Part shown: in pieces, positions 1-64,000 of the stretch
Position numbering within the stretch: the stretch's first letter is position 1
Layout: each line of letters opens with the position of its first letter
Assembly: GCF_016135805.1 (NCBI RefSeq)
Contig: NZ_JADWOX010000006.1
Coordinates: 1-64,000, forward strand
Reading direction: 5' to 3'
Origin: Caulobacter hibisci
Lineage (GTDB): Bacteria; Pseudomonadota; Alphaproteobacteria; Caulobacterales; Caulobacteraceae
Length of the DNA: 64,000 nt
Program-made: the position numbers and the translations under genes
The notes under the pieces: generated by a model
The model's input: the letters and a program-made list of their open reading frames with translations, nothing else
Database searches by the model: none
What the model was told of the DNA's origin: nothing

Positions 1-50
1 CTCAAGCAAAGTCCAAAGTCCAGAACCCTACCTACGATACATACCTCTGC

Positions 51-127
<77 letters not shown>

Positions 128-135
128 AATTCTGC

Positions 136-164
136 AAATGGCCCCCGCATTCCGGGGGCCATTT
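136..164 (+). terminator. Intrinsic terminator of the tRNA transcript
   Basis: A perfect 12-base-pair stem (136-147 with 153-164) with a 5-base loop begins 9 bases after the tRNA and runs into TTTGTCGTTT. It should end the tRNA transcript before the MarR gene. Confidence 0.75.
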
Positions 165-251
165 GTCGTTTCAGACCACGTAATCTTCCCGCGCGAGGTT
201 TTTGTTGCTAAGGAAAGTTGCGTTGCCGGCTTGGAGCGCCGGAGTCCGAAG

Positions 252-719
252 ATGTCCATCGACCTACCTCTGTCGCCGTTAGGCGACCATCTTGAGTATT
301 GGCTGCGCTCGGTTTCCAACTATGCCTCTCATGCCTTGGGCCAACGCTTGCAGGCCGAGGGCGTAACGACCGCCGAATGGTCAGTCCTGCGCGAACTCTA
401 CGACGTCGCGTTCCTTAGCCCCACCCGGCTGGCCAAACGTCTGGGGTTGTCGGTTAGCGCGATCACCAAACTAGCCGATCGCCTCACGGCGAAGAACCTG
501 GTGGCGCGCGAAGAGGACGAAGATCACGGGCGACGGCAGCGCCTGGTGCTCACGGCTCACGGGCGCGCTTTGGTGCCGGCGCTTGCCGCGCATGCGCACG
601 CCAACGAGGTTTCGCTCTTTGAGCATATCTCTTTGGAGGACCAATCTCGCCTGAAGCGCCTGCTCATTGATATTCTCGAACGCCGCGCCGCGGGCGGACG
701 CGCAGATAACGCTCCGTAG
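252..719 (+). CDS. MarR family winged-helix transcriptional regulator
   Basis: 155 residues, the usual MarR length. A long N-terminal helix (about 10-35) is followed by the winged-helix domain: the segment TTAEWSVLRELYD, then LSPTRLAKRLGLSVSAITKL as the recognition helix, a wing with REEDEDHGRRQRLVLT, and a C-terminal dimerisation helix. MarR proteins are dimeric repressors whose DNA binding is usually relieved by small phenolic or oxidising ligands. The ATG at 252 is preferred because it gives a full-length family protein; an in-frame start at 138 would overlap the tRNA terminator. There is no intact partner gene beside it (the next gene is a decayed nuclease on the other strand), so the target is unknown. 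Confidence 0.85.
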   Translation: MSIDLPLSPLGDHLEYWLRSVSNYASHALGQRLQAEGVTTAEWSVLRELYDVAFLSPTRLAKRLGLSVSAITKLADRLTAKNLVAREEDEDHGRRQRLVLTAHGRALVPALAAHAHANEVSLFEHISLEDQSRLKRLLIDILERRAAGGRADNAP

Positions 720-759
720 CGGAGTTTGACCGTCGGCGGGGCGCTTTGGGTTCAGAGTG

Positions 760-1388
760 GCGGGCTTTTGCGCGCCGCTAAGCGCGGCTTTGCCGGTCGC
801 CGCGTCCGGACCCAGGGTGTCGACCACGACGCTGTCCCAATAGCTGTGCAGGTTCACCGTGCGCGGTCCGCCCAGGGCCAGGGGCACGCAGTTACCGCCC
901 TTGTCGGGATTGTCGCGTGCAGCGGCTGATGCAGGTCGCCGACCAGATGCAGCACGAGCTTGAAGGCGATCAGCCGTTCGGCCGGATCCGTGGCCGGGTC
1001 GGCCAGCTCGCTCTCGAAGGCCTCCAGCTTGCCGACCACGCAGTCTTCCGCCGGTCCCTGTCTGGCCCGTCCGTGCGGATCGGGAAAACCGTGACAGGCC
1101 CCGGCGAGGTCCTGATGATCAAATCGGGTTGTTCACGAAATGCCAGCTGGCGGTGTCCTTGCGCTGCGCGCGCCAGGCGTCGGCCCACGAGGCCCGCGCG
1201 GCCAGGTCCTGCGTGGTCAGGGGATCGGCGTCGCTGGCCAGGATGGCGTCGACGGCGGCGGCCTTGGGCGTCAGATAGCCGCGCGCGATGTCGGCGACCA
1301 CGGCGTGACCGGTCCGGCCCCAGGCCAGGGCCGAGGTCGGGACCAGCAGCAGCGAGACAAAACCCGCGGCGAAGGCGCGTGCTGGCAA
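760..1388 (-). pseudogene. Decayed S1/P1-type nuclease gene (two frameshifts, C-terminus lost)
   Basis: The remains of a secreted zinc-dependent S1/P1 nuclease read leftward in three frames. Frame one (from a TTG at 1388) has a signal peptide ending in LAWGRTGH, whose W and H are zinc ligands in this family, then DADPL and SWHFVNNP, stopping at 1119. A second frame continues with DLAGACHGFPDPHG and LHLVGDLHQPLHA. After another shift near 920, a third frame gives DKGGNC and NLHSYWDSVVVDTLG. Family members are about 260-300 residues; here the last third is missing, and sequence resemblance ends near 760. The product cannot be functional unless the frameshifts are sequencing errors, and even then the C-terminus is absent. 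Confidence 0.8.
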
Positions 1389-1461
1389 GACGCGAGGCGT
1401 GGCGAATCCGTTAAGAAGACAGGCCGCTGATGCGCCCTGGCGCGCTGGGCCGCAACCATCC

Positions 1462-1587
1462 CTATGGCGCGCGCAGCACGGCGATGACCGTCAGGACGCC
1501 AGCGCCGGCCAAGCCCACGGCCAGCGCCAGGCTCACCCAGCCGGCGGGCGTCAGCAGTTGGGCGGTGGGACGGCGTCTGGGGGACAT
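1462..1587 (-). CDS. Small single-pass membrane protein (41 aa)
   Basis: A basic N-terminus (MSPRRRPTAQ) is followed by one hydrophobic segment at about residues 15-37 (WVSLALAVGLAGAGVLTVIA). It starts 9 bases after the dinB stop with AAGG about 8 bases before the ATG, so it could be the last gene of a dinB transcript. I recognise no family. A short ORF with a transmembrane helix can arise by chance in GC-rich DNA, so confidence is modest. Confidence 0.45.
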   Translation of the reverse strand: MSPRRRPTAQLLTPAGWVSLALAVGLAGAGVLTVIAVLRAP

Positions 1588-1596
1588 GAAGCAACC

Positions 1597-2718
1597 TTAA
1601 GCGGGGCAGGGCGTCTTGGCGACGGGGCATGTGACGGACAGGTCGTCCAGCGACAGGCCCATCTGCTCGGCCTTCAGAGACACCGCCTGCTCGAAATTGG
1701 ACAGGGTCACCCCGACGAGGCGGACGCCCAGTCGTGGCGGGAAGACCGAGCGGATCAGCCCCAAGCTGGCGCTGGCGAGGGTCTGTGCGTCGGTGATAGG
1801 CGCAGGCAACGAGCGGCTGCGGGTGGCCTGCTGGAAGTCGGTCCATTTGATCTTGACCGTCACGGTGCGGGCCCGTGCGCCGGTCTTCTCGCACCAGGCC
1901 CAGACCTTGTCGGTCAGGGTCTGGACCTCCGCCTCGATGGCCAGGGGATCGGTCAGGTCGCTGTCGAAGGTGGTCTCCGAGCCCGAGGACTTGCGCACGC
2001 GGTCGGGATTGACCCGCCGGTGATCCTCACCCCGGGCGATTGCGTAGTACCAGGGGCCCGATTTGCCGAAGTGCTGCTGCAGGAAGACGAGGCTCTGGCG
2101 ATGCAGGTCTTCGCCGGTGTGAATACCCAGGCGCTTCATCTTGGTCTCGGTGACCTGGCCCACGCCGTAGAACCGGCCGATCGGCAGGGTCTGGACGAAG
2201 GCCTCGCCCTTGCCCGGCGCCACCACGAACTGGCCATTGGGCTTCCTTTGATCCGAGGCGAGTTTGGCCAGGAACTTGTTGTAGGACACGCCCGCCGAAG
2301 CGGTCAGGCCCGTGGTTTGCAGGATGCGGGCGCGGATCTCGCGGGCGGTGTCGGTGGCCGTGGCGATGTTGCGCCGGTTCTCGGTGACGTCGAGATAGGC
2401 CTCATCGAGCGATAGCGGTTCGATCAGGTCGGTATAGTCGGCGAAGATCGCGTGGATCTGGCGCGACACGGCCTTGTAGACCTCAAACCGGGGCGGCACG
2501 AAAATCAACTGCGGGCATTGGCGCAGCGCCGTGGTCGAGGGCATGGCCGAGCGCACGCCAAACTGCCGGGCCTCATAGCTGGCCGCCGCCACCACGCCGC
2601 GCCGCGCGCCGTGTCCGACCGCCACGGGCTTGCCCTTCAGATGGGGGTTATCGCGCTGCTCGACCGACGCATAGAAGGCGTCCATGTCGATGTGGATGAT
2701 CTTGCGCGGGGCGGTCAT
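1597..2718 (-). CDS. dinB: DNA polymerase IV (Y-family translesion polymerase)
   Basis: 373 residues, close to the family norm. The palm carries the metal-binding DMD (D11, D13) followed by the steric-gate region AFYAS, and SLDEAYLD with D105 and E106. The thumb follows with helix-hairpin-helix signatures (PIGRFYGVGQVTETKMKRLGI), then the little-finger domain to the C-terminus. DinB enzymes copy damaged templates without proofreading. The C-terminal end lacks the canonical beta-clamp binding pentapeptide as far as I can see, and ends in a Cys-containing tail. It heads a possible transcript with the small membrane protein at 1462-1587. No LexA box was identified with confidence in the 38 bases upstream. 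Confidence 0.95.
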   Translation of the reverse strand: MTAPRKIIHIDMDAFYASVEQRDNPHLKGKPVAVGHGARRGVVAAASYEARQFGVRSAMPSTTALRQCPQLIFVPPRFEVYKAVSRQIHAIFADYTDLIEPLSLDEAYLDVTENRRNIATATDTAREIRARILQTTGLTASAGVSYNKFLAKLASDQRKPNGQFVVAPGKGEAFVQTLPIGRFYGVGQVTETKMKRLGIHTGEDLHRQSLVFLQQHFGKSGPWYYAIARGEDHRRVNPDRVRKSSGSETTFDSDLTDPLAIEAEVQTLTDKVWAWCEKTGARARTVTVKIKWTDFQQATRSRSLPAPITDAQTLASASLGLIRSVFPPRLGVRLVGVTLSNFEQAVSLKAEQMGLSLDDLSVTCPVAKTPCPA

Positions 2719-2756
2719 GACGACTTCCGTCTAGCATGTCTGGAACGGAACGAGAA

Positions 2757-3083
2757 CTACGCCTGACCAAGGTTGGCGAACCAGTCCGCGTAAGGCGTAT
2801 TGCAGGCCATGTGGCGATTGAGATCCCGCGCGCCGTCGTCCCACCAGACGGGGCCGCGCTCGCCCAAGGCGATCTTGGCCGCGTCGACGCGGGCCCGGGC
2901 GGACTTGAGGGCCTCTGCGTCTTTGCCCTTCAGGGCCTCGCGAACGGCCCGGCGGCCGGCCATCAACGCGGTGACCAGATCTTGGCGGGCGGCGTCCGAG
3001 AGGCGCGGATCGGAGGTCCGCCATAGCCGCCCGCGCACGACAAAATAGCGCCCGTCGGGGGTGACCGGATAAGCGCTCGCCAT
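2757..3083 (-). CDS. Conserved hypothetical protein of about 110 residues
   Basis: 108 residues beginning MASAYPVTPDGRYFVV. It matches a widespread bacterial family of unknown role with the pattern RGRLWR, DPxL, a helical LVxALMxxRRAVRxAL segment and a C-terminal ERGPVWWDDGARDLNRHM. There is no signal peptide or membrane segment. The start lies 2 bases after the stop of the upstream lipoprotein gene, so the two are probably co-translated. Function unknown. Confidence 0.8.
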   Translation of the reverse strand: MASAYPVTPDGRYFVVRGRLWRTSDPRLSDAARQDLVTALMAGRRAVREALKGKDAEALKSARARVDAAKIALGERGPVWWDDGARDLNRHMACNTPYADWFANLGQA

Positions 3084-3085
3084 GG

Positions 3086-3322
3086 CTACGAGGCGCTGCA
3101 GCGGAAGACCGCATCGCCGCCCTGACGGCGCGCGAAGCTGGCGGCCTTCTTGAACCTGGCGCAGTGGGCGACCGCCAGCGGCAGGGCGTCGCCTGGGGCC
3201 ATGGCCATCACCGTCACGCCGTCGGCGTCGCCGCGCATCCGGTCGCGGGTCAGGATCTGCATGGGCGAGGCGCAGGCGGCCAGCAGCAAGAGCAAAGCGA
3301 GGCCGGTGTGGTGGGCGCGCAT
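3086..3322 (-). CDS. Small putative lipoprotein
   Basis: 78 residues. The N-terminus MRAHHTGLALLLLLAACAS is a lipoprotein signal peptide with lipobox LLAAC (lipidated Cys17). The mature part is short and contains two further cysteines, which could pair in the periplasm. It sits just upstream of, and nearly touches, the 108-residue conserved gene. No family recognised. Confidence 0.7.
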   Translation of the reverse strand: MRAHHTGLALLLLLAACASPMQILTRDRMRGDADGVTVMAMAPGDALPLAVAHCARFKKAASFARRQGGDAVFRCSAS

Positions 3323-3386
3323 GACTGATCAACGCCCCGGAGACGTGATCGGGCGCAAGAGAGGCGGCTCGCGCGTCGCGCCAGGG

Positions 3387-3740
3387 TCAGCTGACGACGC
3401 GGAGGCGAGCGACCGTATAGGCGGGAACGAGCGCCAGGGGTTCGCGCTCCCCGGCCGCGGAGGCCAGCCAGCGCGCGAGGGGCCTTAAGCCTACGGGCGC
3501 ACGAAAGGCCCGACCGTCCTTGGAAACCGCGATCGACGGGGCGTCGTCGCCCTGGAACTCGATGTCGAGGTCGAGCGCCCGCGGCGCGCCGCCCGTCTTG
3601 GCCGGGGCCCAGTCGATGCTGCTGGGTCCCAGCCGGCTTGGCCGATCCAGAACCAGTCGCTCGGGCGCATAGCCGGCGCCGCGCAAGGCGGCGATCGCCA
3701 GAAACAGCTTTTCCTCGTAGTCGATGGCAAGTTTGCCCAT
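3387..3740 (-). CDS. Hypothetical protein (117 aa)
   Basis: Begins MGKLAIDYEEKLFLAIAALR; this ATG is preferred to an upstream in-frame start at 3800 because the added residues would be low-complexity and reach towards treY. It is a mixed alpha/beta protein with no signal peptide or membrane span and contains LDLDIEFQGDD and RPLARWLASA. It follows the treY gene on the same strand after 79 bases and may be on the tail of that transcript. Function unknown. Confidence 0.6.
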   Translation of the reverse strand: MGKLAIDYEEKLFLAIAALRGAGYAPERLVLDRPSRLGPSSIDWAPAKTGGAPRALDLDIEFQGDDAPSIAVSKDGRAFRAPVGLRPLARWLASAAGEREPLALVPAYTVARLRVVS

Positions 3741-3819
3741 AGCGCCCCTCCCCAGAAGCCTGGCCATGGCGCCGGGGAACGGGCTTTGTGTCAACCGCAC
3801 TCGCCCGCGGCGGAGCGTC

Positions 3820-6309
3820 TCAGTCGGCCGACCACCAGAACGGCTCTCCCGCGGTGACCTCGCCCAGGCGGCGGCCGTCGGGCATCGCGGTGTCGGCCCA
3901 CCAGGACGACTCGATGGTGGGGGCGGCGCTCTTCATGCATGCCGAGGCGCCGCGCAGCGCCGCCACAACCAAAAGCCGGCCGGTCCGGCCGATCCGCTCG
4001 AACGCCAGCACCCTGCCGGCCTGGCTCCCCTGCAGGCTCACCACGCTCACCGGGGCCTCGAAAAGGTCAGGTCGCGCGCGACGCGCCCCCAGCAGTCGCG
4101 CGATCAAAGCCTGCTTGCGCGCTCCGGCGCGCCAGTTCGAGGGCGGCGATCCCGCCTCCAGGGCTTGCTGCCGCGCCGCGTAGTCCACCGGACGGCGATT
4201 GTCTGGATCGACCAGGCTGAAATCCCAGAACTCCGCGCCCTGGAAGAGATCGGGCACGCCGGGCAGGGTCAGCTTCAGGCCGGTCTGAACCAAGCTGTTG
4301 GCCACGCCGGCCGGGGCGATGGCGTCGACAAAGTCGGCGCAGGACGTCCTGAAGCGCGCGTCTTGGCCGGTCAGCAGCCCTCGCAGATAGGTCTCGCAGG
4401 CGGTCTCGTAAGCCTCGTCGGGCAGCGTCCACGAGGTGCGAAGCTTGGCCTCGCGCAGGGCCTTGCGTTGCCAGTCGGCCAGGCGGTCGGCGAAGGCGGC
4501 CAGACCCGCGGCGTCATCGGCGTCGAGATCCAGGGGCCAGGCGCCGACGATCATCTGATGGAGCTTGTGCGCATCGCCGGGATCGACGCCGGCCAACGGA
4601 ACATCGTCGAGCCAGGCCCGGGCTTGCTCGGCCCAGCGGTCGGGGATTTCGCTGAGCACGGCCAGGCGCGCGCGCACGTCCTCGCCGCGCTTGTGATCGT
4701 GGGTGGCGGTGGCCAGCAGGCTGTTGGGGAAGGCCTTCCCGCGCGCGGCCGCGAGGTCCGCGAACGCCGCCGGCGAGGTTGAGAACCGCCCCGGATCGAA
4801 GCCGACGTCGTTGCGCGAGAGCAGGCGGCCGTAGCGATAGAACGCCGTATCCTCCACGGCCTTGGCCGCCACCGGCGCGCTGAGTTGCTCGAACCGCCGG
4901 ATCGCTTCGGCCCGCAAGTCGGCGGGAGCTTCACCTTGGCCGGACAGCCAGCGGCCGATCTGGTCGAGCGCGGCGCCGGACGCCGGCTCGGCGGCCTTGG
5001 CCTTGGCCAGCGCCGCTTCCGGAGCCAGCCCGGTGTCGGCGGCATAGGTGCGATAGACCCCGAACGCGACGATCAGCGCCGTCAGGGCCCGCCGCAAGGC
5101 CGGCAACGTCACGTCGCGCGTGGCCAGGTCGCGGACCGCCAGCCGATGGAACGCCGTCGCCGCGGCGTCCAGTTGGCCCGCGAAGTCGCGCGTCAGGATC
5201 TCGCGTCGCGCCGCGTGCTCTTCGACCTCGAACTCGGCCGGACGGCCGCTGATGCTCGTCCAGAGCCGGGCCAGGGGCGCGGCGCCGGCGGGATCGTGCT
5301 GCAAGGCCGAGATCTCGTTCATGACCTCATAGCCGGTCGTGCCGTCCACGCCCCAATCGCGCGACAAGGCCTCGCCCGCGCCGAGAATCTTCTCGATGAC
5401 CAGCCAGGGCGTGCGTTGCGGGTCGGCGGCCTTGAGCGCCTGCCGCAGCCGTCGGCAATAGGCGGGCGGATCGGCCAAGCCGTCGACGTGGTCGACCCGC
5501 AGGCCGTCGATCAGGCCGTCTTGATAGAGCCGCAGAGGCAGAGCGTGGACGGCGTCGAACACCGCCGGGTCTTCGATCCGCAGGCCGGCCAGCTCGGTGA
5601 TGTCGAAGAACCGCCGCCAGTTGATGGCGTCCCCGGCCGTGCGCCACCAGGCCAGGCGATAGTGCTGGCGCTCGAGCAATTCGTGCAGGCCGGCGGGGTC
5701 ATAGGCCTGGGCCAGGTCTTGCCCGGCGACATCCTCCACCCGGGCGGCGCCGACGGCGGCGAGGACCTGCGCGTAGTCTTCGGATCGCAGCGGGAAGCGG
5801 TGAGCCTCGTGGGCGAGCACGGAAAGACGGCCTCGCTCGGACTCGACGTCCAGCCGCAGATCGCCTGCCGCGAGCGCCTCGCCATAGGGCTTGCCGAGGA
5901 ACGGGGCCAGGATCTTGCCCGCCAGTTCGGGATCGCTCGGGCTCCAGTCGATGTCGAAATAGCGCGCGAAGGGACTTTCCTGGCCCTTTTCCAGCACGTC
6001 CAGCCACCAGGCGTTGTCGTCGCCGCCGACGGCTACGTGGTTGGGGACGATGTCGAGCACCAGGCCAAGGCCCTGCGCGCGCAGCGCCGAGACCAGGGCG
6101 CGGAAGCCCGGCTCGCCGCCCAAGGCGGGGTTGATCGTCGCCGGATCGACCACGTCGTAGCCATGGGTCGATCCGCGTCGCGCCGTGGCGATCGGCGAGG
6201 CGTAGAGATGACTGATCCCCAGCTTGGCCCAATAGGGCGCCAGGGCGGCTGCGTCAGCGAAGGTGAAGCCGGCGTGGAACTGGACGCGGTAGGTGGCGGT
6301 GGGGATCAT
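3820..6309 (-). CDS. treY: Malto-oligosyltrehalose synthase
   Basis: 829 residues; a GH13 enzyme that turns the reducing end of a malto-oligosaccharide into a terminal trehalosyl unit by intramolecular transglycosylation. The N-terminus TYRVQFHAGFTFADA and the catalytic regions are clear: DIVPNHV (about 86-92), GLRVDHVDGLADP with nucleophile D273, and WLVIEKILG with acid E306. The start ATG overlaps the malQ stop by 4 bases (ATGA), so it is the fifth and last gene of the glgB-glgX-treZ-malQ-treY operon. TreZ, two genes upstream, then releases trehalose. Expected to be cytoplasmic. Confidence 0.95.
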   Translation of the reverse strand: MIPTATYRVQFHAGFTFADAAALAPYWAKLGISHLYASPIATARRGSTHGYDVVDPATINPALGGEPGFRALVSALRAQGLGLVLDIVPNHVAVGGDDNAWWLDVLEKGQESPFARYFDIDWSPSDPELAGKILAPFLGKPYGEALAAGDLRLDVESERGRLSVLAHEAHRFPLRSEDYAQVLAAVGAARVEDVAGQDLAQAYDPAGLHELLERQHYRLAWWRTAGDAINWRRFFDITELAGLRIEDPAVFDAVHALPLRLYQDGLIDGLRVDHVDGLADPPAYCRRLRQALKAADPQRTPWLVIEKILGAGEALSRDWGVDGTTGYEVMNEISALQHDPAGAAPLARLWTSISGRPAEFEVEEHAARREILTRDFAGQLDAAATAFHRLAVRDLATRDVTLPALRRALTALIVAFGVYRTYAADTGLAPEAALAKAKAAEPASGAALDQIGRWLSGQGEAPADLRAEAIRRFEQLSAPVAAKAVEDTAFYRYGRLLSRNDVGFDPGRFSTSPAAFADLAAARGKAFPNSLLATATHDHKRGEDVRARLAVLSEIPDRWAEQARAWLDDVPLAGVDPGDAHKLHQMIVGAWPLDLDADDAAGLAAFADRLADWQRKALREAKLRTSWTLPDEAYETACETYLRGLLTGQDARFRTSCADFVDAIAPAGVANSLVQTGLKLTLPGVPDLFQGAEFWDFSLVDPDNRRPVDYAARQQALEAGSPPSNWRAGARKQALIARLLGARRARPDLFEAPVSVVSLQGSQAGRVLAFERIGRTGRLLVVAALRGASACMKSAAPTIESSWWADTAMPDGRRLGEVTAGEPFWWSAD

Positions 6310-8255
6310 CGGGGTCTCTGAGCGTTCAGCCGCGCCAGGCGCCCGGCGACGATCGGTTGCGACAACAGGGCTTGCGCCGCAGCGGGGAGGCGCCGCCGCC
6401 AATTGGGGTGCACCTCGACCACGCCGGGCAGGTTGGGCGCCTCGTCCAGGCCCAGCAGGTCCTCGATCGGGATCAGGGCCAGTTCGCACGGCGTCTGAGC
6501 GACCCAGGCCAGGGCCGCATCGACGGCGGCGTCTGGCGTCTCGATGTCCGGCGCGGGGCCGTCGGCGACGCCGGCTTCCACGGCCGTTTCCCAGAAGGCT
6601 TGGCGATCCTCGGCGCGGTCGGCCTGTTCGGCGGCGCGGTCTCCCGGAGCGTCCAGCCGCTCGCGCCAAGCGATGTCGCGCCCGCGCCACCAGCCGGCCG
6701 TGGGCGACAGGTCGTGGGTGCTGGTCATGGCCACGGCCAAGGGATCCCAGTCCGACGGCGGCTTGAACGCGCCGCTCGCCGTGCGCTCGAACGGCAGGAC
6801 GCGCATGCCCAGCAGGCCGCGTTCGGCCAGGCTGGCGCGCAGGCCTTCGGGCACGACGCCCAGGTCCTCGCCGATGATCACGGCCCCGGCGCGGCGCGAT
6901 TCCAGCGCGATCAGGTTCAACAGGTCGTCGAGGGGGTAGCGTAGATAGGCCCCGTGGTCGGCGGGGGCGCCGTCGGGCACCACCCACAACCGGCCCAGGC
7001 CCAGGGCGTGATCGATGCGCAGGCCGCCGGCATGACGCAGCGCCGCGCGGATGGTGGCCAGAAACGGCGCGTAGCCGGACCCCCGCAGCGCCCCCGGCGA
7101 GAAGCTGGTGATGCCCCAGCCCTGGCCGGCCGCCTGGAAGGCGTCGGGCGGCGCGCCGAGCGTCAGGCCGTTCATCAGGTCCTGGGGACGGCGCCAGGCA
7201 TGGGAGCCGCCGGGGTCCAGCCCCACGGCCAGGTCGGAAATCAGGCCCAGACCCATGCCGGCGGCCTTGGCCTCGGCCTGGGCGCGTTCGAGGCCAAGAT
7301 CGGCCAGCCACTGGGCGAACAGGAAGAAGCCGACCCGTTCGCTGAGGCCGAGGGCGTCGGCGGCGGCCTCGGCGCCGGCGGGGTCGCGGAACGGGGCGGG
7401 CCAGCGTCGCCAGGCGCCGGGGCCCAACGTCGGCGCGAAGTGCTCGTCTAGGGCTTCAAACAGGGCGTGGCGTCGCAACTCGACGCCGCCAGCGGCGATG
7501 AAGTCGTCCAGGCGCGGATCGCCCGCAAACGCCTGGTAGGCGCCGGCGAGGCGGGCCAATCTGGCGGCCGCGGCGACAGGCCAGTCGATCAGGTCGGGCC
7601 CGGCGGGTTCGAGCGGCGCGGCGCCGCCAGGATCGGCGAACAGCAGGTTCAGGTGGTCGCGGCTCGACGGTGAGTAGGGACTGCAGCGGCCCGGCGCGCT
7701 GGGAAAAAGCGCGTGGGTCGGGCTGATCGCCAGGGCGTCGGCGCCGACCGCTCCGGCGGCCCTGGCCACGGCCGCCAGCCCGGTGAAGTCGCCAAAATCG
7801 CCGCCTTCGCGCGAGGCGTAGAGCTGAAGACCCAGGCCCCAGGCGCGGCGGCCCAGGCGGTCGCGCGGCGTCAGGCCGCGGGGCGGACAGACCGCCACGG
7901 TGATGCGGCGGTCGTCGAGCTCCAATGTGTGATAGCCGGGTTCCTCGATGCTGAACGCCAGCGTCCCGTCGGCCGTGGCGACGTCCAGGCGGCGACCATC
8001 CTCGAACAAGACCGCGCCATGCCTGTCGCGGCTGCGCACGGTGATCGACGCGCCGGCCTGCGACACCAGAAAGTCCGCCGGGGCGCGCGCGACGGCGGCG
8101 GTCCCCGCGCTCGGCGCTTGGGGATCATACCCCAGGGCGGTGAGGACCGCCCGGATCGTCTCGTCGCCGACCTGGCGGGCCTGGCCGTCGAAATCGACCC
8201 AGTCGATGATGATCCCAGCCTCTTGCGCCAGGGCAGCAAGCCGATCCTGGCTCAT
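6306..8255 (-). CDS. malQ: 4-alpha-glucanotransferase (amylomaltase, GH77)
   Basis: 649 residues, a disproportionating enzyme that moves maltosyl or longer units between alpha-1,4-glucans. Characteristic GH77 segments are present: DLAVGLDPGGSHAW, RIDHALGLGRLW with the nucleophile Asp at about 414, IIGEDLGVVP with the acid Glu at about 460, and STHDLSPTAGWW. An N-terminal region of about 130 residues resembles the extension of E. coli-type MalQ proteins. It overlaps treZ and treY by 4 bases at each end. In this operon it would remodel short glucans produced by GlgX and leave chains long enough for TreY. Confidence 0.93.
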   Translation of the reverse strand: MSQDRLAALAQEAGIIIDWVDFDGQARQVGDETIRAVLTALGYDPQAPSAGTAAVARAPADFLVSQAGASITVRSRDRHGAVLFEDGRRLDVATADGTLAFSIEEPGYHTLELDDRRITVAVCPPRGLTPRDRLGRRAWGLGLQLYASREGGDFGDFTGLAAVARAAGAVGADALAISPTHALFPSAPGRCSPYSPSSRDHLNLLFADPGGAAPLEPAGPDLIDWPVAAAARLARLAGAYQAFAGDPRLDDFIAAGGVELRRHALFEALDEHFAPTLGPGAWRRWPAPFRDPAGAEAAADALGLSERVGFFLFAQWLADLGLERAQAEAKAAGMGLGLISDLAVGLDPGGSHAWRRPQDLMNGLTLGAPPDAFQAAGQGWGITSFSPGALRGSGYAPFLATIRAALRHAGGLRIDHALGLGRLWVVPDGAPADHGAYLRYPLDDLLNLIALESRRAGAVIIGEDLGVVPEGLRASLAERGLLGMRVLPFERTASGAFKPPSDWDPLAVAMTSTHDLSPTAGWWRGRDIAWRERLDAPGDRAAEQADRAEDRQAFWETAVEAGVADGPAPDIETPDAAVDAALAWVAQTPCELALIPIEDLLGLDEAPNLPGVVEVHPNWRRRLPAAAQALLSQPIVAGRLARLNAQRPR

Positions 8256-9981
8256 GCGCCGTCCTCTAGCCAGGCGGCGAAGGACGCCGGCGCCAGCCGG
8301 CCCTCGGCCGGCTCTCGACCGACAACCGCGAGCGGCGGCCCTTCCGGGGCCTGGGGCAGCACGACCGCGTCCTCGCCGAGATTGATCGCCAGAGTGTAGG
8401 TCTTGGCCTCGAGGCGCCAGCGCGCGAGCACCGCCTTTGGGCCGACGGCGGTCGCGCCCAGGCTGACGGCTGCATCGAGATAGGCCGCGAGATGTTCACG
8501 CCTTAGCCGCAGCAGATGGCCGACGAGCTCGCGCCAGGCGTCGGCGTTTTGCCCCGGCGCGGGGCGCGAGGCGTCGAAGGTGGTCAGGGCGTTCGGATCG
8601 GGGATGGCCTCGCGGGCCCGGGGATCGGCGAAGGCGGGAAACTTGGCGAACTCGCGGCGCCGGCCTTCGCGCACGGCGTCGGCAAGCGTGTCATGAAAGT
8701 CGGTGAAGAACAGGAACGGGCTGGTCGAGCCGTCCTCCTCGCCCATGAACAGCATCGGGATCTGTGGCGCGAGCAGCAGCAGGCCCATGGCCGCGCGCAG
8801 GCGCTCGGGCGCGACCAGCGTGGTCAGCCGCTCGCCCAGGGCGCGGTTGCCGACCTGGTCGTGGTTCTGCAGGAAGGAGACGAAGGCCGTCGGGGGCAAG
8901 TGGCCGCTGGGTCGGCCGCGAGGTCTGCCGTCGTGGTTGGGCGAGCCCTCGCCCTGATAGATGAAGCCCTCGGCCAGGCAGCGGGCCAGGCGCTCGGCCG
9001 GGGCTTGGGCGAAATCCTGGTAGTACGCGCCCGTCTCGCCGGTCAGCAGCACGTGCACGACGTTGTGGAAGTCGTCGTTCCATTGAGCGTCGAAGAGGCC
9101 GGCCAAGCGCTCGGCGTCGTTGTTCTCGTTCTCCAGGACAAGGTGGATCTGGCGGCCAGGCGTGGCCGCGCGGATCTCGGCGGCCATCGCGTCCAGGAAG
9201 CCGTTGTCGCCGATCGCGTGGACAGCGTCGAAGCGCAGGCCGTCAAAACGGAATTCGGTCAGCCAGTAGAGGGCGTTGTCGATGAAGAACCTGGCCACGG
9301 GCGGGCGGTGAAAGGCGATGGCCTCGCCCCAGGGCGTCTTGGTCTGGGCGTCGAAGAATTCCGGCGCGTAGGCCGGCAGATAGTTTCCGTCGGGCCCGAA
9401 GTGATTATAGACCACGTCGAGCAGCACCATCATGCGCAGGCCGTGGGCGCGGTCGATCAGCGCCTTCAGCTCGTCCGACGATCCATAGGCAGGGTTCGGG
9501 ACGTAGGGAAGCACCCCATCATAGCCCCAGTTTCGGCCCCCCGAGACGGCGTTGATCGGCATCAGCTGCAGCGCCGTGACGCCCAGTTGCGCCAACTGAG
9601 GCAGACGTTCGGCCACACCGGAGAAGCCGCCCAGCAATCCGGCATGGGCTTCGTAAAGCACCGTTTCGGACCATGACCGACCCGGCCAGTCGTCGTGGCG
9701 CCAGCGATAGCTGTCGGGGGCGACCAGCACGCTCCACCCATGGACATCGCTGGCCTGCGCGCGGGCGGCCGGGTCGGGCACGGCCAGGTCCTCGCTCACG
9801 CGGAAGCGATAGCGCGCGCCGGGCGCGGCGGCGGCGTCGAGGCTGAACCATCCTTCGCCGGCCGGGGTCATCGGCTCGGCCGGCGCGTCGTTCAGCTCAA
9901 GACCGATCTGCGCGCAGCCCGGCGCCCAGAGCCGGAACCGCACCTGGCCATCGGCCAGCCACAGCGGGCCGAACGCCATGC

Positions 9982-9985
<4 letters not shown>
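8252..9985 (-). CDS. treZ: Malto-oligosyltrehalose trehalohydrolase
   Basis: 577 residues; releases free trehalose from the product of TreY. It has an N-terminal beta-sandwich (GPLWLADGQVRFRLWAPGC), then the GH13 barrel with LDVVYNHFGPDGNYL, GLRFDAVHAIGD (nucleophile Asp near 253) and LVLENENND (acid Glu near 286), and a C-terminal domain. The annotated start is a GTG whose GTGA overlaps the glgX stop; an in-frame ATG two codons later (9979) is the alternative. Operon position between glgX and malQ fits a route from glycogen to trehalose. Confidence 0.93.
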
Positions 9986-12080
<2,095 letters not shown>

Positions 12081-12084
<4 letters not shown>

Positions 12085-14225
12085 GCTTGGGATCCTTCGT
12101 GGCGGAGGAAGACCGCGGCCAGCGGCGGCAGGGTCAGTTCGATCGTTTCGGCGCCGCCACGCGAAGAGCTCGTCACCCCGCCCTGGTTGCCCAGGTCGCC
12201 GCCGCCGTAGAGCGCCGCGTCGGTGTTGAGGATTTCGGCCCAGCGTCCGGAGAGCGGAACCGGAACCGATCGGCCGTGGCGAGGCTCGGGCGTCATGTTG
12301 ACCGCGACGATGATCGGCGCGCCGCCGTGGAACGAGCGGCGCTCGAACAGGAACACGCCGTCCTGGTCGTGGTTCTCGGCGATCCAGGAAAAGCCGCGCG
12401 CGTCCGCGTCGGTATGGTGCAGGGCGCCCTCGGCGCGGTAGACGCGGTTGAGGTCGCCGACCAGGCGCTGCAGGCCGCCGTGGTCGGCGTCCTCCGCCAG
12501 CGCCCAGTCCAGTTCCTTGTCGTGGTTCCACTCGCGCCACTGGCCGATCTCGCCGCCCATGAACAGCAGCTTCTTTCCTGGATGGGCCCACATCAGCGCC
12601 AGCAGGGCGCGCAGGTTGGCGAACTGGCGCCAGCGGTCGCCCGGCATCTTGGAGATCAGCGACCCCTTGCCGTGCACGACCTCGTCGTGGCTGAGCGGCA
12701 GGATGAAGCGTTCGGAAAAGGCGTAGCTCAGGCCAAAGCCGATGTCGCCGCCATGCCAGCCGCGATGGACGGGATCGCGCTCGATGTAGCGCAGGGTGTC
12801 GTTCATCCACCCCATGTTCCACTTGTAGGAGAAGCCCAGGCCGCCCTCGCCGACCGCAGCGGTCACGCCCGGCCATGCCGTCGATTCCTCGGCGATGGTG
12901 ATGGCCGACGGAAAGCGCTGGGCGACTTCGCCATTCAGCCGGCGCAGGAAGGCGATCGACTCCAGGTTCTCGCGACCGCCGTGGATGTTGGGCGTCCATT
13001 CGCCCGCCTTGCGGCTGTAGTCGCGATAGAGCATCGAGGCCACCGCATCGACGCGCAGGCCGTCGATGTGGAACCGATCGAGCCAGTGCAGGGCCGAGGC
13101 GATCAGGAAGGTAGAAACCTCCTGGCGACCCAGATTGTAGATCAGGGTGTTCCAGTCGGGGTGGAAGCCCTCGCGCGGATCGGCATGCTCGTAGAGGGCC
13201 GTGCCGTCGAAGCGCTCCAGCCCGTGGCCGTCGTTGGGGAAGTGGGCCGGCACCCAGTCGAGGATCACGCCCAGGCCCGCCTGGTGGCAGCGGTCGACGA
13301 ACCGGGCCAGGGCCTCGGGAGCGCCGTAGCGCGCGGTGGGGGCGAACTGGCCTAGCGGCTGGTAGCCCCAGGAGCCGCCGAACGGATGCTCCATGATCGG
13401 CATCAGCTGCAGATGGGTGAAGCCCAGCCCCGTCACATAGGGGATCAGGTGGTCGGCCAGGGCGTCCCAATCGTGGAAGGCCCGCCCGTCCCAGGGGCGC
13501 TTCCACGATCCGGCGTGCACCTCATAGATGCTGATGGGCGCGCCGGGGTGATGACGCTGGGCGCGTGCGGCCATCCAGGCGTCGTCGTTCCAGGCGTGGT
13601 CGAGCAGTGGCGCGACGACGGAGGCCGTAGCCGGCGGGGCCTCGCTGGCTCGGGCCATCGGATCGGCCTTTCGCCGCACCACGCCGTCGGCGCCGTGGAT
13701 CTCGAACTTGTAGCGCGCGCCCGGTTCCAGGCGCGGCACGAAGATTTCCCAGACGCCCGCGTCATGGCGCAGGCGCATGGGATGGCGGTCGCCGCGCCAG
13801 CTGTTGAAGTCTCCGACCAGACTCACGCGGCGCGCGTTCGGAGCCCAGACGCTGAAGGCCACGCCCTGGACTCCCTCGAGTTGTCGTGGAACCGCGCCCA
13901 GGCGCTCGGCCAGGCGCAGGGGCTCGCCGCCGATGATCTTGGCGAGGTCTTCGTCGGACAGAACGGGTCCGAAGCCATAGACGTCCTCGGTCTCCTGCGG
14001 GCCATCGGGCCACAGGATGCGCAGGTCGTGGGCCGAACCACTCTTGACCACGCCTTCGAAGAGGCCGGGGGCGATCTCGCGGAGCGTCGCCACGCGACGT
14101 CGGGTCTTGCGGCCGATCACCTCCACGGCCGCGGCGCCGGGCTGGTAGGTGCGCACCATCTCCCCGTGACGCCCGAGGAATCCGAACGGGTCGGACGCCC
14201 AAGACCCCGTATCGTCGAACCCCAC
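12081..14225 (-). CDS. glgB: 1,4-alpha-glucan branching enzyme
   Basis: 714 residues, the first gene of the leftward operon. It makes alpha-1,6 branches in glycogen. An N-terminal carbohydrate-binding region (FLGRHGEMVRTYQPGA), the CBM48 segment FSVWAPNARRVSLVGDFN, and the GH13 core are visible: DWVPAHFPND, GLRVDAVASMLY (nucleophile Asp near 392), TIAEESTAWPGV (Glu near 445) and LSHDEVVHGKGS. The start is probably the GTG at 14225; the protein is slightly shorter than many GlgB proteins, but no upstream in-frame extension is open. The glgA gene starts 208 bases away in the opposite direction. Confidence 0.93.
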
Positions 14226-14433
14226 CCGCCGCCTCCGGTTTGCTGCAGGTGCACAACGGGCAGGCGTTCGATCTGTGCCGTGGCGAAGAAAAAATAATCA
14301 TCGGAACTCTTGGCCGCGCACGCGGTTTTCCGCACATCTCCAAGGAGTTCGAGGCGATGACGGTCGGGGCGTGTCGAGGTTTTGTGTGCGGTAGCGAACA
14401 TTTCTCGCCGCCTGCCGGCGACGGCGCACGGCG
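14226..14433. promoter_or_regulatory. Divergent promoter region between glgB operon and glgA
   Basis: 208 bases without a convincing gene. It must hold promoters for both the leftward glgB-treY operon and rightward glgA. An AT-rich patch (GAAGAAAAAATAATCATC, 14284-14301) is the most promoter-like stretch, and a purine-rich AAGGAG lies at 14342. A rightward 65-codon frame here (14240-14437) overlaps glgA and looks random. Confidence 0.5.
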
Positions 14434-16080
14434 ATGAGCGGCCTCGAAGTCCTCTCCGTCGCCTCCGAAATCTTTCCGCTGATCAAGACCGGTGGTCTCG
14501 CCGACGTCACCGGCGCCCTGCCGCTGGCGCTGGCGCGGGAGGGCGTCCACGTCACGACCCTGGTTCCCGGCTATCCGGCGGTGATGGCCGCGCTGGAGCC
14601 ATCGGAACCGGTTCATCGCTTCGCCAGCCTGATGGGCGGCCCCGCGCGCCTGCTCAGGGGCCGGGCGGGGGCGCTGGATCTGTTGGTGATCGACGCCCCT
14701 CATCTCTATGACCGCCCTGGCAATCCCTATCTCCAGGCGCCAGGCGTGGAGTGGGTCGACAACGGCCCACGCTTCGCCGCCCTGGCCAAGGTCGCCGCCG
14801 ATCTGGGGTTGGGCCTGCTGGCCGACTACAGGCCCGGCGTCATCCAGGCGCACGACTGGCACGCGGGGCTGACGCCGGCCTATCTGCACTATGCGCGGCG
14901 CAAGGACCGACGCCTCAAGGCGCCCCCGGTCGTGCTGTCGATCCACAACCTAGCCTTCCAAGGCATCTTCCCGGCCCAACTGCTGGACACGCTGGGCCTG
15001 CCGCCGGAAGCCCTGGCGATCGACGGCGTGGAATACTGGGGCGACATCGGCTTCCTCAAGGCCGGCATCCAGTTCGCCGACCAGGTCACGACCGTGTCGC
15101 CCAGCTACGCCGCCGAGATCATCGGGGACGACGGCGGCATGGGCCTGGGAGGGCTGCTGAAGTCGCGCGCCAAGCGCTTGATCGGCATCCTCAACGGCAT
15201 CGACGACGAGGTCTGGAACCCTGAAACCGATCCGGCTATCAGCGCCCGCTACACGGCCGCCACGATCGAGCAGCGCGCGATCAACAAGCTGGCGCTGCAG
15301 GCCAGGTTCGGACTGCGGCCCGATCCGGAGGCGCCGCTGTTTGGGATCGCCAGCCGTCTGACCGACCAGAAGGGCGTCGACCTTCTGCTGGGCGCCCTGC
15401 CGGTGCTGTTCGCCGAAGGGGCCCAACTGATCGTCTGTGGCCAGGGCGAGCCGCGCTACGAGGCCGCCTTCGCCGAGGCGGCCGAGCGCTATCCCGGCGC
15501 CATGGGCCGCTTCCTCGGTTACCGGGAAGATCTCGCGCACCTGCTTCAAGCCGGAGCCGATGCGATCCTGGCGCCGTCGCGCTTCGAGCCGTGCGGCCTC
15601 ACTCAGCTTTGCGCCATGCGCTACGGCGCGGTGCCGGTCGTCTCGCGCACCGGGGGCCTGTCGGACACCATCATCGACGCCAACACCGCCGGAATCGCGC
15701 GCTCTGCGGCGACGGGCGTTCAGTTCGCGCCGCCCACCCAGGACATGCTGGAGGACGCCATCCGGCGCACCTGCGCCCTCTACCGGGATCCGGCGAGCTG
15801 GCGGCGGGTGCAACTCAACGCCATGGCCTCCGACAGTTCCTGGCGGGTCTCGGCGGCCGAATATGCGGCGCTGTTTCGCAGGTTGTCGTCGCGTTCGGCG
15901 ACCCGTCCCGCCAACGATGTCGCCGCCAAGCCGGCGCCTGAGGGCGAGCCGCGCAGCTTTGCCGGCTACGGCGTCGGCGCGCCCGACAAGCCCAAAGCCA
16001 CGGCGCGCGCGCCCTCTCGACGCGCGCTTGCCCGCGCCCAAGCCGCGTCCGCCGCGCAGAGATGTGCAGGAGAGACATGA
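14434..16080 (+). CDS. glgA: Glycogen synthase (ADP-glucose type)
   Basis: 548 residues; a GT5 glucosyltransferase that extends alpha-1,4-glucan from ADP-glucose. Hallmarks are KTGGLADV at residues 18-25 (nucleotide-sugar binding), SIHNLAFQGIFP, GILNGIDDEVWNP, and FEPCGLTQLCAMRYG near residue 384 with the conserved Glu. The usual enzyme ends near residue 480; about 60 extra Ala/Arg/Pro-rich residues follow and look disordered. The stop overlaps the ATG of the next small gene. The gene for ADP-glucose synthesis (glgC) is not in this window. Confidence 0.95.
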   Translation: MSGLEVLSVASEIFPLIKTGGLADVTGALPLALAREGVHVTTLVPGYPAVMAALEPSEPVHRFASLMGGPARLLRGRAGALDLLVIDAPHLYDRPGNPYLQAPGVEWVDNGPRFAALAKVAADLGLGLLADYRPGVIQAHDWHAGLTPAYLHYARRKDRRLKAPPVVLSIHNLAFQGIFPAQLLDTLGLPPEALAIDGVEYWGDIGFLKAGIQFADQVTTVSPSYAAEIIGDDGGMGLGGLLKSRAKRLIGILNGIDDEVWNPETDPAISARYTAATIEQRAINKLALQARFGLRPDPEAPLFGIASRLTDQKGVDLLLGALPVLFAEGAQLIVCGQGEPRYEAAFAEAAERYPGAMGRFLGYREDLAHLLQAGADAILAPSRFEPCGLTQLCAMRYGAVPVVSRTGGLSDTIIDANTAGIARSAATGVQFAPPTQDMLEDAIRRTCALYRDPASWRRVQLNAMASDSSWRVSAAEYAALFRRLSSRSATRPANDVAAKPAPEGEPRSFAGYGVGAPDKPKATARAPSRRALARAQAASAAQRCAGET

Positions 16081-16304
16081 CGGTCGAAGAACTCGTTGAC
16101 CTTTTGCAGGGCTTCGATCCAAGGGCGGTCGTCCTCATCCCCATGCGGTCGGGTCGGGGTGAACGTTGCGTGCCTGTCGTCGAAGCCGCGCCGGTCGCCG
16201 GCAGTCATTTTGCGAACGGCGCTGTCCGTTTGTGCTCGTTTCCCACGGTGCTCATGGCGGCGGACCAAGATCTCGCGGACTGGCGACCGGGTCTGGCGGA
16301 CTGA
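16077..16304 (+). CDS. Small hypothetical protein coupled to glgA
   Basis: 75 residues beginning MTVEELVDLLQGFDPRAVVL. The ATG overlaps the glgA stop (ATGA), with CAGGAGA 4-10 bases before it, so translation is probably coupled. The N-terminal MTVEELVDLLQGFDPxAxV pattern occurs in many short bacterial proteins of unknown role; the rest is mixed beta and ends DWRPGLAD. It could be co-expressed with glycogen synthase, but nothing in the sequence shows a link in function. Confidence 0.7.
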   Translation: MTVEELVDLLQGFDPRAVVLIPMRSGRGERCVPVVEAAPVAGSHFANGAVRLCSFPTVLMAADQDLADWRPGLAD

Positions 16305-16346
16305 GGGGCGCAGGGATCCAGTTTCAAGCTTATCCACGCGCTGGCC

Positions 16347-16652
16347 ATGACCGAGCAGCACCCAGCATCCCCAGACACGCCATCCGGGCCGCCATGGCGT
16401 CGCGCGGACGCACCCCATGCCGCGCCGCCGCCCGACCCCGCTCATGAGAGCAAGCGGCCGGAGCCATTGTTCCGGCTTGGCGTCGCCTTCTACGTGATGG
16501 GAATGGCGACCGGGCTCGCGGGCCTGGCTGTCTTTGGCCGCCTCGTGCCCCTTTCCGGCGATCCCATCCGCGATGGGATACTGCTGTGCCTCGGCGGCTT
16601 GATCCTGATGGTCGTGGGCCGGCTTCTGCGCAACAACACGCGTGGCCGGTAG
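16347..16652 (+). CDS. Small inner-membrane protein, two predicted helices
   Basis: 101 residues. A Pro-rich hydrophilic N-terminus of about 40 residues is followed by two hydrophobic spans (LGVAFYVMGMATGLAGLAVF and DGILLCLGGLILMVVGRLL) and a short basic tail. No family recognised. It lies 42 bases after the 75-residue gene on the same strand. Confidence 0.65.
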   Translation: MTEQHPASPDTPSGPPWRRADAPHAAPPPDPAHESKRPEPLFRLGVAFYVMGMATGLAGLAVFGRLVPLSGDPIRDGILLCLGGLILMVVGRLLRNNTRGR

Positions 16653-16851
16653 GGAAAGGACGATCGTCTGCGGGCCGATCTTGCGTCGCCGCTGATTGCG
16701 ATCCTACGAGGACGACATCAAGTCCGCGGGAGAGGTCAAGCCTGCGCCGGACGGCGCCAAGGTCTGGAACTGGCCGCGATCGCCCCTGGCGCGCATGAAG
16801 TGGAACCGAACCGCGCCTGCGCCGCTTGGCTCGACAGCAACAGGAGTTTCC

Positions 16852-17037
16852 ATGTCTGACGACAAGACCCGGCCCGGCCCCCAGGACGCCTCACGCATCA
16901 GCTTGGGCGAAGACTATGAAGTCGCCTATTGGACCAAGGCCCTGGGCGTCACGCGCCAGCAACTCGAAGAGGCGGTCGGCAAGGTCGGCAACGGCGCCGA
17001 AGCGGTCCGGGCGTTCCTGCAGCGCGGCGCGCACTGA
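16852..17037 (+). CDS. DUF3606 family protein
   Basis: 61 residues with the signature SRISLGEDYEVAYWTKALGV followed by a helix ending AVRAFLQRGAH, typical of the small DUF3606 family found across alphaproteobacteria. The ATG at 16852 has CAGGAG 7 bases upstream; a longer in-frame start at 16696 has no such site. These proteins are often near stress genes, but no molecular role is established. The 199 bases before it show no other gene. Confidence 0.85.
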   Translation: MSDDKTRPGPQDASRISLGEDYEVAYWTKALGVTRQQLEEAVGKVGNGAEAVRAFLQRGAH

Positions 17038-17210
17038 GTGCAGTTCGGCCGCCGAGCCCGGGGCCGGCGCAGGCGATGGGCCGCCCTGGCGATCATGGTC
17101 CTGGCGATTGACGGGGCGCCGGTCTTCGTCCTGGGCGACGGCGGCCGTCCTGGCGACGGCTTGCCCCTCTGCGCGTCCCGCTGACGGCCAAGCCGGGCAC
17201 GGGCTTCTCC

Positions 17211-18467
17211 TCAGATCGCGATGGCGTCCGCTTCCTCCGTCAGGCGTCGGGAGGCCTCGAAGTCCCGGCGCTTGAGCGCCGTCGCCGCGCCCCGCCGCAG
17301 CAGGCGATGGGCGGCGCCTTCGAACCGTCGGCGCAGCTTGGCCGCCCACGCTTCGGCCAGGTCCGGGTCGATCTTGGCGTCCTCGTCGCGCTCGAGGATC
17401 ATGCGGCTGGCCTCGGCGTAGGCTGGCCAGTCCATCAGGACCGCCAGACCGCGTTGGACGTCCCGGTGGGCGGCTGCGTAACTGAGGACCTGTTCTTCGG
17501 CCTCGACGTCGTCAAAGCCGTCCAGGCCGCCCACGAACGCCCTGGCGCGAGCCAGATCGAGCGTACGCTGGAAGGACGCCCAGCGCACCGCCTGGGCGGC
17601 GGCGGTCTGGCCCGAAGCCTCCAGATAATCGATCCAGGCGCTTTCCCAGTCGAAATCCGGCGCGGCCAGGCGGCCAGACGATCCCTTCGGCATGGGTGCG
17701 GCGCGGCGCAGGGCGTGACCGGCGGGTTCGATGTGGCCCGCGGCCAGCCAGCGGCGGGCGATCTCGACAGCCACCGCCGGCGTCTCCAAGGCCGCTTGGC
17801 CGTAGGTGGCCCCGTAGGCCTCGACGTCGGCGGCCGCGTCAGCCAGGTGCCGAACGACCTGGATCCAGCCTGGAGCGTGCTGGGCGCGCGCCTGAGCCAC
17901 GGCCAGGGCAATGGCGGCGGTCTTATTCATCCCGTCGGCGAAGACCGCCGACGTCCATTTGGCCCAGGACAGCGGCGCTGCGGCGGCGGCGTCGATCAGG
18001 GCTTGGGCGGCCAGATGCGGGTCATGGGCGGTCAGCAACGACCCAAGATCGCCCGCCGCGCGACGATAGATCGCCTCGAAGGCCTCATCGTGATCGCGCA
18101 GGCGGGCGCTGGTCTGGGCGTGCGTCGCCAGAAACCGCCACATCCGTTCCAAGGCCGTGTCGGGCGCCTCCGCGGCCAGGCGGTGGGCGACCAGACCACG
18201 CAGCGCGTCGAGATCGCGCAGGAAGGCCGGCTTCTGGCGCCAGGCGACTTGGCCGCGGCTGGTTTCCAGCGCCGCGAGGCGCTTGTCGATTTCCGGAACC
18301 AGGTGGGCGGGTCCCAAGCCCGCAGCCAACTCCATGCGCAGGCGACGCTTCAGATCGACGCGGGTGTCGGCGACTTCGACAAGGATTTCGGCGAGGCGAT
18401 CCGCGCCCAGGCCTCGCAGGTTTTGGGCGGTGACCCTCTTGAGGCTGGCGGCGCTGGGCTTGGCCAT
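17211..18467 (-). CDS. DUF6880-like helical repeat protein
   Basis: 418 residues beginning MAKPSAASLKRVTAQNLRGL. The protein is almost entirely helical, with repeated Ala-rich helix pairs through residues 100-400, and has no signal peptide or membrane span. The N-terminus (LAEILVEVADTRVDLKRRLRMELA) resembles the DUF6880 family of alphaproteobacteria; that assignment is from memory of the pattern. The ATG at 18467 is chosen because an upstream in-frame start (18521) would overlap the gene at 18476-18754. The two genes form a pair with 8 bases between them. The 173 bases past its stop hold only a weak 48-codon GTG frame on the other strand. Confidence 0.75.
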   Translation of the reverse strand: MAKPSAASLKRVTAQNLRGLGADRLAEILVEVADTRVDLKRRLRMELAAGLGPAHLVPEIDKRLAALETSRGQVAWRQKPAFLRDLDALRGLVAHRLAAEAPDTALERMWRFLATHAQTSARLRDHDEAFEAIYRRAAGDLGSLLTAHDPHLAAQALIDAAAAAPLSWAKWTSAVFADGMNKTAAIALAVAQARAQHAPGWIQVVRHLADAAADVEAYGATYGQAALETPAVAVEIARRWLAAGHIEPAGHALRRAAPMPKGSSGRLAAPDFDWESAWIDYLEASGQTAAAQAVRWASFQRTLDLARARAFVGGLDGFDDVEAEEQVLSYAAAHRDVQRGLAVLMDWPAYAEASRMILERDEDAKIDPDLAEAWAAKLRRRFEGAAHRLLRRGAATALKRRDFEASRRLTEEADAIAI

Positions 18468-18475
18468 GGGGGCGC

Positions 18476-18754
18476 CTAGGATCGACCGGCGAGCAGGGCG
18501 ATGACTTCGAGCCGAGCGCACGCGGCGGTGTGCGCCAGGGCCGTGTCAGCCGACTGGGCGTAGTCGATCTGAAACGCCGTCAAGGCGGAACGCAGCGCCA
18601 TGCAGAATGGCACCCGATAGCGCGTCGACACAAAACCGGCCTCGGCCGCCAGATCGTCGAACAGGAACCGCGCATGGTCGGCAGGTCCGCCGATCATCGC
18701 GTTGAGCCGGGCGATCTCGGTGTTGAATTGCGTGTGAACGGCCCTGATCGTCAT
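18476..18754 (-). CDS. Hypothetical protein (92 aa)
   Basis: Begins MTIRAVHTQFNTEIARLNAM; helical, with two cysteines and a phenylalanine-rich centre (RFLFDDLAAEAGF). It precedes the DUF6880-like gene by 8 bases and is probably transcribed with it. No family recognised. The 205 bases upstream (18755-18959) hold no supportable gene. Confidence 0.6.
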   Translation of the reverse strand: MTIRAVHTQFNTEIARLNAMIGGPADHARFLFDDLAAEAGFVSTRYRVPFCMALRSALTAFQIDYAQSADTALAHTAACARLEVIALLAGRS

Positions 18755-18959
18755 CGGCTTCGGCGGCTGCGCGGGCCATGGCGACCCCAGGGCCTAGGGA
18801 ACGAGCCGGGCAGGCAAAGCGATCCGTGGAGCGCGGCGTCGGATCGTCTTGCTGGCGCCGATTGGCCAGCCGGCGAGGCGCATCCGGCAAAAAGCGGCGC
18901 CGCGCCGGCCACGCCCGATGTTGGCCGCGGTTTCGACAGACAGGCTCTGTCATACCCCT

Positions 18960-19241
18960 TCAGTTGATCGCCGCGCCCCATATCAGGCCGACGACCGCCA
19001 CCACTCCTAAGGAAAACGCGATGCGCGCCGCGCGACTGCGGACGCGCCAGGCGAAAACTTCACAGGCCAGGCCGCCGCCTATGAGCAGGATCGCGGCCGC
19101 TGCGAAGTCCAGAGCGGTCCAATGGACCTCAGGCGTCAACCGCATCGCGATGGCCGGCGCGGTCAAGGCGACGGCGACGAGGGTCCAGGCAAGGGGACGG
19201 GCCAACGCCCATAGGCGATCCGACATGGCTGAACGGGTCAT
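18960..19241 (-). CDS. Small membrane protein, three predicted helices
   Basis: 93 residues with three hydrophobic segments (LAWTLVAVALTAPAIAM, ALDFAAAAILLIGGGLAC, RIAFSLGVVAVVGLIWGA). Three consecutive ATG codons (19247, 19244, 19241) follow a strong GGAGGT. The third has the best spacing of 7 bases, so it is chosen; the product differs by two Met only. Function unknown. Confidence 0.7.
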   Translation of the reverse strand: MTRSAMSDRLWALARPLAWTLVAVALTAPAIAMRLTPEVHWTALDFAAAAILLIGGGLACEVFAWRVRSRAARIAFSLGVVAVVGLIWGAAIN

Positions 19242-19247
19242 CATCAT

Positions 19248-19531
19248 ACCTCCAGATGTCCGGGCCACAGGAAGCACGATCATCGTGCAGGCAGGATGCA
19301 GATTGCGTCAAATCGCCGATGACCCCCGCGAGACATCGGAACCGGCCGTCTCGGCGAGCGCCCGTCTCTTCCAGATCCGATGCGCGCCGGTGATACAGTC
19401 ATCGATCATCGGTCCGATGGATAGGCGAAGCGATTCGGACACGCGACCCAAGTCCAGCGTGGTGTTCGCGCCGATGAACACCGCTCTTGGCCGCAAGGAT
19501 GCCTGGCTTCGAAAAAATGTGCTTGCGGGTG
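19248..19531. other. Stretch without a supportable gene
   Basis: About 280 bases between the small membrane protein and the hsp20 promoter. A leftward 78-codon frame (19308-19544), or its shorter form beginning MIDDCITGAHRIWKRR near 19418, is the only candidate. It has no clear ribosome site and no recognised family, so I do not call it. Confidence 0.4.
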
Positions 19532-19560
19532 CTTGACGAGGCATCGGCCCGTCTTAAATT
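19532..19560 (+). promoter_or_regulatory. Possible heat-shock (RpoH-type) promoter of hsp20
   Basis: CTTGAC at 19532-19537 and CTTAAATT at 19553-19560, 15 bases apart, resemble alphaproteobacterial sigma-32 elements, though the -10 element and the spacing are both imperfect. Transcription from here would begin just before the ROSE-like leader. Confidence 0.4.
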
Positions 19561-19565
19561 CCCGT

Positions 19566-19654
19566 CGTGCCGAACGCCTTAGGGGTTCGGTTCTGGGGCG
19601 CCGAGCGCTTCGGGCGCCCCTCATGTCCAACTTGCTTGCGAGGAGATGGAAATG
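19566..19654 (+). promoter_or_regulatory. ROSE-like RNA thermometer in the hsp20 leader
   Basis: The leader folds into successive hairpins. The first pairs 19570-19575 with 19585-19590, the second is very strong (19595-19602 with 19613-19620), and the last sets TTGCT (19632-19636) against the ribosome site AGGAG (19641-19645). The short U-(U/C)-GCU segment facing AGGA, with one unpaired G, is the hallmark of ROSE elements, which melt at high temperature to let small heat-shock mRNAs be translated. Position directly before an hsp20 gene is as known for rhizobia and Caulobacter relatives. Confidence 0.75.
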
Positions 19655-20125
19655 AGCACTGCCTTCGACCTTTCCCCCCTTTATCGTTCGATGATCGGCG
19701 TTGATCGGATGGCCGACCGCGTCGCATCGGCGTTGAGCAGCCCCGTCGACGCCAGCTATCCGCCCTTCGACGTGGAGAAAACTGGCCCGGACAGCTACCG
19801 CGTCACCATCGCCGCCGCGGGCTTTGCGCCGACGGACCTCGAAGTCGTCGCCCAGCCCAACCTGCTGGTCATTTCCGGCAAGAAGCCCAAGGCCGAGGAG
19901 GGCGAGCGCAACTTCCTGCATCGGGGCGTGGCCATGCGGGGCTTCGAGCGTCGTTTCGAACTGGCCGACCACGTGGTGGTCCGTTCCGCCAGCCACGCCG
20001 ACGGCCTGCTGACCATCGACCTGCAACACGAGGTCCCCGAGGCGCTGAAGCCCCGGCGCATCGAGATCGACCAAGCCGACCAGCAACGTCTTGCCGGGCC
20101 CGACGCGGCTCGCAAGGCGGCCTAA
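19652..20125 (+). CDS. Hsp20 family small heat-shock protein (IbpA type)
   Basis: 157 residues from the ATG at 19652; the ATG at 19646 directly touches the ribosome site, so the later one, 6 bases from GAGGAG, is preferred. The N-terminus (DLSPLYRSMIGVDRMADRV) is typical of class A alphaproteobacterial Hsp20 proteins. The alpha-crystallin domain spans about residues 35-130 (YPPFDVEKTGPDSYRVTIAAAG and GLLTIDLQHEVPEALKPRRI). These ATP-independent chaperones hold unfolding proteins in the cytoplasm. Expression is likely controlled by the leader thermometer and by an RpoH-type promoter. Confidence 0.93.
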   Translation: MSTAFDLSPLYRSMIGVDRMADRVASALSSPVDASYPPFDVEKTGPDSYRVTIAAAGFAPTDLEVVAQPNLLVISGKKPKAEEGERNFLHRGVAMRGFERRFELADHVVVRSASHADGLLTIDLQHEVPEALKPRRIEIDQADQQRLAGPDAARKAA

Positions 20126-20138
20126 GCGGGAGGCGGCC

Positions 20139-20402
20139 ATGCTCGCCCATCTTGAAGGCGCTAGGCGTCCTGGTCCCTGGCCGTGCAGGCCGGCCGTGGG
20201 ATTTCTCCATCCGCTTGAAGTGGTCAAGGACCAGGACCTGGACGCCAGCGCCAAGCGCGAGATCTTGGCGGCCTGGGCGTCGGATGCGAGCAGCGTGGAA
20301 GACCATCCCACCCAACGCTGGCTGCTGGGGACGCTCGCGCCGGTGCCGTTGAGCGAAGTGCTTGCGGCGTTGCGGCGCCTCGACGCCAAGGCCGCTTCGT
20401 GA
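20139..20402 (+). CDS. Conserved hypothetical protein downstream of hsp20
   Basis: 87 residues beginning MLAHLEGARRPGPWPC. The core GFLHPLEVVKDQDLDASAKREI followed by LAAWASDAS and the end VPLSEVLAALRRLD match a family of short alphaproteobacterial proteins of unknown role. It starts 13 bases after the hsp20 stop and probably shares its heat-induced transcript. Confidence 0.75.
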   Translation: MLAHLEGARRPGPWPCRPAVGFLHPLEVVKDQDLDASAKREILAAWASDASSVEDHPTQRWLLGTLAPVPLSEVLAALRRLDAKAAS

Positions 20403-20408
20403 CCTTGA

Positions 20409-20433
20409 GGCGGCCGGTCGCTGACCGGCCGCC
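20409..20433 (+). terminator. Strong hairpin, possible end of hsp20 transcript
   Basis: Perfect 11-base-pair stem (20409-20419 with 20423-20433) with a 3-base loop, starting 6 bases after the stop codon. There is no immediate T run, so it may act as a Rho-dependent or 3'-end stabilising structure. Confidence 0.5.
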
Positions 20434-20462
20434 ACTGTCGATCATCTGAGTTTGGAGTTTGC

Positions 20463-20714
20463 ATGCCGACGGTGATTTCGGTCGCCCCGGAGGGCCCGGC
20501 CTGGGCGGTGCGCTGTGCGGCCCTCTTCGATAACGTCATCATCCACAAGAGCGGGGGCAGGGCGGAAGCGGCCGCGCGCGGCTTGGCCGAGCGGCTCAGC
20601 CAGGCGGGCGTAGATTGCCTGCTGGAAGTGCGACTGAGGGATGGGGCGCTGGCCGGGCGGTTCGTCGCTCCGGCCCGGTCGGCGACCATGAACGCGCTGG
20701 GCCAGGCCGCCTAG
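20463..20714 (+). CDS. DUF2188-like small protein
   Basis: 83 residues: a beta strand with WAV, a segment HKSGGRAEAAARGLAERL and a second strand ending RDGALAGRF. This W-V / A-E-A-A / RDG pattern resembles the DUF2188 family, usually short proteins linked to stress genes. The ATG follows TTTGGAGTTTGC. Assignment is tentative. Confidence 0.6.
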   Translation: MPTVISVAPEGPAWAVRCAALFDNVIIHKSGGRAEAAARGLAERLSQAGVDCLLEVRLRDGALAGRFVAPARSATMNALGQAA

Positions 20715-20779
20715 GGCAACCGGCGACGCTGGCCAGCAGGGCGCGTTCGATTGCAGGGCCGGCGGCCCGCGCTCCCTGG

Positions 20780-21001
20780 CTATCGGGGCAGGATGCGCGT
20801 GGCCAGGGGGGGGCGGCGGGCGACGGAGGTCGCCGTCCACACCAGCACGGCCGTGGAAAGCAGGACGCCCGTCACCAGCCCGCCGATGGCCAGGATGCCC
20901 TTTGGGGTCAGCCGCACCTCGGCCCGGAATCCGACGGGTCCGCCTTTGAACTCGAGCGTGGCGGTCTGGTCTCCGTTGGCGGCGCTCGCGGCGTCGATCA
21001 T
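20780..21001 (-). CDS. Small single-pass membrane protein (73 aa)
   Basis: A soluble N-terminal half (ATLEFKGGPVGFRAEVRLTP) precedes one hydrophobic helix (GILAIGGLVTGVLLSTAVLV) and a basic tail. A very good AAGGAGGC lies 3-10 bases before the ATG at 21001, which decides this start over the in-frame one at 21061. No family recognised. Confidence 0.65.
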   Translation of the reverse strand: MIDAASAANGDQTATLEFKGGPVGFRAEVRLTPKGILAIGGLVTGVLLSTAVLVWTATSVARRPPLATRILPR

Positions 21002-21072
21002 GGGGCCTCCTTGGTGATGTGAAAAATGCCATCGGCGCCTAGGCGGTTCCGCGAGCTCCAACTGGGCGCCTT

Positions 21073-21430
21073 ATGCTGCTGGACCATCCGCTATTTAGGT
21101 TCAGGGCGCTCGCCATGGGCGTTGGAGAGCTCTTGGGCGACAAGATGAGATCGGCGCCCGACCGGACGGTTTTTCTCGGCCTCCTGGCCCGGGTGATGAG
21201 CGCCGGGATCGCCGGCGGCGCCCTGGCGCCCCGGGGCAAGGAAAAGATCGGCGCGGCGGTGCGGTCGCGACCGCCGTCCCCTGGCCTACCTCACGCTGGC
21301 CGGCCCCAAGCGCGCCATGGCCAGGTTTGGGCAGACGCCCAGTCTGGTCGAGGGCGCGCTGGTCGTCGCCGGGCGCACAGGCTTGGCGACGCTGGCCCTT
21401 TTCCTCGCGGTCGTGAGGCGCCAACGCGAC
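21073..21430 (+). pseudogene. Frameshifted membrane-protein gene (DUF4126-like)
   Basis: The first frame reads MLLDHPLFRFRALAMGVGEL, then LGDKMRSAPDRTVFLGLLAR and VMSAGIAGGALAPRG up to about 21260. Homology-like sequence then continues in another frame as AYLTLAGPKRAMARFGQTPS and VEGALVVAGRTGLATLALFL. The order (E-L-x-x-DK-x-P-x-RT, a Gly/Ala-rich span, R-P-x-x-VE-x-ALVVAG) fits one small integral membrane protein of a DUF4126-like type. The break near 21255-21275 lies in a GC-rich CGGTCGCGACCG sequence where bases could also have been missed in sequencing. Confidence 0.5.
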
Positions 21431-21451
21431 GGGTTGGGCGTTGGACACGAC

Positions 21452-21862
21452 ATGTCAGAGCCTTTCCTCCGCGCGGGCGGTTGCGCCTGTGGCGCGGTTC
21501 GCTTCACCACCACGGGCCGCCCCAGGCGCGGGGGCCTTTGCCACTGCCTGACCTGCCGCAAGGCCCATGCCTCGGCTTTCAATCCGTTCGTCGTGTTCGC
21601 GCCCGCCAGCGTGGAGGTGGTCGGCAAGGTCACGGCGTGGGAGAGCTCGCTCGGCTATCTGCGCTACTTCTGCGGCCTGTGTGGCGCGCGGGTGTTCGCC
21701 GAGAATCGTGACGAAAGCGGCGACACGGAGTACGAGCTGTCCCTAGGCAGCTTCGATGAGCCGGGCTGGTTCACGCCCGAGTACGAAAGCTGGACGATCC
21801 GCCGCGAGCCCTGGCTCAGGCCGATGGACGTTCCGCAGAACCGGCGCGAGCGGCGCGACTGA
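21452..21862 (+). CDS. GFA / CENP-V family zinc-binding protein
   Basis: 136 residues from the ATG at 21452. The zinc-site cysteines are in the usual order: GGCACGAVRF, LCHCLTCRKAH and FCGLCGARVF, followed by the typical FDEPGWFTPEYESWTIRREPW. Members are annotated as glutathione-dependent formaldehyde-activating enzymes, but most have no proven reaction. It is cytoplasmic with no signal peptide. It follows the broken membrane-protein gene and shows no clear operon partner. Confidence 0.85.
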   Translation: MSEPFLRAGGCACGAVRFTTTGRPRRGGLCHCLTCRKAHASAFNPFVVFAPASVEVVGKVTAWESSLGYLRYFCGLCGARVFAENRDESGDTEYELSLGSFDEPGWFTPEYESWTIRREPWLRPMDVPQNRRERRD

Positions 21863-22017
21863 CCATGTTCGCCCGATGCGCCTGCGAGGCTGCTCGCAGA
21901 GCCGGTCGCCTCGAGCGGCCCAGCAGATAAGGGGGGTGGTTTGCGGCCCTTGGCCAAGGAACGTTGCTGGCTCCCGCGCCGTTCAAGCCACGTTCCAATT
22001 CCTCGGAGAGACGCCTC

Positions 22018-22623
22018 ATGGCCCGACACACTCTTCTGGCGGTCGCCGCGCTTTCGGCCCTGTCGCTCGTCGCCTGCCAAAAAAAGGACGCCGCGCCGGC
22101 CGCGACCGATCCGGGCACGTCCAACGCCACCGTGAACGCCGCCCAGGACGCGACTTCGACGGCGGTCGGCGTGGCGTCGGCGGTGACCGGGCCGGTTTCC
22201 ACTGACGCCTTCGTGGCCAACGCCGCGATCAGCGACATGTATGAGATCCAGGCGGGCCAGATCGCTCAGACCAAGGGCCAGTCGGCGGCGGTAAAGGCGT
22301 TCGGCAAGCAGATGGTCACCGATCACACCGCGCTTTCCAACGCCATGAAGCCGCTGATCATCGCCGCCGGCAAGACCGCGCCCACGGGCCTGGACGAGCG
22401 TCGCAAGGGCTTGATTGACAACCTCAACGCCGCCACGCCCGCCGATTTCGACAAGGCCTACATCGCCCAGCAGGAAGCCGCCCATAACGAGGCCCTGACC
22501 CTGATGCAGGGCTATGCCGACCATGGAGACGACGCGGGCCTGAAGGGCGGCGCCGCGAAAGCCCTCCCCAAGATCAAGGCGCACCTCGAACACGTCCAGG
22601 CCCTGGCCTCGGGCGCTCATTGA
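22018..22623 (+). CDS. DUF4142 family lipoprotein
   Basis: 201 residues. Signal peptide MARHTLLAVAALSALSLVAC with lipobox LVAC, then an Ala/Thr-rich linker (to about 60) and a helical ferritin-like DUF4142 domain containing YEIQAGQIAQ, VKAFGKQMVTDHTALSNAM and HNEALTLMQGYA. The ATG at 22018 has GGAGAG 7 bases upstream. DUF4142 proteins are periplasmic or outer-membrane anchored and often stress related; no activity is established. The DUF3597 gene follows after 24 bases. Confidence 0.88.
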   Translation: MARHTLLAVAALSALSLVACQKKDAAPAATDPGTSNATVNAAQDATSTAVGVASAVTGPVSTDAFVANAAISDMYEIQAGQIAQTKGQSAAVKAFGKQMVTDHTALSNAMKPLIIAAGKTAPTGLDERRKGLIDNLNAATPADFDKAYIAQQEAAHNEALTLMQGYADHGDDAGLKGGAAKALPKIKAHLEHVQALASGAH

Positions 22624-22647
22624 TCCTCATCTGATAAGGAGCGCCGG

Positions 22648-23046
22648 ATGAGTTTCTTTTCCAAGATCGTCGACAGGATCTTCCACCACGACAAGGCTGA
22701 GCGCGCCGCGCCGGCGCCGCAGGCCGCGCCGGCCGCAACCGCGCCGCCAGCCACACCCGCGGCGACTGCGCCGGTCCCCGCGCCTGGCCCGGTCGACGTC
22801 GAGGCCGTCCTAGTGTCCATGGCCGAGATCGAAGGCGGCGGCGGCAACTGGCGCACGTCGATCGTCGATCTGCTGAAGCTTCTAAAGCTGGATTCCAGCC
22901 TGGACGCCCGAAAGGGGCTGGCCGATGAACTGGGCGTGCATGCCGGTGAGCCCGGCAGCGCTGAACAGAACATCGCGTTGCACAAGGCCGTGATGAGAAA
23001 GCTAGCGGAAAACGGCGGCCAAGTCCCCGAAAGCCTTTATCGATGA
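22648..23046 (+). CDS. DUF3597 family protein
   Basis: 132 residues: MSFFSKIVDRIFHHDK, an Ala/Pro linker at about 20-50, and the conserved C-terminal region NWRTSIVDLLKLLKLDSSLD, then ARKGLADELG and HKAVMRKLAENGG. This is the DUF3597 layout; the C-terminal part resembles LysM-adjacent helical modules, with unknown role. Probably in one transcript with the DUF4142 gene; TAAGGAG precedes the ATG. Confidence 0.88.
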   Translation: MSFFSKIVDRIFHHDKAERAAPAPQAAPAATAPPATPAATAPVPAPGPVDVEAVLVSMAEIEGGGGNWRTSIVDLLKLLKLDSSLDARKGLADELGVHAGEPGSAEQNIALHKAVMRKLAENGGQVPESLYR

Positions 23047-23119
23047 GCCCGCGCGCCGGTCCGTCCGCGGGCCGGCGCGACCGCGCCCGCGCCGGCCAGG
23101 GCTCCGTGGGGTCTGAATC

Positions 23120-24016
23120 ATGACGCCCCAAGCGGCCGCCGTCGGCGTCGCCGGGGGGCTCCTTTCGCGACATGGCCGCCCTTACGCGCGCCGGTTCGTC
23201 GAGGTCGATGGCGGCCCGATCGCCTATGTCGAACTCGGCGGCGGCGAGCGTGTGGTCGTGCTCGTGCATGGGGTCCTGACCGCCGCGGACGACATGCTGC
23301 TGGCGCTGGCGCACGCCCTGGTCGATTGCCGGATCATCGCCTTCGACCGGCCAGGCTTTGGTCAGAGCCCCAGGCGCACCGCAGCGGATAGCGGCGTCCT
23401 GCGCCAGGCTCGGCGACTGACCCAGGCGCTTGATCGCCTTGACGTCGCCTCCGCTGTTCTAGTTGGGCACTCCTTCGGAGGCCCCGTCGCCCTGGCCATG
23501 GCCATGGCCGCGCCTGATCGCGTGGCCGGGCTCGTTTTGCTGGCCCCGCTCGTGATGCCCGAACCGCGATTGGAGCAACTTGTGTTCGGACCCCGCGGGC
23601 TGCCGGTGCTGGGCGGTTGGATCTCCGGCTGGTCACACCAAGCCGTAGATAAAGCTCTCCTGCCGCTGCTCTGGCGGGCGATGTTCCTCCCGCAGAGCAT
23701 GCCTGCGCGCGTCGAGGACGCCTTTCCGTTCAGTTGGGCGGGGGACCCCGGCGCGACGCGCCGGGTGGGTGAGGACAGCCTTTCGGTCGGGCCCGATCTG
23801 CTGGCCCTGCTGGCGCGCGCGCCGATGCTGCAGACACGCCTGCATGTCCTTGGCGGATCGGCCGATCTCGTCGTCAATAATCTGCTGCACGGCCAGATGC
23901 TGGCGGCGCTCGCGCCCAATGGGCAGTTCAGCCTTGTGACGGGCGTCGGCCACATGATCCACCATGCGCGGCCGGGGGCCGTCGCGGCCGCGATCGAGGC
24001 GTATACGGCGCCCTAG
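23120..24016 (+). CDS. Alpha/beta hydrolase
   Basis: 298 residues with an alpha/beta hydrolase fold. The oxyanion region is LVHGVLTAADDM, the nucleophile elbow is LVGHSFGGPVALAM, and the catalytic His is in GVGHMIHHARP near the C-terminus. The acid is probably the Asp in GGSADLVV. The cap region contains FPFSWAGDPG. No signal peptide. The substrate is not predictable. Confidence 0.85.
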   Translation: MTPQAAAVGVAGGLLSRHGRPYARRFVEVDGGPIAYVELGGGERVVVLVHGVLTAADDMLLALAHALVDCRIIAFDRPGFGQSPRRTAADSGVLRQARRLTQALDRLDVASAVLVGHSFGGPVALAMAMAAPDRVAGLVLLAPLVMPEPRLEQLVFGPRGLPVLGGWISGWSHQAVDKALLPLLWRAMFLPQSMPARVEDAFPFSWAGDPGATRRVGEDSLSVGPDLLALLARAPMLQTRLHVLGGSADLVVNNLLHGQMLAALAPNGQFSLVTGVGHMIHHARPGAVAAAIEAYTAP

Positions 24017-24108
24017 CGACAACGGCGGCTTAGGTGTTTCGGCGAAAGGCGAGGTCCACCGAAGATCTTGTTGTCGCGTCCGCGGTCCCCTGCTCGATGT
24101 CTCGAACG

Positions 24109-24474
24109 TCACCTGGCGTCGGGTAAGAGCGTCACGGCGTCGGTCATATGCTGGAGGCTGTATGGCTTTTGCAAATACCTGCCGTTGACGGGCAACGGCT
24201 CCGCTAGCCCAGCTCCCGACGTGATGACCAGGCGGATCGCCGGCCACTGCCGGTGAACTAGACGCGCCAAGCCGAGGCCGTCGAAAGGTCCAGGCATATC
24301 GATGTCGGTGAACACCACGCCAACGTCAGAGCGACCGCGGAGCACCTCCATGGCTTCCTGAGCGTTGGCGGCTTGCAAGACGGCGGCGCCGACCTCTTCC
24401 AGGGCCGCCAGAGCTAGCTCCCGGACGAGCGGTTCGTCCTCGACGATCAAGACGACAGGGATGCGGGCGGCCAT
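24109..24474 (-). CDS. Stand-alone response-regulator receiver protein
   Basis: 121 residues, a single receiver domain with no output domain: acidic pair VEDEP, phosphoacceptor Asp in VVFTDIDMPG, the switch residue in VITSG, and the conserved Lys in YLQKPYS. The ATG at 24474 is used; an in-frame TTG at 24483 is the alternative. No kinase lies next to it. Single-domain receivers of this kind in alphaproteobacteria often work as phosphorelay shuttles or with hybrid kinases. The 197 bases upstream (24484-24680) show no gene. Confidence 0.88.
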   Translation of the reverse strand: MAARIPVVLIVEDEPLVRELALAALEEVGAAVLQAANAQEAMEVLRGRSDVGVVFTDIDMPGPFDGLGLARLVHRQWPAIRLVITSGAGLAEPLPVNGRYLQKPYSLQHMTDAVTLLPDAR

Positions 24475-24680
24475 GCAGATCAAACCGCGTGCTGCTTACG
24501 TCTGTTCCGGCGCGAAACGTTGTTTTTCAGAGGGTTGTAGGGCGCCGCCGGACTCTGGCCCAAGGCTCGACGCCGAGCTGACGGCCCTGCTGGCCGAGCC
24601 CTGATCCAGGCTGGAGGGGCGCCAGGTCTCGCGTCGGCAAATGGATCCTTCCACCGCCTTTTTGGACGATGACTTGCGTC

Positions 24681-24977
24681 CTATGCCTTCCGCGCTCCGG
24701 TGAGGGGGGACGTCCCCAGGGTGCTCGTAACGGCGCCGCTGATAGTGTCACCGCTTACGGAAGCTTCGAATTTCAGCGTCATCGGCATGGGGATCATGGG
24801 CTGGAGGATCCAGGTCAGCTTTTCTCCATCGACCAGGCCTTCCTTGAGGGGCGTGGAGCCGAACTGATTCAACAGTTCGCCGCTCAGGGTCTGACCGTCC
24901 GTCGCCAAGCTCAGAACCGATTTCTGCACCCCCATGGGCGTGTCCACGGCGATATCCCACTGACCGGCGATCGACAT
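24681..24977 (-). CDS. Conserved hypothetical beta-rich protein
   Basis: 98 residues: MSIAGQWDIAVDTPMGVQKS, then alternating strands with GELLNQFG, LVDGEKLTW, PMPMTLKFEASVSGDTISG. This is a small all-beta family with the repeated motif G-x-W-x-x-x-x-x-TPMG and PMTLxF, unannotated in function. No signal peptide. The ATG at 24977 follows GGAGAG. Confidence 0.75.
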   Translation of the reverse strand: MSIAGQWDIAVDTPMGVQKSVLSLATDGQTLSGELLNQFGSTPLKEGLVDGEKLTWILQPMIPMPMTLKFEASVSGDTISGAVTSTLGTSPLTGARKA

Positions 24978-25125
24978 TCAAACTCTCCATTCCGTCGGCC
25001 CCCTGGGTACGCCGCAGGCTTGCCCTGTCGGCAATGAAATCGGCTGATGGCGCCATAAGCCCAACCTATTTGGCGGCGCCCCGCGACCCGGCTCAGCTTG
25101 AGCGCCCGTAAGCTCCGGAGGCGCC

Positions 25126-25458
25126 ATGGCCGTTCAGAACATCATTCCCGTCCTCGCCACGACAGATTTGGCCAAGGCCGTCGACCTATGGACCGCGCTG
25201 CTGGGCGCCAAGCCGACCTTTGTCGATGGCGACCGGTGGGCGCAGTTCGATGTGGCGGGAAAGCGTCTGGCCTTGGCGGGATCGGACCGGATGAGCGACG
25301 TCGACGGGGTCATGATCAAGGTCGATGATCTCGACGCGGCTGTCGCGCGGCTGCTCGCGATGGGGTTCGAGGTCGATCCGATCGAACGGGGCGCGCACGA
25401 GCGGCGGTGCCTGGTCTTGGTCCAAGGCGCGTCGGTCGTGCTCTACGGGCCGCTGTGA
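25126..25458 (+). CDS. VOC (glyoxalase-fold) protein
   Basis: 110 residues forming one VOC module: IIPVLATTDLAKAVDLWTAL at the start, GDRWAQFDVAGKRLALAG, then the second beta-alpha-beta unit DLDAAVARLLAMGFEVDPIE and a final strand SVVLYGPL. The first metal position, usually His in this fold, is Pro in PVLAT, so it may bind no metal or act as a binding protein. GGAGGC precedes the ATG. Confidence 0.75.
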   Translation: MAVQNIIPVLATTDLAKAVDLWTALLGAKPTFVDGDRWAQFDVAGKRLALAGSDRMSDVDGVMIKVDDLDAAVARLLAMGFEVDPIERGAHERRCLVLVQGASVVLYGPL

Positions 25459-25640
25459 TTGGCCCCGTCGTTTATGCGGCTATTGGCCGATTTCATTCGG
25501 TCCAGGCCCCTTCGGCGACCTAGCTTGTTCCTAACGACAACAGAACGACTGGCGCGGGCGTCGAGCTGCCTCCCCGGCTTGACGCCGCCTTCGTCGTCTG
25601 GCGACGCCACCCCTGATCGGAAGATCTAGGTTCTACTCGA

Positions 25641-25674
25641 GGGCGCCGTTTCGGGGGGAACGGCGCCCTTCCTC
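25641..25674 (+). terminator. Intrinsic terminator
   Basis: 10-base-pair stem GGGCGCCGTT (25641-25650) with AACGGCGCCC (25659-25668), followed by TTCCTCTTTT. It ends either the VOC transcript 180 bases upstream or an unannotated small RNA. Confidence 0.75.
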
Positions 25675-25712
25675 TTTTGATGCGTCATCGGCTCAGGCCG
25701 GAGACATTGGCT

Positions 25713-25734
25713 CGGTTTATGACCCCATTACCCG
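25713..25734 (+). promoter_or_regulatory. Putative LysR operator, site A
   Basis: CGGTTTAT-GACCCC-ATTACCCG: an imperfect dyad about 92 bases before the LLM monooxygenase ATG. It shares spacing and the CCCC centre with sites at 28746, 29836 and 33744. Confidence 0.55.
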
Positions 25735-25818
25735 AAGCAATTTCCGCCCGGGGCGCCCGACCGTTAAGCCGCCAAGGTGATGGCCGCACGGCCAATAAGC
25801 GTCCTCGGGGAGGTACTG

Positions 25819-26958
25819 ATGTATGTTTCGGTGTTTATGGGTCCGTTCGCGCGCGGGCCCGGCGAGGACATTCCGCTGATCGATCTGTGCCTGGAGCAGG
25901 CGGCCCAGGCCGACAAGGCCGGCTTCGCCATGGTCACTTTCGGCGAGCAGCACTTCAACAACTACGAACCCTACTGCAATCCGTTCATGATGGGCGCGCG
26001 TCTCGCGCCGGAATTGAAGCGGGCCTATTTCGGCACCACGATCTGCCCCTTGCCGCTGCAGAACCCGCTGCGCCTGGCCGAGAACGCCAACATCCTGGAC
26101 GTTCTGATGCGCGGAAAGTTCATCCTGGGCCTGTCGGCCGGCCGCGTCGGCTTCACGCCTGATTTCGAAAACTTCGGCCTCGACCCCAAGGACCGCGACC
26201 AGATCTTCGCCACCAAGTACGACGCCCTCAAGCAGATCTGGGCTCACAAGTACGGCGATCCGCCGCTGGCCTTCGATACGCCGTGGTTCAAGGGCCAGCT
26301 CTTTGGCCGGATGATGCCGATGAGCTTCCGGACGGGCCGTCCGCTGCACGCCATCGGCACCAACACCGACGCGACGATCAAGCTGATCGCGGCCAGCGGC
26401 ACGCCGGTGTTCCTGGGGCCGTGCCAATTGAAGGATGCGGCGCGCAAGTTCGCCCTCTACCGCCAGGCCGCCGCCGAGGCCGGCTATGACGCGGCGACCA
26501 TCGAGGATCTGATCAACCGCTCGATCGTCCTGCACCACGTGATCGTCGGCGAGACCGACGCCGAGGCCTGGGAGCGGACCGAGATCATGATGGGCATGAA
26601 CCCGCTGATGAACCGCCGCGACGATAGCCGCTCGCTGCGCCAGATCAGCGAGGCTGACGAGACCGATCCGAATCTCAGCGAGGTCGAGCGCAAGAACACC
26701 GAATATGTGAAGAGCTGGGTCATCGCCGGCTCGCCCGAGACCGTGGCGCGCCAGATCCTCGCGCATGGCGAAGCGGGCGTGCCGCACGTCCATACCCGCT
26801 TCACGGTCGGCGCCTACAACCCCGATCACATCCGCGCCTCCTTCACGCTGTTCAATGAAGAGGTGATGCCGCGGCTGTCGCCCAAGCAGTTCGCCGCGCC
26901 GACGGGCGAAGGCGTTCGCGAAGAGTACCGCGCCGCCGTGGCCGGCGAGGTCGCCTGA
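25819..26958 (+). CDS. LLM-class flavin-dependent monooxygenase
   Basis: 379 residues, a bacterial-luciferase-like (LLM) TIM barrel. Visible features: FMGPFARGP near the N-terminus, CLEQAAQADKAGFAMVTFGEQHF, LSAGRVGFTPDFENFG, and GSPETVARQILAHGEAGVPH near the end. LLM enzymes use reduced flavin supplied by a separate reductase to oxygenate organic substrates. The ATG at 25819 follows GGGGAGG. It overlaps the nitroreductase gene by one base (TGATG), and a flavin reductase gene at 33824 shares its putative operator, so either could supply reduced flavin. The substrate is unknown. Confidence 0.9.
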   Translation: MYVSVFMGPFARGPGEDIPLIDLCLEQAAQADKAGFAMVTFGEQHFNNYEPYCNPFMMGARLAPELKRAYFGTTICPLPLQNPLRLAENANILDVLMRGKFILGLSAGRVGFTPDFENFGLDPKDRDQIFATKYDALKQIWAHKYGDPPLAFDTPWFKGQLFGRMMPMSFRTGRPLHAIGTNTDATIKLIAASGTPVFLGPCQLKDAARKFALYRQAAAEAGYDAATIEDLINRSIVLHHVIVGETDAEAWERTEIMMGMNPLMNRRDDSRSLRQISEADETDPNLSEVERKNTEYVKSWVIAGSPETVARQILAHGEAGVPHVHTRFTVGAYNPDHIRASFTLFNEEVMPRLSPKQFAAPTGEGVREEYRAAVAGEVA

Positions 26959-27560
26959 TGGCCGTCGGGGATCACCGACGTGCCGATCATCCGATCGATC
27001 CGCAGTTCCTGGAGCGTTGGTCGCCGCGCGCCTTCAGCGATGCGCCCCTGTCGCCGGACCAACTCCTCATCCTGTTGGAGGCCGCCCGCTGGGCGCCATC
27101 GGCGTTCAACAGCCAGCCCTGGCGGTTCGTCTACGCCTTCCGCGACGGGCCCGGCTGGCCGGCGCTGCTGGACGCGCTGGTGCCGTTCAACCGCCAATGG
27201 GCGGGCCGGGCGGGAGCGCTTGTGGCGGTCGCCTCGAAGACGACGATGCTGCGTCCAGGCCAGTCCGCGGCCGAGCCGTCCCACAGCCATTCCTTCGACG
27301 CCGGCGCGGCCTGGGGCTATCTGGCCCTCCAGGCCGCCCGGCTAGGCCTGGCCGCCCACGCCATGACCGGCGTCGATTTCCAGGCCGCCGGCTCGGCCAT
27401 CGGGCTTCCGGCCGACCATCGACTGGAAGCGGTCGTGGCGATCGGCGCCGCGGGCGAGGCTCAGGACCTGCCGGACTTCCTGCAGGCCCGCGAGGCACCA
27501 AGCCCGCGCGCGCCGCTGGCGACCTTCGCGTTCGAGACCCGTTTTCCTCCGGACGAATAG
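26958..27560 (+). CDS. Nitroreductase family FMN oxidoreductase
   Basis: 200 residues. The FMN-binding signature is RWSPRAFSDAPLSPDQLLIL and ARWAPSAFNSQPWRFVYA; the C-terminal half has GAAWGYLALQAARLGLAAHAM and VVAIGAAGEA. Such enzymes reduce flavins, quinones or nitro groups with NAD(P)H. Because the start overlaps the LLM stop, the simplest guess is that it supplies reduced flavin to, or acts after, the LLM monooxygenase. Confidence 0.9.
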   Translation: MAVGDHRRADHPIDPQFLERWSPRAFSDAPLSPDQLLILLEAARWAPSAFNSQPWRFVYAFRDGPGWPALLDALVPFNRQWAGRAGALVAVASKTTMLRPGQSAAEPSHSHSFDAGAAWGYLALQAARLGLAAHAMTGVDFQAAGSAIGLPADHRLEAVVAIGAAGEAQDLPDFLQAREAPSPRAPLATFAFETRFPPDE

Positions 27561-27590
27561 GAAGGGGGCTGGGACAACCCGGAACTGAAA

Positions 27591-27617
27591 AAGGCCCCGC
27601 GAAGCTCGCGGGGCCTT
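27591..27617. terminator. Bidirectional terminator between convergent genes
   Basis: 12-base-pair stem (27591-27602 with 27606-27617) with flanking A and T runs on both sides, placed between the nitroreductase gene and the leftward amidohydrolase gene. Confidence 0.85.
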
Positions 27618-27639
27618 TCTTGTTGTCGGTCCCGCCGGT

Positions 27640-28623
27640 TCAGAACGGTTTCAGCTGCAGCAGCTTCTGGGCGTTCTCGTCGAGGATGGCGGTCTTTTCG
27701 GCGTCGGTCAGGTAGGGGTCGTTCTTGATGTAGGCGACCGCTTCGGTCAGCGAGGCGAAGATTTCGTCCGAGCCCAGCACCAGGCGATCGACCCCGTAGC
27801 TTTCCTTGACCAGCAGCATGGCGTGAGGAACATCCTGCACCGAGGTGTCGTACCAGAACCTCTTGTAGGCGCTCATCGGGTCGGCATGGTCCAGCGGCAG
27901 CTTCTTGACCCAGCCGAAGAAGCCAGCGCCGACCGCGTCGGTGGCGGTCATGTCCAGACCCCGGCGCAGGTTCTTCTCCAGCCGCGACCACATGAACGGC
28001 AGGTAGCCGCCGCAGACGGCGAACACGAACTTGATGTTGGGGTAGCGAGACTGGACGCCCGAATAGATCAGCCGCGTGGCGGCCGTCGAGGTCTGCAGCG
28101 GGCTGCCATAGGCGGTGTGCAGCCCATACTCCTTGAGGCCGAAGTGGCAACACGAGTGCTGGCCGACCGGGTGGACGTAGGCGACGGCCGAGCGCTTGTC
28201 GAGTTCGGCCCAGAAAGGCTCGAAGTCGGGATCGTCCAGGGGCCGCCCCTGGTAGAAGCAGGGGAAGGCCAGGCCCGCGAACTTCAGCTCGTCCAGGCAG
28301 TAGATCGCTTCTTTGATGGCCTCGTCGACATAGGGCAGGGGCAGCCAGCCGAACGATCGGAAGCGGCCGTTGTGCTCGATCTCTAGCGCCTTGTAGCGGT
28401 CGTTGATGTAGCGGGCGGCCTTGGCGGCCTTCTCCGGATCCGGAATCTGGGTGTCCAGGCCCACCGCGCTCAGGACCTGGGCGTCGACCTGGTTCTCGTC
28501 CAGCGTGGCCAGGCGACGCGAGACGTCCGCGGCCTGTCCGAAGCCGCGCACCGGCAGGCCCAGATCGGCGAGATACTCGACGTAGTCGGTGGGAAAGAAG
28601 TGGGCGTGGACGTCGATGCGCAT
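27640..28623 (-). CDS. ACMSD-like amidohydrolase (amidohydrolase 2 family), altered active site
   Basis: 327 residues with the TIM-barrel layout of 2-amino-3-carboxymuconate-semialdehyde decarboxylase and gamma-resorcylate decarboxylase. Metal ligands H6 and H8 are in VHAHFF, H151 is in AYVHPVGQH, and D286 is in LVLGSDEIF. The catalytic His expected before GG in this family (as in AHGGG) is replaced: the sequence is FAVCGGYLPF, residues 201-210. It could be a hydrolase or decarboxylase with altered mechanism. It stands alone, leftward, with an operator-like site about 130 bases upstream shared with the LLM, TonB-receptor and flavin-reductase genes, suggesting a role in the same catabolic route. 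Confidence 0.88.
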   Translation of the reverse strand: MRIDVHAHFFPTDYVEYLADLGLPVRGFGQAADVSRRLATLDENQVDAQVLSAVGLDTQIPDPEKAAKAARYINDRYKALEIEHNGRFRSFGWLPLPYVDEAIKEAIYCLDELKFAGLAFPCFYQGRPLDDPDFEPFWAELDKRSAVAYVHPVGQHSCCHFGLKEYGLHTAYGSPLQTSTAATRLIYSGVQSRYPNIKFVFAVCGGYLPFMWSRLEKNLRRGLDMTATDAVGAGFFGWVKKLPLDHADPMSAYKRFWYDTSVQDVPHAMLLVKESYGVDRLVLGSDEIFASLTEAVAYIKNDPYLTDAEKTAILDENAQKLLQLKPF

Positions 28624-28745
28624 GGTTTCCTCCGGCGCGGACGCCGCAACGCCGCGCCATCATGTTTCTGATTGAGCGTCTGGCGCGCAGCCAGGAAGCC
28701 GAGCCGTTCTAGGAGGGGGAAAAGCAGGCGGACCAATGAATAAGG

Positions 28746-28761
28746 GGCATGCCCCCATCAG
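28746..28761 (+). promoter_or_regulatory. Putative LysR operator, site B
   Basis: GGCAT-GCCCCC-ATCAG. The 12 bases ATGCCCCCATCA are identical to site D at 33744-33759. It lies about 130 bases before the amidohydrolase ATG. This copy lacks the TTTAT left arm. Confidence 0.45.
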
Positions 28762-28767
28762 CCGTTT

Positions 28768-29733
28768 TCATCGTCCCGTGTCATCGTCCGGGACAGGCGG
28801 CATGGCCGCCGCGGCGGCCTTCAACTGGTCGAGCAGCCAGGCCAGGGCTGGCTCGCCGGTCCGATACGGCTGCCACTGGGCGACGAAGGTCATGACCGGG
28901 GTGGGGGCGGGGATCGGGAAGCAACGCAGCGGCAGGGTCTCGGCGCTGGCGCGGGCGAACCGGGCGGGCATCGTCACCAGCAGATCGGTGCCGATGATCA
29001 CCTGCGGCAGGGCCGACAGGGTGCTGGTGCGGACCGTGACCTTGCGCTGGCGGGCGATCTCGCCGAACGCGGTCTCGGCCTGGCCGCTGGTGGCCACGTT
29101 CATCCGCTGCGTGGCGCCCGGACCCATCGAGGCGTGGGAGGCGTGATTGAGCGAGAAGAACTGCTCGCGGGTAATCTCGTCGGCCTTGCCGACCACCGAA
29201 TTGCCCTCCCAGGCCACGCACAGGAAGGTGTCGGAAAACAAGGGTTCGCGGGGGAATCGATCCGAGGCGAAGGCTTCGGCGACGATGGCCACGTCGACAT
29301 CGTCGCGAAACAGCGTCTCGACCGACTCGTAGTTGAACGGCTTGACGATGGTGGTGACGCGCGGCGCATCGCGAGCGATGCGGCCCAGGACGTCCTTCAT
29401 GTAGGTCAGTTCGAGAATGTCGGTCGTCACCAGCCGGAAGGTCTGGTCGGTGGTGGCCGGGTCGAAGTCGAGCGTCAGCCTCAGGGCGTCGCGGGCGGTC
29501 TGGATGAGCTCCTTCACACGCGGCCGCAAGGCGACGCCCAGCGTGGTCAAGGTCGTCTCGCCGCCCGAATAGACCACCAGCTCGTCGTTGTAGTGCTGGC
29601 GCAGCTTCTTGAGCGCCACGCTCATCGCCGGCTGGGTCAGGTACACCGACTTGGCCGCCTCGGTGACGCTTCGGGCGTTCAACACCGCATCGAGGGCAAC
29701 GAACAGGTTGAGGTTGAACCGGTCCAGATGCAT
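28768..29733 (-). CDS. LysR family regulator (NodD-like)
   Basis: 321 residues from the ATG at 29733. The N-terminal helix-turn-helix reads FNLNLFVALDAVLNARSVTE and AAKSVYLTQPAMSVALKKLR; the rest is the periplasmic-binding-like effector domain, with the FNLNLF start and TDILELTYMKDVL typical of the NodD/LinR branch, which respond to aromatic or flavonoid-like compounds. It is divergent from a TonB receptor gene with a dyad operator between them, the classical LysR arrangement. It is the best candidate regulator of the four TTTAT-N6-AT sites. Confidence 0.92.
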   Translation of the reverse strand: MHLDRFNLNLFVALDAVLNARSVTEAAKSVYLTQPAMSVALKKLRQHYNDELVVYSGGETTLTTLGVALRPRVKELIQTARDALRLTLDFDPATTDQTFRLVTTDILELTYMKDVLGRIARDAPRVTTIVKPFNYESVETLFRDDVDVAIVAEAFASDRFPREPLFSDTFLCVAWEGNSVVGKADEITREQFFSLNHASHASMGPGATQRMNVATSGQAETAFGEIARQRKVTVRTSTLSALPQVIIGTDLLVTMPARFARASAETLPLRCFPIPAPTPVMTFVAQWQPYRTGEPALAWLLDQLKAAAAAMPPVPDDDTGR

Positions 29734-29835
29734 CGACGCTACGCTCCCCGCTCCCGGTCGAACCGCCGGGCGACCCAGGGTTTCCTGTAAGCTCGCGCTT
29801 CGCAAGCGTCCTTGCGCCCCGGCAAGCCGACACTT

Positions 29836-29858
29836 CGGTTTATAGCCCCATAAAACCG
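29836..29858 (+). promoter_or_regulatory. Putative LysR operator, site C (best dyad)
   Basis: CGGTTTAT-AGCCCC-ATAAAACCG, an almost perfect inverted repeat between the divergent LysR and TonB-receptor genes, 113 bases from the LysR ATG and 181 from the receptor ATG. This location is where LysR proteins usually bind to control both genes. Confidence 0.65.
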
Positions 29859-30026
29859 TTTGATTTGTGTAGGGCCGCGACTGCTGAAACCTTCCCCAGC
29901 AAGCAGTTGCCGTCCGACGCCGCCATCACGCGGAGCGGACGAGCAGCCGGATGGCCCCTCCGCCGGGGAGAGGCCGTCACGTCGAAGGGCGCCGAAGGGC
30001 GCACCAGCTGCATCAGGGGGAGACAC

Positions 30027-32354
30027 ATGTCGCTGCGTTCCAGAATACTCGTCTGCACGGCCATGGCCGCCGTGCTCGCACCCGCCATCGGTCATGCGCA
30101 AGCCGCGTCCACGCCGGCAGAGCCCGACGTGATCGGCGAGGTGGTCGTCACCGCGCAAAAGCGCGCCGGCCTGGTGCAGGACATCCCTATCGCGATCTCC
30201 ACCGCCGACGGCGAGACGCTGCAGCGGGCCGGGGTGAGCAACGTCACCCAGATCAACAAGCTGATGCCCAGCGTCCAGATCCAGGACAACGGCGGCGGCG
30301 GGGCCAACCTCTATATCCGCGGCGTGGGCGCGGGGGTCCGCAACGCCTTCGGCGATCCGGCCAACGCGTTCAGCCTGGACGGCGTCTATTTCTCGCGTCC
30401 GGTCGGTCCCAGCAACGTGCTGTTCGACGTCCAGCGCATCGAAGTGCTCAAAGGCCCGCAAGGCACGCTCTATGGCCGCAACGCCACCGGCGGCGCGTTC
30501 AACGTCATCAGCAATCGCCCAGGCCACGAGTTCGGCGGTTCCGTTTCGGCCGAGCTCGGAAACTACAACCTTCGTGAGTTCAATGGCGCGGTGAACCTGC
30601 CGGTGGCCGACAAGCTGGCCCTGCGGGCGGCCTTCCGCTCGCTGCGCCGCGACGGCTATGCGGACGACGGCTATGATGACGCCAAGGGCGACTCCTTCCG
30701 CATCAGCGCGCTGTTCGAGCCGAGCGACACGGTCTCGCTCTTCCTGTCGGCCGACTACGCCACCCAAGGCGGCATGGGCTCGGCCAATGTGCCCGTCGGT
30801 ATCGGCGACGTAAGGTCGGGGCCGTCCAGCCCGGCCAACGTCGCCCTGGTCCAGAGCATCGTCGCCGCCAAGAACACGGCCTCCGGCCTGGTCAACGCAC
30901 CGTTCGGCAAGCTCTGCACGGCGGTGTCGACCGCTCAGGGCGTGAGCCCGTTGTGCGCCAATCCCTACGGCGTGCCCGGCGTCGGCAAGGACGGCTATGT
31001 CGACAACACCGTCAGCGGCGCGATGGCGACGCTCGACGTCGATCTGGGGTTCGCGGCCTGGACCACCATCGCCGGTTACCGCGGCACCGACGCCGACACG
31101 CGGTTCTATCTTGGCCCGGTGTCCCAGACGGCCGCATCGAAGGCCGATCAGACCTCGCTGGAAAGCCGCCTGGCCTCGAAGGGGAAGGGGCCGCTGGAAT
31201 GGCTGGTCGGCGGCTTCTATCTCAAGGAAGACCAGAGCTACCGCGGCTACATCGACTCCAACGACCGCGCGCTCGCCGGCAGCTGTCTGTCGCCCGTGGT
31301 CGCGGGGACCTGCACGGCCCTGGTGGTCGCTGTTCAAAACAGCTTCTCGATCAACTGGCCCGACGTCAGCGACGAGACCTGGGCGCTGTTTGGCCAAGCC
31401 ACCTACGCCTGGACCGAAAACCTCCGCGTCACGCTGGGCGTGCGCCGCACCAATGAAGACAAGTCCAGTCTCGCCGGCACGGTCACGACCAACCTGACCA
31501 CCCCTGGCGGGGCGACGACCAGCAGCTACGCCTCGGTGGGCTCGGTCAGTCTCAAGTCGACGGACTACCGCGCGGGGCTGGACTACGACGTGGCCAAGGA
31601 CTCGCTGCTCTACGCCAATGTCAGCACCGGCACGCACGCCGGCGGCCTCAACAGCGGCACGGCCGGGATCCTCCCCTCGACCTACGAGCCCGAGAAGCTG
31701 ACGGCCTATGCGCTGGGATCGAAGAACCGCTTCTTCGATCGCAAGCTGCTCCTGAACGTCGAGGCCTTCTACTGGGACTACAAGGATCTGCAGGTCCAGG
31801 GCCTGGGCCTGATCAACACCGGTCCGACCACCACCACGGTCGCACTGCGCACCAACAACGCCGGCAAGGCCCACATCGCCGGCGTCGAGGCCGAGTTCGA
31901 GTGGCGGGTCGTGCGTGGCGGATCGCTCGGCGGCACGGTCCTTTGGACCGACAGCGAGTACGAGCAGTTCGACGTGCCGGGCATCACGGGGGCGACCTCC
32001 GCAGCCGGGTTACGCGTGCTCGGCGTGCCTGAGTGGACCGTCAATCTCGCCTACGAGCAGCGCTGGGACGTGGCCGGCGGGCAGTTGATCGGCGCGGTGC
32101 GCACCAAGTTCCAGGGCGATGCGTGGATGTACTACACGCGCGAGCCGGCCAACTTCCAGGAAGCCTACGCCCTGACCGACCTCGACCTGACCTGGCGCTC
32201 GCCGAGGGGCTGGAGCGTCACCGGCTATGTGCGCAACATCGAGGACAAGGACGTCCTCCTGCAGGGCTACGCGCCCAGCCAGGAAACCGGCCTGGTCTGG
32301 GCGCCGTACCAGCCGCCGCGAACCTACGGCGTGATCCTGCGCGCCCAGTTCTAG
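30027..32354 (+). CDS. TonB-dependent outer-membrane receptor
   Basis: 775 residues. A signal peptide (MSLRSRILVCTAMAAVLAPA, cleaved after GHAQA) precedes the TonB-box/plug region (VVVTAQKRAGLVQDIPIAIS) with IEVLKGPQGTLYGRNATGGA. The beta barrel ends in PPRTYGVILRAQF with a C-terminal Phe for outer-membrane insertion. The ATG at 30027 follows CAGGGGGA. Receptors of this subfamily commonly import aromatic or other small organic molecules rather than siderophores. It lies next to the NodD-like regulator and before an MFS transporter, suggesting a two-membrane uptake route. Confidence 0.93.
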   Translation: MSLRSRILVCTAMAAVLAPAIGHAQAASTPAEPDVIGEVVVTAQKRAGLVQDIPIAISTADGETLQRAGVSNVTQINKLMPSVQIQDNGGGGANLYIRGVGAGVRNAFGDPANAFSLDGVYFSRPVGPSNVLFDVQRIEVLKGPQGTLYGRNATGGAFNVISNRPGHEFGGSVSAELGNYNLREFNGAVNLPVADKLALRAAFRSLRRDGYADDGYDDAKGDSFRISALFEPSDTVSLFLSADYATQGGMGSANVPVGIGDVRSGPSSPANVALVQSIVAAKNTASGLVNAPFGKLCTAVSTAQGVSPLCANPYGVPGVGKDGYVDNTVSGAMATLDVDLGFAAWTTIAGYRGTDADTRFYLGPVSQTAASKADQTSLESRLASKGKGPLEWLVGGFYLKEDQSYRGYIDSNDRALAGSCLSPVVAGTCTALVVAVQNSFSINWPDVSDETWALFGQATYAWTENLRVTLGVRRTNEDKSSLAGTVTTNLTTPGGATTSSYASVGSVSLKSTDYRAGLDYDVAKDSLLYANVSTGTHAGGLNSGTAGILPSTYEPEKLTAYALGSKNRFFDRKLLLNVEAFYWDYKDLQVQGLGLINTGPTTTTVALRTNNAGKAHIAGVEAEFEWRVVRGGSLGGTVLWTDSEYEQFDVPGITGATSAAGLRVLGVPEWTVNLAYEQRWDVAGGQLIGAVRTKFQGDAWMYYTREPANFQEAYALTDLDLTWRSPRGWSVTGYVRNIEDKDVLLQGYAPSQETGLVWAPYQPPRTYGVILRAQF

Positions 32355-32369
32355 TCGTGATGTAATCGT

Positions 32370-32398
32370 GGCGCGCGGAGCCTAACGCTCCGCGCGCC
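32370..32398 (+). terminator. Hairpin terminator after the first TonB receptor
   Basis: 12-base-pair stem (32370-32381 with 32387-32398), then CTTGGCTT. It separates the receptor gene from the MFS gene at least partly. Confidence 0.65.
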
Positions 32399-32449
32399 CT
32401 TGGCTTATCTGGCGTCCGGCGTGACCATGCCGCCGCCAAGGGGGATGGA

Positions 32450-33661
32450 ATGGGTACGAGTGTCGATTTGAACGCTGGTCGTCGACCGGGGACGGCGCAG
32501 GGCGTCGCCCTGCTGGCCGCGACGGTGCTGCCGATCATGGGAGTGGTGTCGCTGGCGCCGGTGCTGCCGCGCCTGCTGGAGGTGTTCGGCGACCAGCCCA
32601 ACGTCCACATCCTGGTGCCCGTGGCGCTGACCGCGCCTGGCCTCTGCATCGCCCTGCTGTCGCCCGTAGCCGGCGTGCTGACCGACTGGTTGGGGCGGCG
32701 AACCCTGCTGCTGGCGGGGCTGGGTCTCTATCTGGTCTGCGGTCTGCTGCCGTTCTTCCTGTCGACCCTGCCGCAACTGATCGCCAGCCGGGTGGGACTG
32801 GGCGTCGCCGAGGCGATCATCATGACCGGCACCACGACGCTGATGAGCGACTATTTCACCGACGGCGAACGGCAGAGGTGGGTGGCCATCCAGGGCGGCC
32901 TGGGCTCCTTGGCCGGGTCCGTCCTGTTCGTGGCGGGCGGCGCGCTCGGCGCGATCGGTTGGCGCTGGCCGTTCGCCCTCTACGGGCTGGCCCTGCCGAT
33001 CATGATCGCCGTCGCGGCGGTGATCTGGGAGCCCAAGCGCCGGCAGGTCCTCGACGTCGCGCGCGACGCGGCCAAGGCTCCGTTTCCTGGCCGCGCCATG
33101 GCGGTGCTCGCCCTGACCACGGTGCTGTGCGCCGTGGTGTTCTATCTGGCCGTGATCCAGCTAGGGCTCGTCCTTCAGGGCATCGGCGTCACCTCGCCGG
33201 CGACCATCGGGGCCGTCACCGCGCTGGGCAGCCTGGGCGTGCCGATCGGGGCGTTCGTCTACAGCCGGCTGGGACGGTGGTCTCTCGGCAAGCTGTTGGC
33301 CCTGGCCCTGGTCTGCACGGGCGCGGGCCTGGTGGGTCTGGGCTTTTCCAAGAGCGTTCCGGCCGTCTTCGCCGCGACGGCCCTCAATCAGTTCGGTTGT
33401 GGGATCCTGCTGCCCACCCTGATCCTCTGGGCCATGAACACCGCATCGCTGCGCTGGCGAGGGCGCGTTATCGGCTTGTGGAACGGATCGTTCTTCATCG
33501 GACAGTTCCTGAGCCCGGTCAGCGCCGCCCTGATCGCCAAGGGCGCGGGCCTTCCCACGACCCTGGCGCTGTTTGGCGGCCTGACGGTTCTCGGCGCGAT
33601 CCTGGCCTTCGCGCTTGGCCGGCGAACGGTGATGGTCGGCGCGCATCCCAAACCGATCTAG
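32450..33661 (+). CDS. MFS transporter
   Basis: 403 residues with about twelve hydrophobic helices. The loop between helices 2 and 3 carries the MFS signature GVLTDWLGRRTLLLAG, with the half-conserved copy SRLGRWSLGKLLALA in the second half. It is an inner-membrane carrier, probably proton-driven, for uptake or export. It lies in the catabolic region between a TonB receptor and a flavin reductase, so import of the receptor's ligand is likely but unproven. Confidence 0.9.
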   Translation: MGTSVDLNAGRRPGTAQGVALLAATVLPIMGVVSLAPVLPRLLEVFGDQPNVHILVPVALTAPGLCIALLSPVAGVLTDWLGRRTLLLAGLGLYLVCGLLPFFLSTLPQLIASRVGLGVAEAIIMTGTTTLMSDYFTDGERQRWVAIQGGLGSLAGSVLFVAGGALGAIGWRWPFALYGLALPIMIAVAAVIWEPKRRQVLDVARDAAKAPFPGRAMAVLALTTVLCAVVFYLAVIQLGLVLQGIGVTSPATIGAVTALGSLGVPIGAFVYSRLGRWSLGKLLALALVCTGAGLVGLGFSKSVPAVFAATALNQFGCGILLPTLILWAMNTASLRWRGRVIGLWNGSFFIGQFLSPVSAALIAKGAGLPTTLALFGGLTVLGAILAFALGRRTVMVGAHPKPI

Positions 33662-33683
33662 GCGCGACCGCCACGGCTTGATG

Positions 33684-33717
33684 GAGCGGCGGCGTTCTCA
33701 ACGGAACGCCGCCGCTC
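33684..33717 (+). terminator. Intrinsic terminator after the MFS gene
   Basis: 14-base-pair stem (33684-33697 with 33704-33717) ending in TTGGATTT, 20 bases after the MFS stop. Confidence 0.8.
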
Positions 33718-33743
33718 TTGGATTTGTGTCGTGGGCGGGTTCG

Positions 33744-33759
33744 TTTATGCCCCCATCAA
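33744..33759 (+). promoter_or_regulatory. Putative LysR operator, site D
   Basis: TTTAT-GCCCCC-ATCAA, 73 bases before the flavin reductase start. It shares ATGCCCCCATCA exactly with site B. Confidence 0.55.
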
Positions 33760-33823
33760 GCCTTTGAATTGGCCAGGAAAAAGCGGGTGCGCTCTAAGGG
33801 CGGCGGGTTTGGAGACCGCCTTC

Positions 33824-34327
33824 GTGACCATTGATCCCGACCGTTTCAAGCTGGGCATGCGCCAGTTGGGCGCCAGCGTCTGCGTCATCACCACGCTACA
33901 ATCCGACGGCGCCCGGGCGGGGTTCACCGCAACGGCCGTCTGCTCGCTCTCGGCCGATCCGGCCCTGCTGCTGTGCTGCGTGAACCTCTCGAGTCGGTCC
34001 TTGGGCGTGATCCGCCGCACGGGCCTGTTCGCCGTCAATGTTCTGAGCGCCAGGGACGAGCGGGTCGCGCGCCAGATGGCCAGCTCCCGATCCGACGAAC
34101 GCTTCGCCCTGGGAGCGTGGAAACGGCTTGCAACAGGGGCTCCGATCTTGAGTTCGGCCCTGGCGAGCTTCGACTGCGCCTTGGACCGCGTGGTCGAAGC
34201 CGGCACCCACGCCATCTTGATCGGCGCGGTGCGCGAGGTGGCGGTCGCGTCGGCGTCCGCTTCGCCCTTGCTCTACCACGATGGAAACTATGGGGCCTTC
34301 GAGGTGATGTCGCCGACGCTGGCCTGA
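33824..34327 (+). CDS. Flavin reductase (two-component monooxygenase type)
   Basis: 167 residues, a flavin-reductase-like domain: FKLGMRQLGASVCVITTLQ, GFTATAVCSLSADPALLLCC and the end PLLYHDGNYGAFEV. Such proteins reduce FMN or FAD with NAD(P)H for a partner monooxygenase. The GTG at 33824 is chosen: it gives VTIDPDRF, typical for the family, with GGAG 9 bases upstream; an in-frame TTG lies 15 bases earlier. The partner is most likely the LLM monooxygenase at 25819, which has the same operator-like element. Confidence 0.9.
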   Translation: MTIDPDRFKLGMRQLGASVCVITTLQSDGARAGFTATAVCSLSADPALLLCCVNLSSRSLGVIRRTGLFAVNVLSARDERVARQMASSRSDERFALGAWKRLATGAPILSSALASFDCALDRVVEAGTHAILIGAVREVAVASASASPLLYHDGNYGAFEVMSPTLA

Positions 34328-34479
34328 CGGTCCCGAACGGGCTGATCGGTCCGCTTATGCGTCGTGTCGACGGCCTCATCCAGAGGCGGCGTCTGTAGCG
34401 TCCGGTCGGGACGACGGCCAAGCCCGCCGGAAATAGCGTTCGAGAACAAGGTTCGACGTATTCACCGCAAGGCTTCGAG

Positions 34480-34507
34480 CTATTCAAACAATCGGTTTTG
34501 TCGATAG
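34480..34507 (+). promoter_or_regulatory. Putative operator before the FAD-hydroxylase operon
   Basis: CTATTCA at 34480-34486 faces TCGATAG at 34501-34507, an imperfect dyad about 66 bases before the FAD-monooxygenase ATG. Related CTAT(T/C)(C/G)A boxes occur at other catabolic promoters in the window. Confidence 0.4.
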
Positions 34508-34572
34508 CGCTCGTCTTCCTACCCTGGAGATAACGCGAATTGTCGAACGCTTCGCGACCTCGGGAGGACAGT

Positions 34573-35691
34573 ATGAATTTGGACCAGGTGCTGATCGTTG
34601 GCGGGGGTATCGCCGGGCTCACCTCGGCCATCGCGTTGCGCGCCAAAGGCTTCGATGTCGACGTCGTGGAGCAGGACCCCAACTGGTCCGTCTACGGGGT
34701 GGGGATCATTCAGCAGGGCAATGTGGTCCGCGCCGTGGCGCAACTGGGCGTTCTCGAGGACTACCTGGCCGCCAGCTACCCCTTCGCGGGCCTTGAGATG
34801 TTCGCCCCCAACGGGGCGCATCTGGTCAGCATCCCGACGCCGAAGCTGGCGGGCGAGGACTATCCGGCCAATCTCGGGATCTCGCGTCCCGCGCTGCACA
34901 AGGTGCTCGGTGACCGCGCCCTGGCCGCCGGCGCCAAGATCCGCCTGGGACTGACGATCGAGCATTTCGAGGACCAGGGCGACCAGGTCAGCGTCGTGTT
35001 TTCCGATGGAACGACCGGCGTCTACGGCCTGGTGATCGGCGCCGACGGCCTCTACTCCAAAACCCGCTCGATGCTGTTTGGCGATCGCTACGCGCCCGCC
35101 TTCACCGGCCAGGCGGTGTGGCGCTACAACCTGCCAAGACCAGACGACGTGACCGCGCTGCATGTCTACACCGGTCCCAACAGCGTGGGCCTGGTGCCGT
35201 TGTCTGACGAGGCCATGTACCTCTTCGTCACCTCGCCGGAGCCGGGAAATCCCTGGTTCGCGCTCGAGGATCGCGCCGCGGAGATGCGCTCGCGGCTCGC
35301 CTTCGCCGGTGGTCGCATCGGCGCGCTGCGCGAACAGATCGTCGATGACGCTGCCGTCGTCTACCGACCGCTCGAAGCCCTTTTCGTCGATCGCGACTGG
35401 TTCGAAGGGCGCGTGATCCTGATCGGCGACGCGGCCCACGCCACCACCCCGCATCTGGGCCAGGGCGCGGGCATGGCCATCGAGGACTCCCTGGTCCTGG
35501 CGGACGAGTTGGCGAAGGCCAAGGACCTGCCGACGGCCCTGAGCGGCTTCATGGCGCGGCGCTACGACCGTTGCAAATTCATCGTCGAGGCCTCGCTGGA
35601 GGTCGGCCAGTGGCAGCTGGACCGCCGCACCGACGTCGACAACCCCGGCATGGTCCATCGGATGTTCGAAGTCACATCCCAGCCGATCTGA
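34573..35691 (+). CDS. FAD-dependent aromatic hydroxylase
   Basis: 372 residues, a group A flavoprotein monooxygenase: dinucleotide motif VGGGIAG (residues 9-15), the central VIGADGLYSKTRSML motif, and GDAAHATTPHLGQGAGMAIEDS, the second FAD motif. These enzymes use NAD(P)H and O2 to hydroxylate aromatic or pyridine rings. It is the first gene of a rightward operon with extradiol dioxygenase, hydrolase, cupin and FAH genes, so it probably makes the catechol-like ring-cleavage substrate. GGAGGAC precedes the ATG. Confidence 0.9.
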   Translation: MNLDQVLIVGGGIAGLTSAIALRAKGFDVDVVEQDPNWSVYGVGIIQQGNVVRAVAQLGVLEDYLAASYPFAGLEMFAPNGAHLVSIPTPKLAGEDYPANLGISRPALHKVLGDRALAAGAKIRLGLTIEHFEDQGDQVSVVFSDGTTGVYGLVIGADGLYSKTRSMLFGDRYAPAFTGQAVWRYNLPRPDDVTALHVYTGPNSVGLVPLSDEAMYLFVTSPEPGNPWFALEDRAAEMRSRLAFAGGRIGALREQIVDDAAVVYRPLEALFVDRDWFEGRVILIGDAAHATTPHLGQGAGMAIEDSLVLADELAKAKDLPTALSGFMARRYDRCKFIVEASLEVGQWQLDRRTDVDNPGMVHRMFEVTSQPI

Positions 35692-35743
35692 TCGGACTGG
35701 CGCAACACCACGCGGTCCTGCCGCACCTTGGAGAATATTGGAT

Positions 35744-36646
35744 ATGGCGCGCGTTTCGGAAATCCGCTTCGTCGGATACGCGGTCCCCGGTCTTGAGGCC
35801 GAACGAAAATTCTACACGGACGTCTGGGGGCTGACGGAAGTCGCCGCCGAGGACGGCCTGGCCTATTTCGCGGCCGCCGGAACCCCGGAAAAGTACGTCG
35901 TGCGGCTGCGCCAGGCAGACGAGCCGCGCATCGACGTCATCGCTTGGGCCGCGCAGAACAGGGCCGATGTCGACGCCCTGTTCGAACAGGTCCAGGCTGA
36001 GGGCGGCAAGATCATCAGCCCGCCCGCCGAACTGACGTCCCTGGGCGGCGGCTATGGCTTTCGGTTCTTCGACCCCGACGGCCACACCCTGCAGATCTCG
36101 GCCGAGGTCGAGCAAGGACCCTCGCGCGACCTGAAGCGCAACGAGGCGATCCCCACCAAGATCAGCCACGTCGTCATGCACGCGCCCAATCACAAGGCGA
36201 CGGTGGCCTGGTACGAGAAGGCCTTGGGCTTCAAGGTCTCCGACTGGCTCGGCGACTTCATGTGCTTCCTGCGTTGCAACAGCTGGCACCACCGGCTGGC
36301 CTTCCTGCCGGGACCGCCGTGTCTCAACCACGTGGCCTATGATGTCCTGACCGTCGACGACATGATGCGCGGCATCGCGCGGCTTAAGAAGAACGACATC
36401 GACATCCAGTGGGGGCCTGGCCGCCACACGGCCGGCAACAACACCTTCAGCTATTTCATCAGCCCGGGCGGCAACGTCGTCGAATACACCTCGGAGCTGG
36501 AGTCCGTCGACGACGAGACCTGGCAGATGACGGTCCACAAGCCGACCCCCGACACCATGGACCAGTGGGGCGTCGGCGTCGGCGGCCCGCAGACCATGCC
36601 TCATCCCGCGCCCGACAAGGGCCTCTGGAAGGCCCCCGCGGCTTAA
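35744..36646 (+). CDS. Type I extradiol (VOC) ring-cleavage dioxygenase
   Basis: 300 residues, two VOC modules. The C-terminal module has the Fe(II) triad: H142 in ISHVVMH, H196 in LNHVAYD and E247 in NVVEYTSE. Such enzymes open catechol-type rings beside the diol. The ATG at 35744 is preferred to an in-frame TTG two codons earlier. The active-site segment NSWHHRLAF and the gene order after a hydroxylase and before a hydrolase fit a ring-cleavage step; the ring could equally be a hydroxypyridine. Confidence 0.9.
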   Translation: MARVSEIRFVGYAVPGLEAERKFYTDVWGLTEVAAEDGLAYFAAAGTPEKYVVRLRQADEPRIDVIAWAAQNRADVDALFEQVQAEGGKIISPPAELTSLGGGYGFRFFDPDGHTLQISAEVEQGPSRDLKRNEAIPTKISHVVMHAPNHKATVAWYEKALGFKVSDWLGDFMCFLRCNSWHHRLAFLPGPPCLNHVAYDVLTVDDMMRGIARLKKNDIDIQWGPGRHTAGNNTFSYFISPGGNVVEYTSELESVDDETWQMTVHKPTPDTMDQWGVGVGGPQTMPHPAPDKGLWKAPAA

Positions 36647-36657
36647 GGACCTCAGTG

Positions 36658-37809
36658 ATGTTCGAGTATTTCAAGAACTACGTCTGGAACCTGTCGGTCG
36701 ACATCGCCATCGAGAGCGGCGCCCAGATCGGCGAGATCGACGAGATGTGCCGGCCGATGCGCGACGCGGTCGATCGCGGCGACGACGCGGGCACCGGCGA
36801 GTTTCTCAAGCACTGGGTGGCCATGGCCGACAAGCTGTCGGACCTGGCGGCCGAGGACGAGGCCCTGGGCCGCGATTTCAGCGCCGGGACCAAGCTGCAG
36901 CGCGCCAGCCTCTACTACGTGACCGCCGAGCGCATGCAGGGCCACGGCCATCCGGGCCGCCAGGAGACCTACGCCAAGGCCCGCGCCGCTTTCGATCGCG
37001 CCATGGCTCGGGGCCGCGAGAACGCCGAGCGCGTCGAAATCCCCTATGAGGGCGGCGTCATCGCCGGCGTCTTCGTCAAGGCGGCCGGCGAGGGGCCCAA
37101 GCCGGTGGTCGTCTATGTCAACGGCCTGGATAGCAACAAGGAGCTGCTCTACTGGAGCGGCCTGCCGGCGGCCCTGCTGCGCCGGGGCGTCTCGACCCTG
37201 TGCATCGACCAGCCGGGCTCGGGCGAGGCCCTGCGCCTGCACGGCCTGCACGCCACGCACGAGAGCGAGCGTTGGGCCTCCAAGGTCGTCGACTATCTGG
37301 AAACCCGGCCCGAGGTCGACGCATCCCGCATCGGCATGACCGGCATCTCGCTGGGCGGCTACTACACGCCGCGCGCGGTGGCCATGGAGCCCCGGTTCGC
37401 GCTGGGCGCGGTCTGGGGCGCCAATCACAATTGGGCCGAGGTTCAGCAAAAGCGCCTGGCCCGCGAAGGTGAAAACCCCGTGCCGCACTACTGGGCCCAC
37501 GTTCAATGGGTGTTCGGCGCGACCGACATGGACGACTTCCTGGCCAAGTCCGCGGGCATGACCCTCGACGGGGTGGTCGAGAAGATCAAGGTGCCGTTCC
37601 TGGTCACCCACGGCGAGCGCGACCGCCAGATCGGCCTGACCTACGCCCACCAGACCTTCGACCAGCTGACGGGCAGCCCCAAGCGAGAGTTGAAGATCTT
37701 CACCGACCGCGAAGGCGGGGTCGAGCATGTCGGCGTCGACAACATGAGTTACGGGCGAGATTTCATCGCCGACTGGATTGCCCAGACCTTCGGGGAGAAA
37801 ACCGCATGA
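36658..37809 (+). CDS. Alpha/beta hydrolase with helical N-terminal domain (pseudooxynicotine-hydrolase-like)
   Basis: 383 residues. An N-terminal helical domain of about 120 residues precedes an alpha/beta hydrolase core with GISLGGYY (nucleophile S231), THGERDRQI (D322) and EHVGVD (H357). This layout resembles 2,6-dihydroxypseudooxynicotine hydrolase and FrsA-like enzymes, which break C-C bonds next to a ketone. It follows the extradiol dioxygenase after 11 bases and overlaps the cupin gene by 4 bases (ATGA), so it very likely hydrolyses the ring-cleavage product. Confidence 0.88.
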   Translation: MFEYFKNYVWNLSVDIAIESGAQIGEIDEMCRPMRDAVDRGDDAGTGEFLKHWVAMADKLSDLAAEDEALGRDFSAGTKLQRASLYYVTAERMQGHGHPGRQETYAKARAAFDRAMARGRENAERVEIPYEGGVIAGVFVKAAGEGPKPVVVYVNGLDSNKELLYWSGLPAALLRRGVSTLCIDQPGSGEALRLHGLHATHESERWASKVVDYLETRPEVDASRIGMTGISLGGYYTPRAVAMEPRFALGAVWGANHNWAEVQQKRLAREGENPVPHYWAHVQWVFGATDMDDFLAKSAGMTLDGVVEKIKVPFLVTHGERDRQIGLTYAHQTFDQLTGSPKRELKIFTDREGGVEHVGVDNMSYGRDFIADWIAQTFGEKTA

Positions 37810-38354
37810 GCCCGCGTCCCGTCCGCGTCGTCGTCACCGGCCACGATCCGCAAGGCGTGGCGTTCATCCAGTCCGACGGCCCGGCCGGCCGTGTCTTCGA
37901 CAAGCTTGGCCAAGAGGGCCTGGTGTTCCACGAGATCTGGAATACCCCGCAGACCCCCGTGCTGATCGACAAGGCCGGCGGACAGCCGCCCGAGGACAAG
38001 CTCGCCCTGGCGCCGCCCAAGGGCGGCGCGCGTATCCGCGTGCTCGATATCCCGCCCGACGATCCGGCGGTCGTGCTCGACGAGGTGTTCGAGGCCATCG
38101 ATGCGGCGGACAACTACAAGGGCGCGACCAGTGACCGGCACGCCAGCTTCCATCGCACCGAGACGCTCGACTACGGCATCGTGCTCGAGGGCGAGCTTGT
38201 GCTGATCATGGACGAGGGCGAGGCCACCGTGCGGGCCGGCGATATCGTCGTCCAGCGCGGCACCAACCATGGTTGGGCCAACCGGACTGACAAGAACTGC
38301 CGCATCGCCTTCATCCTGATCGATGGGCAATACACGGACGGCCTGGAAGGATGA
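37806..38354 (+). CDS. Cupin-fold protein
   Basis: 182 residues. An N-terminal half without clear motifs precedes one cupin barrel: HRTETLDYGIVLEGELVLIM and GEATVRAGDIVVQRGTNHGW with His residues suited to metal binding. Single-domain cupins in catabolic operons act as isomerases, hydrolases or oxygenases, or as binding proteins. It overlaps both neighbours by 4 bases, so it is translated with them. Exact reaction unknown. Confidence 0.85.
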   Translation: MSPRPVRVVVTGHDPQGVAFIQSDGPAGRVFDKLGQEGLVFHEIWNTPQTPVLIDKAGGQPPEDKLALAPPKGGARIRVLDIPPDDPAVVLDEVFEAIDAADNYKGATSDRHASFHRTETLDYGIVLEGELVLIMDEGEATVRAGDIVVQRGTNHGWANRTDKNCRIAFILIDGQYTDGLEG

Positions 38355-39325
38355 AGCTCGCGACCTTGCCCGACGGCTCCCGCGACGGCTGGCTCGTGGT
38401 GGTGTCGCGCGACCTCAAGGGCGCGGCCTCGGCCGGCAAGCTGGCCCAGTCGATGCAGGAGGCGCTCGACGGATGGGACGAGATCCACGCCGATCTCCAG
38501 GCCCTCTATGAGGATCTCAATCTCGGCAAGGCCGCCGGCTCGTTCAGGTTCGATCCGAAGGTGGCCTTGGCGCCCTTGCCGCGCGCCTATCAGTGGCTCG
38601 ACGCCTCGGCCTTCCTGTCGCACGGTGTCCTGATGCAACGGGCGCTCGGCCTCGAGGTCAGTCCTCAGGTCGACGCCAAGCCGCTGATGTATCAGGGCGG
38701 CTCTGACGACTTCCTGGGCCCCTGCGCGCCGGCGTGCTTCCCCAGCGAAGCGCACGGCATCGACTTCGAAGGCGAGTTCGGGGTGATCCTGGCCGACACC
38801 CCCATGGGCGTATCGGCCGAGGCGGCCGAGGCCTCCATCCGCCTGGTGGTCCAGCTCAACGACTGGAGCCTGCGCGGTCTGGCCAAGCGCGAGATGGCCT
38901 CGGGTTTTGGGTTCCTGCAGGCCAAGCCGTCGACGGCCTTCGCGCCGGTCGCCGTCACGCCCGACGAACTGGGCCCAGCCTGGGTCGATGGGCGGATCAA
39001 GCTGCCGTTGAACGTGACCTGGAACGGCGAGACCTTCGGCAATCCCGATGGCGGCAAGATGGACTACCGGTTCGGCCAACTGATCGCCCACGCTGCGGCC
39101 ACGCGCCGGCTGCGGGCCGGAACGATCCTTGGCACAGGCACGGTCTCCAACGCCGACGCCGAGGCGGTCGGATCGGCCTGCGTGTCCGAGCGCAGGGCGC
39201 TGGACGCCATCGCCGGCCGGGAACCGACGGCGTTCCTGCGCTATGGCGACCGGGTGAGGATGGAAGCGCTGGGGCCGGACGGCCAGGCGCTGTTTGGCGC
39301 GATCGACCAGGTCGTCAGCGCCTGA
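38351..39325 (+). CDS. Fumarylacetoacetate hydrolase family protein
   Basis: 324 residues. The FAH-fold metal site is visible as GIDFEGEFGVI (E140, E142) with the following LNDWSLRG (D171), and the C-terminal half has GTVSNADAEAVGSAC. The family includes fumarylacetoacetate and acylpyruvate hydrolases, oxaloacetate decarboxylases and hydratases. As the last gene of the operon (4-base overlap with the cupin gene) it most likely cleaves a beta-diketo acid into central metabolites. Confidence 0.9.
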   Translation: MKLATLPDGSRDGWLVVVSRDLKGAASAGKLAQSMQEALDGWDEIHADLQALYEDLNLGKAAGSFRFDPKVALAPLPRAYQWLDASAFLSHGVLMQRALGLEVSPQVDAKPLMYQGGSDDFLGPCAPACFPSEAHGIDFEGEFGVILADTPMGVSAEAAEASIRLVVQLNDWSLRGLAKREMASGFGFLQAKPSTAFAPVAVTPDELGPAWVDGRIKLPLNVTWNGETFGNPDGGKMDYRFGQLIAHAAATRRLRAGTILGTGTVSNADAEAVGSACVSERRALDAIAGREPTAFLRYGDRVRMEALGPDGQALFGAIDQVVSA

Positions 39326-39349
39326 CATCAAGATCGGGACGTCGAGACG

Positions 39350-39377
39350 GCGGCCGGGGCGACACCGCGCCGGCCGC
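39350..39377 (+). terminator. Possible terminator of the FAD-hydroxylase operon
   Basis: 8-base-pair GC stem (39350-39357 with 39370-39377) followed by TTCGTCTTGTC, 24 bases after the FAH-family stop. The T content is weak. Confidence 0.5.
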
Positions 39378-39516
39378 TTCGTCTTGTCGACGCGACGTCA
39401 GGCGGGGTTTCCGCGTCGGACATTTACCGGGGCTGGCGAAGGACAAGACGGTTGAGTCTTGGGCGGCTGGGGGAGGGGTGTCGCGACAGAACCTCCGTCG
39501 CGCGCAATAGACGAGC

Positions 39517-39534
39517 TGGTATGAATTCATGCCA
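39517..39534 (+). promoter_or_regulatory. Palindrome upstream of the second LysR gene
   Basis: TGGTATGAA/TTCATGCCA is an 18-base inverted repeat with one mismatch, containing the perfect decamer ATGAATTCAT. It lies about 72 bases before the LysR start, suiting autoregulation. Confidence 0.45.
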
Positions 39535-39605
39535 TAGATAGTTCAAAGCCTCGAAAACAGAGGCGCCGGTTCGCCGTGGGACCGGCGATCGTAGGGAGCG
39601 ACGGC

Positions 39606-40547
39606 ATGCGGTTCCAAGGCCTTGACCTCAATCTACTGGTGGCGCTGGACGCCTTGCTGACCGAGCAGAACGTCTCGGCCGCGGCGGAAAACGTCCATCT
39701 CAGCCAGTCGGCGATGAGCAGCGCCCTCAACCGCCTGCGCGACTATTTTGGCGACGACCTGCTGAGCATCCAGGGTCGGCGCATGGTTCTGACGCCGCGC
39801 GCCGAAAGCCTGGCCGATCCGGTTCGCACGGCGCTGCTGCACATCCGGTCGACCATCACCACCCAGCCCACCTTCGATCCGGCGACGGCGAAACGGGCTT
39901 TCACGCTCTCGGCCTCGGACTACGCCCAGACCGTCGTGGTGGCGCCGGCCTTGGCCAGGGTTCGCGAGATCGCGCCGGGGCTGTCGTTCGACATCACCGC
40001 GCCGGGGCCGGCGGCCCAGCGCGCGCTGGAGCAGGGGGAGCTGGACATCTATCTGAGCCTCGAACAGTTCGCCGTCGCCGACCATCCGCACGCGGCCCTC
40101 TTCGAGGACGACTACGTGGTCGTCGCTTGGAAGGACAACCCGCTGACCCAGGGCGGCGTCGACGCGGCGCTCTATTTCGATCTGGGGCACGTGTCCGTGC
40201 AGTTCGGGCCCGCTCGACTGCCAGCGTTCGACGAGTGGTTCATCAAATCGGCGCGCCAGCCTCGCAAGGTCGAGGTCACCGTCCCATCGTTCGTCATGGC
40301 CCCGCAGTTCCTGATCGGAACCAGCCGGATCACCACCATGCACCGGCGCCTGGCTGAAACCTTCGCCGCGACCCTGCCGATAGCGGTCTTTCCCGTGCCG
40401 TTCGAAATCCCGAAGGTTCGCCAAGTCGCTCAATGGCATCGTTTCAACGAGCGCGACGAAGGCATCCGCTGGCTGGTCGCCCAAATGAGAGAGACGGCCG
40501 GGGAAGCTCCTCATAAATCCAACCTATCCAATCTATTCACGGTGTGA
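39606..40547 (+). CDS. LysR family regulator (second copy, NodD-like)
   Basis: 313 residues. The DNA-binding domain is LDLNLLVALDALLTEQNVSA and AAENVHLSQSAMSSALNRLR; the effector domain follows. The ATG at 39606 is preceded by GGGAG. It is placed between the FAH-family gene and a TonB-receptor gene in the same direction, not divergent. Its stop codon lies inside an inverted repeat (40533-40551) that could be its operator for the receptor. It shares the LxxNLLVALDAxL start with the regulator at 28768. Confidence 0.92.
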   Translation: MRFQGLDLNLLVALDALLTEQNVSAAAENVHLSQSAMSSALNRLRDYFGDDLLSIQGRRMVLTPRAESLADPVRTALLHIRSTITTQPTFDPATAKRAFTLSASDYAQTVVVAPALARVREIAPGLSFDITAPGPAAQRALEQGELDIYLSLEQFAVADHPHAALFEDDYVVVAWKDNPLTQGGVDAALYFDLGHVSVQFGPARLPAFDEWFIKSARQPRKVEVTVPSFVMAPQFLIGTSRITTMHRRLAETFAATLPIAVFPVPFEIPKVRQVAQWHRFNERDEGIRWLVAQMRETAGEAPHKSNLSNLFTV

Positions 40548-40564
40548 ATAGAGCCTATCCAATC
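40523..40564 (+). promoter_or_regulatory. Operator-like repeat cluster before the second TonB receptor
   Basis: A perfect inverted repeat CTATTCAC-GGT-GTGAATAG (40533-40551) is flanked by two identical 11-base direct repeats CCTATCCAATC at 40523 and 40554, 31 bases apart. The cluster overlaps the LysR stop codon and lies about 150 bases before the receptor ATG. Confidence 0.55.
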
Positions 40565-40706
40565 ATTGCGTTTGTCCGGTTCTCTGTTTCGCCGCCCAAT
40601 GGTTTTCGCAAGGCTGAGGGCCGCGTCTCTCAGTTGCACGATCAACGACCGCCAAGAGCTCAAAAGGGCCGGCGGCAACTGGCCCTAGGCCAGTATGGGG
40701 AGCGAA

Positions 40707-43001
40707 ATGAACCGGAAGCACCATCGTCTTTTGGCGTCCGTCGCCACGATCGCCCTGAGCACGTCGGCCGCCAGCGCCGCCTTCGCCCAGGACACGCAGC
40801 AGACCGCGGCCAGCCAGAGCGTCAGCCTCGAAGAGGTGGTCGTCACCGCCCAGCGGCGCGAAGAAAATCTCCAGAAGACCGCCCTGGCGGTCAGCGCCGT
40901 GACCGGCGACACCCTGACCCGGTCCAGCGTCACCCAGGCGACCGACCTGACGCGTCTGGTGCCGGCGATCCAGATCGCCCCGGCCGCCGCCTTCACCCAG
41001 ATCTATTTGCGCGGGGTGGGCACCTTTGGGGCCAACGCCTTCGCCGAACAGGGCGTGGCCTTCAATCTCGACGGCGTCTACCTGTCGCGTCCGGCCGCGC
41101 CGGCCGGCCTGTTCTACGATCTGGAGCGGATCGAGGTGCTGAAGGGCCCGCAAGGCACGCTCTACGGCCGCAACGCCACCGGCGGCGCCGTCAACGTCAT
41201 CACCGCCAAGCCCAAGCTGGGCGAGACCGGCGGCAATCTGTCGGCCGAGTACGGAAACTACGCCGCGACCAAGGCCTCGGGCGCGGTCAATGTGCCGATC
41301 GGCGAGACCGCGGCCCTGCGGGTCTCGGGTCAATACGCCAAGCACGATGGCTATTTCAGCGACGGCTATGACGACGAGGACACCAAGGCCGTTCGCGCCC
41401 AACTGCGCTTCCAGCCGGACGGGCCGATCGACGTGCTGCTCAGCGCCGACTACGCCGACGTCGGCGGCAAGGGCTCGGGCGGCGCGATCATGCCGCTGGT
41501 CGATGGCGACGCGCGCCTGGGTCCCAGCGATCCCAGGGTGCTGGCGGCCTATCTGGCCCGCACGCCCACAGCGCCCGTTCCGCAGCTGATCGCCAAGGAC
41601 GACGGCTATCAGGACAACAGGTTCAAGGGCGTTTCGGCCACGATCAACGCAGACCTCGGCTTTGCCAAGCTGACCATCATTCCAGCCTGGCGCAAGACGG
41701 ACCTGGATTTCCGCAGCTACGCGTCGAGCTTCCTGATCGACATCACCGAGGCCTCCGAGCAACGCTCGCTCGAAGCGCGGCTGGGTGGTTCGACCGATCG
41801 CCTGAACTGGGTGGTGGGCGCCTACGGCTTCTCCGAGGACGTCGACGCCGATCAGCTGTTCGACCAGGCCAGCAACGCCTCCTATATCCGCTCCAAGCTG
41901 AAGACGAGGAGCTTGGCGGCTTTCGGCCAGGCGACCTGGTCGCTCAGCGACCAGCTGCGGGTGACGGGCGGTCTTCGCTACACCAAGGACAACAAGAAGC
42001 AGGACAGCTACTCCGAAAACCGGCCCTTCGTCGGCTTCGCGCCGCCGGTGGGGCCGACCTTCACCCCGATCATCCTGGTGGTGCCGACCACGGCTGCCAC
42101 CGACGTGGACTTCAAGAAGGCCACCTGGAAGGCGGGGCTGGAATATGACCTGGCCGAGCGCTCGCTGCTCTATGCCAACGTCGCGACCGGCTTCAAGTCC
42201 GGCGTCCTCTTCGCCGCCAGCGGCAAGAACTATTCCCAGCCCGAGATGCTGACGGCCTACACGATCGGCTCCAAGAACCGCTTCCTCGACAACCGGCTGC
42301 AGCTGAACGTCGAGACCTTCTACTGGGACTACAAGGACCAGCAGATCTCCCACCTGGGCGCGGTGCAGGTGGCCACCACGCCGGGCGGCCCGATCTACGG
42401 GCCGCTGTTCACGACCGAGAACGCCGGCAAGGCGGCGATCTACGGCGCCGAGGCCGACGTGATGTTCCAGGCCACCGCCAACGACCTGGTCACCGCCAAT
42501 CTCCAGTATCTGCACGCTCAGTATGACGACCTGAAATACCAGGCCTATTCCACCACCGGCGCGGCGCCCGCGGTCGGCTGCGCGGTCGCGCTGACCTCGC
42601 AGACCGGCACCAGCGCCGCGGCCAAGATCTACAATGTCGACTGTTCGGGGCGGCCCGTCGTCAATGCGCCGCGCTACGTGATCAACCTGGGCTACGAGCA
42701 CCGCTTCCCGCTCAGCAACGGCGCCAGGATCGTCTTCGGCGTCGACACCCGACTGGAAGGCTCGCGCTACCTGTCGACCGACTACCTCGCCGACGGTCGC
42801 CAAGGCAGCTACAGGATGTCCAACGCCCGGGCGAGCTACGAGACCGAGGACGGGCGCTACGTCTTCACCGGCTTCGTCAACAACATCGAAGACGAGGTGG
42901 TCTTCGCCAATTCCCTGCAAAGCCCGGTCAAGTCCGGCACGGTCTACAATCAGGTTCGGCCGCCGCGCACCTACGGTGTTCGCGTCAGCGCCAAGTTCTA
43001 G
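40707..43001 (+). CDS. TonB-dependent outer-membrane receptor (second)
   Basis: 764 residues. Signal peptide MNRKHHRLLASVATIALSTS ending near AFAQ, a plug starting VVVTAQRREENLQKTALAVS with IEVLKGPQGTLYGRNATGGA, and a barrel ending PPRTYGVRVSAKF. It resembles the receptor at 30027 in plug and C-terminus but differs in the extracellular loops, so it probably takes a related but different ligand. The upstream repeats suggest control by the LysR encoded just before it. Confidence 0.93.
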   Translation: MNRKHHRLLASVATIALSTSAASAAFAQDTQQTAASQSVSLEEVVVTAQRREENLQKTALAVSAVTGDTLTRSSVTQATDLTRLVPAIQIAPAAAFTQIYLRGVGTFGANAFAEQGVAFNLDGVYLSRPAAPAGLFYDLERIEVLKGPQGTLYGRNATGGAVNVITAKPKLGETGGNLSAEYGNYAATKASGAVNVPIGETAALRVSGQYAKHDGYFSDGYDDEDTKAVRAQLRFQPDGPIDVLLSADYADVGGKGSGGAIMPLVDGDARLGPSDPRVLAAYLARTPTAPVPQLIAKDDGYQDNRFKGVSATINADLGFAKLTIIPAWRKTDLDFRSYASSFLIDITEASEQRSLEARLGGSTDRLNWVVGAYGFSEDVDADQLFDQASNASYIRSKLKTRSLAAFGQATWSLSDQLRVTGGLRYTKDNKKQDSYSENRPFVGFAPPVGPTFTPIILVVPTTAATDVDFKKATWKAGLEYDLAERSLLYANVATGFKSGVLFAASGKNYSQPEMLTAYTIGSKNRFLDNRLQLNVETFYWDYKDQQISHLGAVQVATTPGGPIYGPLFTTENAGKAAIYGAEADVMFQATANDLVTANLQYLHAQYDDLKYQAYSTTGAAPAVGCAVALTSQTGTSAAAKIYNVDCSGRPVVNAPRYVINLGYEHRFPLSNGARIVFGVDTRLEGSRYLSTDYLADGRQGSYRMSNARASYETEDGRYVFTGFVNNIEDEVVFANSLQSPVKSGTVYNQVRPPRTYGVRVSAKF

Positions 43002-43078
43002 TCCTTACCGAGACTTCCGCGGCGTGGTCGGTGAGAGCCGGCCGCGCCGTCCTTTTCCCGCTTGGTCGGAGACCGCCC

Positions 43079-43588
43079 ATGAGCCTGGCGCATCGTCGCT
43101 ACGTCGCTGTCGAGACCGCGGTCAGCGTGGTGATCAACATCATCCTGAGCGGCGCTTTCACCTGGCTGTTCTTCGGCGGGCGCACGAGCATCGCCTATGC
43201 AGGGCCGCACGGATACGGCGTCGACGTCTTCCCGCAAACCTTCGCGATCGCCCTGATGAGCGTGCTCGTACCGAGCTTGCTCACCCGCAAGCGCCTGGCC
43301 AGCGGCAAGGCCCAACCGCTTGCCGGCGCCGGCTGGCTTCCGGCCAGGTTGGTCTTGCGCGCACCCTTGCTGGCCGTGGCGGCGACCACGCTGCTGGGCG
43401 GAGGCTTCTATGGCCTTGGCCAGTTTGGTCTGCCGCAAACGGTGACCGTCTCGACCTTGCTGGCCATCAAGCTCGTCTACGGCGCGCTGGTGGCGGTGGT
43501 GGTCACGCCGATCGGCCTGATCGCCGCCTTGAAGGAGCCCGCGCGTCCGGTCGCGACAGACGCGCGGCCAGGACAGAGACTGGCCTGA
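43079..43588 (+). CDS. Integral membrane protein, about four helices
   Basis: 169 residues with hydrophobic segments near 12-30, 52-68, 91-110 and 122-145 (for example TAVSVVINIILSGAFTWLFF). The second segment precedes a basic loop LLTRKRLASGK. No enzyme motif or named family recognised. It does not belong to the catabolic genes in any evident way. Confidence 0.75.
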   Translation: MSLAHRRYVAVETAVSVVINIILSGAFTWLFFGGRTSIAYAGPHGYGVDVFPQTFAIALMSVLVPSLLTRKRLASGKAQPLAGAGWLPARLVLRAPLLAVAATTLLGGGFYGLGQFGLPQTVTVSTLLAIKLVYGALVAVVVTPIGLIAALKEPARPVATDARPGQRLA

Positions 43589-43753
43589 GCCGGCCGCGCG
43601 CCTTGCTGGATCGCACCGACATCATCGGGCTTTGACACGGCGCCAAGCCTAGGCAACCTTCAGCGGGCGTTTATTTCCCCTATTCCTGCGGCCGAGCTTG
43701 GTTCGGGGGTGTAGCGACCAGCCCTGGGTCGCATTGAACCGTGCCCGGCGCGA

Positions 43754-44446
43754 TCAAGGCGCCTGTTCCGTGCGGTCGCCCATCTGCAGGGGACCTGCGC
43801 TGTTGCGGCCGATCTCCTGAAGATCCGACTCGGCGTCGGCCTCGCCCATGAACGAGCGCGGCTCGGCGACCTCAGAGTGGCTCGAGGACTGCAACTGGCC
43901 CCCGGCCTCTGAAGCGCCGACGCCGAAAACGTAGCGGCCGTATTCCTCGGCGTATCGCCGGGTCAGGAAATCCTGGTCGGGGGCCTTCTCCTTCAGCTCA
44001 AGGAACCAGGTCCCTTCTTCCTCGAACATGTGATGCAGCACCGCGCCCTGGATGTGCTCGAGCTTCTCTCGCCAGGCGTCCTCGGCCGGATCGATGCGCT
44101 CCAGCTCGGCCATCTGCATCTTGGCGGTCGTCTGCTCGGTATAGGCTTGGCCCGCGTGGCCCTTCTCGCCAGTCTTGGCCAGCGCCGGATAGAGCACCAC
44201 CTCCTCGGCCAAGGAATGGCCGTTCAGCACGGTGGCCAGGGCCTTCAGAGCGGCGATGCGATCCTGCGGCGACGCGGCGCTTTGGGCCTGCTCGAAGGCC
44301 GAACGGATCTGGCCGTGATGACCGAGCGCCATCGAAAGCCAATCCCCCGGCGTCGCGGCCGCGCGAGCCTTGGCTGTCGCCTTGTCCCGGGCCTCCTGGC
44401 TTTCTGGCGGCGTGATGGCCCCCAGCACCTTGTCCACGATCGACAT
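43754..44446 (-). CDS. Hemerythrin HHE-domain protein
   Basis: 230 residues. The four-helix HHE region (about 25-150) has spaced His residues in LGHHGQIRSAF, LNGHSLAEEVVLYPAL and VLHHMFEEEGTWFLEL, compatible with a di-iron site. A less conserved tail of about 70 residues follows. HHE proteins sense or store O2 or protect from oxidative or nitrosative damage. The ATG at 44446 follows GGAGGCAGG. It is divergent from ligD with about 140 bases between. Confidence 0.88.
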   Translation of the reverse strand: MSIVDKVLGAITPPESQEARDKATAKARAAATPGDWLSMALGHHGQIRSAFEQAQSAASPQDRIAALKALATVLNGHSLAEEVVLYPALAKTGEKGHAGQAYTEQTTAKMQMAELERIDPAEDAWREKLEHIQGAVLHHMFEEEGTWFLELKEKAPDQDFLTRRYAEEYGRYVFGVGASEAGGQLQSSSHSEVAEPRSFMGEADAESDLQEIGRNSAGPLQMGDRTEQAP

Positions 44447-44587
44447 GTCCTGCCTCCTCCAAAGCTCGCTGACACAAGCGTCCATGGGCGCGCCGGTTCC
44501 TAAGGCCAGGCTAGTTGCAGGGCGTTCTTAGGCGGCGATGGCGGATCAGCCGGCGGGCTTGGTCGTTAGGTCCGCAAAGGAATCGCC

Positions 44588-47278
44588 ATGGCCAGCTCCA
44601 AGCCCCAGACCACAGCCCATCCCAAGCTCGCCAAATATCAGGAGATGCGCGACTTCTCGCGCACGGCCGAGCCGGCGGGCAATGACAAGGTCAAGCCGTC
44701 CCAGGCCCTGCGGTTCGTCATTCAGAAGCACGCGGCCAGCCATCTACATTTTGACCTGCGGCTGGAGTTCGAAGGCGCCTTCAAATCCTGGGCCGTGCCC
44801 AAGGGGCCGTCGATGGACCCGGCCGAACGGCGCCTGGCCATGGAGGTCGAAGACCATCCGCTCGACTATGGCGACTTCGAGGGCACGATCCCGAAGGGCC
44901 AATACGGCGGCGGCACGGTGATGCTGTGGGATCGCGGCTATTGGGCGCCCGAAAAGGGGTTCGAGAAGATCGGCGCGGCCCTGGCCAAGGGCGAGCTGAA
45001 GTTCGTCATGGAAGGCGGACGCCTGCATGGCTCCTGGGTCATCGTGCGCACCAAGCGCGACAGCAAGGGGCGCGCCAGCTGGATCCTGATCAAGCACCGC
45101 GACGACGCGGCCCAGCCCGGCAACCCCGCCGGCCCGACCGACCAGGACCGCTCGATCGCCTCGGGGCGGACCATGATCGACATCGCCAATGGCAAGGGCA
45201 ATGCTGCAACGCCGTTCATGACCGGGGAGGGCGCCGACGCCGGCGCGGTCTGGCAAAGCAACCGCGACGACAGCGCTTCGGCCGGCTTGACCAAGCCGGC
45301 GAAGACAACCGTCACGGGCAAGGCCCCAGCCAAACCCCAAGCCAAGACCAAGACCGTCAAGGCGTTGCCGGACTTCGTCGAGCCGCAACTGACCAAGCCG
45401 GCGGAAAAGCCGCCCGCCGGCCCGGGCTGGGCCCATGAGATCAAGTTCGACGGCTACCGGATGCAACTGCGAACGGTGGGAGGCAAGGCGACCTTGCGCA
45501 CGCGCAAGGGGCTGGACTGGTCGGCCAAGTTTCCGGAGATCACGAAGGCGGGGGCGGGCCTTGCCGATGGGATCATCGATGGCGAGGTCTGCGCCCTGGA
45601 CCATACCGGGGCGCCGGATTTCGCGGCCCTGCAGGCGGCGATCTCCGAGGGCGCGACCGCCGACCTGGTGTTCTTCGTCTTCGACCAGCTGTTCGATGGT
45701 AAGGCGGACCTGCGCGACCTACCCCTGGCCGAGCGCAAGGCGCGTCTGGCCGACCACCTAAAGGGGACTGGGCCGAACCTGCGCTATGTCGATCACTTCA
45801 TCACCGCCGGGGACGCGGTGCTGCTGTCGGCCTGCCGCATGGACCTTGAAGGGATCATCTCCAAGCGCCTGGACGCGCCCTACCGCTCGGGACGAGGCGA
45901 GACCTGGACCAAGTCCAAGTGCCGAGCCGGCCACGAGGTGGTGATCGGCGGCTACACCACGACCAATGGCGCTTTCCGCTCGCTGATCGCCGGGGTCCAC
46001 CGCGACGGCAAGCTCTTGCACATCGGCCGCATCGGCACCGGGTTTGGCCGCGACAAGGTCGCGGTGATCCTTCCGAGGCTGAAGGCGCTCGAGACGCCAA
46101 AGTCACCGTTCGAGGGCAAGGAAGGGCCCAGCCGGGCGTGGCGGCTCGGGGAGGTCCACTGGGTGCGGCCCGAGCTTGTCGCCGAGATCGAATACGAAGG
46201 CTTCACCGCCGAGGGCCAACTGCGCCAGGCCGCCTTCAAGGCCCTGCGCGAGGACAAGCCCGCCGCCGAGGTGGAGGCCGAGACGCCCGCGCCGGCCGAC
46301 ACCGCCCTGGCCGAGCCCAAGGCCCAGAAGGCCGTTCCCGCTGCCGCAGCGGTGAAATCACCGACCGTGAGCGCCAAGGGCTCGGCCGTGGTCATGGGGC
46401 AGACGATCTCCAACGCCGGCAAAACCCTCTGGCCAGACGCCAATGACGGACGCCCCGTGACCAAGCTGGAGCTTGCGCAATATTACGAGACGATCGGCCC
46501 CTGGATGATCGAACATCTGCGCGGCCGGCCATGCTCGATGATCCGCATGCCCGACGGCGTCGACGGGGCGCAGAAGTTCTTCCAGCGCCACACCAGCCAA
46601 GGCCAATCGGCCCTGATCACCGAGGTCGAGGTCTGGGGCGATCGCAAGCCCTACCTGCAGTTCGACAAGGTCGAGGCCCTGGTCGCCGCCGCCCAGGTCG
46701 GGGCGCTGGAGCTGCATCCCTGGAACAGCGAGCCTTTTCTTCCCGAGCAGCCGGGGCGACTGGTCTTCGACCTGGATCCTGCGCCCGACGTGCCGTTCGA
46801 GCGGGTGATCGAGGGCGCGCGCGAGGTGCGCGACCGCCTGCAGGATCTGGGTCTCGTGTCGTTTTGCAAGACCACCGGCGGCAAGGGCCTTCACGTGGTG
46901 ACCCCCCTGTCGGCCGAGGGCCTTGATTGGGATGTCGCCAAGGCCTTCGCCCGCGACGTCTGCAAGGCCATGGCCGCCGATGATCCCGAGCGTTACTTGA
47001 TCACCATGGCCAAGAAGGATCGCGGCGGGCGGATCTTCCTGGACTATCTGCGCAACGACCGGATGGCCACGGCCGTGGCGCCGCTGTCGCCGCGCGGGCG
47101 ACCCGGCGCGCCGGTGTCGATGCCAATCACCTGGACCCAGGTGAAGAAGGGCCTGGATCCGGCCCGATATACCCTGCGCACGGTCCCAGCCTTGGTCGCC
47201 AAGCTGACGGCCTGGGAAGACTATTGCGATGGCGAGCGGCCGCTGGAGCCGGCCATCCGCCGACTGGGCAAGGTGTGA
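44588..47278 (+). CDS. ligD: Multifunctional DNA ligase D (end joining)
   Basis: 896 residues with three modules in the Pseudomonas order. The 3'-phosphoesterase comes first (about 45-180; HLHFDLRLEFEGAFKSWAVP). The ATP-dependent ligase follows (about 265-560) with nucleophile Lys near 286 in HEIKFDGYRM. The primase-like polymerase is last (about 600-890), with the DLDPAPD metal motif near 727. LigD trims, fills and seals double-strand breaks held by Ku. A low-complexity Ala/Lys linker (about 560-600) joins ligase and polymerase. Ku is encoded convergently about 600 bases past its stop. Confidence 0.96.
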   Translation: MASSKPQTTAHPKLAKYQEMRDFSRTAEPAGNDKVKPSQALRFVIQKHAASHLHFDLRLEFEGAFKSWAVPKGPSMDPAERRLAMEVEDHPLDYGDFEGTIPKGQYGGGTVMLWDRGYWAPEKGFEKIGAALAKGELKFVMEGGRLHGSWVIVRTKRDSKGRASWILIKHRDDAAQPGNPAGPTDQDRSIASGRTMIDIANGKGNAATPFMTGEGADAGAVWQSNRDDSASAGLTKPAKTTVTGKAPAKPQAKTKTVKALPDFVEPQLTKPAEKPPAGPGWAHEIKFDGYRMQLRTVGGKATLRTRKGLDWSAKFPEITKAGAGLADGIIDGEVCALDHTGAPDFAALQAAISEGATADLVFFVFDQLFDGKADLRDLPLAERKARLADHLKGTGPNLRYVDHFITAGDAVLLSACRMDLEGIISKRLDAPYRSGRGETWTKSKCRAGHEVVIGGYTTTNGAFRSLIAGVHRDGKLLHIGRIGTGFGRDKVAVILPRLKALETPKSPFEGKEGPSRAWRLGEVHWVRPELVAEIEYEGFTAEGQLRQAAFKALREDKPAAEVEAETPAPADTALAEPKAQKAVPAAAAVKSPTVSAKGSAVVMGQTISNAGKTLWPDANDGRPVTKLELAQYYETIGPWMIEHLRGRPCSMIRMPDGVDGAQKFFQRHTSQGQSALITEVEVWGDRKPYLQFDKVEALVAAAQVGALELHPWNSEPFLPEQPGRLVFDLDPAPDVPFERVIEGAREVRDRLQDLGLVSFCKTTGGKGLHVVTPLSAEGLDWDVAKAFARDVCKAMAADDPERYLITMAKKDRGGRIFLDYLRNDRMATAVAPLSPRGRPGAPVSMPITWTQVKKGLDPARYTLRTVPALVAKLTAWEDYCDGERPLEPAIRRLGKV

Positions 47279-47281
47279 CCC

Positions 47282-47880
<599 letters not shown>

Positions 47881-47884
<4 letters not shown>

Positions 47885-48783
47885 CTGGCTTTCTTGTGCG
47901 CGGTCTTGGTCGGAGCCTTGACCTTGGCTTTCGTCGCCGGCTTCGCGGCGGCCTTGGCCTTGGTGTCGGACTTGCCGCTGTTCTTGGCCGGCGCCTTGGC
48001 GTCCGGCGCGCCCTTGGCCGACAGGCTGGCCCGAAGAGCGGCCATCAGATCCACCACATTGGTGTCCTCGGGTTCTTCGACCTTGGCGACCTTGTGACCC
48101 TTCTGCTTGGCGGCGATCAGATCTTTGAGCGCTTCCTCGTAGCGATCCACGAACTTGGACGGATCGAAGGGACCTTCCTGCTGCTCGATGATCTTCTGAG
48201 CGATGGCGATCATTTGCGGGTCCGGATCCTTGTCGCTGATCCCGCCGAAGATCTCGTCCTCCTTGCGCACCTCCGCATCGGTGCGCAGCGTATAGGCGAG
48301 GATGCCCTTGCCGCGCGGCTCCAGGGCCACGATGCGCTCGCGACTGGACATCACCACCCGGCCAATGCCGATCTGGCCAGCTCGGGCCATGGACTCGCGG
48401 ATCACCGCGAAGGCCTCCTGGGCCAGCTTGCCGTCGGGGACCAGATAGTAGGGATTGTCCCAATAGACCCGGTCGATGTCCTCGGCGGGCACAAAGGTCT
48501 CGATGTCGATGGTCTTGGTGCTCTCCAGCTTGACGCTATTGATCTCTTCCTGGGTCAGCAGGATGTACTCGCCCTTGGAGACCTCGTAGCCCTTGACCAG
48601 GTCTGACCGCTCCACCGGCCCGGTGTCGGGGTCGGTGGTGATCATCTTGATGCGGTTGTTGGTCTTGGGATTGATCAGGTTGAAGTGCACCTCGCCGCCG
48701 GCGTTGGTCGCGGTGTAGAGCGCCACCGGGCAGGTCACGAGCGAGAGCCGAAGATGTCCTTGCCAGGTCGGGCGGTAAGCCAT
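47881..48783 (-). CDS. ku: Ku protein (bacterial end joining)
   Basis: 300 residues, the Ku core beta-barrel: WQGHLRLSLVTCPVALYTAT, then FNLINPKTNNRIKM, VKGYEVSKGEYILLTQEEI and RERIVALEPRGKGI. The C-terminus is Lys/Ala-rich, as often in bacterial Ku, and may bind DNA. Homodimeric Ku threads onto DNA ends and recruits LigD. It is convergent with the ligD-side gene. The AT-content and codons look like the neighbours. Confidence 0.95.
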
Positions 48784-48863
48784 GTCCGTTGATCCTTGTC
48801 GCCCGCGGGTCCGCGACGGAGAGGGGCGTGGGGACTCAACGACGGCCCGGGTGATTCGTTTCG

Positions 48864-49106
48864 CTAGCCGCAGGCGGCGGTCTCGCCGGTCTCCAGGTCG
48901 ATGCGGAAACAGTGCTCGTGATGGGTGTCCAGGTCGCGCACGATGACGCTGACCTCGCTGCCCTCGTCCGGCGCAATGGCCAGGTCCTCGACATAGGCCA
49001 CGGCGGCGGCCTCGAAACTGGGCTCCTGGACGATGCGCGCGTGGTGCGGCCCGGCGTGACGGGCGTGGACGCTGAAGCGGCGATCGTCGTTGGCGGCCTG
49101 GGTCAT
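48864..49106 (-). CDS. DUF5961-like small protein
   Basis: 80 residues: RRFSVHARHAGPHHARIVQE, FEAAAVAYVEDL, EVSVIVRDLDTHHEHCFRID. The ATG has a good AAGGAGAT upstream. The pattern fits a small conserved alphaproteobacterial family (DUF5961 as I recall) of unknown function; it is found close to ku here but without overlap. Confidence 0.7.
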   Translation of the reverse strand: MTQAANDDRRFSVHARHAGPHHARIVQEPSFEAAAVAYVEDLAIAPDEGSEVSVIVRDLDTHHEHCFRIDLETGETAACG

Positions 49107-49163
49107 CTGGATCTCCTTGGCCTTCTCAACGCGCGGCGCCGGGAAAGGATTCCTGGCCGGGTC

Positions 49164-49460
49164 TCAGGAGATCTTGCAGGCCCGAAGCATGGCCGTGGAC
49201 CTGGCCACGGCCTCCTGGCTGGGCAGGCCCTTGCTGGCCCTGGCGCGCCTGAGGGCCGCAGAGCATTCCGCCGTCGGTGCCGGCCCGGCGGCGGCAGCGC
49301 CGATCGGTCCGCCCGCCTCAGGACGCGTCGGCCCCGTTCCAACGAAGACAAGTGCGGCGACGCTCAAGATCAGGACCAGGATCACGCCGACCCGCATCGC
49401 CAGGAGCCTTGGGACCTGGCGGTTGTCATGGGTTGGGGCGAGGCGCAGGGCGAGGGTCAT
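49164..49460 (-). CDS. Small protein with one membrane or signal segment
   Basis: 98 residues. A hydrophobic helix (MRVGVILVLILSVAALVFVG, about 22-41) is followed by an Ala/Gly/Pro-rich linker and a C-terminal part with two Cys (AECSAALRRARASKG and MLRACKIS) that could form a periplasmic disulfide. No family recognised. Confidence 0.6.
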   Translation of the reverse strand: MTLALRLAPTHDNRQVPRLLAMRVGVILVLILSVAALVFVGTGPTRPEAGGPIGAAAAGPAPTAECSAALRRARASKGLPSQEAVARSTAMLRACKIS

Positions 49461-49689
49461 GGAGCATCCGCAAACGCCCTAGAGTTGAGGCGATCAGGGC
49501 GCGGTTGCAAAGTGTCTTTGGGACTAAACCTAAAGAACGTCGGCCATCGTGTCCTGCCCGCCACGGTCTGCGACTGCAAGGGCGGCGTCGGCCGCCACAA
49601 GCCCGTTTAGGCCCCTAAGAGGGACGGCGGCGGCCGAGCAGATCGTCATCAACACATCGCTCGACCCTTCGGCAACGCCTAGCGCTCGG

Positions 49690-50087
49690 GCGGATTCTCG
49701 TCAGGCTCCGCTGAAGCTGTCGATCTGGCACGGCGACGCCGATGCCGTGGTCAACGCCGCCAACGGCGCCAACGGCGCCGCCCTCGCGGCGCAATGGGCG
49801 GGTCTTGCCGCAACGCCACGCCAGATCGAACCGCTCGGTGCGAGGACGCGGACAGTGTGGCGCGGCGCAAGCGATGGCGCGGCGGTCGAACTCAATGTCG
49901 TTCGTGGCATGGGCCTGGCGTTCCCCTGTCGACCCAAGGACAGGATGGCCTTTTCCGTGTCGCCTCCTACATGCTGAAGGTGGGGATGTCCTCGACCCTG
50001 GAGATCGCGCGCTTCTGGGACGCGCTTCTGGGATCTGGGAGCCGCGGCCGTCCACGGGGCGGCGGTCCCGACCGTGTGGGCGACTAG
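49690..50087 (+). pseudogene. C-terminal remnant of a PHB-depolymerase-family esterase
   Basis: Only the last part of an extracellular polyhydroxybutyrate-depolymerase/LpqC-type esterase remains. Frame one has LKLSIWHGDADAVVNAANG (catalytic Asp region) and AAQWAGL up to VVRGMG; near 49915 the frame shifts and continues GVPLSTQGQDGLFRVASYML and SSTLEIARFWDALLG, the normal end of the family. The catalytic His after GMG is lost in the shift. A 9-base tandem duplication (AACGGCGCC) adds three residues. The N-terminal two thirds, with signal peptide and Ser, are absent. Confidence 0.7.
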
Positions 50088-50188
50088 GCCGCGCGATAGA
50101 TCCAGCCGGCAACATGGGCTCTACCGGCTGGGTGTGGCGCATGGGAACGAAGATAGAACATTTGTGCGCGGCTGGCGAGTCCGGCGTC

Positions 50189-50452
50189 TCATCGCAGCTG
50201 GCTGTCCTTGCTGCCGCGGCGATTGATGCCGCCGATCACCAACCGCTTGTCACGGCCCGACTGGCAATCGACGCAGGTGCGCGCCCCGGGCAGGGCCTGG
50301 CGGCGGGCGGGCGGAATGTCCTCGCCGCACTCCACGCAAAACGGCGAGCCCTCGCCAGCCGGCAGGCGCGCACGGGCATGCAACACGCCGTCTGTGACGG
50401 TGTCTTCGATCTGGTCCAGGACGCCGCCATCGTGGGTCCAGCCGCCTGCCAT
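50189..50452 (-). CDS. DksA/TraR-type C4 zinc-finger protein
   Basis: 87 residues with the TraR/DksA finger CVECGEDIPPARRQALPG and CVDC (CxxC, 17 residues, CxxC), preceded by IEDTVTDGVLHARARLPAGE. It lacks the long coiled coil of DksA, so it is the short TraR-like type (comparable to YbiI). These may bind RNA polymerase through the secondary channel. The ATG at 50452 gives the normal family start. The 210 bases before it (50453-50662) hold no gene I can support. Confidence 0.85.
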   Translation of the reverse strand: MAGGWTHDGGVLDQIEDTVTDGVLHARARLPAGEGSPFCVECGEDIPPARRQALPGARTCVDCQSGRDKRLVIGGINRRGSKDSQLR

Positions 50453-50662
50453 AGCCTTCAACACCCTCAAGCCGACAAGGACTTAGATGGGAATTGCCAA
50501 CACGCGCGCCAAGCCCGGACCACGCCCGCGACCGGCGGGCGAATTGTCGCGGGCCTGGTCGGGACCGGCGGCGCAGGGCCCCGGACGGATGTCTAGATGC
50601 GGACGCGCGCGCCCGCACCTTTTACAATAGACAGAGCTTTGGCTCCGGTTGGGCCAGGCAGG

Positions 50663-51898
50663 TCAAGCTGCGGTCCGTCGACCAAGCCACGTCCTGTAGG
50701 TCCGCGTCAGCTTACGGCGACGGATTTGGTTCTGGATCAAGGACACCAGCGGTGAGGCCGTAGGCTTGGGTGAGCGGCCCCGGCTCATGCGCACCAGCTG
50801 GCGAACCACGAAGGCTTGGCCGGCCATGGAGGCCAGGCCGCTGTTCTTGGTCTTGAGGCGGGGCGGCGGCGCCACATCATGGTCGCCCGTCCGCCACAGG
50901 GCCGGCAGGCTCGGCTCGATCGCCAGCGCCGTGGCGACACCGACAACGGCCACGCCGCTGTCCAGGACGTTCTGGGCGATCGAGCGCCGGCGCACGCCGC
51001 CGGTGGTCATCAGCGGCATCTTCGCTACGGCGACCATCTCGGCGGCGAATTCCATGAAGTAGGCTTCCCGCCTAAGCGTGCCCTCGCTGGGCGAACCGCG
51101 CATGGCGGGGCTTTCGTAGCTGCCGCCGGACAGCTCCACTAGGTCCACGGCCTCAGCGTTGAGCCATTCCACGACGGTCCTGGCTTCATTGGCGCTGAAG
51201 CCGCCCTTCTGGAAATCGGAGGAGTTCAGCTTGACGGAGACGGCGAAGCCCGGTCGCACCGCCGCACGCACCGATCGAACGATCTCCATCAGCAGCCGTG
51301 CCCGGTTCTCGAGCGGTCCACCCCATCGGTCAGTTCTGCGATTGGAGAGCGGTGAGAGGAACTGCGATAGCAAATAGCCATGCGCGGCATGGACCTGGAC
51401 GCCGTCGAAGCCGGCGCGCTCGGCCTGACGAGCTGTGTCGGCAAAGCGAGCGATCACCTCGTCGATCTGGGCTTGGCTCATCGCAACCGGTTTGGCGAAG
51501 AGCTTGGAGTGCTCGCCAAGATCCAGGGGAACGTCCGAAGCCGACCAGGACACCCCGCCCATGTCTTCGAACACCTGGCGGCCCGGGTGGTTGATTTGCA
51601 TCCAGACCTTGGCGCCGCCGGCCTTTGCGGTCTTGGCCCAGGCCAGGAACCCGGCAAGGTCCGTGTCCGCTTCGAGCACCGTGCCGCCGGGGCCGGTCAG
51701 CGCCCGACCGTCGACCATGACGTTACCGGTCAGCAACAGCCCCGCGCCCCCTTCGGCCCAGCGCCGGTAGAGCGACCACAGCGCCGGCCCGGGCGTTCGG
51801 TCCGGCTGGGCCAGGTTCTCTTCCATCGCCGCCTTGGCGATGCGGTTGGGCAGGGTCTGGCCGCAAGGCAGGGGGAGGGTATCAAAGAGCTGGGTCAT
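50663..51898 (-). CDS. NADH:flavin oxidoreductase (old yellow enzyme family)
   Basis: 411 residues, a TIM-barrel FMN enzyme: PNRIAKAAMEENLAQPD, KVWMQINHPGRQ, and the substrate-binding pair in QVHAAHGYLLSQFLSPLSNR, then RWGGPLENRARLL and TTGGVRRRS. The family reduces activated C=C bonds with NAD(P)H. A TetR regulator is encoded divergently with a palindrome between the two starts, so expression is probably induced by its own substrate. Not obviously part of the meta pathway. Confidence 0.92.
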   Translation of the reverse strand: MTQLFDTLPLPCGQTLPNRIAKAAMEENLAQPDRTPGPALWSLYRRWAEGGAGLLLTGNVMVDGRALTGPGGTVLEADTDLAGFLAWAKTAKAGGAKVWMQINHPGRQVFEDMGGVSWSASDVPLDLGEHSKLFAKPVAMSQAQIDEVIARFADTARQAERAGFDGVQVHAAHGYLLSQFLSPLSNRRTDRWGGPLENRARLLMEIVRSVRAAVRPGFAVSVKLNSSDFQKGGFSANEARTVVEWLNAEAVDLVELSGGSYESPAMRGSPSEGTLRREAYFMEFAAEMVAVAKMPLMTTGGVRRRSIAQNVLDSGVAVVGVATALAIEPSLPALWRTGDHDVAPPPRLKTKNSGLASMAGQAFVVRQLVRMSRGRSPKPTASPLVSLIQNQIRRRKLTRTYRTWLGRRTAA

Positions 51899-51920
51899 GG
51901 TGGATCCTGATGTGTACGGT

Positions 51921-51943
51921 GCATACATGATCCTAAAGTATGC
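51921..51943. promoter_or_regulatory. TetR operator between the OYE and TetR genes
   Basis: GCATAC-N11-GTATGC, a perfect 6-base inverted repeat in the 90-base divergent region, 22 bases from the OYE ATG and 45 from the TetR ATG. Flanking GTGTAC suggests an overlapping half-site. Confidence 0.6.
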
Positions 51944-51988
51944 GATGTCAACATGGACCTTTGCCAAGCCGCGTGAGACACAGGGGCG

Positions 51989-52588
51989 ATGAACAATCGC
52001 GATCTCAGCCCGCCCGGGCCTGCCCGTGAGGCCTATCACCACGGAGATCTCGCGACGGCCCTGTTGGACGGCGCCCTGGCGCTGCTCGCCCAAGGCCATG
52101 AGCCATCGCTTCGCGCCGTCGCTCGCCAAGCCGGGGTGTCGACCATGGCTCCCTATCGCCACTACGCCGACAAGGACGCCTTGCTCGCCGCGATCGCGGT
52201 TCGCGGCCTGACCCAGCTCCACGACGCCGTTTTGGCGGCCGATCGGGCCGCGGCTCCCGGACGGGCGCTGGTCGCCCAGGCCCTGGCCTACGTCCGCTAC
52301 GCCCACGACAACCCAGTGCTCTTTCGACTGATGTTCGGGCCCACGCGGCCAAGGGCGGACGAGGCGGTTTGCGATGCGGCCCAGGCGGTCAAGACCTTGA
52401 TGCTGCAACGGCTGGTGAGCGAGGCGCCGGAACAGTTCAGCCCCGACAGGGCCATTGGTTGCTGGTCCCTCGTCCATGGCCTGGCCATGCTCGTTCTGGA
52501 CGGCCTGCTGGACGACACCGACCCCAATCCGCTCGACGGCCTGGTCGAGCGCGTCGTCCAGACCATGCTTGAGGGACGACAGGGCTAG
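51989..52588 (+). CDS. TetR family regulator
   Basis: 199 residues. The N-terminal domain is YHHGDLATALLDGALALLAQ, PSLRAVARQAGVSTMAPYRH and YADKDALLAAIA, a standard TetR helix-turn-helix. The C-terminal ligand domain has YVRYAHDNPVLFRLMFGP and WSLVHGLAMLVLDGLL, as in the WHG subgroup. Divergent from the old yellow enzyme gene, which it most likely represses. Confidence 0.92.
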   Translation: MNNRDLSPPGPAREAYHHGDLATALLDGALALLAQGHEPSLRAVARQAGVSTMAPYRHYADKDALLAAIAVRGLTQLHDAVLAADRAAAPGRALVAQALAYVRYAHDNPVLFRLMFGPTRPRADEAVCDAAQAVKTLMLQRLVSEAPEQFSPDRAIGCWSLVHGLAMLVLDGLLDDTDPNPLDGLVERVVQTMLEGRQG

Positions 52589-52689
52589 GCGGCGAGAAGC
52601 CGCACTCAACGGTCGCGCGCGGTGTGGGTCGAGACCGCCACCTTGAGGGGCCTTCGGCGGCGGCGCGCCGATGGATTCGTCGCCCGGCG

Positions 52690-53571
52690 TCAGCCCACGC
52701 GCTTATGTCCCCAGCTGCTCATCTTGTCGTGCCGGGCCACGCGCCAGGTGGCTGCGTCGACCTCCACGGCTCCTTGGCCGTACTCGACTTCGAAGCCTGA
52801 CGGGGTGCGGGCGTAGAACGACACCATCTGGTCGTTGGTGTGCCGCCCCAGGGTCTGGACAAGCGTCCCCTTAGCGCGCTCCAGACGATCCAGAGCGAAT
52901 CCGACCTCATCCAAGGTCCGGGTCTGGACCATGAAGTGATGCATGCGCTTGGGCGCTGGAAAGGGCAGGGGCACAAGGGCCAGCGTGTGGTGACGCCGGT
53001 TGCAGTGAAAGAACTCCAGGTCGATGGCGAACTCCGGGCTCAGCGCCATGCGGATGATGTCCGAGAGCGCAAAGCCCAACGCTTCGCAATAGAACCGCTT
53101 GGCCGCGGCGATGTCGCTGGTGGTCAGGACGATATGGCCCAGACCCTGCTCGCCGGTGATGAAGCCGCTGACCCCGGCCGGCGAGACGAACGGCTTTTCG
53201 GTGCGCAGGGTGGGGCCGTAGTAGATCTCGATCGCCAGACCTTCCGGATCCTGGCAGGAGATCAGTCCCGTGACCTGGCGCTCGGCCAATTGTTCGGGCG
53301 AGGCGGGGGTGAACGGAATATCGTGCGCGACCAGGCTGGCGCTCACCGCGTCCAGCGCCGCCGCATCGCTGACCTCGAAGCCGGCGAAGGCGATGTCGTC
53401 GGCCTCGCCGGCCTGGACGGCGATCCGCCAGGCGTGGTCATCGATCCGGAACCGCAGACCCTCGTCGGGTCCCTCGATCGGCATCATGCCGAGGACCTGT
53501 CCGCCATAGGTCTTCCAGGCCTCCAGGTCCGATACCGCAAAGCCGATATAGCCCAGGCTCGCTACGCTCAT
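52690..53571 (-). CDS. BphC-type extradiol dioxygenase
   Basis: 293 residues; two VOC modules with all active-site residues of 2,3-dihydroxybiphenyl 1,2-dioxygenase in place: H146 (GLGHIVL), H211/H212 (RMHHFMV), E263 (FEVEYG), plus H195 (NRRHHTLALV), H244 (GRHTNDQMV) and Y253. It cleaves a substituted catechol between C1 and C2 of the ring. It is the only dioxygenase near the lower meta-pathway genes and is a plausible missing ring-cleavage step of the cluster at 57430-63794. It lies downstream of the SDR gene, leftward. Confidence 0.93.
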   Translation of the reverse strand: MSVASLGYIGFAVSDLEAWKTYGGQVLGMMPIEGPDEGLRFRIDDHAWRIAVQAGEADDIAFAGFEVSDAAALDAVSASLVAHDIPFTPASPEQLAERQVTGLISCQDPEGLAIEIYYGPTLRTEKPFVSPAGVSGFITGEQGLGHIVLTTSDIAAAKRFYCEALGFALSDIIRMALSPEFAIDLEFFHCNRRHHTLALVPLPFPAPKRMHHFMVQTRTLDEVGFALDRLERAKGTLVQTLGRHTNDQMVSFYARTPSGFEVEYGQGAVEVDAATWRVARHDKMSSWGHKRVG

Positions 53572-53640
53572 CGAAATGCTCCTTCTGGACGGACAACTTC
53601 GCCGATCGGGAAGGCCGTCGAAATCAAACAAGGCAGGGCG

Positions 53641-53661
53641 AGGTATCGATCGCATCGATAG
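53641..53661. promoter_or_regulatory. Inverted repeat before the BphC-type gene
   Basis: TATCGAT-CGC-ATCGATA (53644-53660), a perfect 7-base dyad that on the minus strand reads CCTATCGAT at its left edge. It lies 70-90 bases before the dioxygenase ATG and overlaps the end of the SDR gene region. Confidence 0.45.
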
Positions 53662-53665
53662 GCGC

Positions 53666-54400
53666 TCACGGCGTGCTGCCCCCGTTGGCGACGATCAGCT
53701 GGCCGGTGATCCATCGCGCCTCGGGAGAGGCGAGGAAGCCGACAACGTCGGCGATGTCGTCGGGCGCGGCCAGGCGGCCCAGGCTGGTCTGGCTGGCGGC
53801 GTGCTGTTTCATCGCCGCTGGCATGGCGGCGGTCATGTCGGTCTCGACCACGCCGGGCAGGACGACATTGACGGTCACGCCCCGGCCCCCGACCTCCTTG
53901 GAAAGCGACCGGGAAAACTGCTCGATGGCGGCCTTGGAGCCGGCATAGAGCGCGGCGTTGGCTGCCCAGGTCCGGGTCAGGCCCGTCGAGAGGGTAATGA
54001 TGCGCCCCCCGTTGGCGATCCGACCGGCGGCCGCCTGCAATAGGAAGAATACGCCCTTGGTGACGCCGAACAGGGCGTCGAACTGGGCCTCCGTGGCGGC
54101 CTGGAACGACCCCAGCAGTCCGACGCCTGCGACCGCCACGACGATATCGACCGCGCCGAAACGCGTTTCAGCGCGATCGAAGATCGGCGCGATGTCGGCC
54201 AGTTGCGTGATGTCGGCCCGGACGAGCTCGATCTGGCCGCCCGCCGCTTCGATCTCGGTCTTGAGCTGGTCGGCCGCGGCAGTGTCGCTGTGGTAGGAGA
54301 CCACCAGGCGAACCCCGTCGCGCGCAAGCCGCCGGGCGACGGCCGCGCCGATTCCGCGCGAGCCGCCGACGATGATCGCCGTCTTTGCCGGGGTGCTCAT
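53666..54400 (-). CDS. Short-chain dehydrogenase/reductase
   Basis: 244 residues. Classical SDR features: GGSRGIG (residues 12-18), DIVVAVAGVG in the NAG position, S138, and the catalytic Y152-x-x-x-K156 in YAGSK. The C-terminal LGRLAAPDDIADVVGFLASP and ITGQLIVANGG are typical of FabG-like enzymes. It may oxidise a dihydrodiol or alcohol before ring cleavage, being encoded 94 bases before the BphC-type gene. NADP preference cannot be decided. Confidence 0.92.
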   Translation of the reverse strand: MSTPAKTAIIVGGSRGIGAAVARRLARDGVRLVVSYHSDTAAADQLKTEIEAAGGQIELVRADITQLADIAPIFDRAETRFGAVDIVVAVAGVGLLGSFQAATEAQFDALFGVTKGVFFLLQAAAGRIANGGRIITLSTGLTRTWAANAALYAGSKAAIEQFSRSLSKEVGGRGVTVNVVLPGVVETDMTAAMPAAMKQHAASQTSLGRLAAPDDIADVVGFLASPEARWITGQLIVANGGSTP

Positions 54401-54421
54401 GGGGTATCTCCTCGAGAAAGA

Positions 54422-54452
54422 GCGCGGCGGCAAGTCGCCTTGGCCGCCGCGC
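54422..54452 (-). terminator. Hairpin after the third TonB receptor
   Basis: 10-base-pair GC stem (54422-54431 with 54443-54452) between the receptor stop and the SDR start, followed leftward by TCTTTCTC. It probably limits read-through. Confidence 0.55.
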
Positions 54453-54463
54453 GAGGTAGGACC

Positions 54464-57154
54464 CTAGAACTGCTTGGTCAGGCTGATCCCGTAGGTGCGG
54501 GGGTCAGTGAAGAAGCCGTTTCGGAACAGCGCCGAGTCCGACAGGTAGAGATCGGTCACGGCCGTCTCGTCGGTGGCGTTCTTGACGTAGGCTTCGATGG
54601 TCAAGCCCTTGGGCTTGTTAGCCACCACCAGAGACAGGTTGACGTTCTCCCAGCCCTTCAGGCGGTCGGCCTCGGTGTTGTAGACCCGTGCGTAGGTGTG
54701 GGTCTGGCGGTAGTAGTCCCCGCGCAGCGAGACGCTCCAGTCGTTGGGCAGCACCCAGTCATATTGGGCGCCCAGCGATAGGGTCATGCTCGGGGCGTTG
54801 GGCAGTTCCTTGCCCTTGAGCTGGGTGACGAAGCCTTCGCTGGCCGCGGCGTTGTTGCAGATCGTCAGCAGCGCCGTCACCGGAAGGGTCCCGCTGTTGA
54901 TGGCCGTCAGATAGCCGGCGATCAGGGCGGTGGGGGCGATGCAGGTCTGGCCGTTCGACGCCTTGACCACGGCATAGGCGGTGTTACCGGCCGTGCGGTT
55001 GAAGGTGTCGATCGAGCTGCCGGTCTTGATCTTGGTGTCGAGCAGACCCAGCGTGCCGTTGATCCGCAGGGGCGTGGTCGGCTTCCAGACGAACTCCAGT
55101 TCGGCGCCCTTGACCTCGGCGTCGACGTTCTCGACCACCGTCTGGCGGTTGGCGACCTTGGCGACCTGATAGTTCTTGTAGTCGTAGTAGAAGGCCGTGG
55201 CGTTCAGCTGCAGCGAGCCGCCCAGCAGGGTGTTCTTGGTCCCGATCTCATAGGCGTTGACGAACTCGGGATCGAACGAGGCCTTGGTTCCGGCAAAGCC
55301 AACCGCCGACGGCGGGTTCACGCCGCCGCCTTTGTAACCCTTCGAATAGAAGGCGTAGACCAGGGTGTCCTGGGTGAACGGCACGACCGGCTTCCAGTCA
55401 GCGCCGAAACGCCCGGTGACGGCCTTGTAGTCGGCCTTCTGCTGGGCAGGCGTGCCCACCGGATAGCCGCTGCCGGCGATAAGGGTCTCGGAGGGGATGT
55501 TGTCGACGGTCTTGTCATCGTGCGTCCACCGCAGGCCCAAGGTGAACTTCAGGCTGTCGGTGGCCTTGTAATAGGCCTCGCCGAACGCCGCGCTGGCCTT
55601 CAGGTGATAGGGCTGGCGCGACAGGAAGTAGTTGTGGCCGCTGCCGTCCGGCTCCTGGTTGGGGTCGATATAGATGCAGGTGGTCGAGGTCGCCGCGCAG
55701 GGGACGCCGCCATTGCGGGCGACCGCCAGGGCCGTGATGCCGTTGGAGACGACCTGGTAGGAGGTGTCGGTCTTGTAGTCGACGTAGATGCCGCCGACGT
55801 TGAAATTGAACGGCCCGTCGAAGTTGGACTGCAGCCGAAGTTCCTGGGTCCACTGTTTGAAATTGCCGCGCGAGATGTCGTAGGTGGCCAGGCGGTTGTA
55901 AGCGCCGATCTGCGGGTCGGTGAACACCCCGCCCGGCGAGATCGCCGTGCTGTTGAAGGTCCCCGTCGGCTGGGCCCGCGTATAGTCCTCGGACGAATAG
56001 ACGTCATAGGTGCTGTAAGAGGTCAGCGAGGTCAGGGTCAGGCTGTCGCTCAGGGCATAATGCAGGTTCAGCTCGGCCACGTCGTTCTTGGCCCTGTACT
56101 TCGGATCGAAGCGGGACTCGATGTCACGCAGGCCCGGGGTCTGCATCTTGCCGGCGTAGGGGTCGCTGGAGATCAGGCCGGCGGCCAGAGCCGTGATGCC
56201 TTCGAGCGAGGCCAGGTAGTTGGGCGTGCCCAGGGCGCTGGCCGAGTAGATCGAGGTGGCCGAACAGCCCTGGCTCAGCAGACCGCGCTCGACATTGGCC
56301 AGGGCCGCGTTGCCCGAGACGGCCACGCCGCCGACGCTCGTGGGACCCTCGTCCTTGGTGCAATACATCTTGCCGATGCGCGAGCGACGGTCGTTTTCTT
56401 TGAAGTGCTCCCACATCAGGGTGGCGCCGAACTTGTCGTTGGGATCGAACGCCAAGGTGCCGCGCACCGAATAGAGGTCGCGGTTGTCGACGTCCGAACC
56501 CGTCGTCAGATTGGTCCCGAACCCATCGCGCTTGAGATAGGAGCCGGCCAGGCGCAAGGCGAACGTCTCGCCCAGGGGAAGGTTGATCATGCCGCGCGCC
56601 TTGCGGGCGTTGTAGTCGCCGACCTCGCCGCGCAGCATGGCCGAAAAATCGTGCGTCGGCTTGGCGGTGATGATGTTGACCACCCCGCCCGTGGCGTTGC
56701 GGCCATAGAGCGTGCCCTGCGGACCGCGGAGCACTTCCACGCGCTCGACGTCGTAGAACTCAGCTTCGAAGAGGCTGTTGGCGGTCAGCGGCGCGTTGTT
56801 GAGGTGGATGCCGGTGGCCGTGTCGCCCGAGGCGGTGTTGAGCTTGGAGCCGATGCCGCGGATCTGGAAGTTGTAGCCGATGGTGTTGGACTTGGAGAAA
56901 GTCACGTTCGGGATGGCCAGCTGCAGATTGGAGCCGCCGTCGATCTTCTGGCGCTCCAGCGTGGCCTGACTGAAAGCCGAGACCGCGATCGGAACGCTCT
57001 GCAGCGACTCCTCGCGCTTCTGAGCGGTGACCACCACCTCTTCGATGACCGTGCCCGGATTGGCGGGCGCCTCCTGAGCCGAAGCCTGTGAGACGAAGGC
57101 CGCGGCGGACGCGCCGGCAGCCAGCAGTAAGCGCAAGGAAAGCCCTTGTGACAT
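54464..57154 (-). CDS. TonB-dependent outer-membrane receptor (third)
   Basis: 896 residues. The signal peptide MSQGLSLRLLLAAGASAAAF ends near ASAQ. The plug region starts VVVTAQKREESLQSVPIAVS and carries VEVLRGPQGTLYGRNATGGV. The barrel ends DPRTYGISLTKQF. The ATG at 57154 follows GAGGGGG; an in-frame start at 57286 is less likely. It is the largest of the three and divergent from the meta-pathway cluster, so its ligand is probably that pathway's growth substrate. Confidence 0.93.
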   Translation of the reverse strand: MSQGLSLRLLLAAGASAAAFVSQASAQEAPANPGTVIEEVVVTAQKREESLQSVPIAVSAFSQATLERQKIDGGSNLQLAIPNVTFSKSNTIGYNFQIRGIGSKLNTASGDTATGIHLNNAPLTANSLFEAEFYDVERVEVLRGPQGTLYGRNATGGVVNIITAKPTHDFSAMLRGEVGDYNARKARGMINLPLGETFALRLAGSYLKRDGFGTNLTTGSDVDNRDLYSVRGTLAFDPNDKFGATLMWEHFKENDRRSRIGKMYCTKDEGPTSVGGVAVSGNAALANVERGLLSQGCSATSIYSASALGTPNYLASLEGITALAAGLISSDPYAGKMQTPGLRDIESRFDPKYRAKNDVAELNLHYALSDSLTLTSLTSYSTYDVYSSEDYTRAQPTGTFNSTAISPGGVFTDPQIGAYNRLATYDISRGNFKQWTQELRLQSNFDGPFNFNVGGIYVDYKTDTSYQVVSNGITALAVARNGGVPCAATSTTCIYIDPNQEPDGSGHNYFLSRQPYHLKASAAFGEAYYKATDSLKFTLGLRWTHDDKTVDNIPSETLIAGSGYPVGTPAQQKADYKAVTGRFGADWKPVVPFTQDTLVYAFYSKGYKGGGVNPPSAVGFAGTKASFDPEFVNAYEIGTKNTLLGGSLQLNATAFYYDYKNYQVAKVANRQTVVENVDAEVKGAELEFVWKPTTPLRINGTLGLLDTKIKTGSSIDTFNRTAGNTAYAVVKASNGQTCIAPTALIAGYLTAINSGTLPVTALLTICNNAAASEGFVTQLKGKELPNAPSMTLSLGAQYDWVLPNDWSVSLRGDYYRQTHTYARVYNTEADRLKGWENVNLSLVVANKPKGLTIEAYVKNATDETAVTDLYLSDSALFRNGFFTDPRTYGISLTKQF

Positions 57155-57268
57155 CGTTTCCCCCTCAAACCATCGCGCCCCGACGGGCGACGTGGCCGGC
57201 TCTTTGTCCGGATTGGTGATCACGGCGTTGAGCGCCGTGACCCCATGCTGCGTCGGGATTGGCTGGGG

Positions 57269-57344
57269 GATCAGTCGATAATCCATATGCAGCCATCGAT
57301 CCGGCTGATGGATCGCCGTTCGGCGAGCCGGACCTATCGATCAG
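57269..57344. promoter_or_regulatory. Divergent regulatory region with TATCGA boxes
   Basis: In the 275 bases between the third TonB receptor and the C-C hydrolase gene, two TATCGA boxes face each other: TTATCGACTGATC on the minus strand (57269-57281) and CTATCGATCAG (57334-57344). Between them is a perfect CGATCC-N7-GGATCG repeat (57297-57315). Confidence 0.4.
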
Positions 57345-57429
57345 GCGGAAGGCTGGCTTTGCGAAATCGATTTGCCTGAAGGGCGGCGGCGGCGGCGACT
57401 GAGCAAAAATTCGGGACGCCAGGAACGCC

Positions 57430-58269
57430 ATGACCAACACGCTTGAGAGCCGCTTCGCTGACGCCGGCGCGCGGCAGATCCACTACCATGTGACCGGCCA
57501 GGGCCCGGCGGTGATGCTGCTGCATGGCGGCGGACCGGGCGCGGCGGGCTATTCCAACTACCGCCGCAACATCGAGATCCTCAGCCAAGTCTTCACGGTC
57601 TACGTCCCCGATCTGCCCGGCTACGGTCAGTCGACCAAGGGCCTGAACATGGCCGACCCCTTCGGCGATATCGCCCAGGGTCTCGCCGCGTTCATGGACG
57701 CCATCGGCCTGGACAAGGCGCACATGGTCGGCAACTCGCTGGGCGGGGCGGCGGCCCTGCGCCTGGCGCTCGACCACCCCGCCAAGGTCGACCGCCTGGT
57801 GCTGATGGGACCCGGTGGCGGTCAGGGCCTTTTCACCCCGACCCCGACCAACGCCCTGATGCAGCTTCTGACCTACTACCACGGAGACGGCCCCAGCCAG
57901 GCCAAGCTGAAGGCCTTCATTCAGCAACTGGTGTTCAATCCCGGGGAGATCGGCGACGACACCATCGCCGAACGTTTCGAGACCAGCGCCCACCCCGACA
58001 TCCTGGCCGCGCCGCCGCTGCGGCTGGCCCCCGAGGCGATCAACGCCCCGGTGCTATGGCGTGACCCGCGCCTGCCGGGTCTCAAAGCGCGCACCCTGAT
58101 CCTGTGGGGAATGGATGACCGGGTGAACCCGGTCGACGGGGGCTTTGTGTTCCTCAAGTCCATCCCCGGCGCGGAGATGCACCTGTTCACCGGCTGCGGT
58201 CATTGGGTGCAGTGGGAAAAGGCCGAGGCGTTCAACGCCCTGGTGGCCGAGTTCCTGGCCAGGGGCTGA
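57430..58269 (+). CDS. Meta-cleavage C-C hydrolase (MhpC/BphD type), copy 1
   Basis: 279 residues; alpha/beta hydrolase with [11 protein letters not shown] (31-40), nucleophile S103 in VGNSLGGAA, acid Asp near 230 in GMDDRVNP, and H258 in GHWVQWEK. This motif set is characteristic of enzymes that cleave the open-ring 2-hydroxy-6-oxo-dienoate into 2-hydroxypentadienoate and an acid. A second copy is at 61255. It starts the rightward cluster. Confidence 0.9.
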   Translation: MTNTLESRFADAGARQIHYHVTGQGPAVMLLHGGGPGAAGYSNYRRNIEILSQVFTVYVPDLPGYGQSTKGLNMADPFGDIAQGLAAFMDAIGLDKAHMVGNSLGGAAALRLALDHPAKVDRLVLMGPGGGQGLFTPTPTNALMQLLTYYHGDGPSQAKLKAFIQQLVFNPGEIGDDTIAERFETSAHPDILAAPPLRLAPEAINAPVLWRDPRLPGLKARTLILWGMDDRVNPVDGGFVFLKSIPGAEMHLFTGCGHWVQWEKAEAFNALVAEFLARG

Positions 58270-58318
58270 CCTATCAACCGGGTGGATGCCTGGGTTCAAA
58301 ACTATCGAATTTTCTAAA

Positions 58319-58350
58319 GTGTTGGGTGGGTCGATGGTCCGACCCAACAC
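58319..58350 (+). promoter_or_regulatory. Hairpin in the leader of the hydratase gene
   Basis: GTGTTGGGT (58319-58327) pairs perfectly with ACCCAACAC (58342-58350) in the 97-base gap before the hydratase ATG. A second, competing pairing with GGGTCG is possible. Nearby boxes CCTATCAACC (58270) and ACTATCGAAT (58301) resemble the other catabolic-site boxes. Confidence 0.4.
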
Positions 58351-58366
58351 ACCCCGGGGAGGGAAC

Positions 58367-59164
58367 ATGACCACGGATTTGACCTCCATCGTCGATGAGG
58401 TCGCCGACGCCCTGTTTGAGGCGCGGGCGACAGGGCGGGCGATCGATCCCGTCCGCAAGCGCCTGCCGTCCAAGGACATCCAGGCCGCCTATGCAGTTCA
58501 GCAGCGCAATGTGGCGCGCCAGCAGGCGGCCGGGGCCAAGGTCGTCGGCCGCAAGATCGGCCTGACCTCCAAGGCCGTGCAAACCCAGCTCGGCGTCGAC
58601 CAACCCGATTTCGGCGTGCTGTTCGACTTCATGGGCGTCTATGGCGACGAGGTGGAGCTGCCCCTGACGGGTCTGATCTCACCGCGGATCGAGGCGGAAA
58701 TCGCCTTCGTCCTGGGCCAGGATATCACCCAGGCCGGACTTTCCCGCGAGCGCCTCGAAGCCGCGATCGCGTCGGTCGCCGCCTCGGCCGAGATCGTCGA
58801 CAGCGCCATCGCCGGCTGGGACATCGATATCGTCGACACCGTCGCCGACAACGCCTCCAGCGGCGCCTTCGTGCTCGGCTCGCCTGAACCCTACGTTCCC
58901 GGTTGCGACCTGCGATCGCCGACCATGCGCCTGATCCGCGGCGGCGAGATCGTATCCAGCGGCGTGGGCGCCGCAAGCCTCGGCGACCCGTTGATCGCGC
59001 TGGCCTGGCTAGCCGACACCGCCGTGGCCTTGGGGGCGCCCCTGCGGGCTGGCGACGTGATCCTGGCCGGCGCGCTGGGCCCGATGATCCCACTTCAACC
59101 TGGCCTGCACACGGTCGAAATCGACGGGTTCGCGCCCGTCGTCATCAAGGCGATCGCCGCATGA
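58367..59164 (+). CDS. mhpD: 2-keto-4-pentenoate hydratase
   Basis: 265 residues. The hydratase/FAH-fold is seen in [36 protein letters not shown] with metal ligands, and the C-terminal region [16 protein letters not shown]. It adds water to 2-hydroxypenta-2,4-dienoate to give 4-hydroxy-2-oxovalerate. ATG at 58367 follows GGGGAGGG. It overlaps the next gene by 4 bases (ATGA). Confidence 0.92.
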
Positions 59165-60123
59165 GCCAGACCACGAACGAACGCAAAGCGAAGGTTGCGA
59201 TCATCGGGTCGGGCAATATCGGCACGGACCTGATGATCAAGGTGATGCGCCTGTCCAAGAGCCTGGAGATGGGCGCCTTCGTCGGCATCGATCCGGAATC
59301 GGACGGCCTCAAGCGCGCCGAGCGCCTGGGCGTGCCGATCACCGCCGGCGGCATCGACGGCTTGGTCGCCCTGCCGAACTTCGCCGACATCGCCATCGTC
59401 TTCGACGCCACCAGCGCTGGCGCCCACAAGCACCACGACGCTGTGCTGCAAGCCCACGGCAAGCAGGTGATCGACCTGACGCCCGCCGCCATCGGCCCCT
59501 ATGTCGTGCCGCCGATCAATGGCGTGGCCAATCTCGACGCGACCAACGTCAACATGGTCACCTGTGGCGGCCAGGCGACCATCCCGATGGTCGCGGCGGT
59601 CAATAGTGTCGCCAAGGTGCACTACGGCGAGATCGTCGCCTCGATCGCCAGCAAGTCGGCTGGCCCCGGCACCCGGGCCAATATCGACGAGTTCACCGAG
59701 ACCACCTCACGGGCCATCGAGACCGTGGGCGGGGCCACGCGCGGCAAGGCGATCATCGTGCTCAATCCGGCCGAGCCGCCGCTGATCATGCGCGACACCG
59801 TCTATTGCCTCTGCGACGACGCCGACACCGCCGCCATCGAGGCCTCGGTCGAGGCCATGGTCGCCGAGGTCCAGGCCTATGTGCCCGGCTACCGCCTAAA
59901 GCAGAAGGTGCAGTTCGAGCGCCTGGGCGCCAACGACCCGCTGTTCATTCCCGAGATGGACCAGGCCTTCACCGGCTTGAAGGTGACGATCTTCCTCGAG
60001 GTCGAGGGCGCGGCCCACTACCTGCCGGCCTATGCCGGCAACCTGGACATCATGACGTCGGCGGCCCTGAAGACCGCGGAAAAGATCGCCGCCAGCCGGG
60101 GCTGGTCGCAGGTGGCGTCGTGA
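59161..60123 (+). CDS. mhpF: Acylating acetaldehyde dehydrogenase
   Basis: 320 residues. NAD-binding [12 protein letters not shown] (GSGNIG at 16-21), catalytic Cys135 in [10 protein letters not shown], and the family segment [20 protein letters not shown]. It converts acetaldehyde and CoA to acetyl-CoA with NAD and works in a complex with the aldolase, which channels acetaldehyde to it. Starts by overlap with the hydratase stop. Confidence 0.95.
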
Positions 60124-60218
60124 AGCGGCTTCGACCAGAGCGTTCGAGCATCGAGCGGGCCAGGCTCTCGCGACAGACCATCATCGCCCGTCATCCCAAC
60201 CACGAGGTCGGCCAATGA
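60120..60218 (+). CDS. Possible 32-residue leader peptide gene in the operon
   Basis: A GTG frame exactly fills the gap between the dehydrogenase and aldolase genes, with GTGA overlapping the upstream stop and ATGA overlapping the downstream start. The product, [20 protein letters not shown] and then [12 protein letters not shown], is short and very basic. It may simply keep ribosomes coupled between the two genes, or be chance. No family recognised. Confidence 0.3.
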
Positions 60219-61258
60219 CCACGCCCTTCCAGCCGAAGTCCAAGCTCTACGTCCAGGACGTCACCCTGCGCGACGGCATGCACGCCATCCGCCACAAGTA
60301 TAGTCTCGACGACGTGCGGGCCATCGCCCGGGCCCTGGACGAGGCCAAGGTCGACGCCATCGAGATCGCCCACGGCGACGGCCTGTCGGGCTCGTCGTTC
60401 AACTACGGCTTCGGGGCGTGCACTGACTGGGCCTGGATCGAGGCGGTGGGGGAGGTGATCTCCCACGCCAAGCTGACCACCCTGCTGCTGCCCGGCATTG
60501 GGACGGTGCATGACCTCAAGCGCGCCCATGACCTGGGCGTGCGCTCGGTGCGGGTTGCCACCCACTGCACCGAGGCGGACGTCTCGCGCCAGCACATCGA
60601 GTACGCCCGTGGCTTGGGCATGGATGTCTCTGGCTTCCTGATGATGAGCCACATGAGCCCGCCCGAGGCCCTGGCCCAGCAAGCGGTGCTGATGGAAAGC
60701 TATGGCGCCCATTGCGTCTATGTGACCGACAGCGGCGGGGCCATGACCATGGACGACGTCGCAGCGCGTCTGCAGGCCTATGACCAGGTGCTCAAGCCCG
60801 AGACCGAACGGGGTATTCACGCTCACCACAATCTGAGCCTGGGCGTGGCCAACTCGATCGCCGCCGTCCAGAACGGCGCGATCCGCGTCGACGCTTCGCT
60901 GGCGGGCATGGGGGCCGGGGCCGGCAACGCGCCGCTGGAGGTGTTCATCGCCGCCGCCGACGTCTACGGCTGGAACCACGGCTGCGATCTGTTCAAGCTG
61001 ATGGACGCCGCCGAGGACCTGGTCCGGCCGCTGCAGGACCGCCCGGTCCGCGTCGACCGCGAGACCCTCAGCCTGGGTTATGCCGGGGTCTATTCCTCGT
61101 TCCTGCGCCACGCCGAGAGGGCCGCGGCCGAACACGGCTTGGACGTGCGCTCGATCCTGCTGGAACTGGGGCAGCGTCGCATGGTCGGCGGCCAAGAAGA
61201 CATGATCGTCGATGTCGCCCTGGATCTGAAGGCGCGGCTTGATGGAGCCGTCGCGTGA
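60215..61258 (+). CDS. mhpE: 4-hydroxy-2-oxovalerate aldolase
   Basis: 347 residues, a class II metal aldolase of the HMGL-like barrel: [14 protein letters not shown] at the N-terminus, [14 protein letters not shown], and metal-binding [14 protein letters not shown]. It splits 4-hydroxy-2-oxovalerate into pyruvate and acetaldehyde; the dehydrogenase next door takes the acetaldehyde. It overlaps the following hydrolase gene by GTGA. Confidence 0.95.
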
Positions 61259-62097
61259 CCGCTCCAGTGATCCGGGACATCAAGGTTGGACGGCGGGTCA
61301 TCCGGCTGGCCGAAATCGGGCAGGGCCCCGCGCTTCTGATGCTTCATGGCGGCGGTCCGGGCGCGACGGGACCGTCTAACTACTCGCGCAACCTGGCGGC
61401 CCTTTCCCAGTCCTATCGCCTCTTGATCCCGGACATGCCGGGCTACGGCGGTTCGACCAAGGGCGTCAGCCGTTCCGATCCGTTCGGCGACTTGGCTGGC
61501 GCCATGCTGGAGCTGCTGGACGGCCTGGGCGTCAAGCGCGCCCACGCGATCGGCAACTCCCTGGGCGGGGCCTGCGCGCTGCGCCTGGCGCTCGACCATC
61601 CCGACCGGGTCGACCGACTGGTGCTGATGGGCCCGGGCGGGGTGGACACGACCCGCAGTCTGCCGACCAAGGGCCTGCAGAAGCTGCTCAACTACTACAA
61701 GGGCGATGGACCAAGCTTGGAGAAGCTACGCGCGTTCATCGACGACCTGGTCTACGAGCCCAGCGACATTCCCGACACGCTGCTACGGGAGCGCTACGAG
61801 GCTAGCATCGATCCCGAGACGGTGGCGAGCCCACCGCTCATGCGGCCCAAGGGCTTCAAGCTGCGCGACGTGGACTTCACTCGCGATCCGCGCCTGGCCG
61901 GTCTCAACAATCCTGTCCTTGTGCTCTGGGGCCAGGACGACCGCGTCAATCGCCCCAGTGGCGGGACCTCGCTGATCCGCCGCCTTCCCAACGCCGACCT
62001 GCACCTCTTCAGCCGCACGGGCCATTGGGTCCAGTGGGAGCGGGCCGACACGTTCAACGCCATCACCCTGGCCTTCCTGGCTCAGCGCAGCCTCTAG
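61255..62097 (+). CDS. Meta-cleavage C-C hydrolase (MhpC/BphD type), copy 2
   Basis: 280 residues from a GTG start overlapping the aldolase stop. [20 protein letters not shown], nucleophile S102 in [23 protein letters not shown] and [10 protein letters not shown] are all present. It is clearly paralogous to the protein at 57430 (shared [20 protein letters not shown]) but differs in the cap segment, so the two probably accept different ring-cleavage products. It lies between aldolase and hydroxylase genes. Confidence 0.9.
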
Positions 62098-62108
62098 GAT
62101 TTCAGAAC

Positions 62109-63794
62109 ATGACCCCGTCCCATACTTCCCCCGTCGTGGTGGCGGGCGCCGGACCCGTCGGCATGTCCACCGCCATCGCCCTGGCCTTGCGCGGCGTCGA
62201 CGTCATCGTCGTCGAACCACGCACCGCCGGCCAGCCGCCCAGCGCCAAGTGCAACACGGTCGCGGCCCGGACCATGGAGATCTTCCGCCAGTTCGGCGTC
62301 GCCGACGCCGTGCGCGCCGCCGGCCTTCCCGACGATTATCCGACCGACACCATTTACTGCACCAGCATCAGCGGGCCGGAGCTGACCCGCCTGACCATGC
62401 CGGCGCGAAACGAGCGCGAAAAACCGGGCTTTCTGGACAGCGCCTGGCGCACGCCCGAGCCCATGGTGCGGGTCAGTCAGCTCTATCTGGAACCGATCCT
62501 GTTCGAGCGCCTCAAGCGCACGCCCGAGATCACCGTCCTCAACGAGACCGCTGTGGAGCGCTACGAGCAGGACGCAGAGGGTGTGACCGTCCATTGCCGC
62601 CGCCAGCCCGACGGCGAGGCCTTCACCATTCGCACCCAGTATCTGGTCGGTTGCGACGGCGGACGCAGCCCGATCCGCAAGGCCATGGGCGTCAAGCTCG
62701 TCGGCGACGCCGAGTTGGGCCGCACGCGGAGCACCCTGATCCGGGCCCCGGGCCTCAAGGCCCTGTTCGGCAAGCGACGGCCCGCCTGGATGAGCTGGGT
62801 GGTCAACGACAAGGTGCGCGGCAATGTCGTGGCCATTGACGGCAGAGACACCTGGCTGGTCCACCGGTCCATGCCCGCAGGCGTTAGCGACTACGACGCG
62901 CTGGACTTCGACCAGTCGATCCGCGACGTGCTGGGCGTAGGTCAGGAGTTCACCTGGGAGGTGCTCAATCACGAGGACTGGATCGGCCGGCGCCTGGTCG
63001 CCGAGCGCTTCCGCGACGGACGGGTGTTCATCGCTGGCGACGCGGCTCACCTCTGGGTGCCTTTCGCCGGTTACGGCATGAACGCGGGTATCGCCGACGG
63101 CGTGAACCTGGCCTGGACCCTGGCGGCGGCCGTCAATGGCTGGGCCGAGCCGGCTATCGTCGACGCCTACGAGGCCGAGCGCCACCCGATCACCGAGCAG
63201 GTGTCGAAGTTCGCCATGCGCAAGGTGATCGAGAACGTCGAAGCCATGGGCAAGGGCAATGTCCCAGCGGCGCTGGCGGCCAAGGGCCCGGTCGGGATGG
63301 GCCTCAGGGCGCTGCTGGGCAAGAAGCTCTATGACATCAACGTCCCGCAGTTCGCGCCCGAAGGACTCAACTTCGGCTACTTTTACGATCGATCTCCGAT
63401 TATCGCCTATGATGGCGAGGCCCCGCCGACCTACACGATGGGCGAGATTACGCCCTCGACCGTGCCGGGCTGCCGGATGCCCCACTTCTGGCTGGGCGAG
63501 CGCTCGGTCTATGACGAACTGGATCTCGACTACACCTTGGTGCGCTTCGATCCATCGGTCAGCGTCGAGCCGCTGGTCGCCGCCGCGGCGGCCGCGGGCC
63601 TGCCGCTCAAGGTGCTCGACGCCCCCAAGCCGGATTTGCCCAAGGCCTTCAAGACCGCCCTGTTGATCGTCCGTCACGATCAACAGGTGGTCTGGCGCGG
63701 GGACGCCGTCCCAGGCGCTCCGGGCGATCTCGTCCAAGTCCTGCGCGGCGCGATGTCGGCCCAGCCGTCGCAACTTGTGGCTTCCACCGGTTGA
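62109..63794 (+). CDS. MhpA-like FAD-dependent aromatic hydroxylase
   Basis: 561 residues, the longer class of aromatic flavoprotein hydroxylases (such as MhpA). The FAD site is VVVAGAGPVGMSTAIALAL; the middle has YLVGCDGGRSPIRKAMGVKL; GDAAHLWVPFAGYGMNAGIA follows, and a thioredoxin-like C-terminal domain of about 150 residues ends the protein. It probably hydroxylates a phenolic substrate to a catechol at the top of this pathway. Start ATG 62109 lies 11 bases after the hydrolase stop. Confidence 0.92.
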   Translation: MTPSHTSPVVVAGAGPVGMSTAIALALRGVDVIVVEPRTAGQPPSAKCNTVAARTMEIFRQFGVADAVRAAGLPDDYPTDTIYCTSISGPELTRLTMPARNEREKPGFLDSAWRTPEPMVRVSQLYLEPILFERLKRTPEITVLNETAVERYEQDAEGVTVHCRRQPDGEAFTIRTQYLVGCDGGRSPIRKAMGVKLVGDAELGRTRSTLIRAPGLKALFGKRRPAWMSWVVNDKVRGNVVAIDGRDTWLVHRSMPAGVSDYDALDFDQSIRDVLGVGQEFTWEVLNHEDWIGRRLVAERFRDGRVFIAGDAAHLWVPFAGYGMNAGIADGVNLAWTLAAAVNGWAEPAIVDAYEAERHPITEQVSKFAMRKVIENVEAMGKGNVPAALAAKGPVGMGLRALLGKKLYDINVPQFAPEGLNFGYFYDRSPIIAYDGEAPPTYTMGEITPSTVPGCRMPHFWLGERSVYDELDLDYTLVRFDPSVSVEPLVAAAAAAGLPLKVLDAPKPDLPKAFKTALLIVRHDQQVVWRGDAVPGAPGDLVQVLRGAMSAQPSQLVASTG

Positions 63795-63821
63795 GGGTGC
63801 GCGCGACAATCAGGCGCCTCC

Positions 63822-64000
63822 ATGGTTTTTGAGGCGGGGATTCGAACGGTGCTGCTCAGACGCCACAATCTCAACCAGTTGCCCATCCTGCGAGAGCTGC
63901 TGCGCACTCGCAGCGTCAGCCGCACCGCCGAGCTGGTGGGCCTCAGCCAGTCGGCGGTGAGCGCGGCGCTCTCGCGCCTGCGTGAGACCTTCAACGACGA
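63822..64000 (+). CDS. LysR family regulator, start only (runs off the window)
   Basis: 59 codons to the window edge. RRHNLNQLPILRELLRTRSV and SRTAELVGLSQSAVSAALSR form the LysR helix-turn-helix. The exact start is unsure; the ATG at 63822 is used, and a GTG at 63849 would suit the shorter family start. Its position after the hydroxylase gene suggests it regulates this meta-pathway cluster. Confidence 0.85.
   Translation, partial: MVFEAGIRTVLLRRHNLNQLPILRELLRTRSVSRTAELVGLSQSAVSAALSRLRETFND

Follow-up and report, generated by a model that had tools for sequence, protein, structure and literature searches.

A five-gene operon of Caulobacter hibisci is probably a variant of the fde-type pathway for flavonoid ring A cleavage

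Which compound is degraded by a compact operon that combines a hydroxylase, an extradiol dioxygenase, a hydrolase similar to a nicotine-pathway enzyme, a cupin and a FAH-family protein? The operon lies in the window analysed here, a 64,000-nucleotide stretch at the start of contig NZ_JADWOX010000006.1 of Caulobacter hibisci. The five genes are genuine, and all frames were found closely packed on the + strand. The FAD-dependent hydroxylase (34573..35691, Pfam FAD_binding_3), by homology a putative FdeE-like flavonoid 8-hydroxylase, is followed after 52 bases by a type I extradiol dioxygenase (Glyoxalase/VOC; 35744..36646) of a subfamily that stands apart from FdeC/IfcB in the tree. After another 11 bases comes an alpha/beta C-C hydrolase of the fde type (36658..37809). 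It overlaps by 4 bases an fde/IfcD-type cupin gene (37806..38354, Cupin_2, 44-62% identity to six relatives), which in turn overlaps by 4 bases an fde-type FAH-family hydrolase gene (38351..39325, FAA_hydrolase and FAA_hydro_N_2), so that the overlaps given in the initial annotation were recovered. A purpose-written codon-usage gene caller, whose training set included these frames, chose the same five. The proposal of a pathway separate from the MhpC/BphD type is also supported; that cluster lies at 52.7-63.8 kb, with MhpC/BphD-type hydrolases at 57430-58269 and 61267-62097.

The closest known system is the fde operon of Herbaspirillum. Three Herbaspirillum loci (L119, L123 and L133) served for comparison, with Herbaspirillum sp. 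GW103, H. aquaticum and H. frisingense standing in for H. seropedicae SmR1. We identify these loci as fde because their VOC-Rieske-FMO order fits FdeC being Hsero_1005 and FdeE being Hsero_1007, and because the ifc-like proteins of Bradyrhizobium are 35.8 and 63.5% identical to the Herbaspirillum proteins, in agreement with the published values of 36.3% for IfcA/FdeE and 65.8% for IfcB/FdeC. Measured on L119, the window proteins share 59.8% (hydrolase), 57.3% (FAH), 44.2% (cupin) and 43.5% (hydroxylase) identity with their Herbaspirillum homologues; an alpha/beta hydrolase, a cupin and a FAH protein of the fde type are thus all present. As described for H. seropedicae in papers that cite the original work, FdeE hydroxylates the flavonoid C8, the purified enzyme with NADPH yields 8-hydroxynaringenin, only flavonoids were converted among the substrates that its authors tested, and FdeC is implicated in the opening of ring A, with a naringenin fragment put down as oxaloacetate. 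The article PMC4440368 does not mention fde. The proposed fde steps run in the same order as those we propose below for the window.

The two operons differ in several respects. The window dioxygenase belongs to another clade, and the gene order is FMO-EXD-HYD-CUP-FAH, whereas that of fde is HYD-VOC-Rieske-FMO-MFS-CYC-CUP-FAH-EPI. The Rieske, cyclase, epimerase and MFS genes that fde carries are absent from the window operon, and a LysR gene lies downstream in the window, but divergently in fde. No HMM match to the fde-type Rieske ferredoxin (FdeD), cyclase or epimerase was obtained within the window. In the organism's own genome, the cyclase search, run without a positive control, gave no match, the epimerase gave weak matches only, and three Rieske matches were all on other contigs.

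The ifc cluster of Variovorax sp. V35 (IfcA, IfcB, IfcD1/D2), which serves isoflavone catabolism, likewise comprises a FAD hydroxylase, a VOC dioxygenase, cupins and a hydrolase that resembles 2,6-dihydroxypseudooxynicotine hydrolase. In this system IfcA makes 8-hydroxydaidzein, the compound accumulates in an ifcB mutant, 8-hydroxydaidzein was still present when recombinant IfcB had reacted in vitro, IfcD1/D2 convert a pyranone, and deletion of the hydrolase left daidzein breakdown unaffected. The ifc-like cluster of Bradyrhizobium japonicum USDA 135 was used as a stand-in for the V35 IfcA and IfcB sequences; its proteins are 33.6% (hydroxylase) and 30.8% (dioxygenase) identical to those of the window. 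The initial annotation would be refuted by an operon of this composition that has been characterised and whose substrate is known; fde and ifc match the gene content, but not the exact order or the dioxygenase subfamily. Contrary to the initial annotation, the gene set is also not unusual, for other genomes contain it with its order identical or almost so. We conclude that the operon is very probably a close variant of an established flavonoid pathway in which another type of enzyme cuts the ring, rather than a novel type of system. No description of a window-type flavonoid operon in sphingomonads, Caulobacter or Phenylobacterium was recognised, and no substrate or product of any window-type cluster was reported, in the literature found by title or abstract, where coverage of subscription journals is thin.

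On this basis we propose, with a probability of roughly 0.7, that the operon serves to cleave ring A of a flavonoid, or of a 7-hydroxychromanone much like one. The acyl-substituted phenol suggested initially fits the flavonoid A ring. The flavoprotein would hydroxylate C8, giving a 7,8-catechol (step 1), and the extradiol dioxygenase would split the C8-C8a bond, so that the C ring becomes a lactone bearing a diketo acid side chain (step 2). The hydrolase would then perform a retro-Claisen cleavage at the C4a-C5 ketone bond to yield oxaloacetate and an aryl-oxo-valerolactone (step 3), a reaction like that of the nicotine enzyme with its acyl-dihydroxypyridine. The cupin would act on the aryl-oxo-valerolactone, followed by loss of CO2 (step 4), and the FAH protein perhaps on a residual diketone or keto acid (step 5). 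Steps 1 and 4 have been demonstrated for homologues in other bacteria, and would be shared by C. hibisci. For step 2 the demonstrations concern distant homologues only (a mutant, and weak activity in vitro), and the position of the cut is a prediction; steps 3 and 5 are extrapolated from homologues. The harmless ifc hydrolase deletion fits step 3, because daidzein, having no 5-OH, would offer no C5 ketone; alternatively, the hydrolase may play no part in the pathway.

In the PDB, the hydrolase comes closest to 2,6-dihydroxypseudooxynicotine hydrolase (2jbw, E 2.8e-21, residues 48-353), which bears out the resemblance noticed in the initial annotation. The triad of that enzyme is Ser-Asp-His; in the window hydrolase, a serine and an aspartate align with those of 2jbw, and a histidine that is invariant in the family alignment, a candidate third member, lies beyond the end of the match. 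Identity to 2jbw is low, and the substrate class expected for the window enzyme is a ring-opened flavonoid; given the operon context, 2,6-dihydroxypseudooxynicotine itself is an unlikely substrate. A nicotine-enzyme-like hydrolase is also found in the ifc cluster, and the same hydrolase family occurs in the Herbaspirillum fde-type operon. The dioxygenase, cupin and FAH protein have sequence relatives of solved structure, 3b59 (E 4.5e-129), 3es1 (2.2e-25) and 3lzk (1.5e-88), respectively, whose molecule names carry no function. The window operon supplies a probable pathway context for all three, as well as a probable pathway and substrate class for an operon present in sphingomonads and in the family to which C. 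hibisci belongs.

It is possible, though we think it rather unlikely, that cleavage of the ring-opened diketo acid falls to FAH, with the alpha/beta hydrolase acting elsewhere. FAH would be an acylpyruvase cutting at C5-C6, its products being pyruvate and a lactone carboxylic acid, the latter then losing CO2. Relatives of FAH cleave or tautomerise acylpyruvates, and its PDB neighbours 8gsr and 4dbf bear the names of keto-acid enzymes. FAH lies near the hydrolase in 14 of the 15 window-type clusters (∼14 kb away in the fifteenth), and the ifc deletion described above would be accommodated. However, a C-C cut of this type is what the hydrolase's closest relative of solved structure performs, FAH turned up in no more than 32 of the 80 FdeC-type loci, where limited flanks may hide it, and the naringenin fragment was put down as oxaloacetate and not as pyruvate. 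Of the earlier proposal of a diketo acid cleaved by FAH, the intermediate fits the chemistry that we infer for 5-hydroxyflavonoids, and the cleavage is assigned to the hydrolase in the preferred scheme. For the removal of the ring A remainder, one paper reports that experimental verification is lacking, and another attributes it to an unidentified gene. Which fde and ifc enzymes perform this removal becomes testable with the present scheme.

Less probable still is that the substrate of these enzymes is not a flavonoid but another acylphenol or chromone, such as an acetophenone, a coumarin or a simple chromanone, with an fde-like core chemistry retained and the different dioxygenase reflecting the substrate. 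This would account for the dioxygenase subfamily, for the absence of several fde-associated genes and for the position of the hydroxylase. The latter is 43.5% identical to the Herbaspirillum FdeE type versus 33.6% to the Bradyrhizobium IfcA-like protein, and in a quick, midpoint-rooted tree it falls in a set beside the FdeE clade, not within it (97 SH-aLRT); the IfcA-like Bradyrhizobium protein used for IfcA is separate from this set, but on a long branch. Against a non-flavonoid substrate stand the 44-60% identities of the hydrolase, FAH and cupin to Herbaspirillum fde-type proteins, the restriction of FdeE to flavonoids among the substrates that its authors tested, and the presence of glycoside hydrolases close to four of the examined window-type plasmid clusters, which would suit flavonoid glycosides; among the genes searched in the window, no glycoside hydrolase was found. 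A hydroxypyridine or nicotine-like pathway, to which 2jbw and the best PDB match of the hydroxylase, 6-hydroxynicotinate 3-monooxygenase, might point, is very improbable and was rejected, because both matches are distant ones at superfamily level (79 and 118 bits), while the 44-60% matches lead to the Herbaspirillum operon.

In the dioxygenase, H142, H196 and E247 are invariant among 8 aligned sequences and align with BphC (1han); we take them to be the iron ligands of a 2-His-1-Glu site. As judged from this alignment, the iron site is intact, as in type I extradiol enzymes. The enzyme is 30.2% identical to the FdeC type and forms a separate clade in the tree, outside that of FdeC, and for this reason its cleavage position may differ.

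A separate observation concerns the Rieske gene, which tracks the type of dioxygenase and not the hydroxylase: it occurs in none of the 15 window-type clusters versus 75 of the 80 FdeC-type clusters. Adjacency does not tell the two apart: in these 75 loci the Rieske gene adjoins both genes in 55 cases, the dioxygenase only in 10, the hydroxylase only in 7, and neither in 3. Published work currently places FdeD with the hydroxylase. As a tentative reading, to which we give somewhat less than even odds, there would be two interchangeable flavonoid ring-cleavage modules: i) an FdeC type that needs a dedicated Rieske ferredoxin, perhaps for re-reduction of the iron, and ii) the ferredoxin-independent window clade, in which an fde-type cupin and an fde-type cyclase replace each other at the lactone step. 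If so, FdeD would move from the hydroxylase to the dioxygenase. What this protein serves becomes a testable matter with the window operon.

Several flanking genes on the + strand may belong to the system. A TonB-dependent receptor (40695..43001, Pfam) probably takes up the pathway substrate, as judged from relatives: in L152, L183 and Sphingobium yanoikuyae (L051), receptors with 80%, 76% and 69% identity, respectively, stand next to this operon. A LysR-type gene (39606..40547, Pfam, start picked by codon usage) is a possible operon regulator; LysR genes are present in many related loci, but the ∼40-50% identity is generic. An MFS transporter (32450..33661, Pfam) is possibly a cluster member, the ∼40% identical MFS genes beside L050 and L055 being weak evidence of linkage. 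A two-component hydroxylase with an upstream flavin reductase (about 33809-34327) is not supported: searching the 14 plasmid loci L050-L063 with the reductase gave no match at E 1e-10, and the hydroxylase has the FAD_binding_3 make-up, which we take to mark single-component enzymes.

Upstream of the operon, a putative operator-like box, ATTCAAACAATCGGTTTT (34482..34499, + strand), ends 73 bases before the hydroxylase start. It is kept 5′ of the hydroxylase in three loci of the same genus (L182, L184 and L152). L183 has a divergent form before the hydroxylase, and its exact copy of the core stands 5′ of the neighbouring TonB receptor gene. A scan of the window with up to 3 mismatches gave 2 matches versus 0.19 expected, one of them by construction, as the pattern was taken from the 34482 site; the other is a weaker copy with 3 mismatches before the TonB receptor (40557..40574, + strand). 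A nod-box-like ATC-N9-GAT motif at 34491 was discarded, its count in the window being near chance (16 versus 12 expected) and its position not being kept in relatives; the box that overlaps it, CAAACAATNNNTTT, is conserved in position in the relatives.

The five open reading frames at 34573-39325 code for an FAD hydroxylase (FMO), an extradiol dioxygenase (EXD or VOC), an alpha/beta hydrolase (HYD), a cupin (CUP) and a FAH-family protein (FAH), and both the coordinates and the domains named in the initial annotation were borne out in the window. The close spacing that it described was also recovered, with gaps of 52 bases between hydroxylase and dioxygenase and 11 bases between dioxygenase and hydrolase, and overlaps of 4 bases at the hydrolase/cupin and cupin/FAH boundaries. 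The MhpC/BphD-type hydrolases said to lie elsewhere belong to a separate cluster at 52.7-63.8 kb. This second meta-cleavage cluster (52690-63794) carries genes for a BphC-like dioxygenase, an FAD hydroxylase, two HsaD/BphD-like hydrolases, a hydratase, an aldolase, an acetaldehyde dehydrogenase, an SDR and a TonB receptor. We conclude that the observation of a five-gene operon is sound. On the same strand, 3′ of the operon, are a LysR gene and a TonB-dependent receptor gene; a GC-rich inverted repeat directly 3′ of the FAH gene (39350-39377) is a possible terminator. Directly upstream is an HpaC/RutF-like flavin reductase gene (33809-34327) for which no oxygenase partner is apparent. The non-homologous end joining genes for LigD and Ku lie between both aromatic clusters (44588-48738), and at 25819-29733 a nitroreductase-family gene directly follows a luciferase-like monooxygenase gene, adjoined by amidohydrolase and LysR genes.

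A hydrolase-based scan of named genomes gave at least 591 confirmed loci, of which the best 80 were kept. Herbaspirillum sp. GW103, H. aquaticum and H. frisingense are represented among the 80, and their loci run HYD-VOC-Rieske-FMO-MFS-CYC-CUP-FAH-EPI (CYC, cyclase; EPI, epimerase), preceded by an oppositely oriented LysR gene. These loci fit the fde naringenin operon of H. seropedicae, because this order agrees with the positions given for FdeC (Hsero_1005) and FdeE (Hsero_1007) in the available part of PMC10755750 and with the naming of FdeD as a Rieske protein (PMC8552027, in part). The many Pseudomonas loci among the best 80 of at least 591 are in line with a passage of PMC8515041 on P. 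thivervalensis genes highly identical to the naringenin genes of H. seropedicae. As a check of the assignment, proteins of Bradyrhizobium japonicum USDA 135, our stand-in for the isoflavone (ifc) cluster of Variovorax sp. V35, were compared with those of Herbaspirillum: the identities (hydroxylase 35.8%, dioxygenase 63.5%) were close to those published for IfcA/FdeE (36.3%) and IfcB/FdeC (65.8%) (PMC11069340, in part). Identities of the window proteins to those of GW103 are 59.8% for the hydrolase, 57.3% for FAH, 44.2% for the cupin, 43.5% for the hydroxylase, 30.2% for the dioxygenase and 26.1% for the upstream MFS protein. Neither an FdeC dioxygenase nor a Rieske gene, both features of the fde type, was found in the window operon, which for this reason is not to be filed as an fde operon. 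It is instead an fde/ifc-like variant whose dioxygenase belongs to a clade of its own, and that it would work like the fde operon is well supported.

In a tree of 53 dioxygenases chosen from 110 extracted (a quick search without bootstrap and with long-branch warnings), the window-type and FdeC/IfcB-type enzymes formed two separate groups, with 99 SH-aLRT each. Residues H142, H196 and E247 (window numbering), which correspond to the iron ligands of this class, are invariant across both groups (8 aligned sequences), so that both should be active extradiol enzymes. From 118 loci examined, 105 had a hydrolase of at least 45% identity, and 13, including L053 and L054, were dropped. At the thresholds used, the dioxygenase was window-type in 15 of the 105 and FdeC-type in 80, and 10 loci had neither. 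A Rieske gene accompanied 0/15, 75/80 and 1/10 of these, respectively, with none nearby in 5/80 FdeC-type loci; these counts are not independent, since the 80 loci are mostly from Pseudomonas and relatives. No Rieske gene was found by HMM in the window, the 15 window-type loci, L053 or L054. Mixed clusters separate the two enzymes. In the Haliea locus L102 the hydroxylase is of the window-type set, the dioxygenase is FdeC-type and a Rieske gene is present. Pseudomonas loci, for example L067 and L107, likewise have both a Rieske gene and an FdeC-type dioxygenase, their hydroxylases being grouped in the same broader set (97 SH-aLRT). The reverse combination, an FdeE-side hydroxylase and a window-side dioxygenase, is seen in Novosphingobium EMRT-2 (L053) and Polymorphobacter (L054), neither of which has a Rieske gene of fde type. 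Hence presence of the Rieske gene tracks the type of dioxygenase and not the hydroxylase clade, which speaks against FdeD as the hydroxylase's partner. The activity of purified FdeE with NADPH alone (PMC11303751, in part) likewise speaks against a need for FdeD, but the FdeED complex in the available part of PMC8552027 counts against linking the Rieske protein to the dioxygenase. Gene adjacency, which does not single out either enzyme, also tells against that link: in the 75 loci, the Rieske gene was beside both enzymes in 55, the dioxygenase only in 10, the hydroxylase only in 7 and neither in 3.

Plasmids of Sphingomonas, Sphingobium, Novosphingobium and Croceicoccus also carry the gene set, as do further relatives; some have the cupin, and others have a cyclase-family gene instead. 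A search of other genomes, as had been proposed, found the exact order FMO-EXD-HYD-CUP-FAH in L153, L154, L163 and L183; L161 has it with ∼700 bases separating hydrolase and cupin. Elsewhere an epimerase gene sits between cupin and FAH (L152), MFS and epimerase genes are inserted (L055), the hydroxylase is not adjacent to the rest (L052), or cupin and FAH lie ∼14 kb away (L151). Within the window's genus the operon is sporadic, since a hydrolase match with E of at most 1e-60 was present in 6/75 genomes, the window's own included. Of these six, L182 and L184 have hydroxylase, dioxygenase and hydrolase, with cupin and FAH not found within the 20 kb taken; L185 (10 kb taken) has the hydrolase and lacks a close dioxygenase. 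In the same-genus relatives L183 and L184, the dioxygenase match of the former (∼10060-10940) and both the dioxygenase and hydrolase matches of the latter (∼9291-11270) are split in two pieces, possibly by frameshift or sequencing error. A putative operator-like box, CAAACAATNNNTTT, precedes the hydroxylase gene in the window and in L152, L182 and L184, and the TonB receptor gene in L183; a weaker copy with 3 mismatches is located before the window's TonB receptor. Of the 186 loci taken, 8 contain the exact box; two of these (L001 and L035) are fragments of the window, another (L186) overlaps L152, and L176, from Rhodococcus, does not represent a window-type cluster.

The window and 15 window-type loci comprised 9 with an fde-type cupin and no cyclase, 4 with a cyclase and no cupin, 2 with a cyclase and a distant cupin, 1 with both and 0 with neither, where fde-type cupins were scored at E below 1e-60 with HMMs built from the same loci, and some loci end at contig ends or are limited by flank size. 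This contrast (L050, L052, L149 and L150 versus the window, L055, L151-L154, L156, L161 and L163) suggests that fde-type cupin and cyclase may be able to replace each other in window-type clusters.

A mechanism can be proposed from the available parts of the fde and ifc reports. 8-Hydroxylation was shown for FdeE (PMC11303751) and IfcA (PMC11069340), ring A opening involves FdeC (PMC10755750) and IfcB, 8-hydroxydaidzein builds up in the ifcB mutant, and recombinant IfcB left substrate after the reaction (PMC11069340). IfcD cupins act on 2-hydroxy-5-(4-hydroxyphenyl)-4H-pyran-4-one (PMC11069340); because this pyranone retains the C ring with oxygen on the old C8a, extradiol cleavage would fall between C8 and C8a. 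The sum C11H8O4 + H2O - CO2 gives C10H10O3, and one of the two products described for IfcD has this formula. With a 5-OH substrate the opened side chain would be C4a-CO-CH2-CO-COOH, and a retro-Claisen cut at C4a-C5 would yield oxaloacetate and an oxovalerolactone, a compound described for naringenin (PMC10755750). The 2,6-dihydroxypseudooxynicotine hydrolase reaction, described as a C-C bond cut (PMC11069340), is of the same type. Daidzein lacks the 5-OH and would present the hydrolase with no such ketone; this agrees with the finding that deleting the ifc hydrolase gene 59470 did no harm on daidzein (PMC11069340).

Three genes, of the DHDPS family, for an aldehyde dehydrogenase and of the ornithine-cyclodeaminase family, are repeatedly found together near genes of fde/ifc type (L056, L057, L101, L117, L126, L131, L141, L175, L177 and L178, the last being the same record as L060). 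A hydratase-aldolase together with a dehydrogenase could account for the conversion of X2 to X3 in the case of 5-deoxy isoflavones; the plain alternative is a hydroxyproline pathway. Neither the window nor any of the 15 window-type loci gave a DHDPS match. In L177 (Corynebacterium) the trio is accompanied by a dioxygenase related to that of the window.
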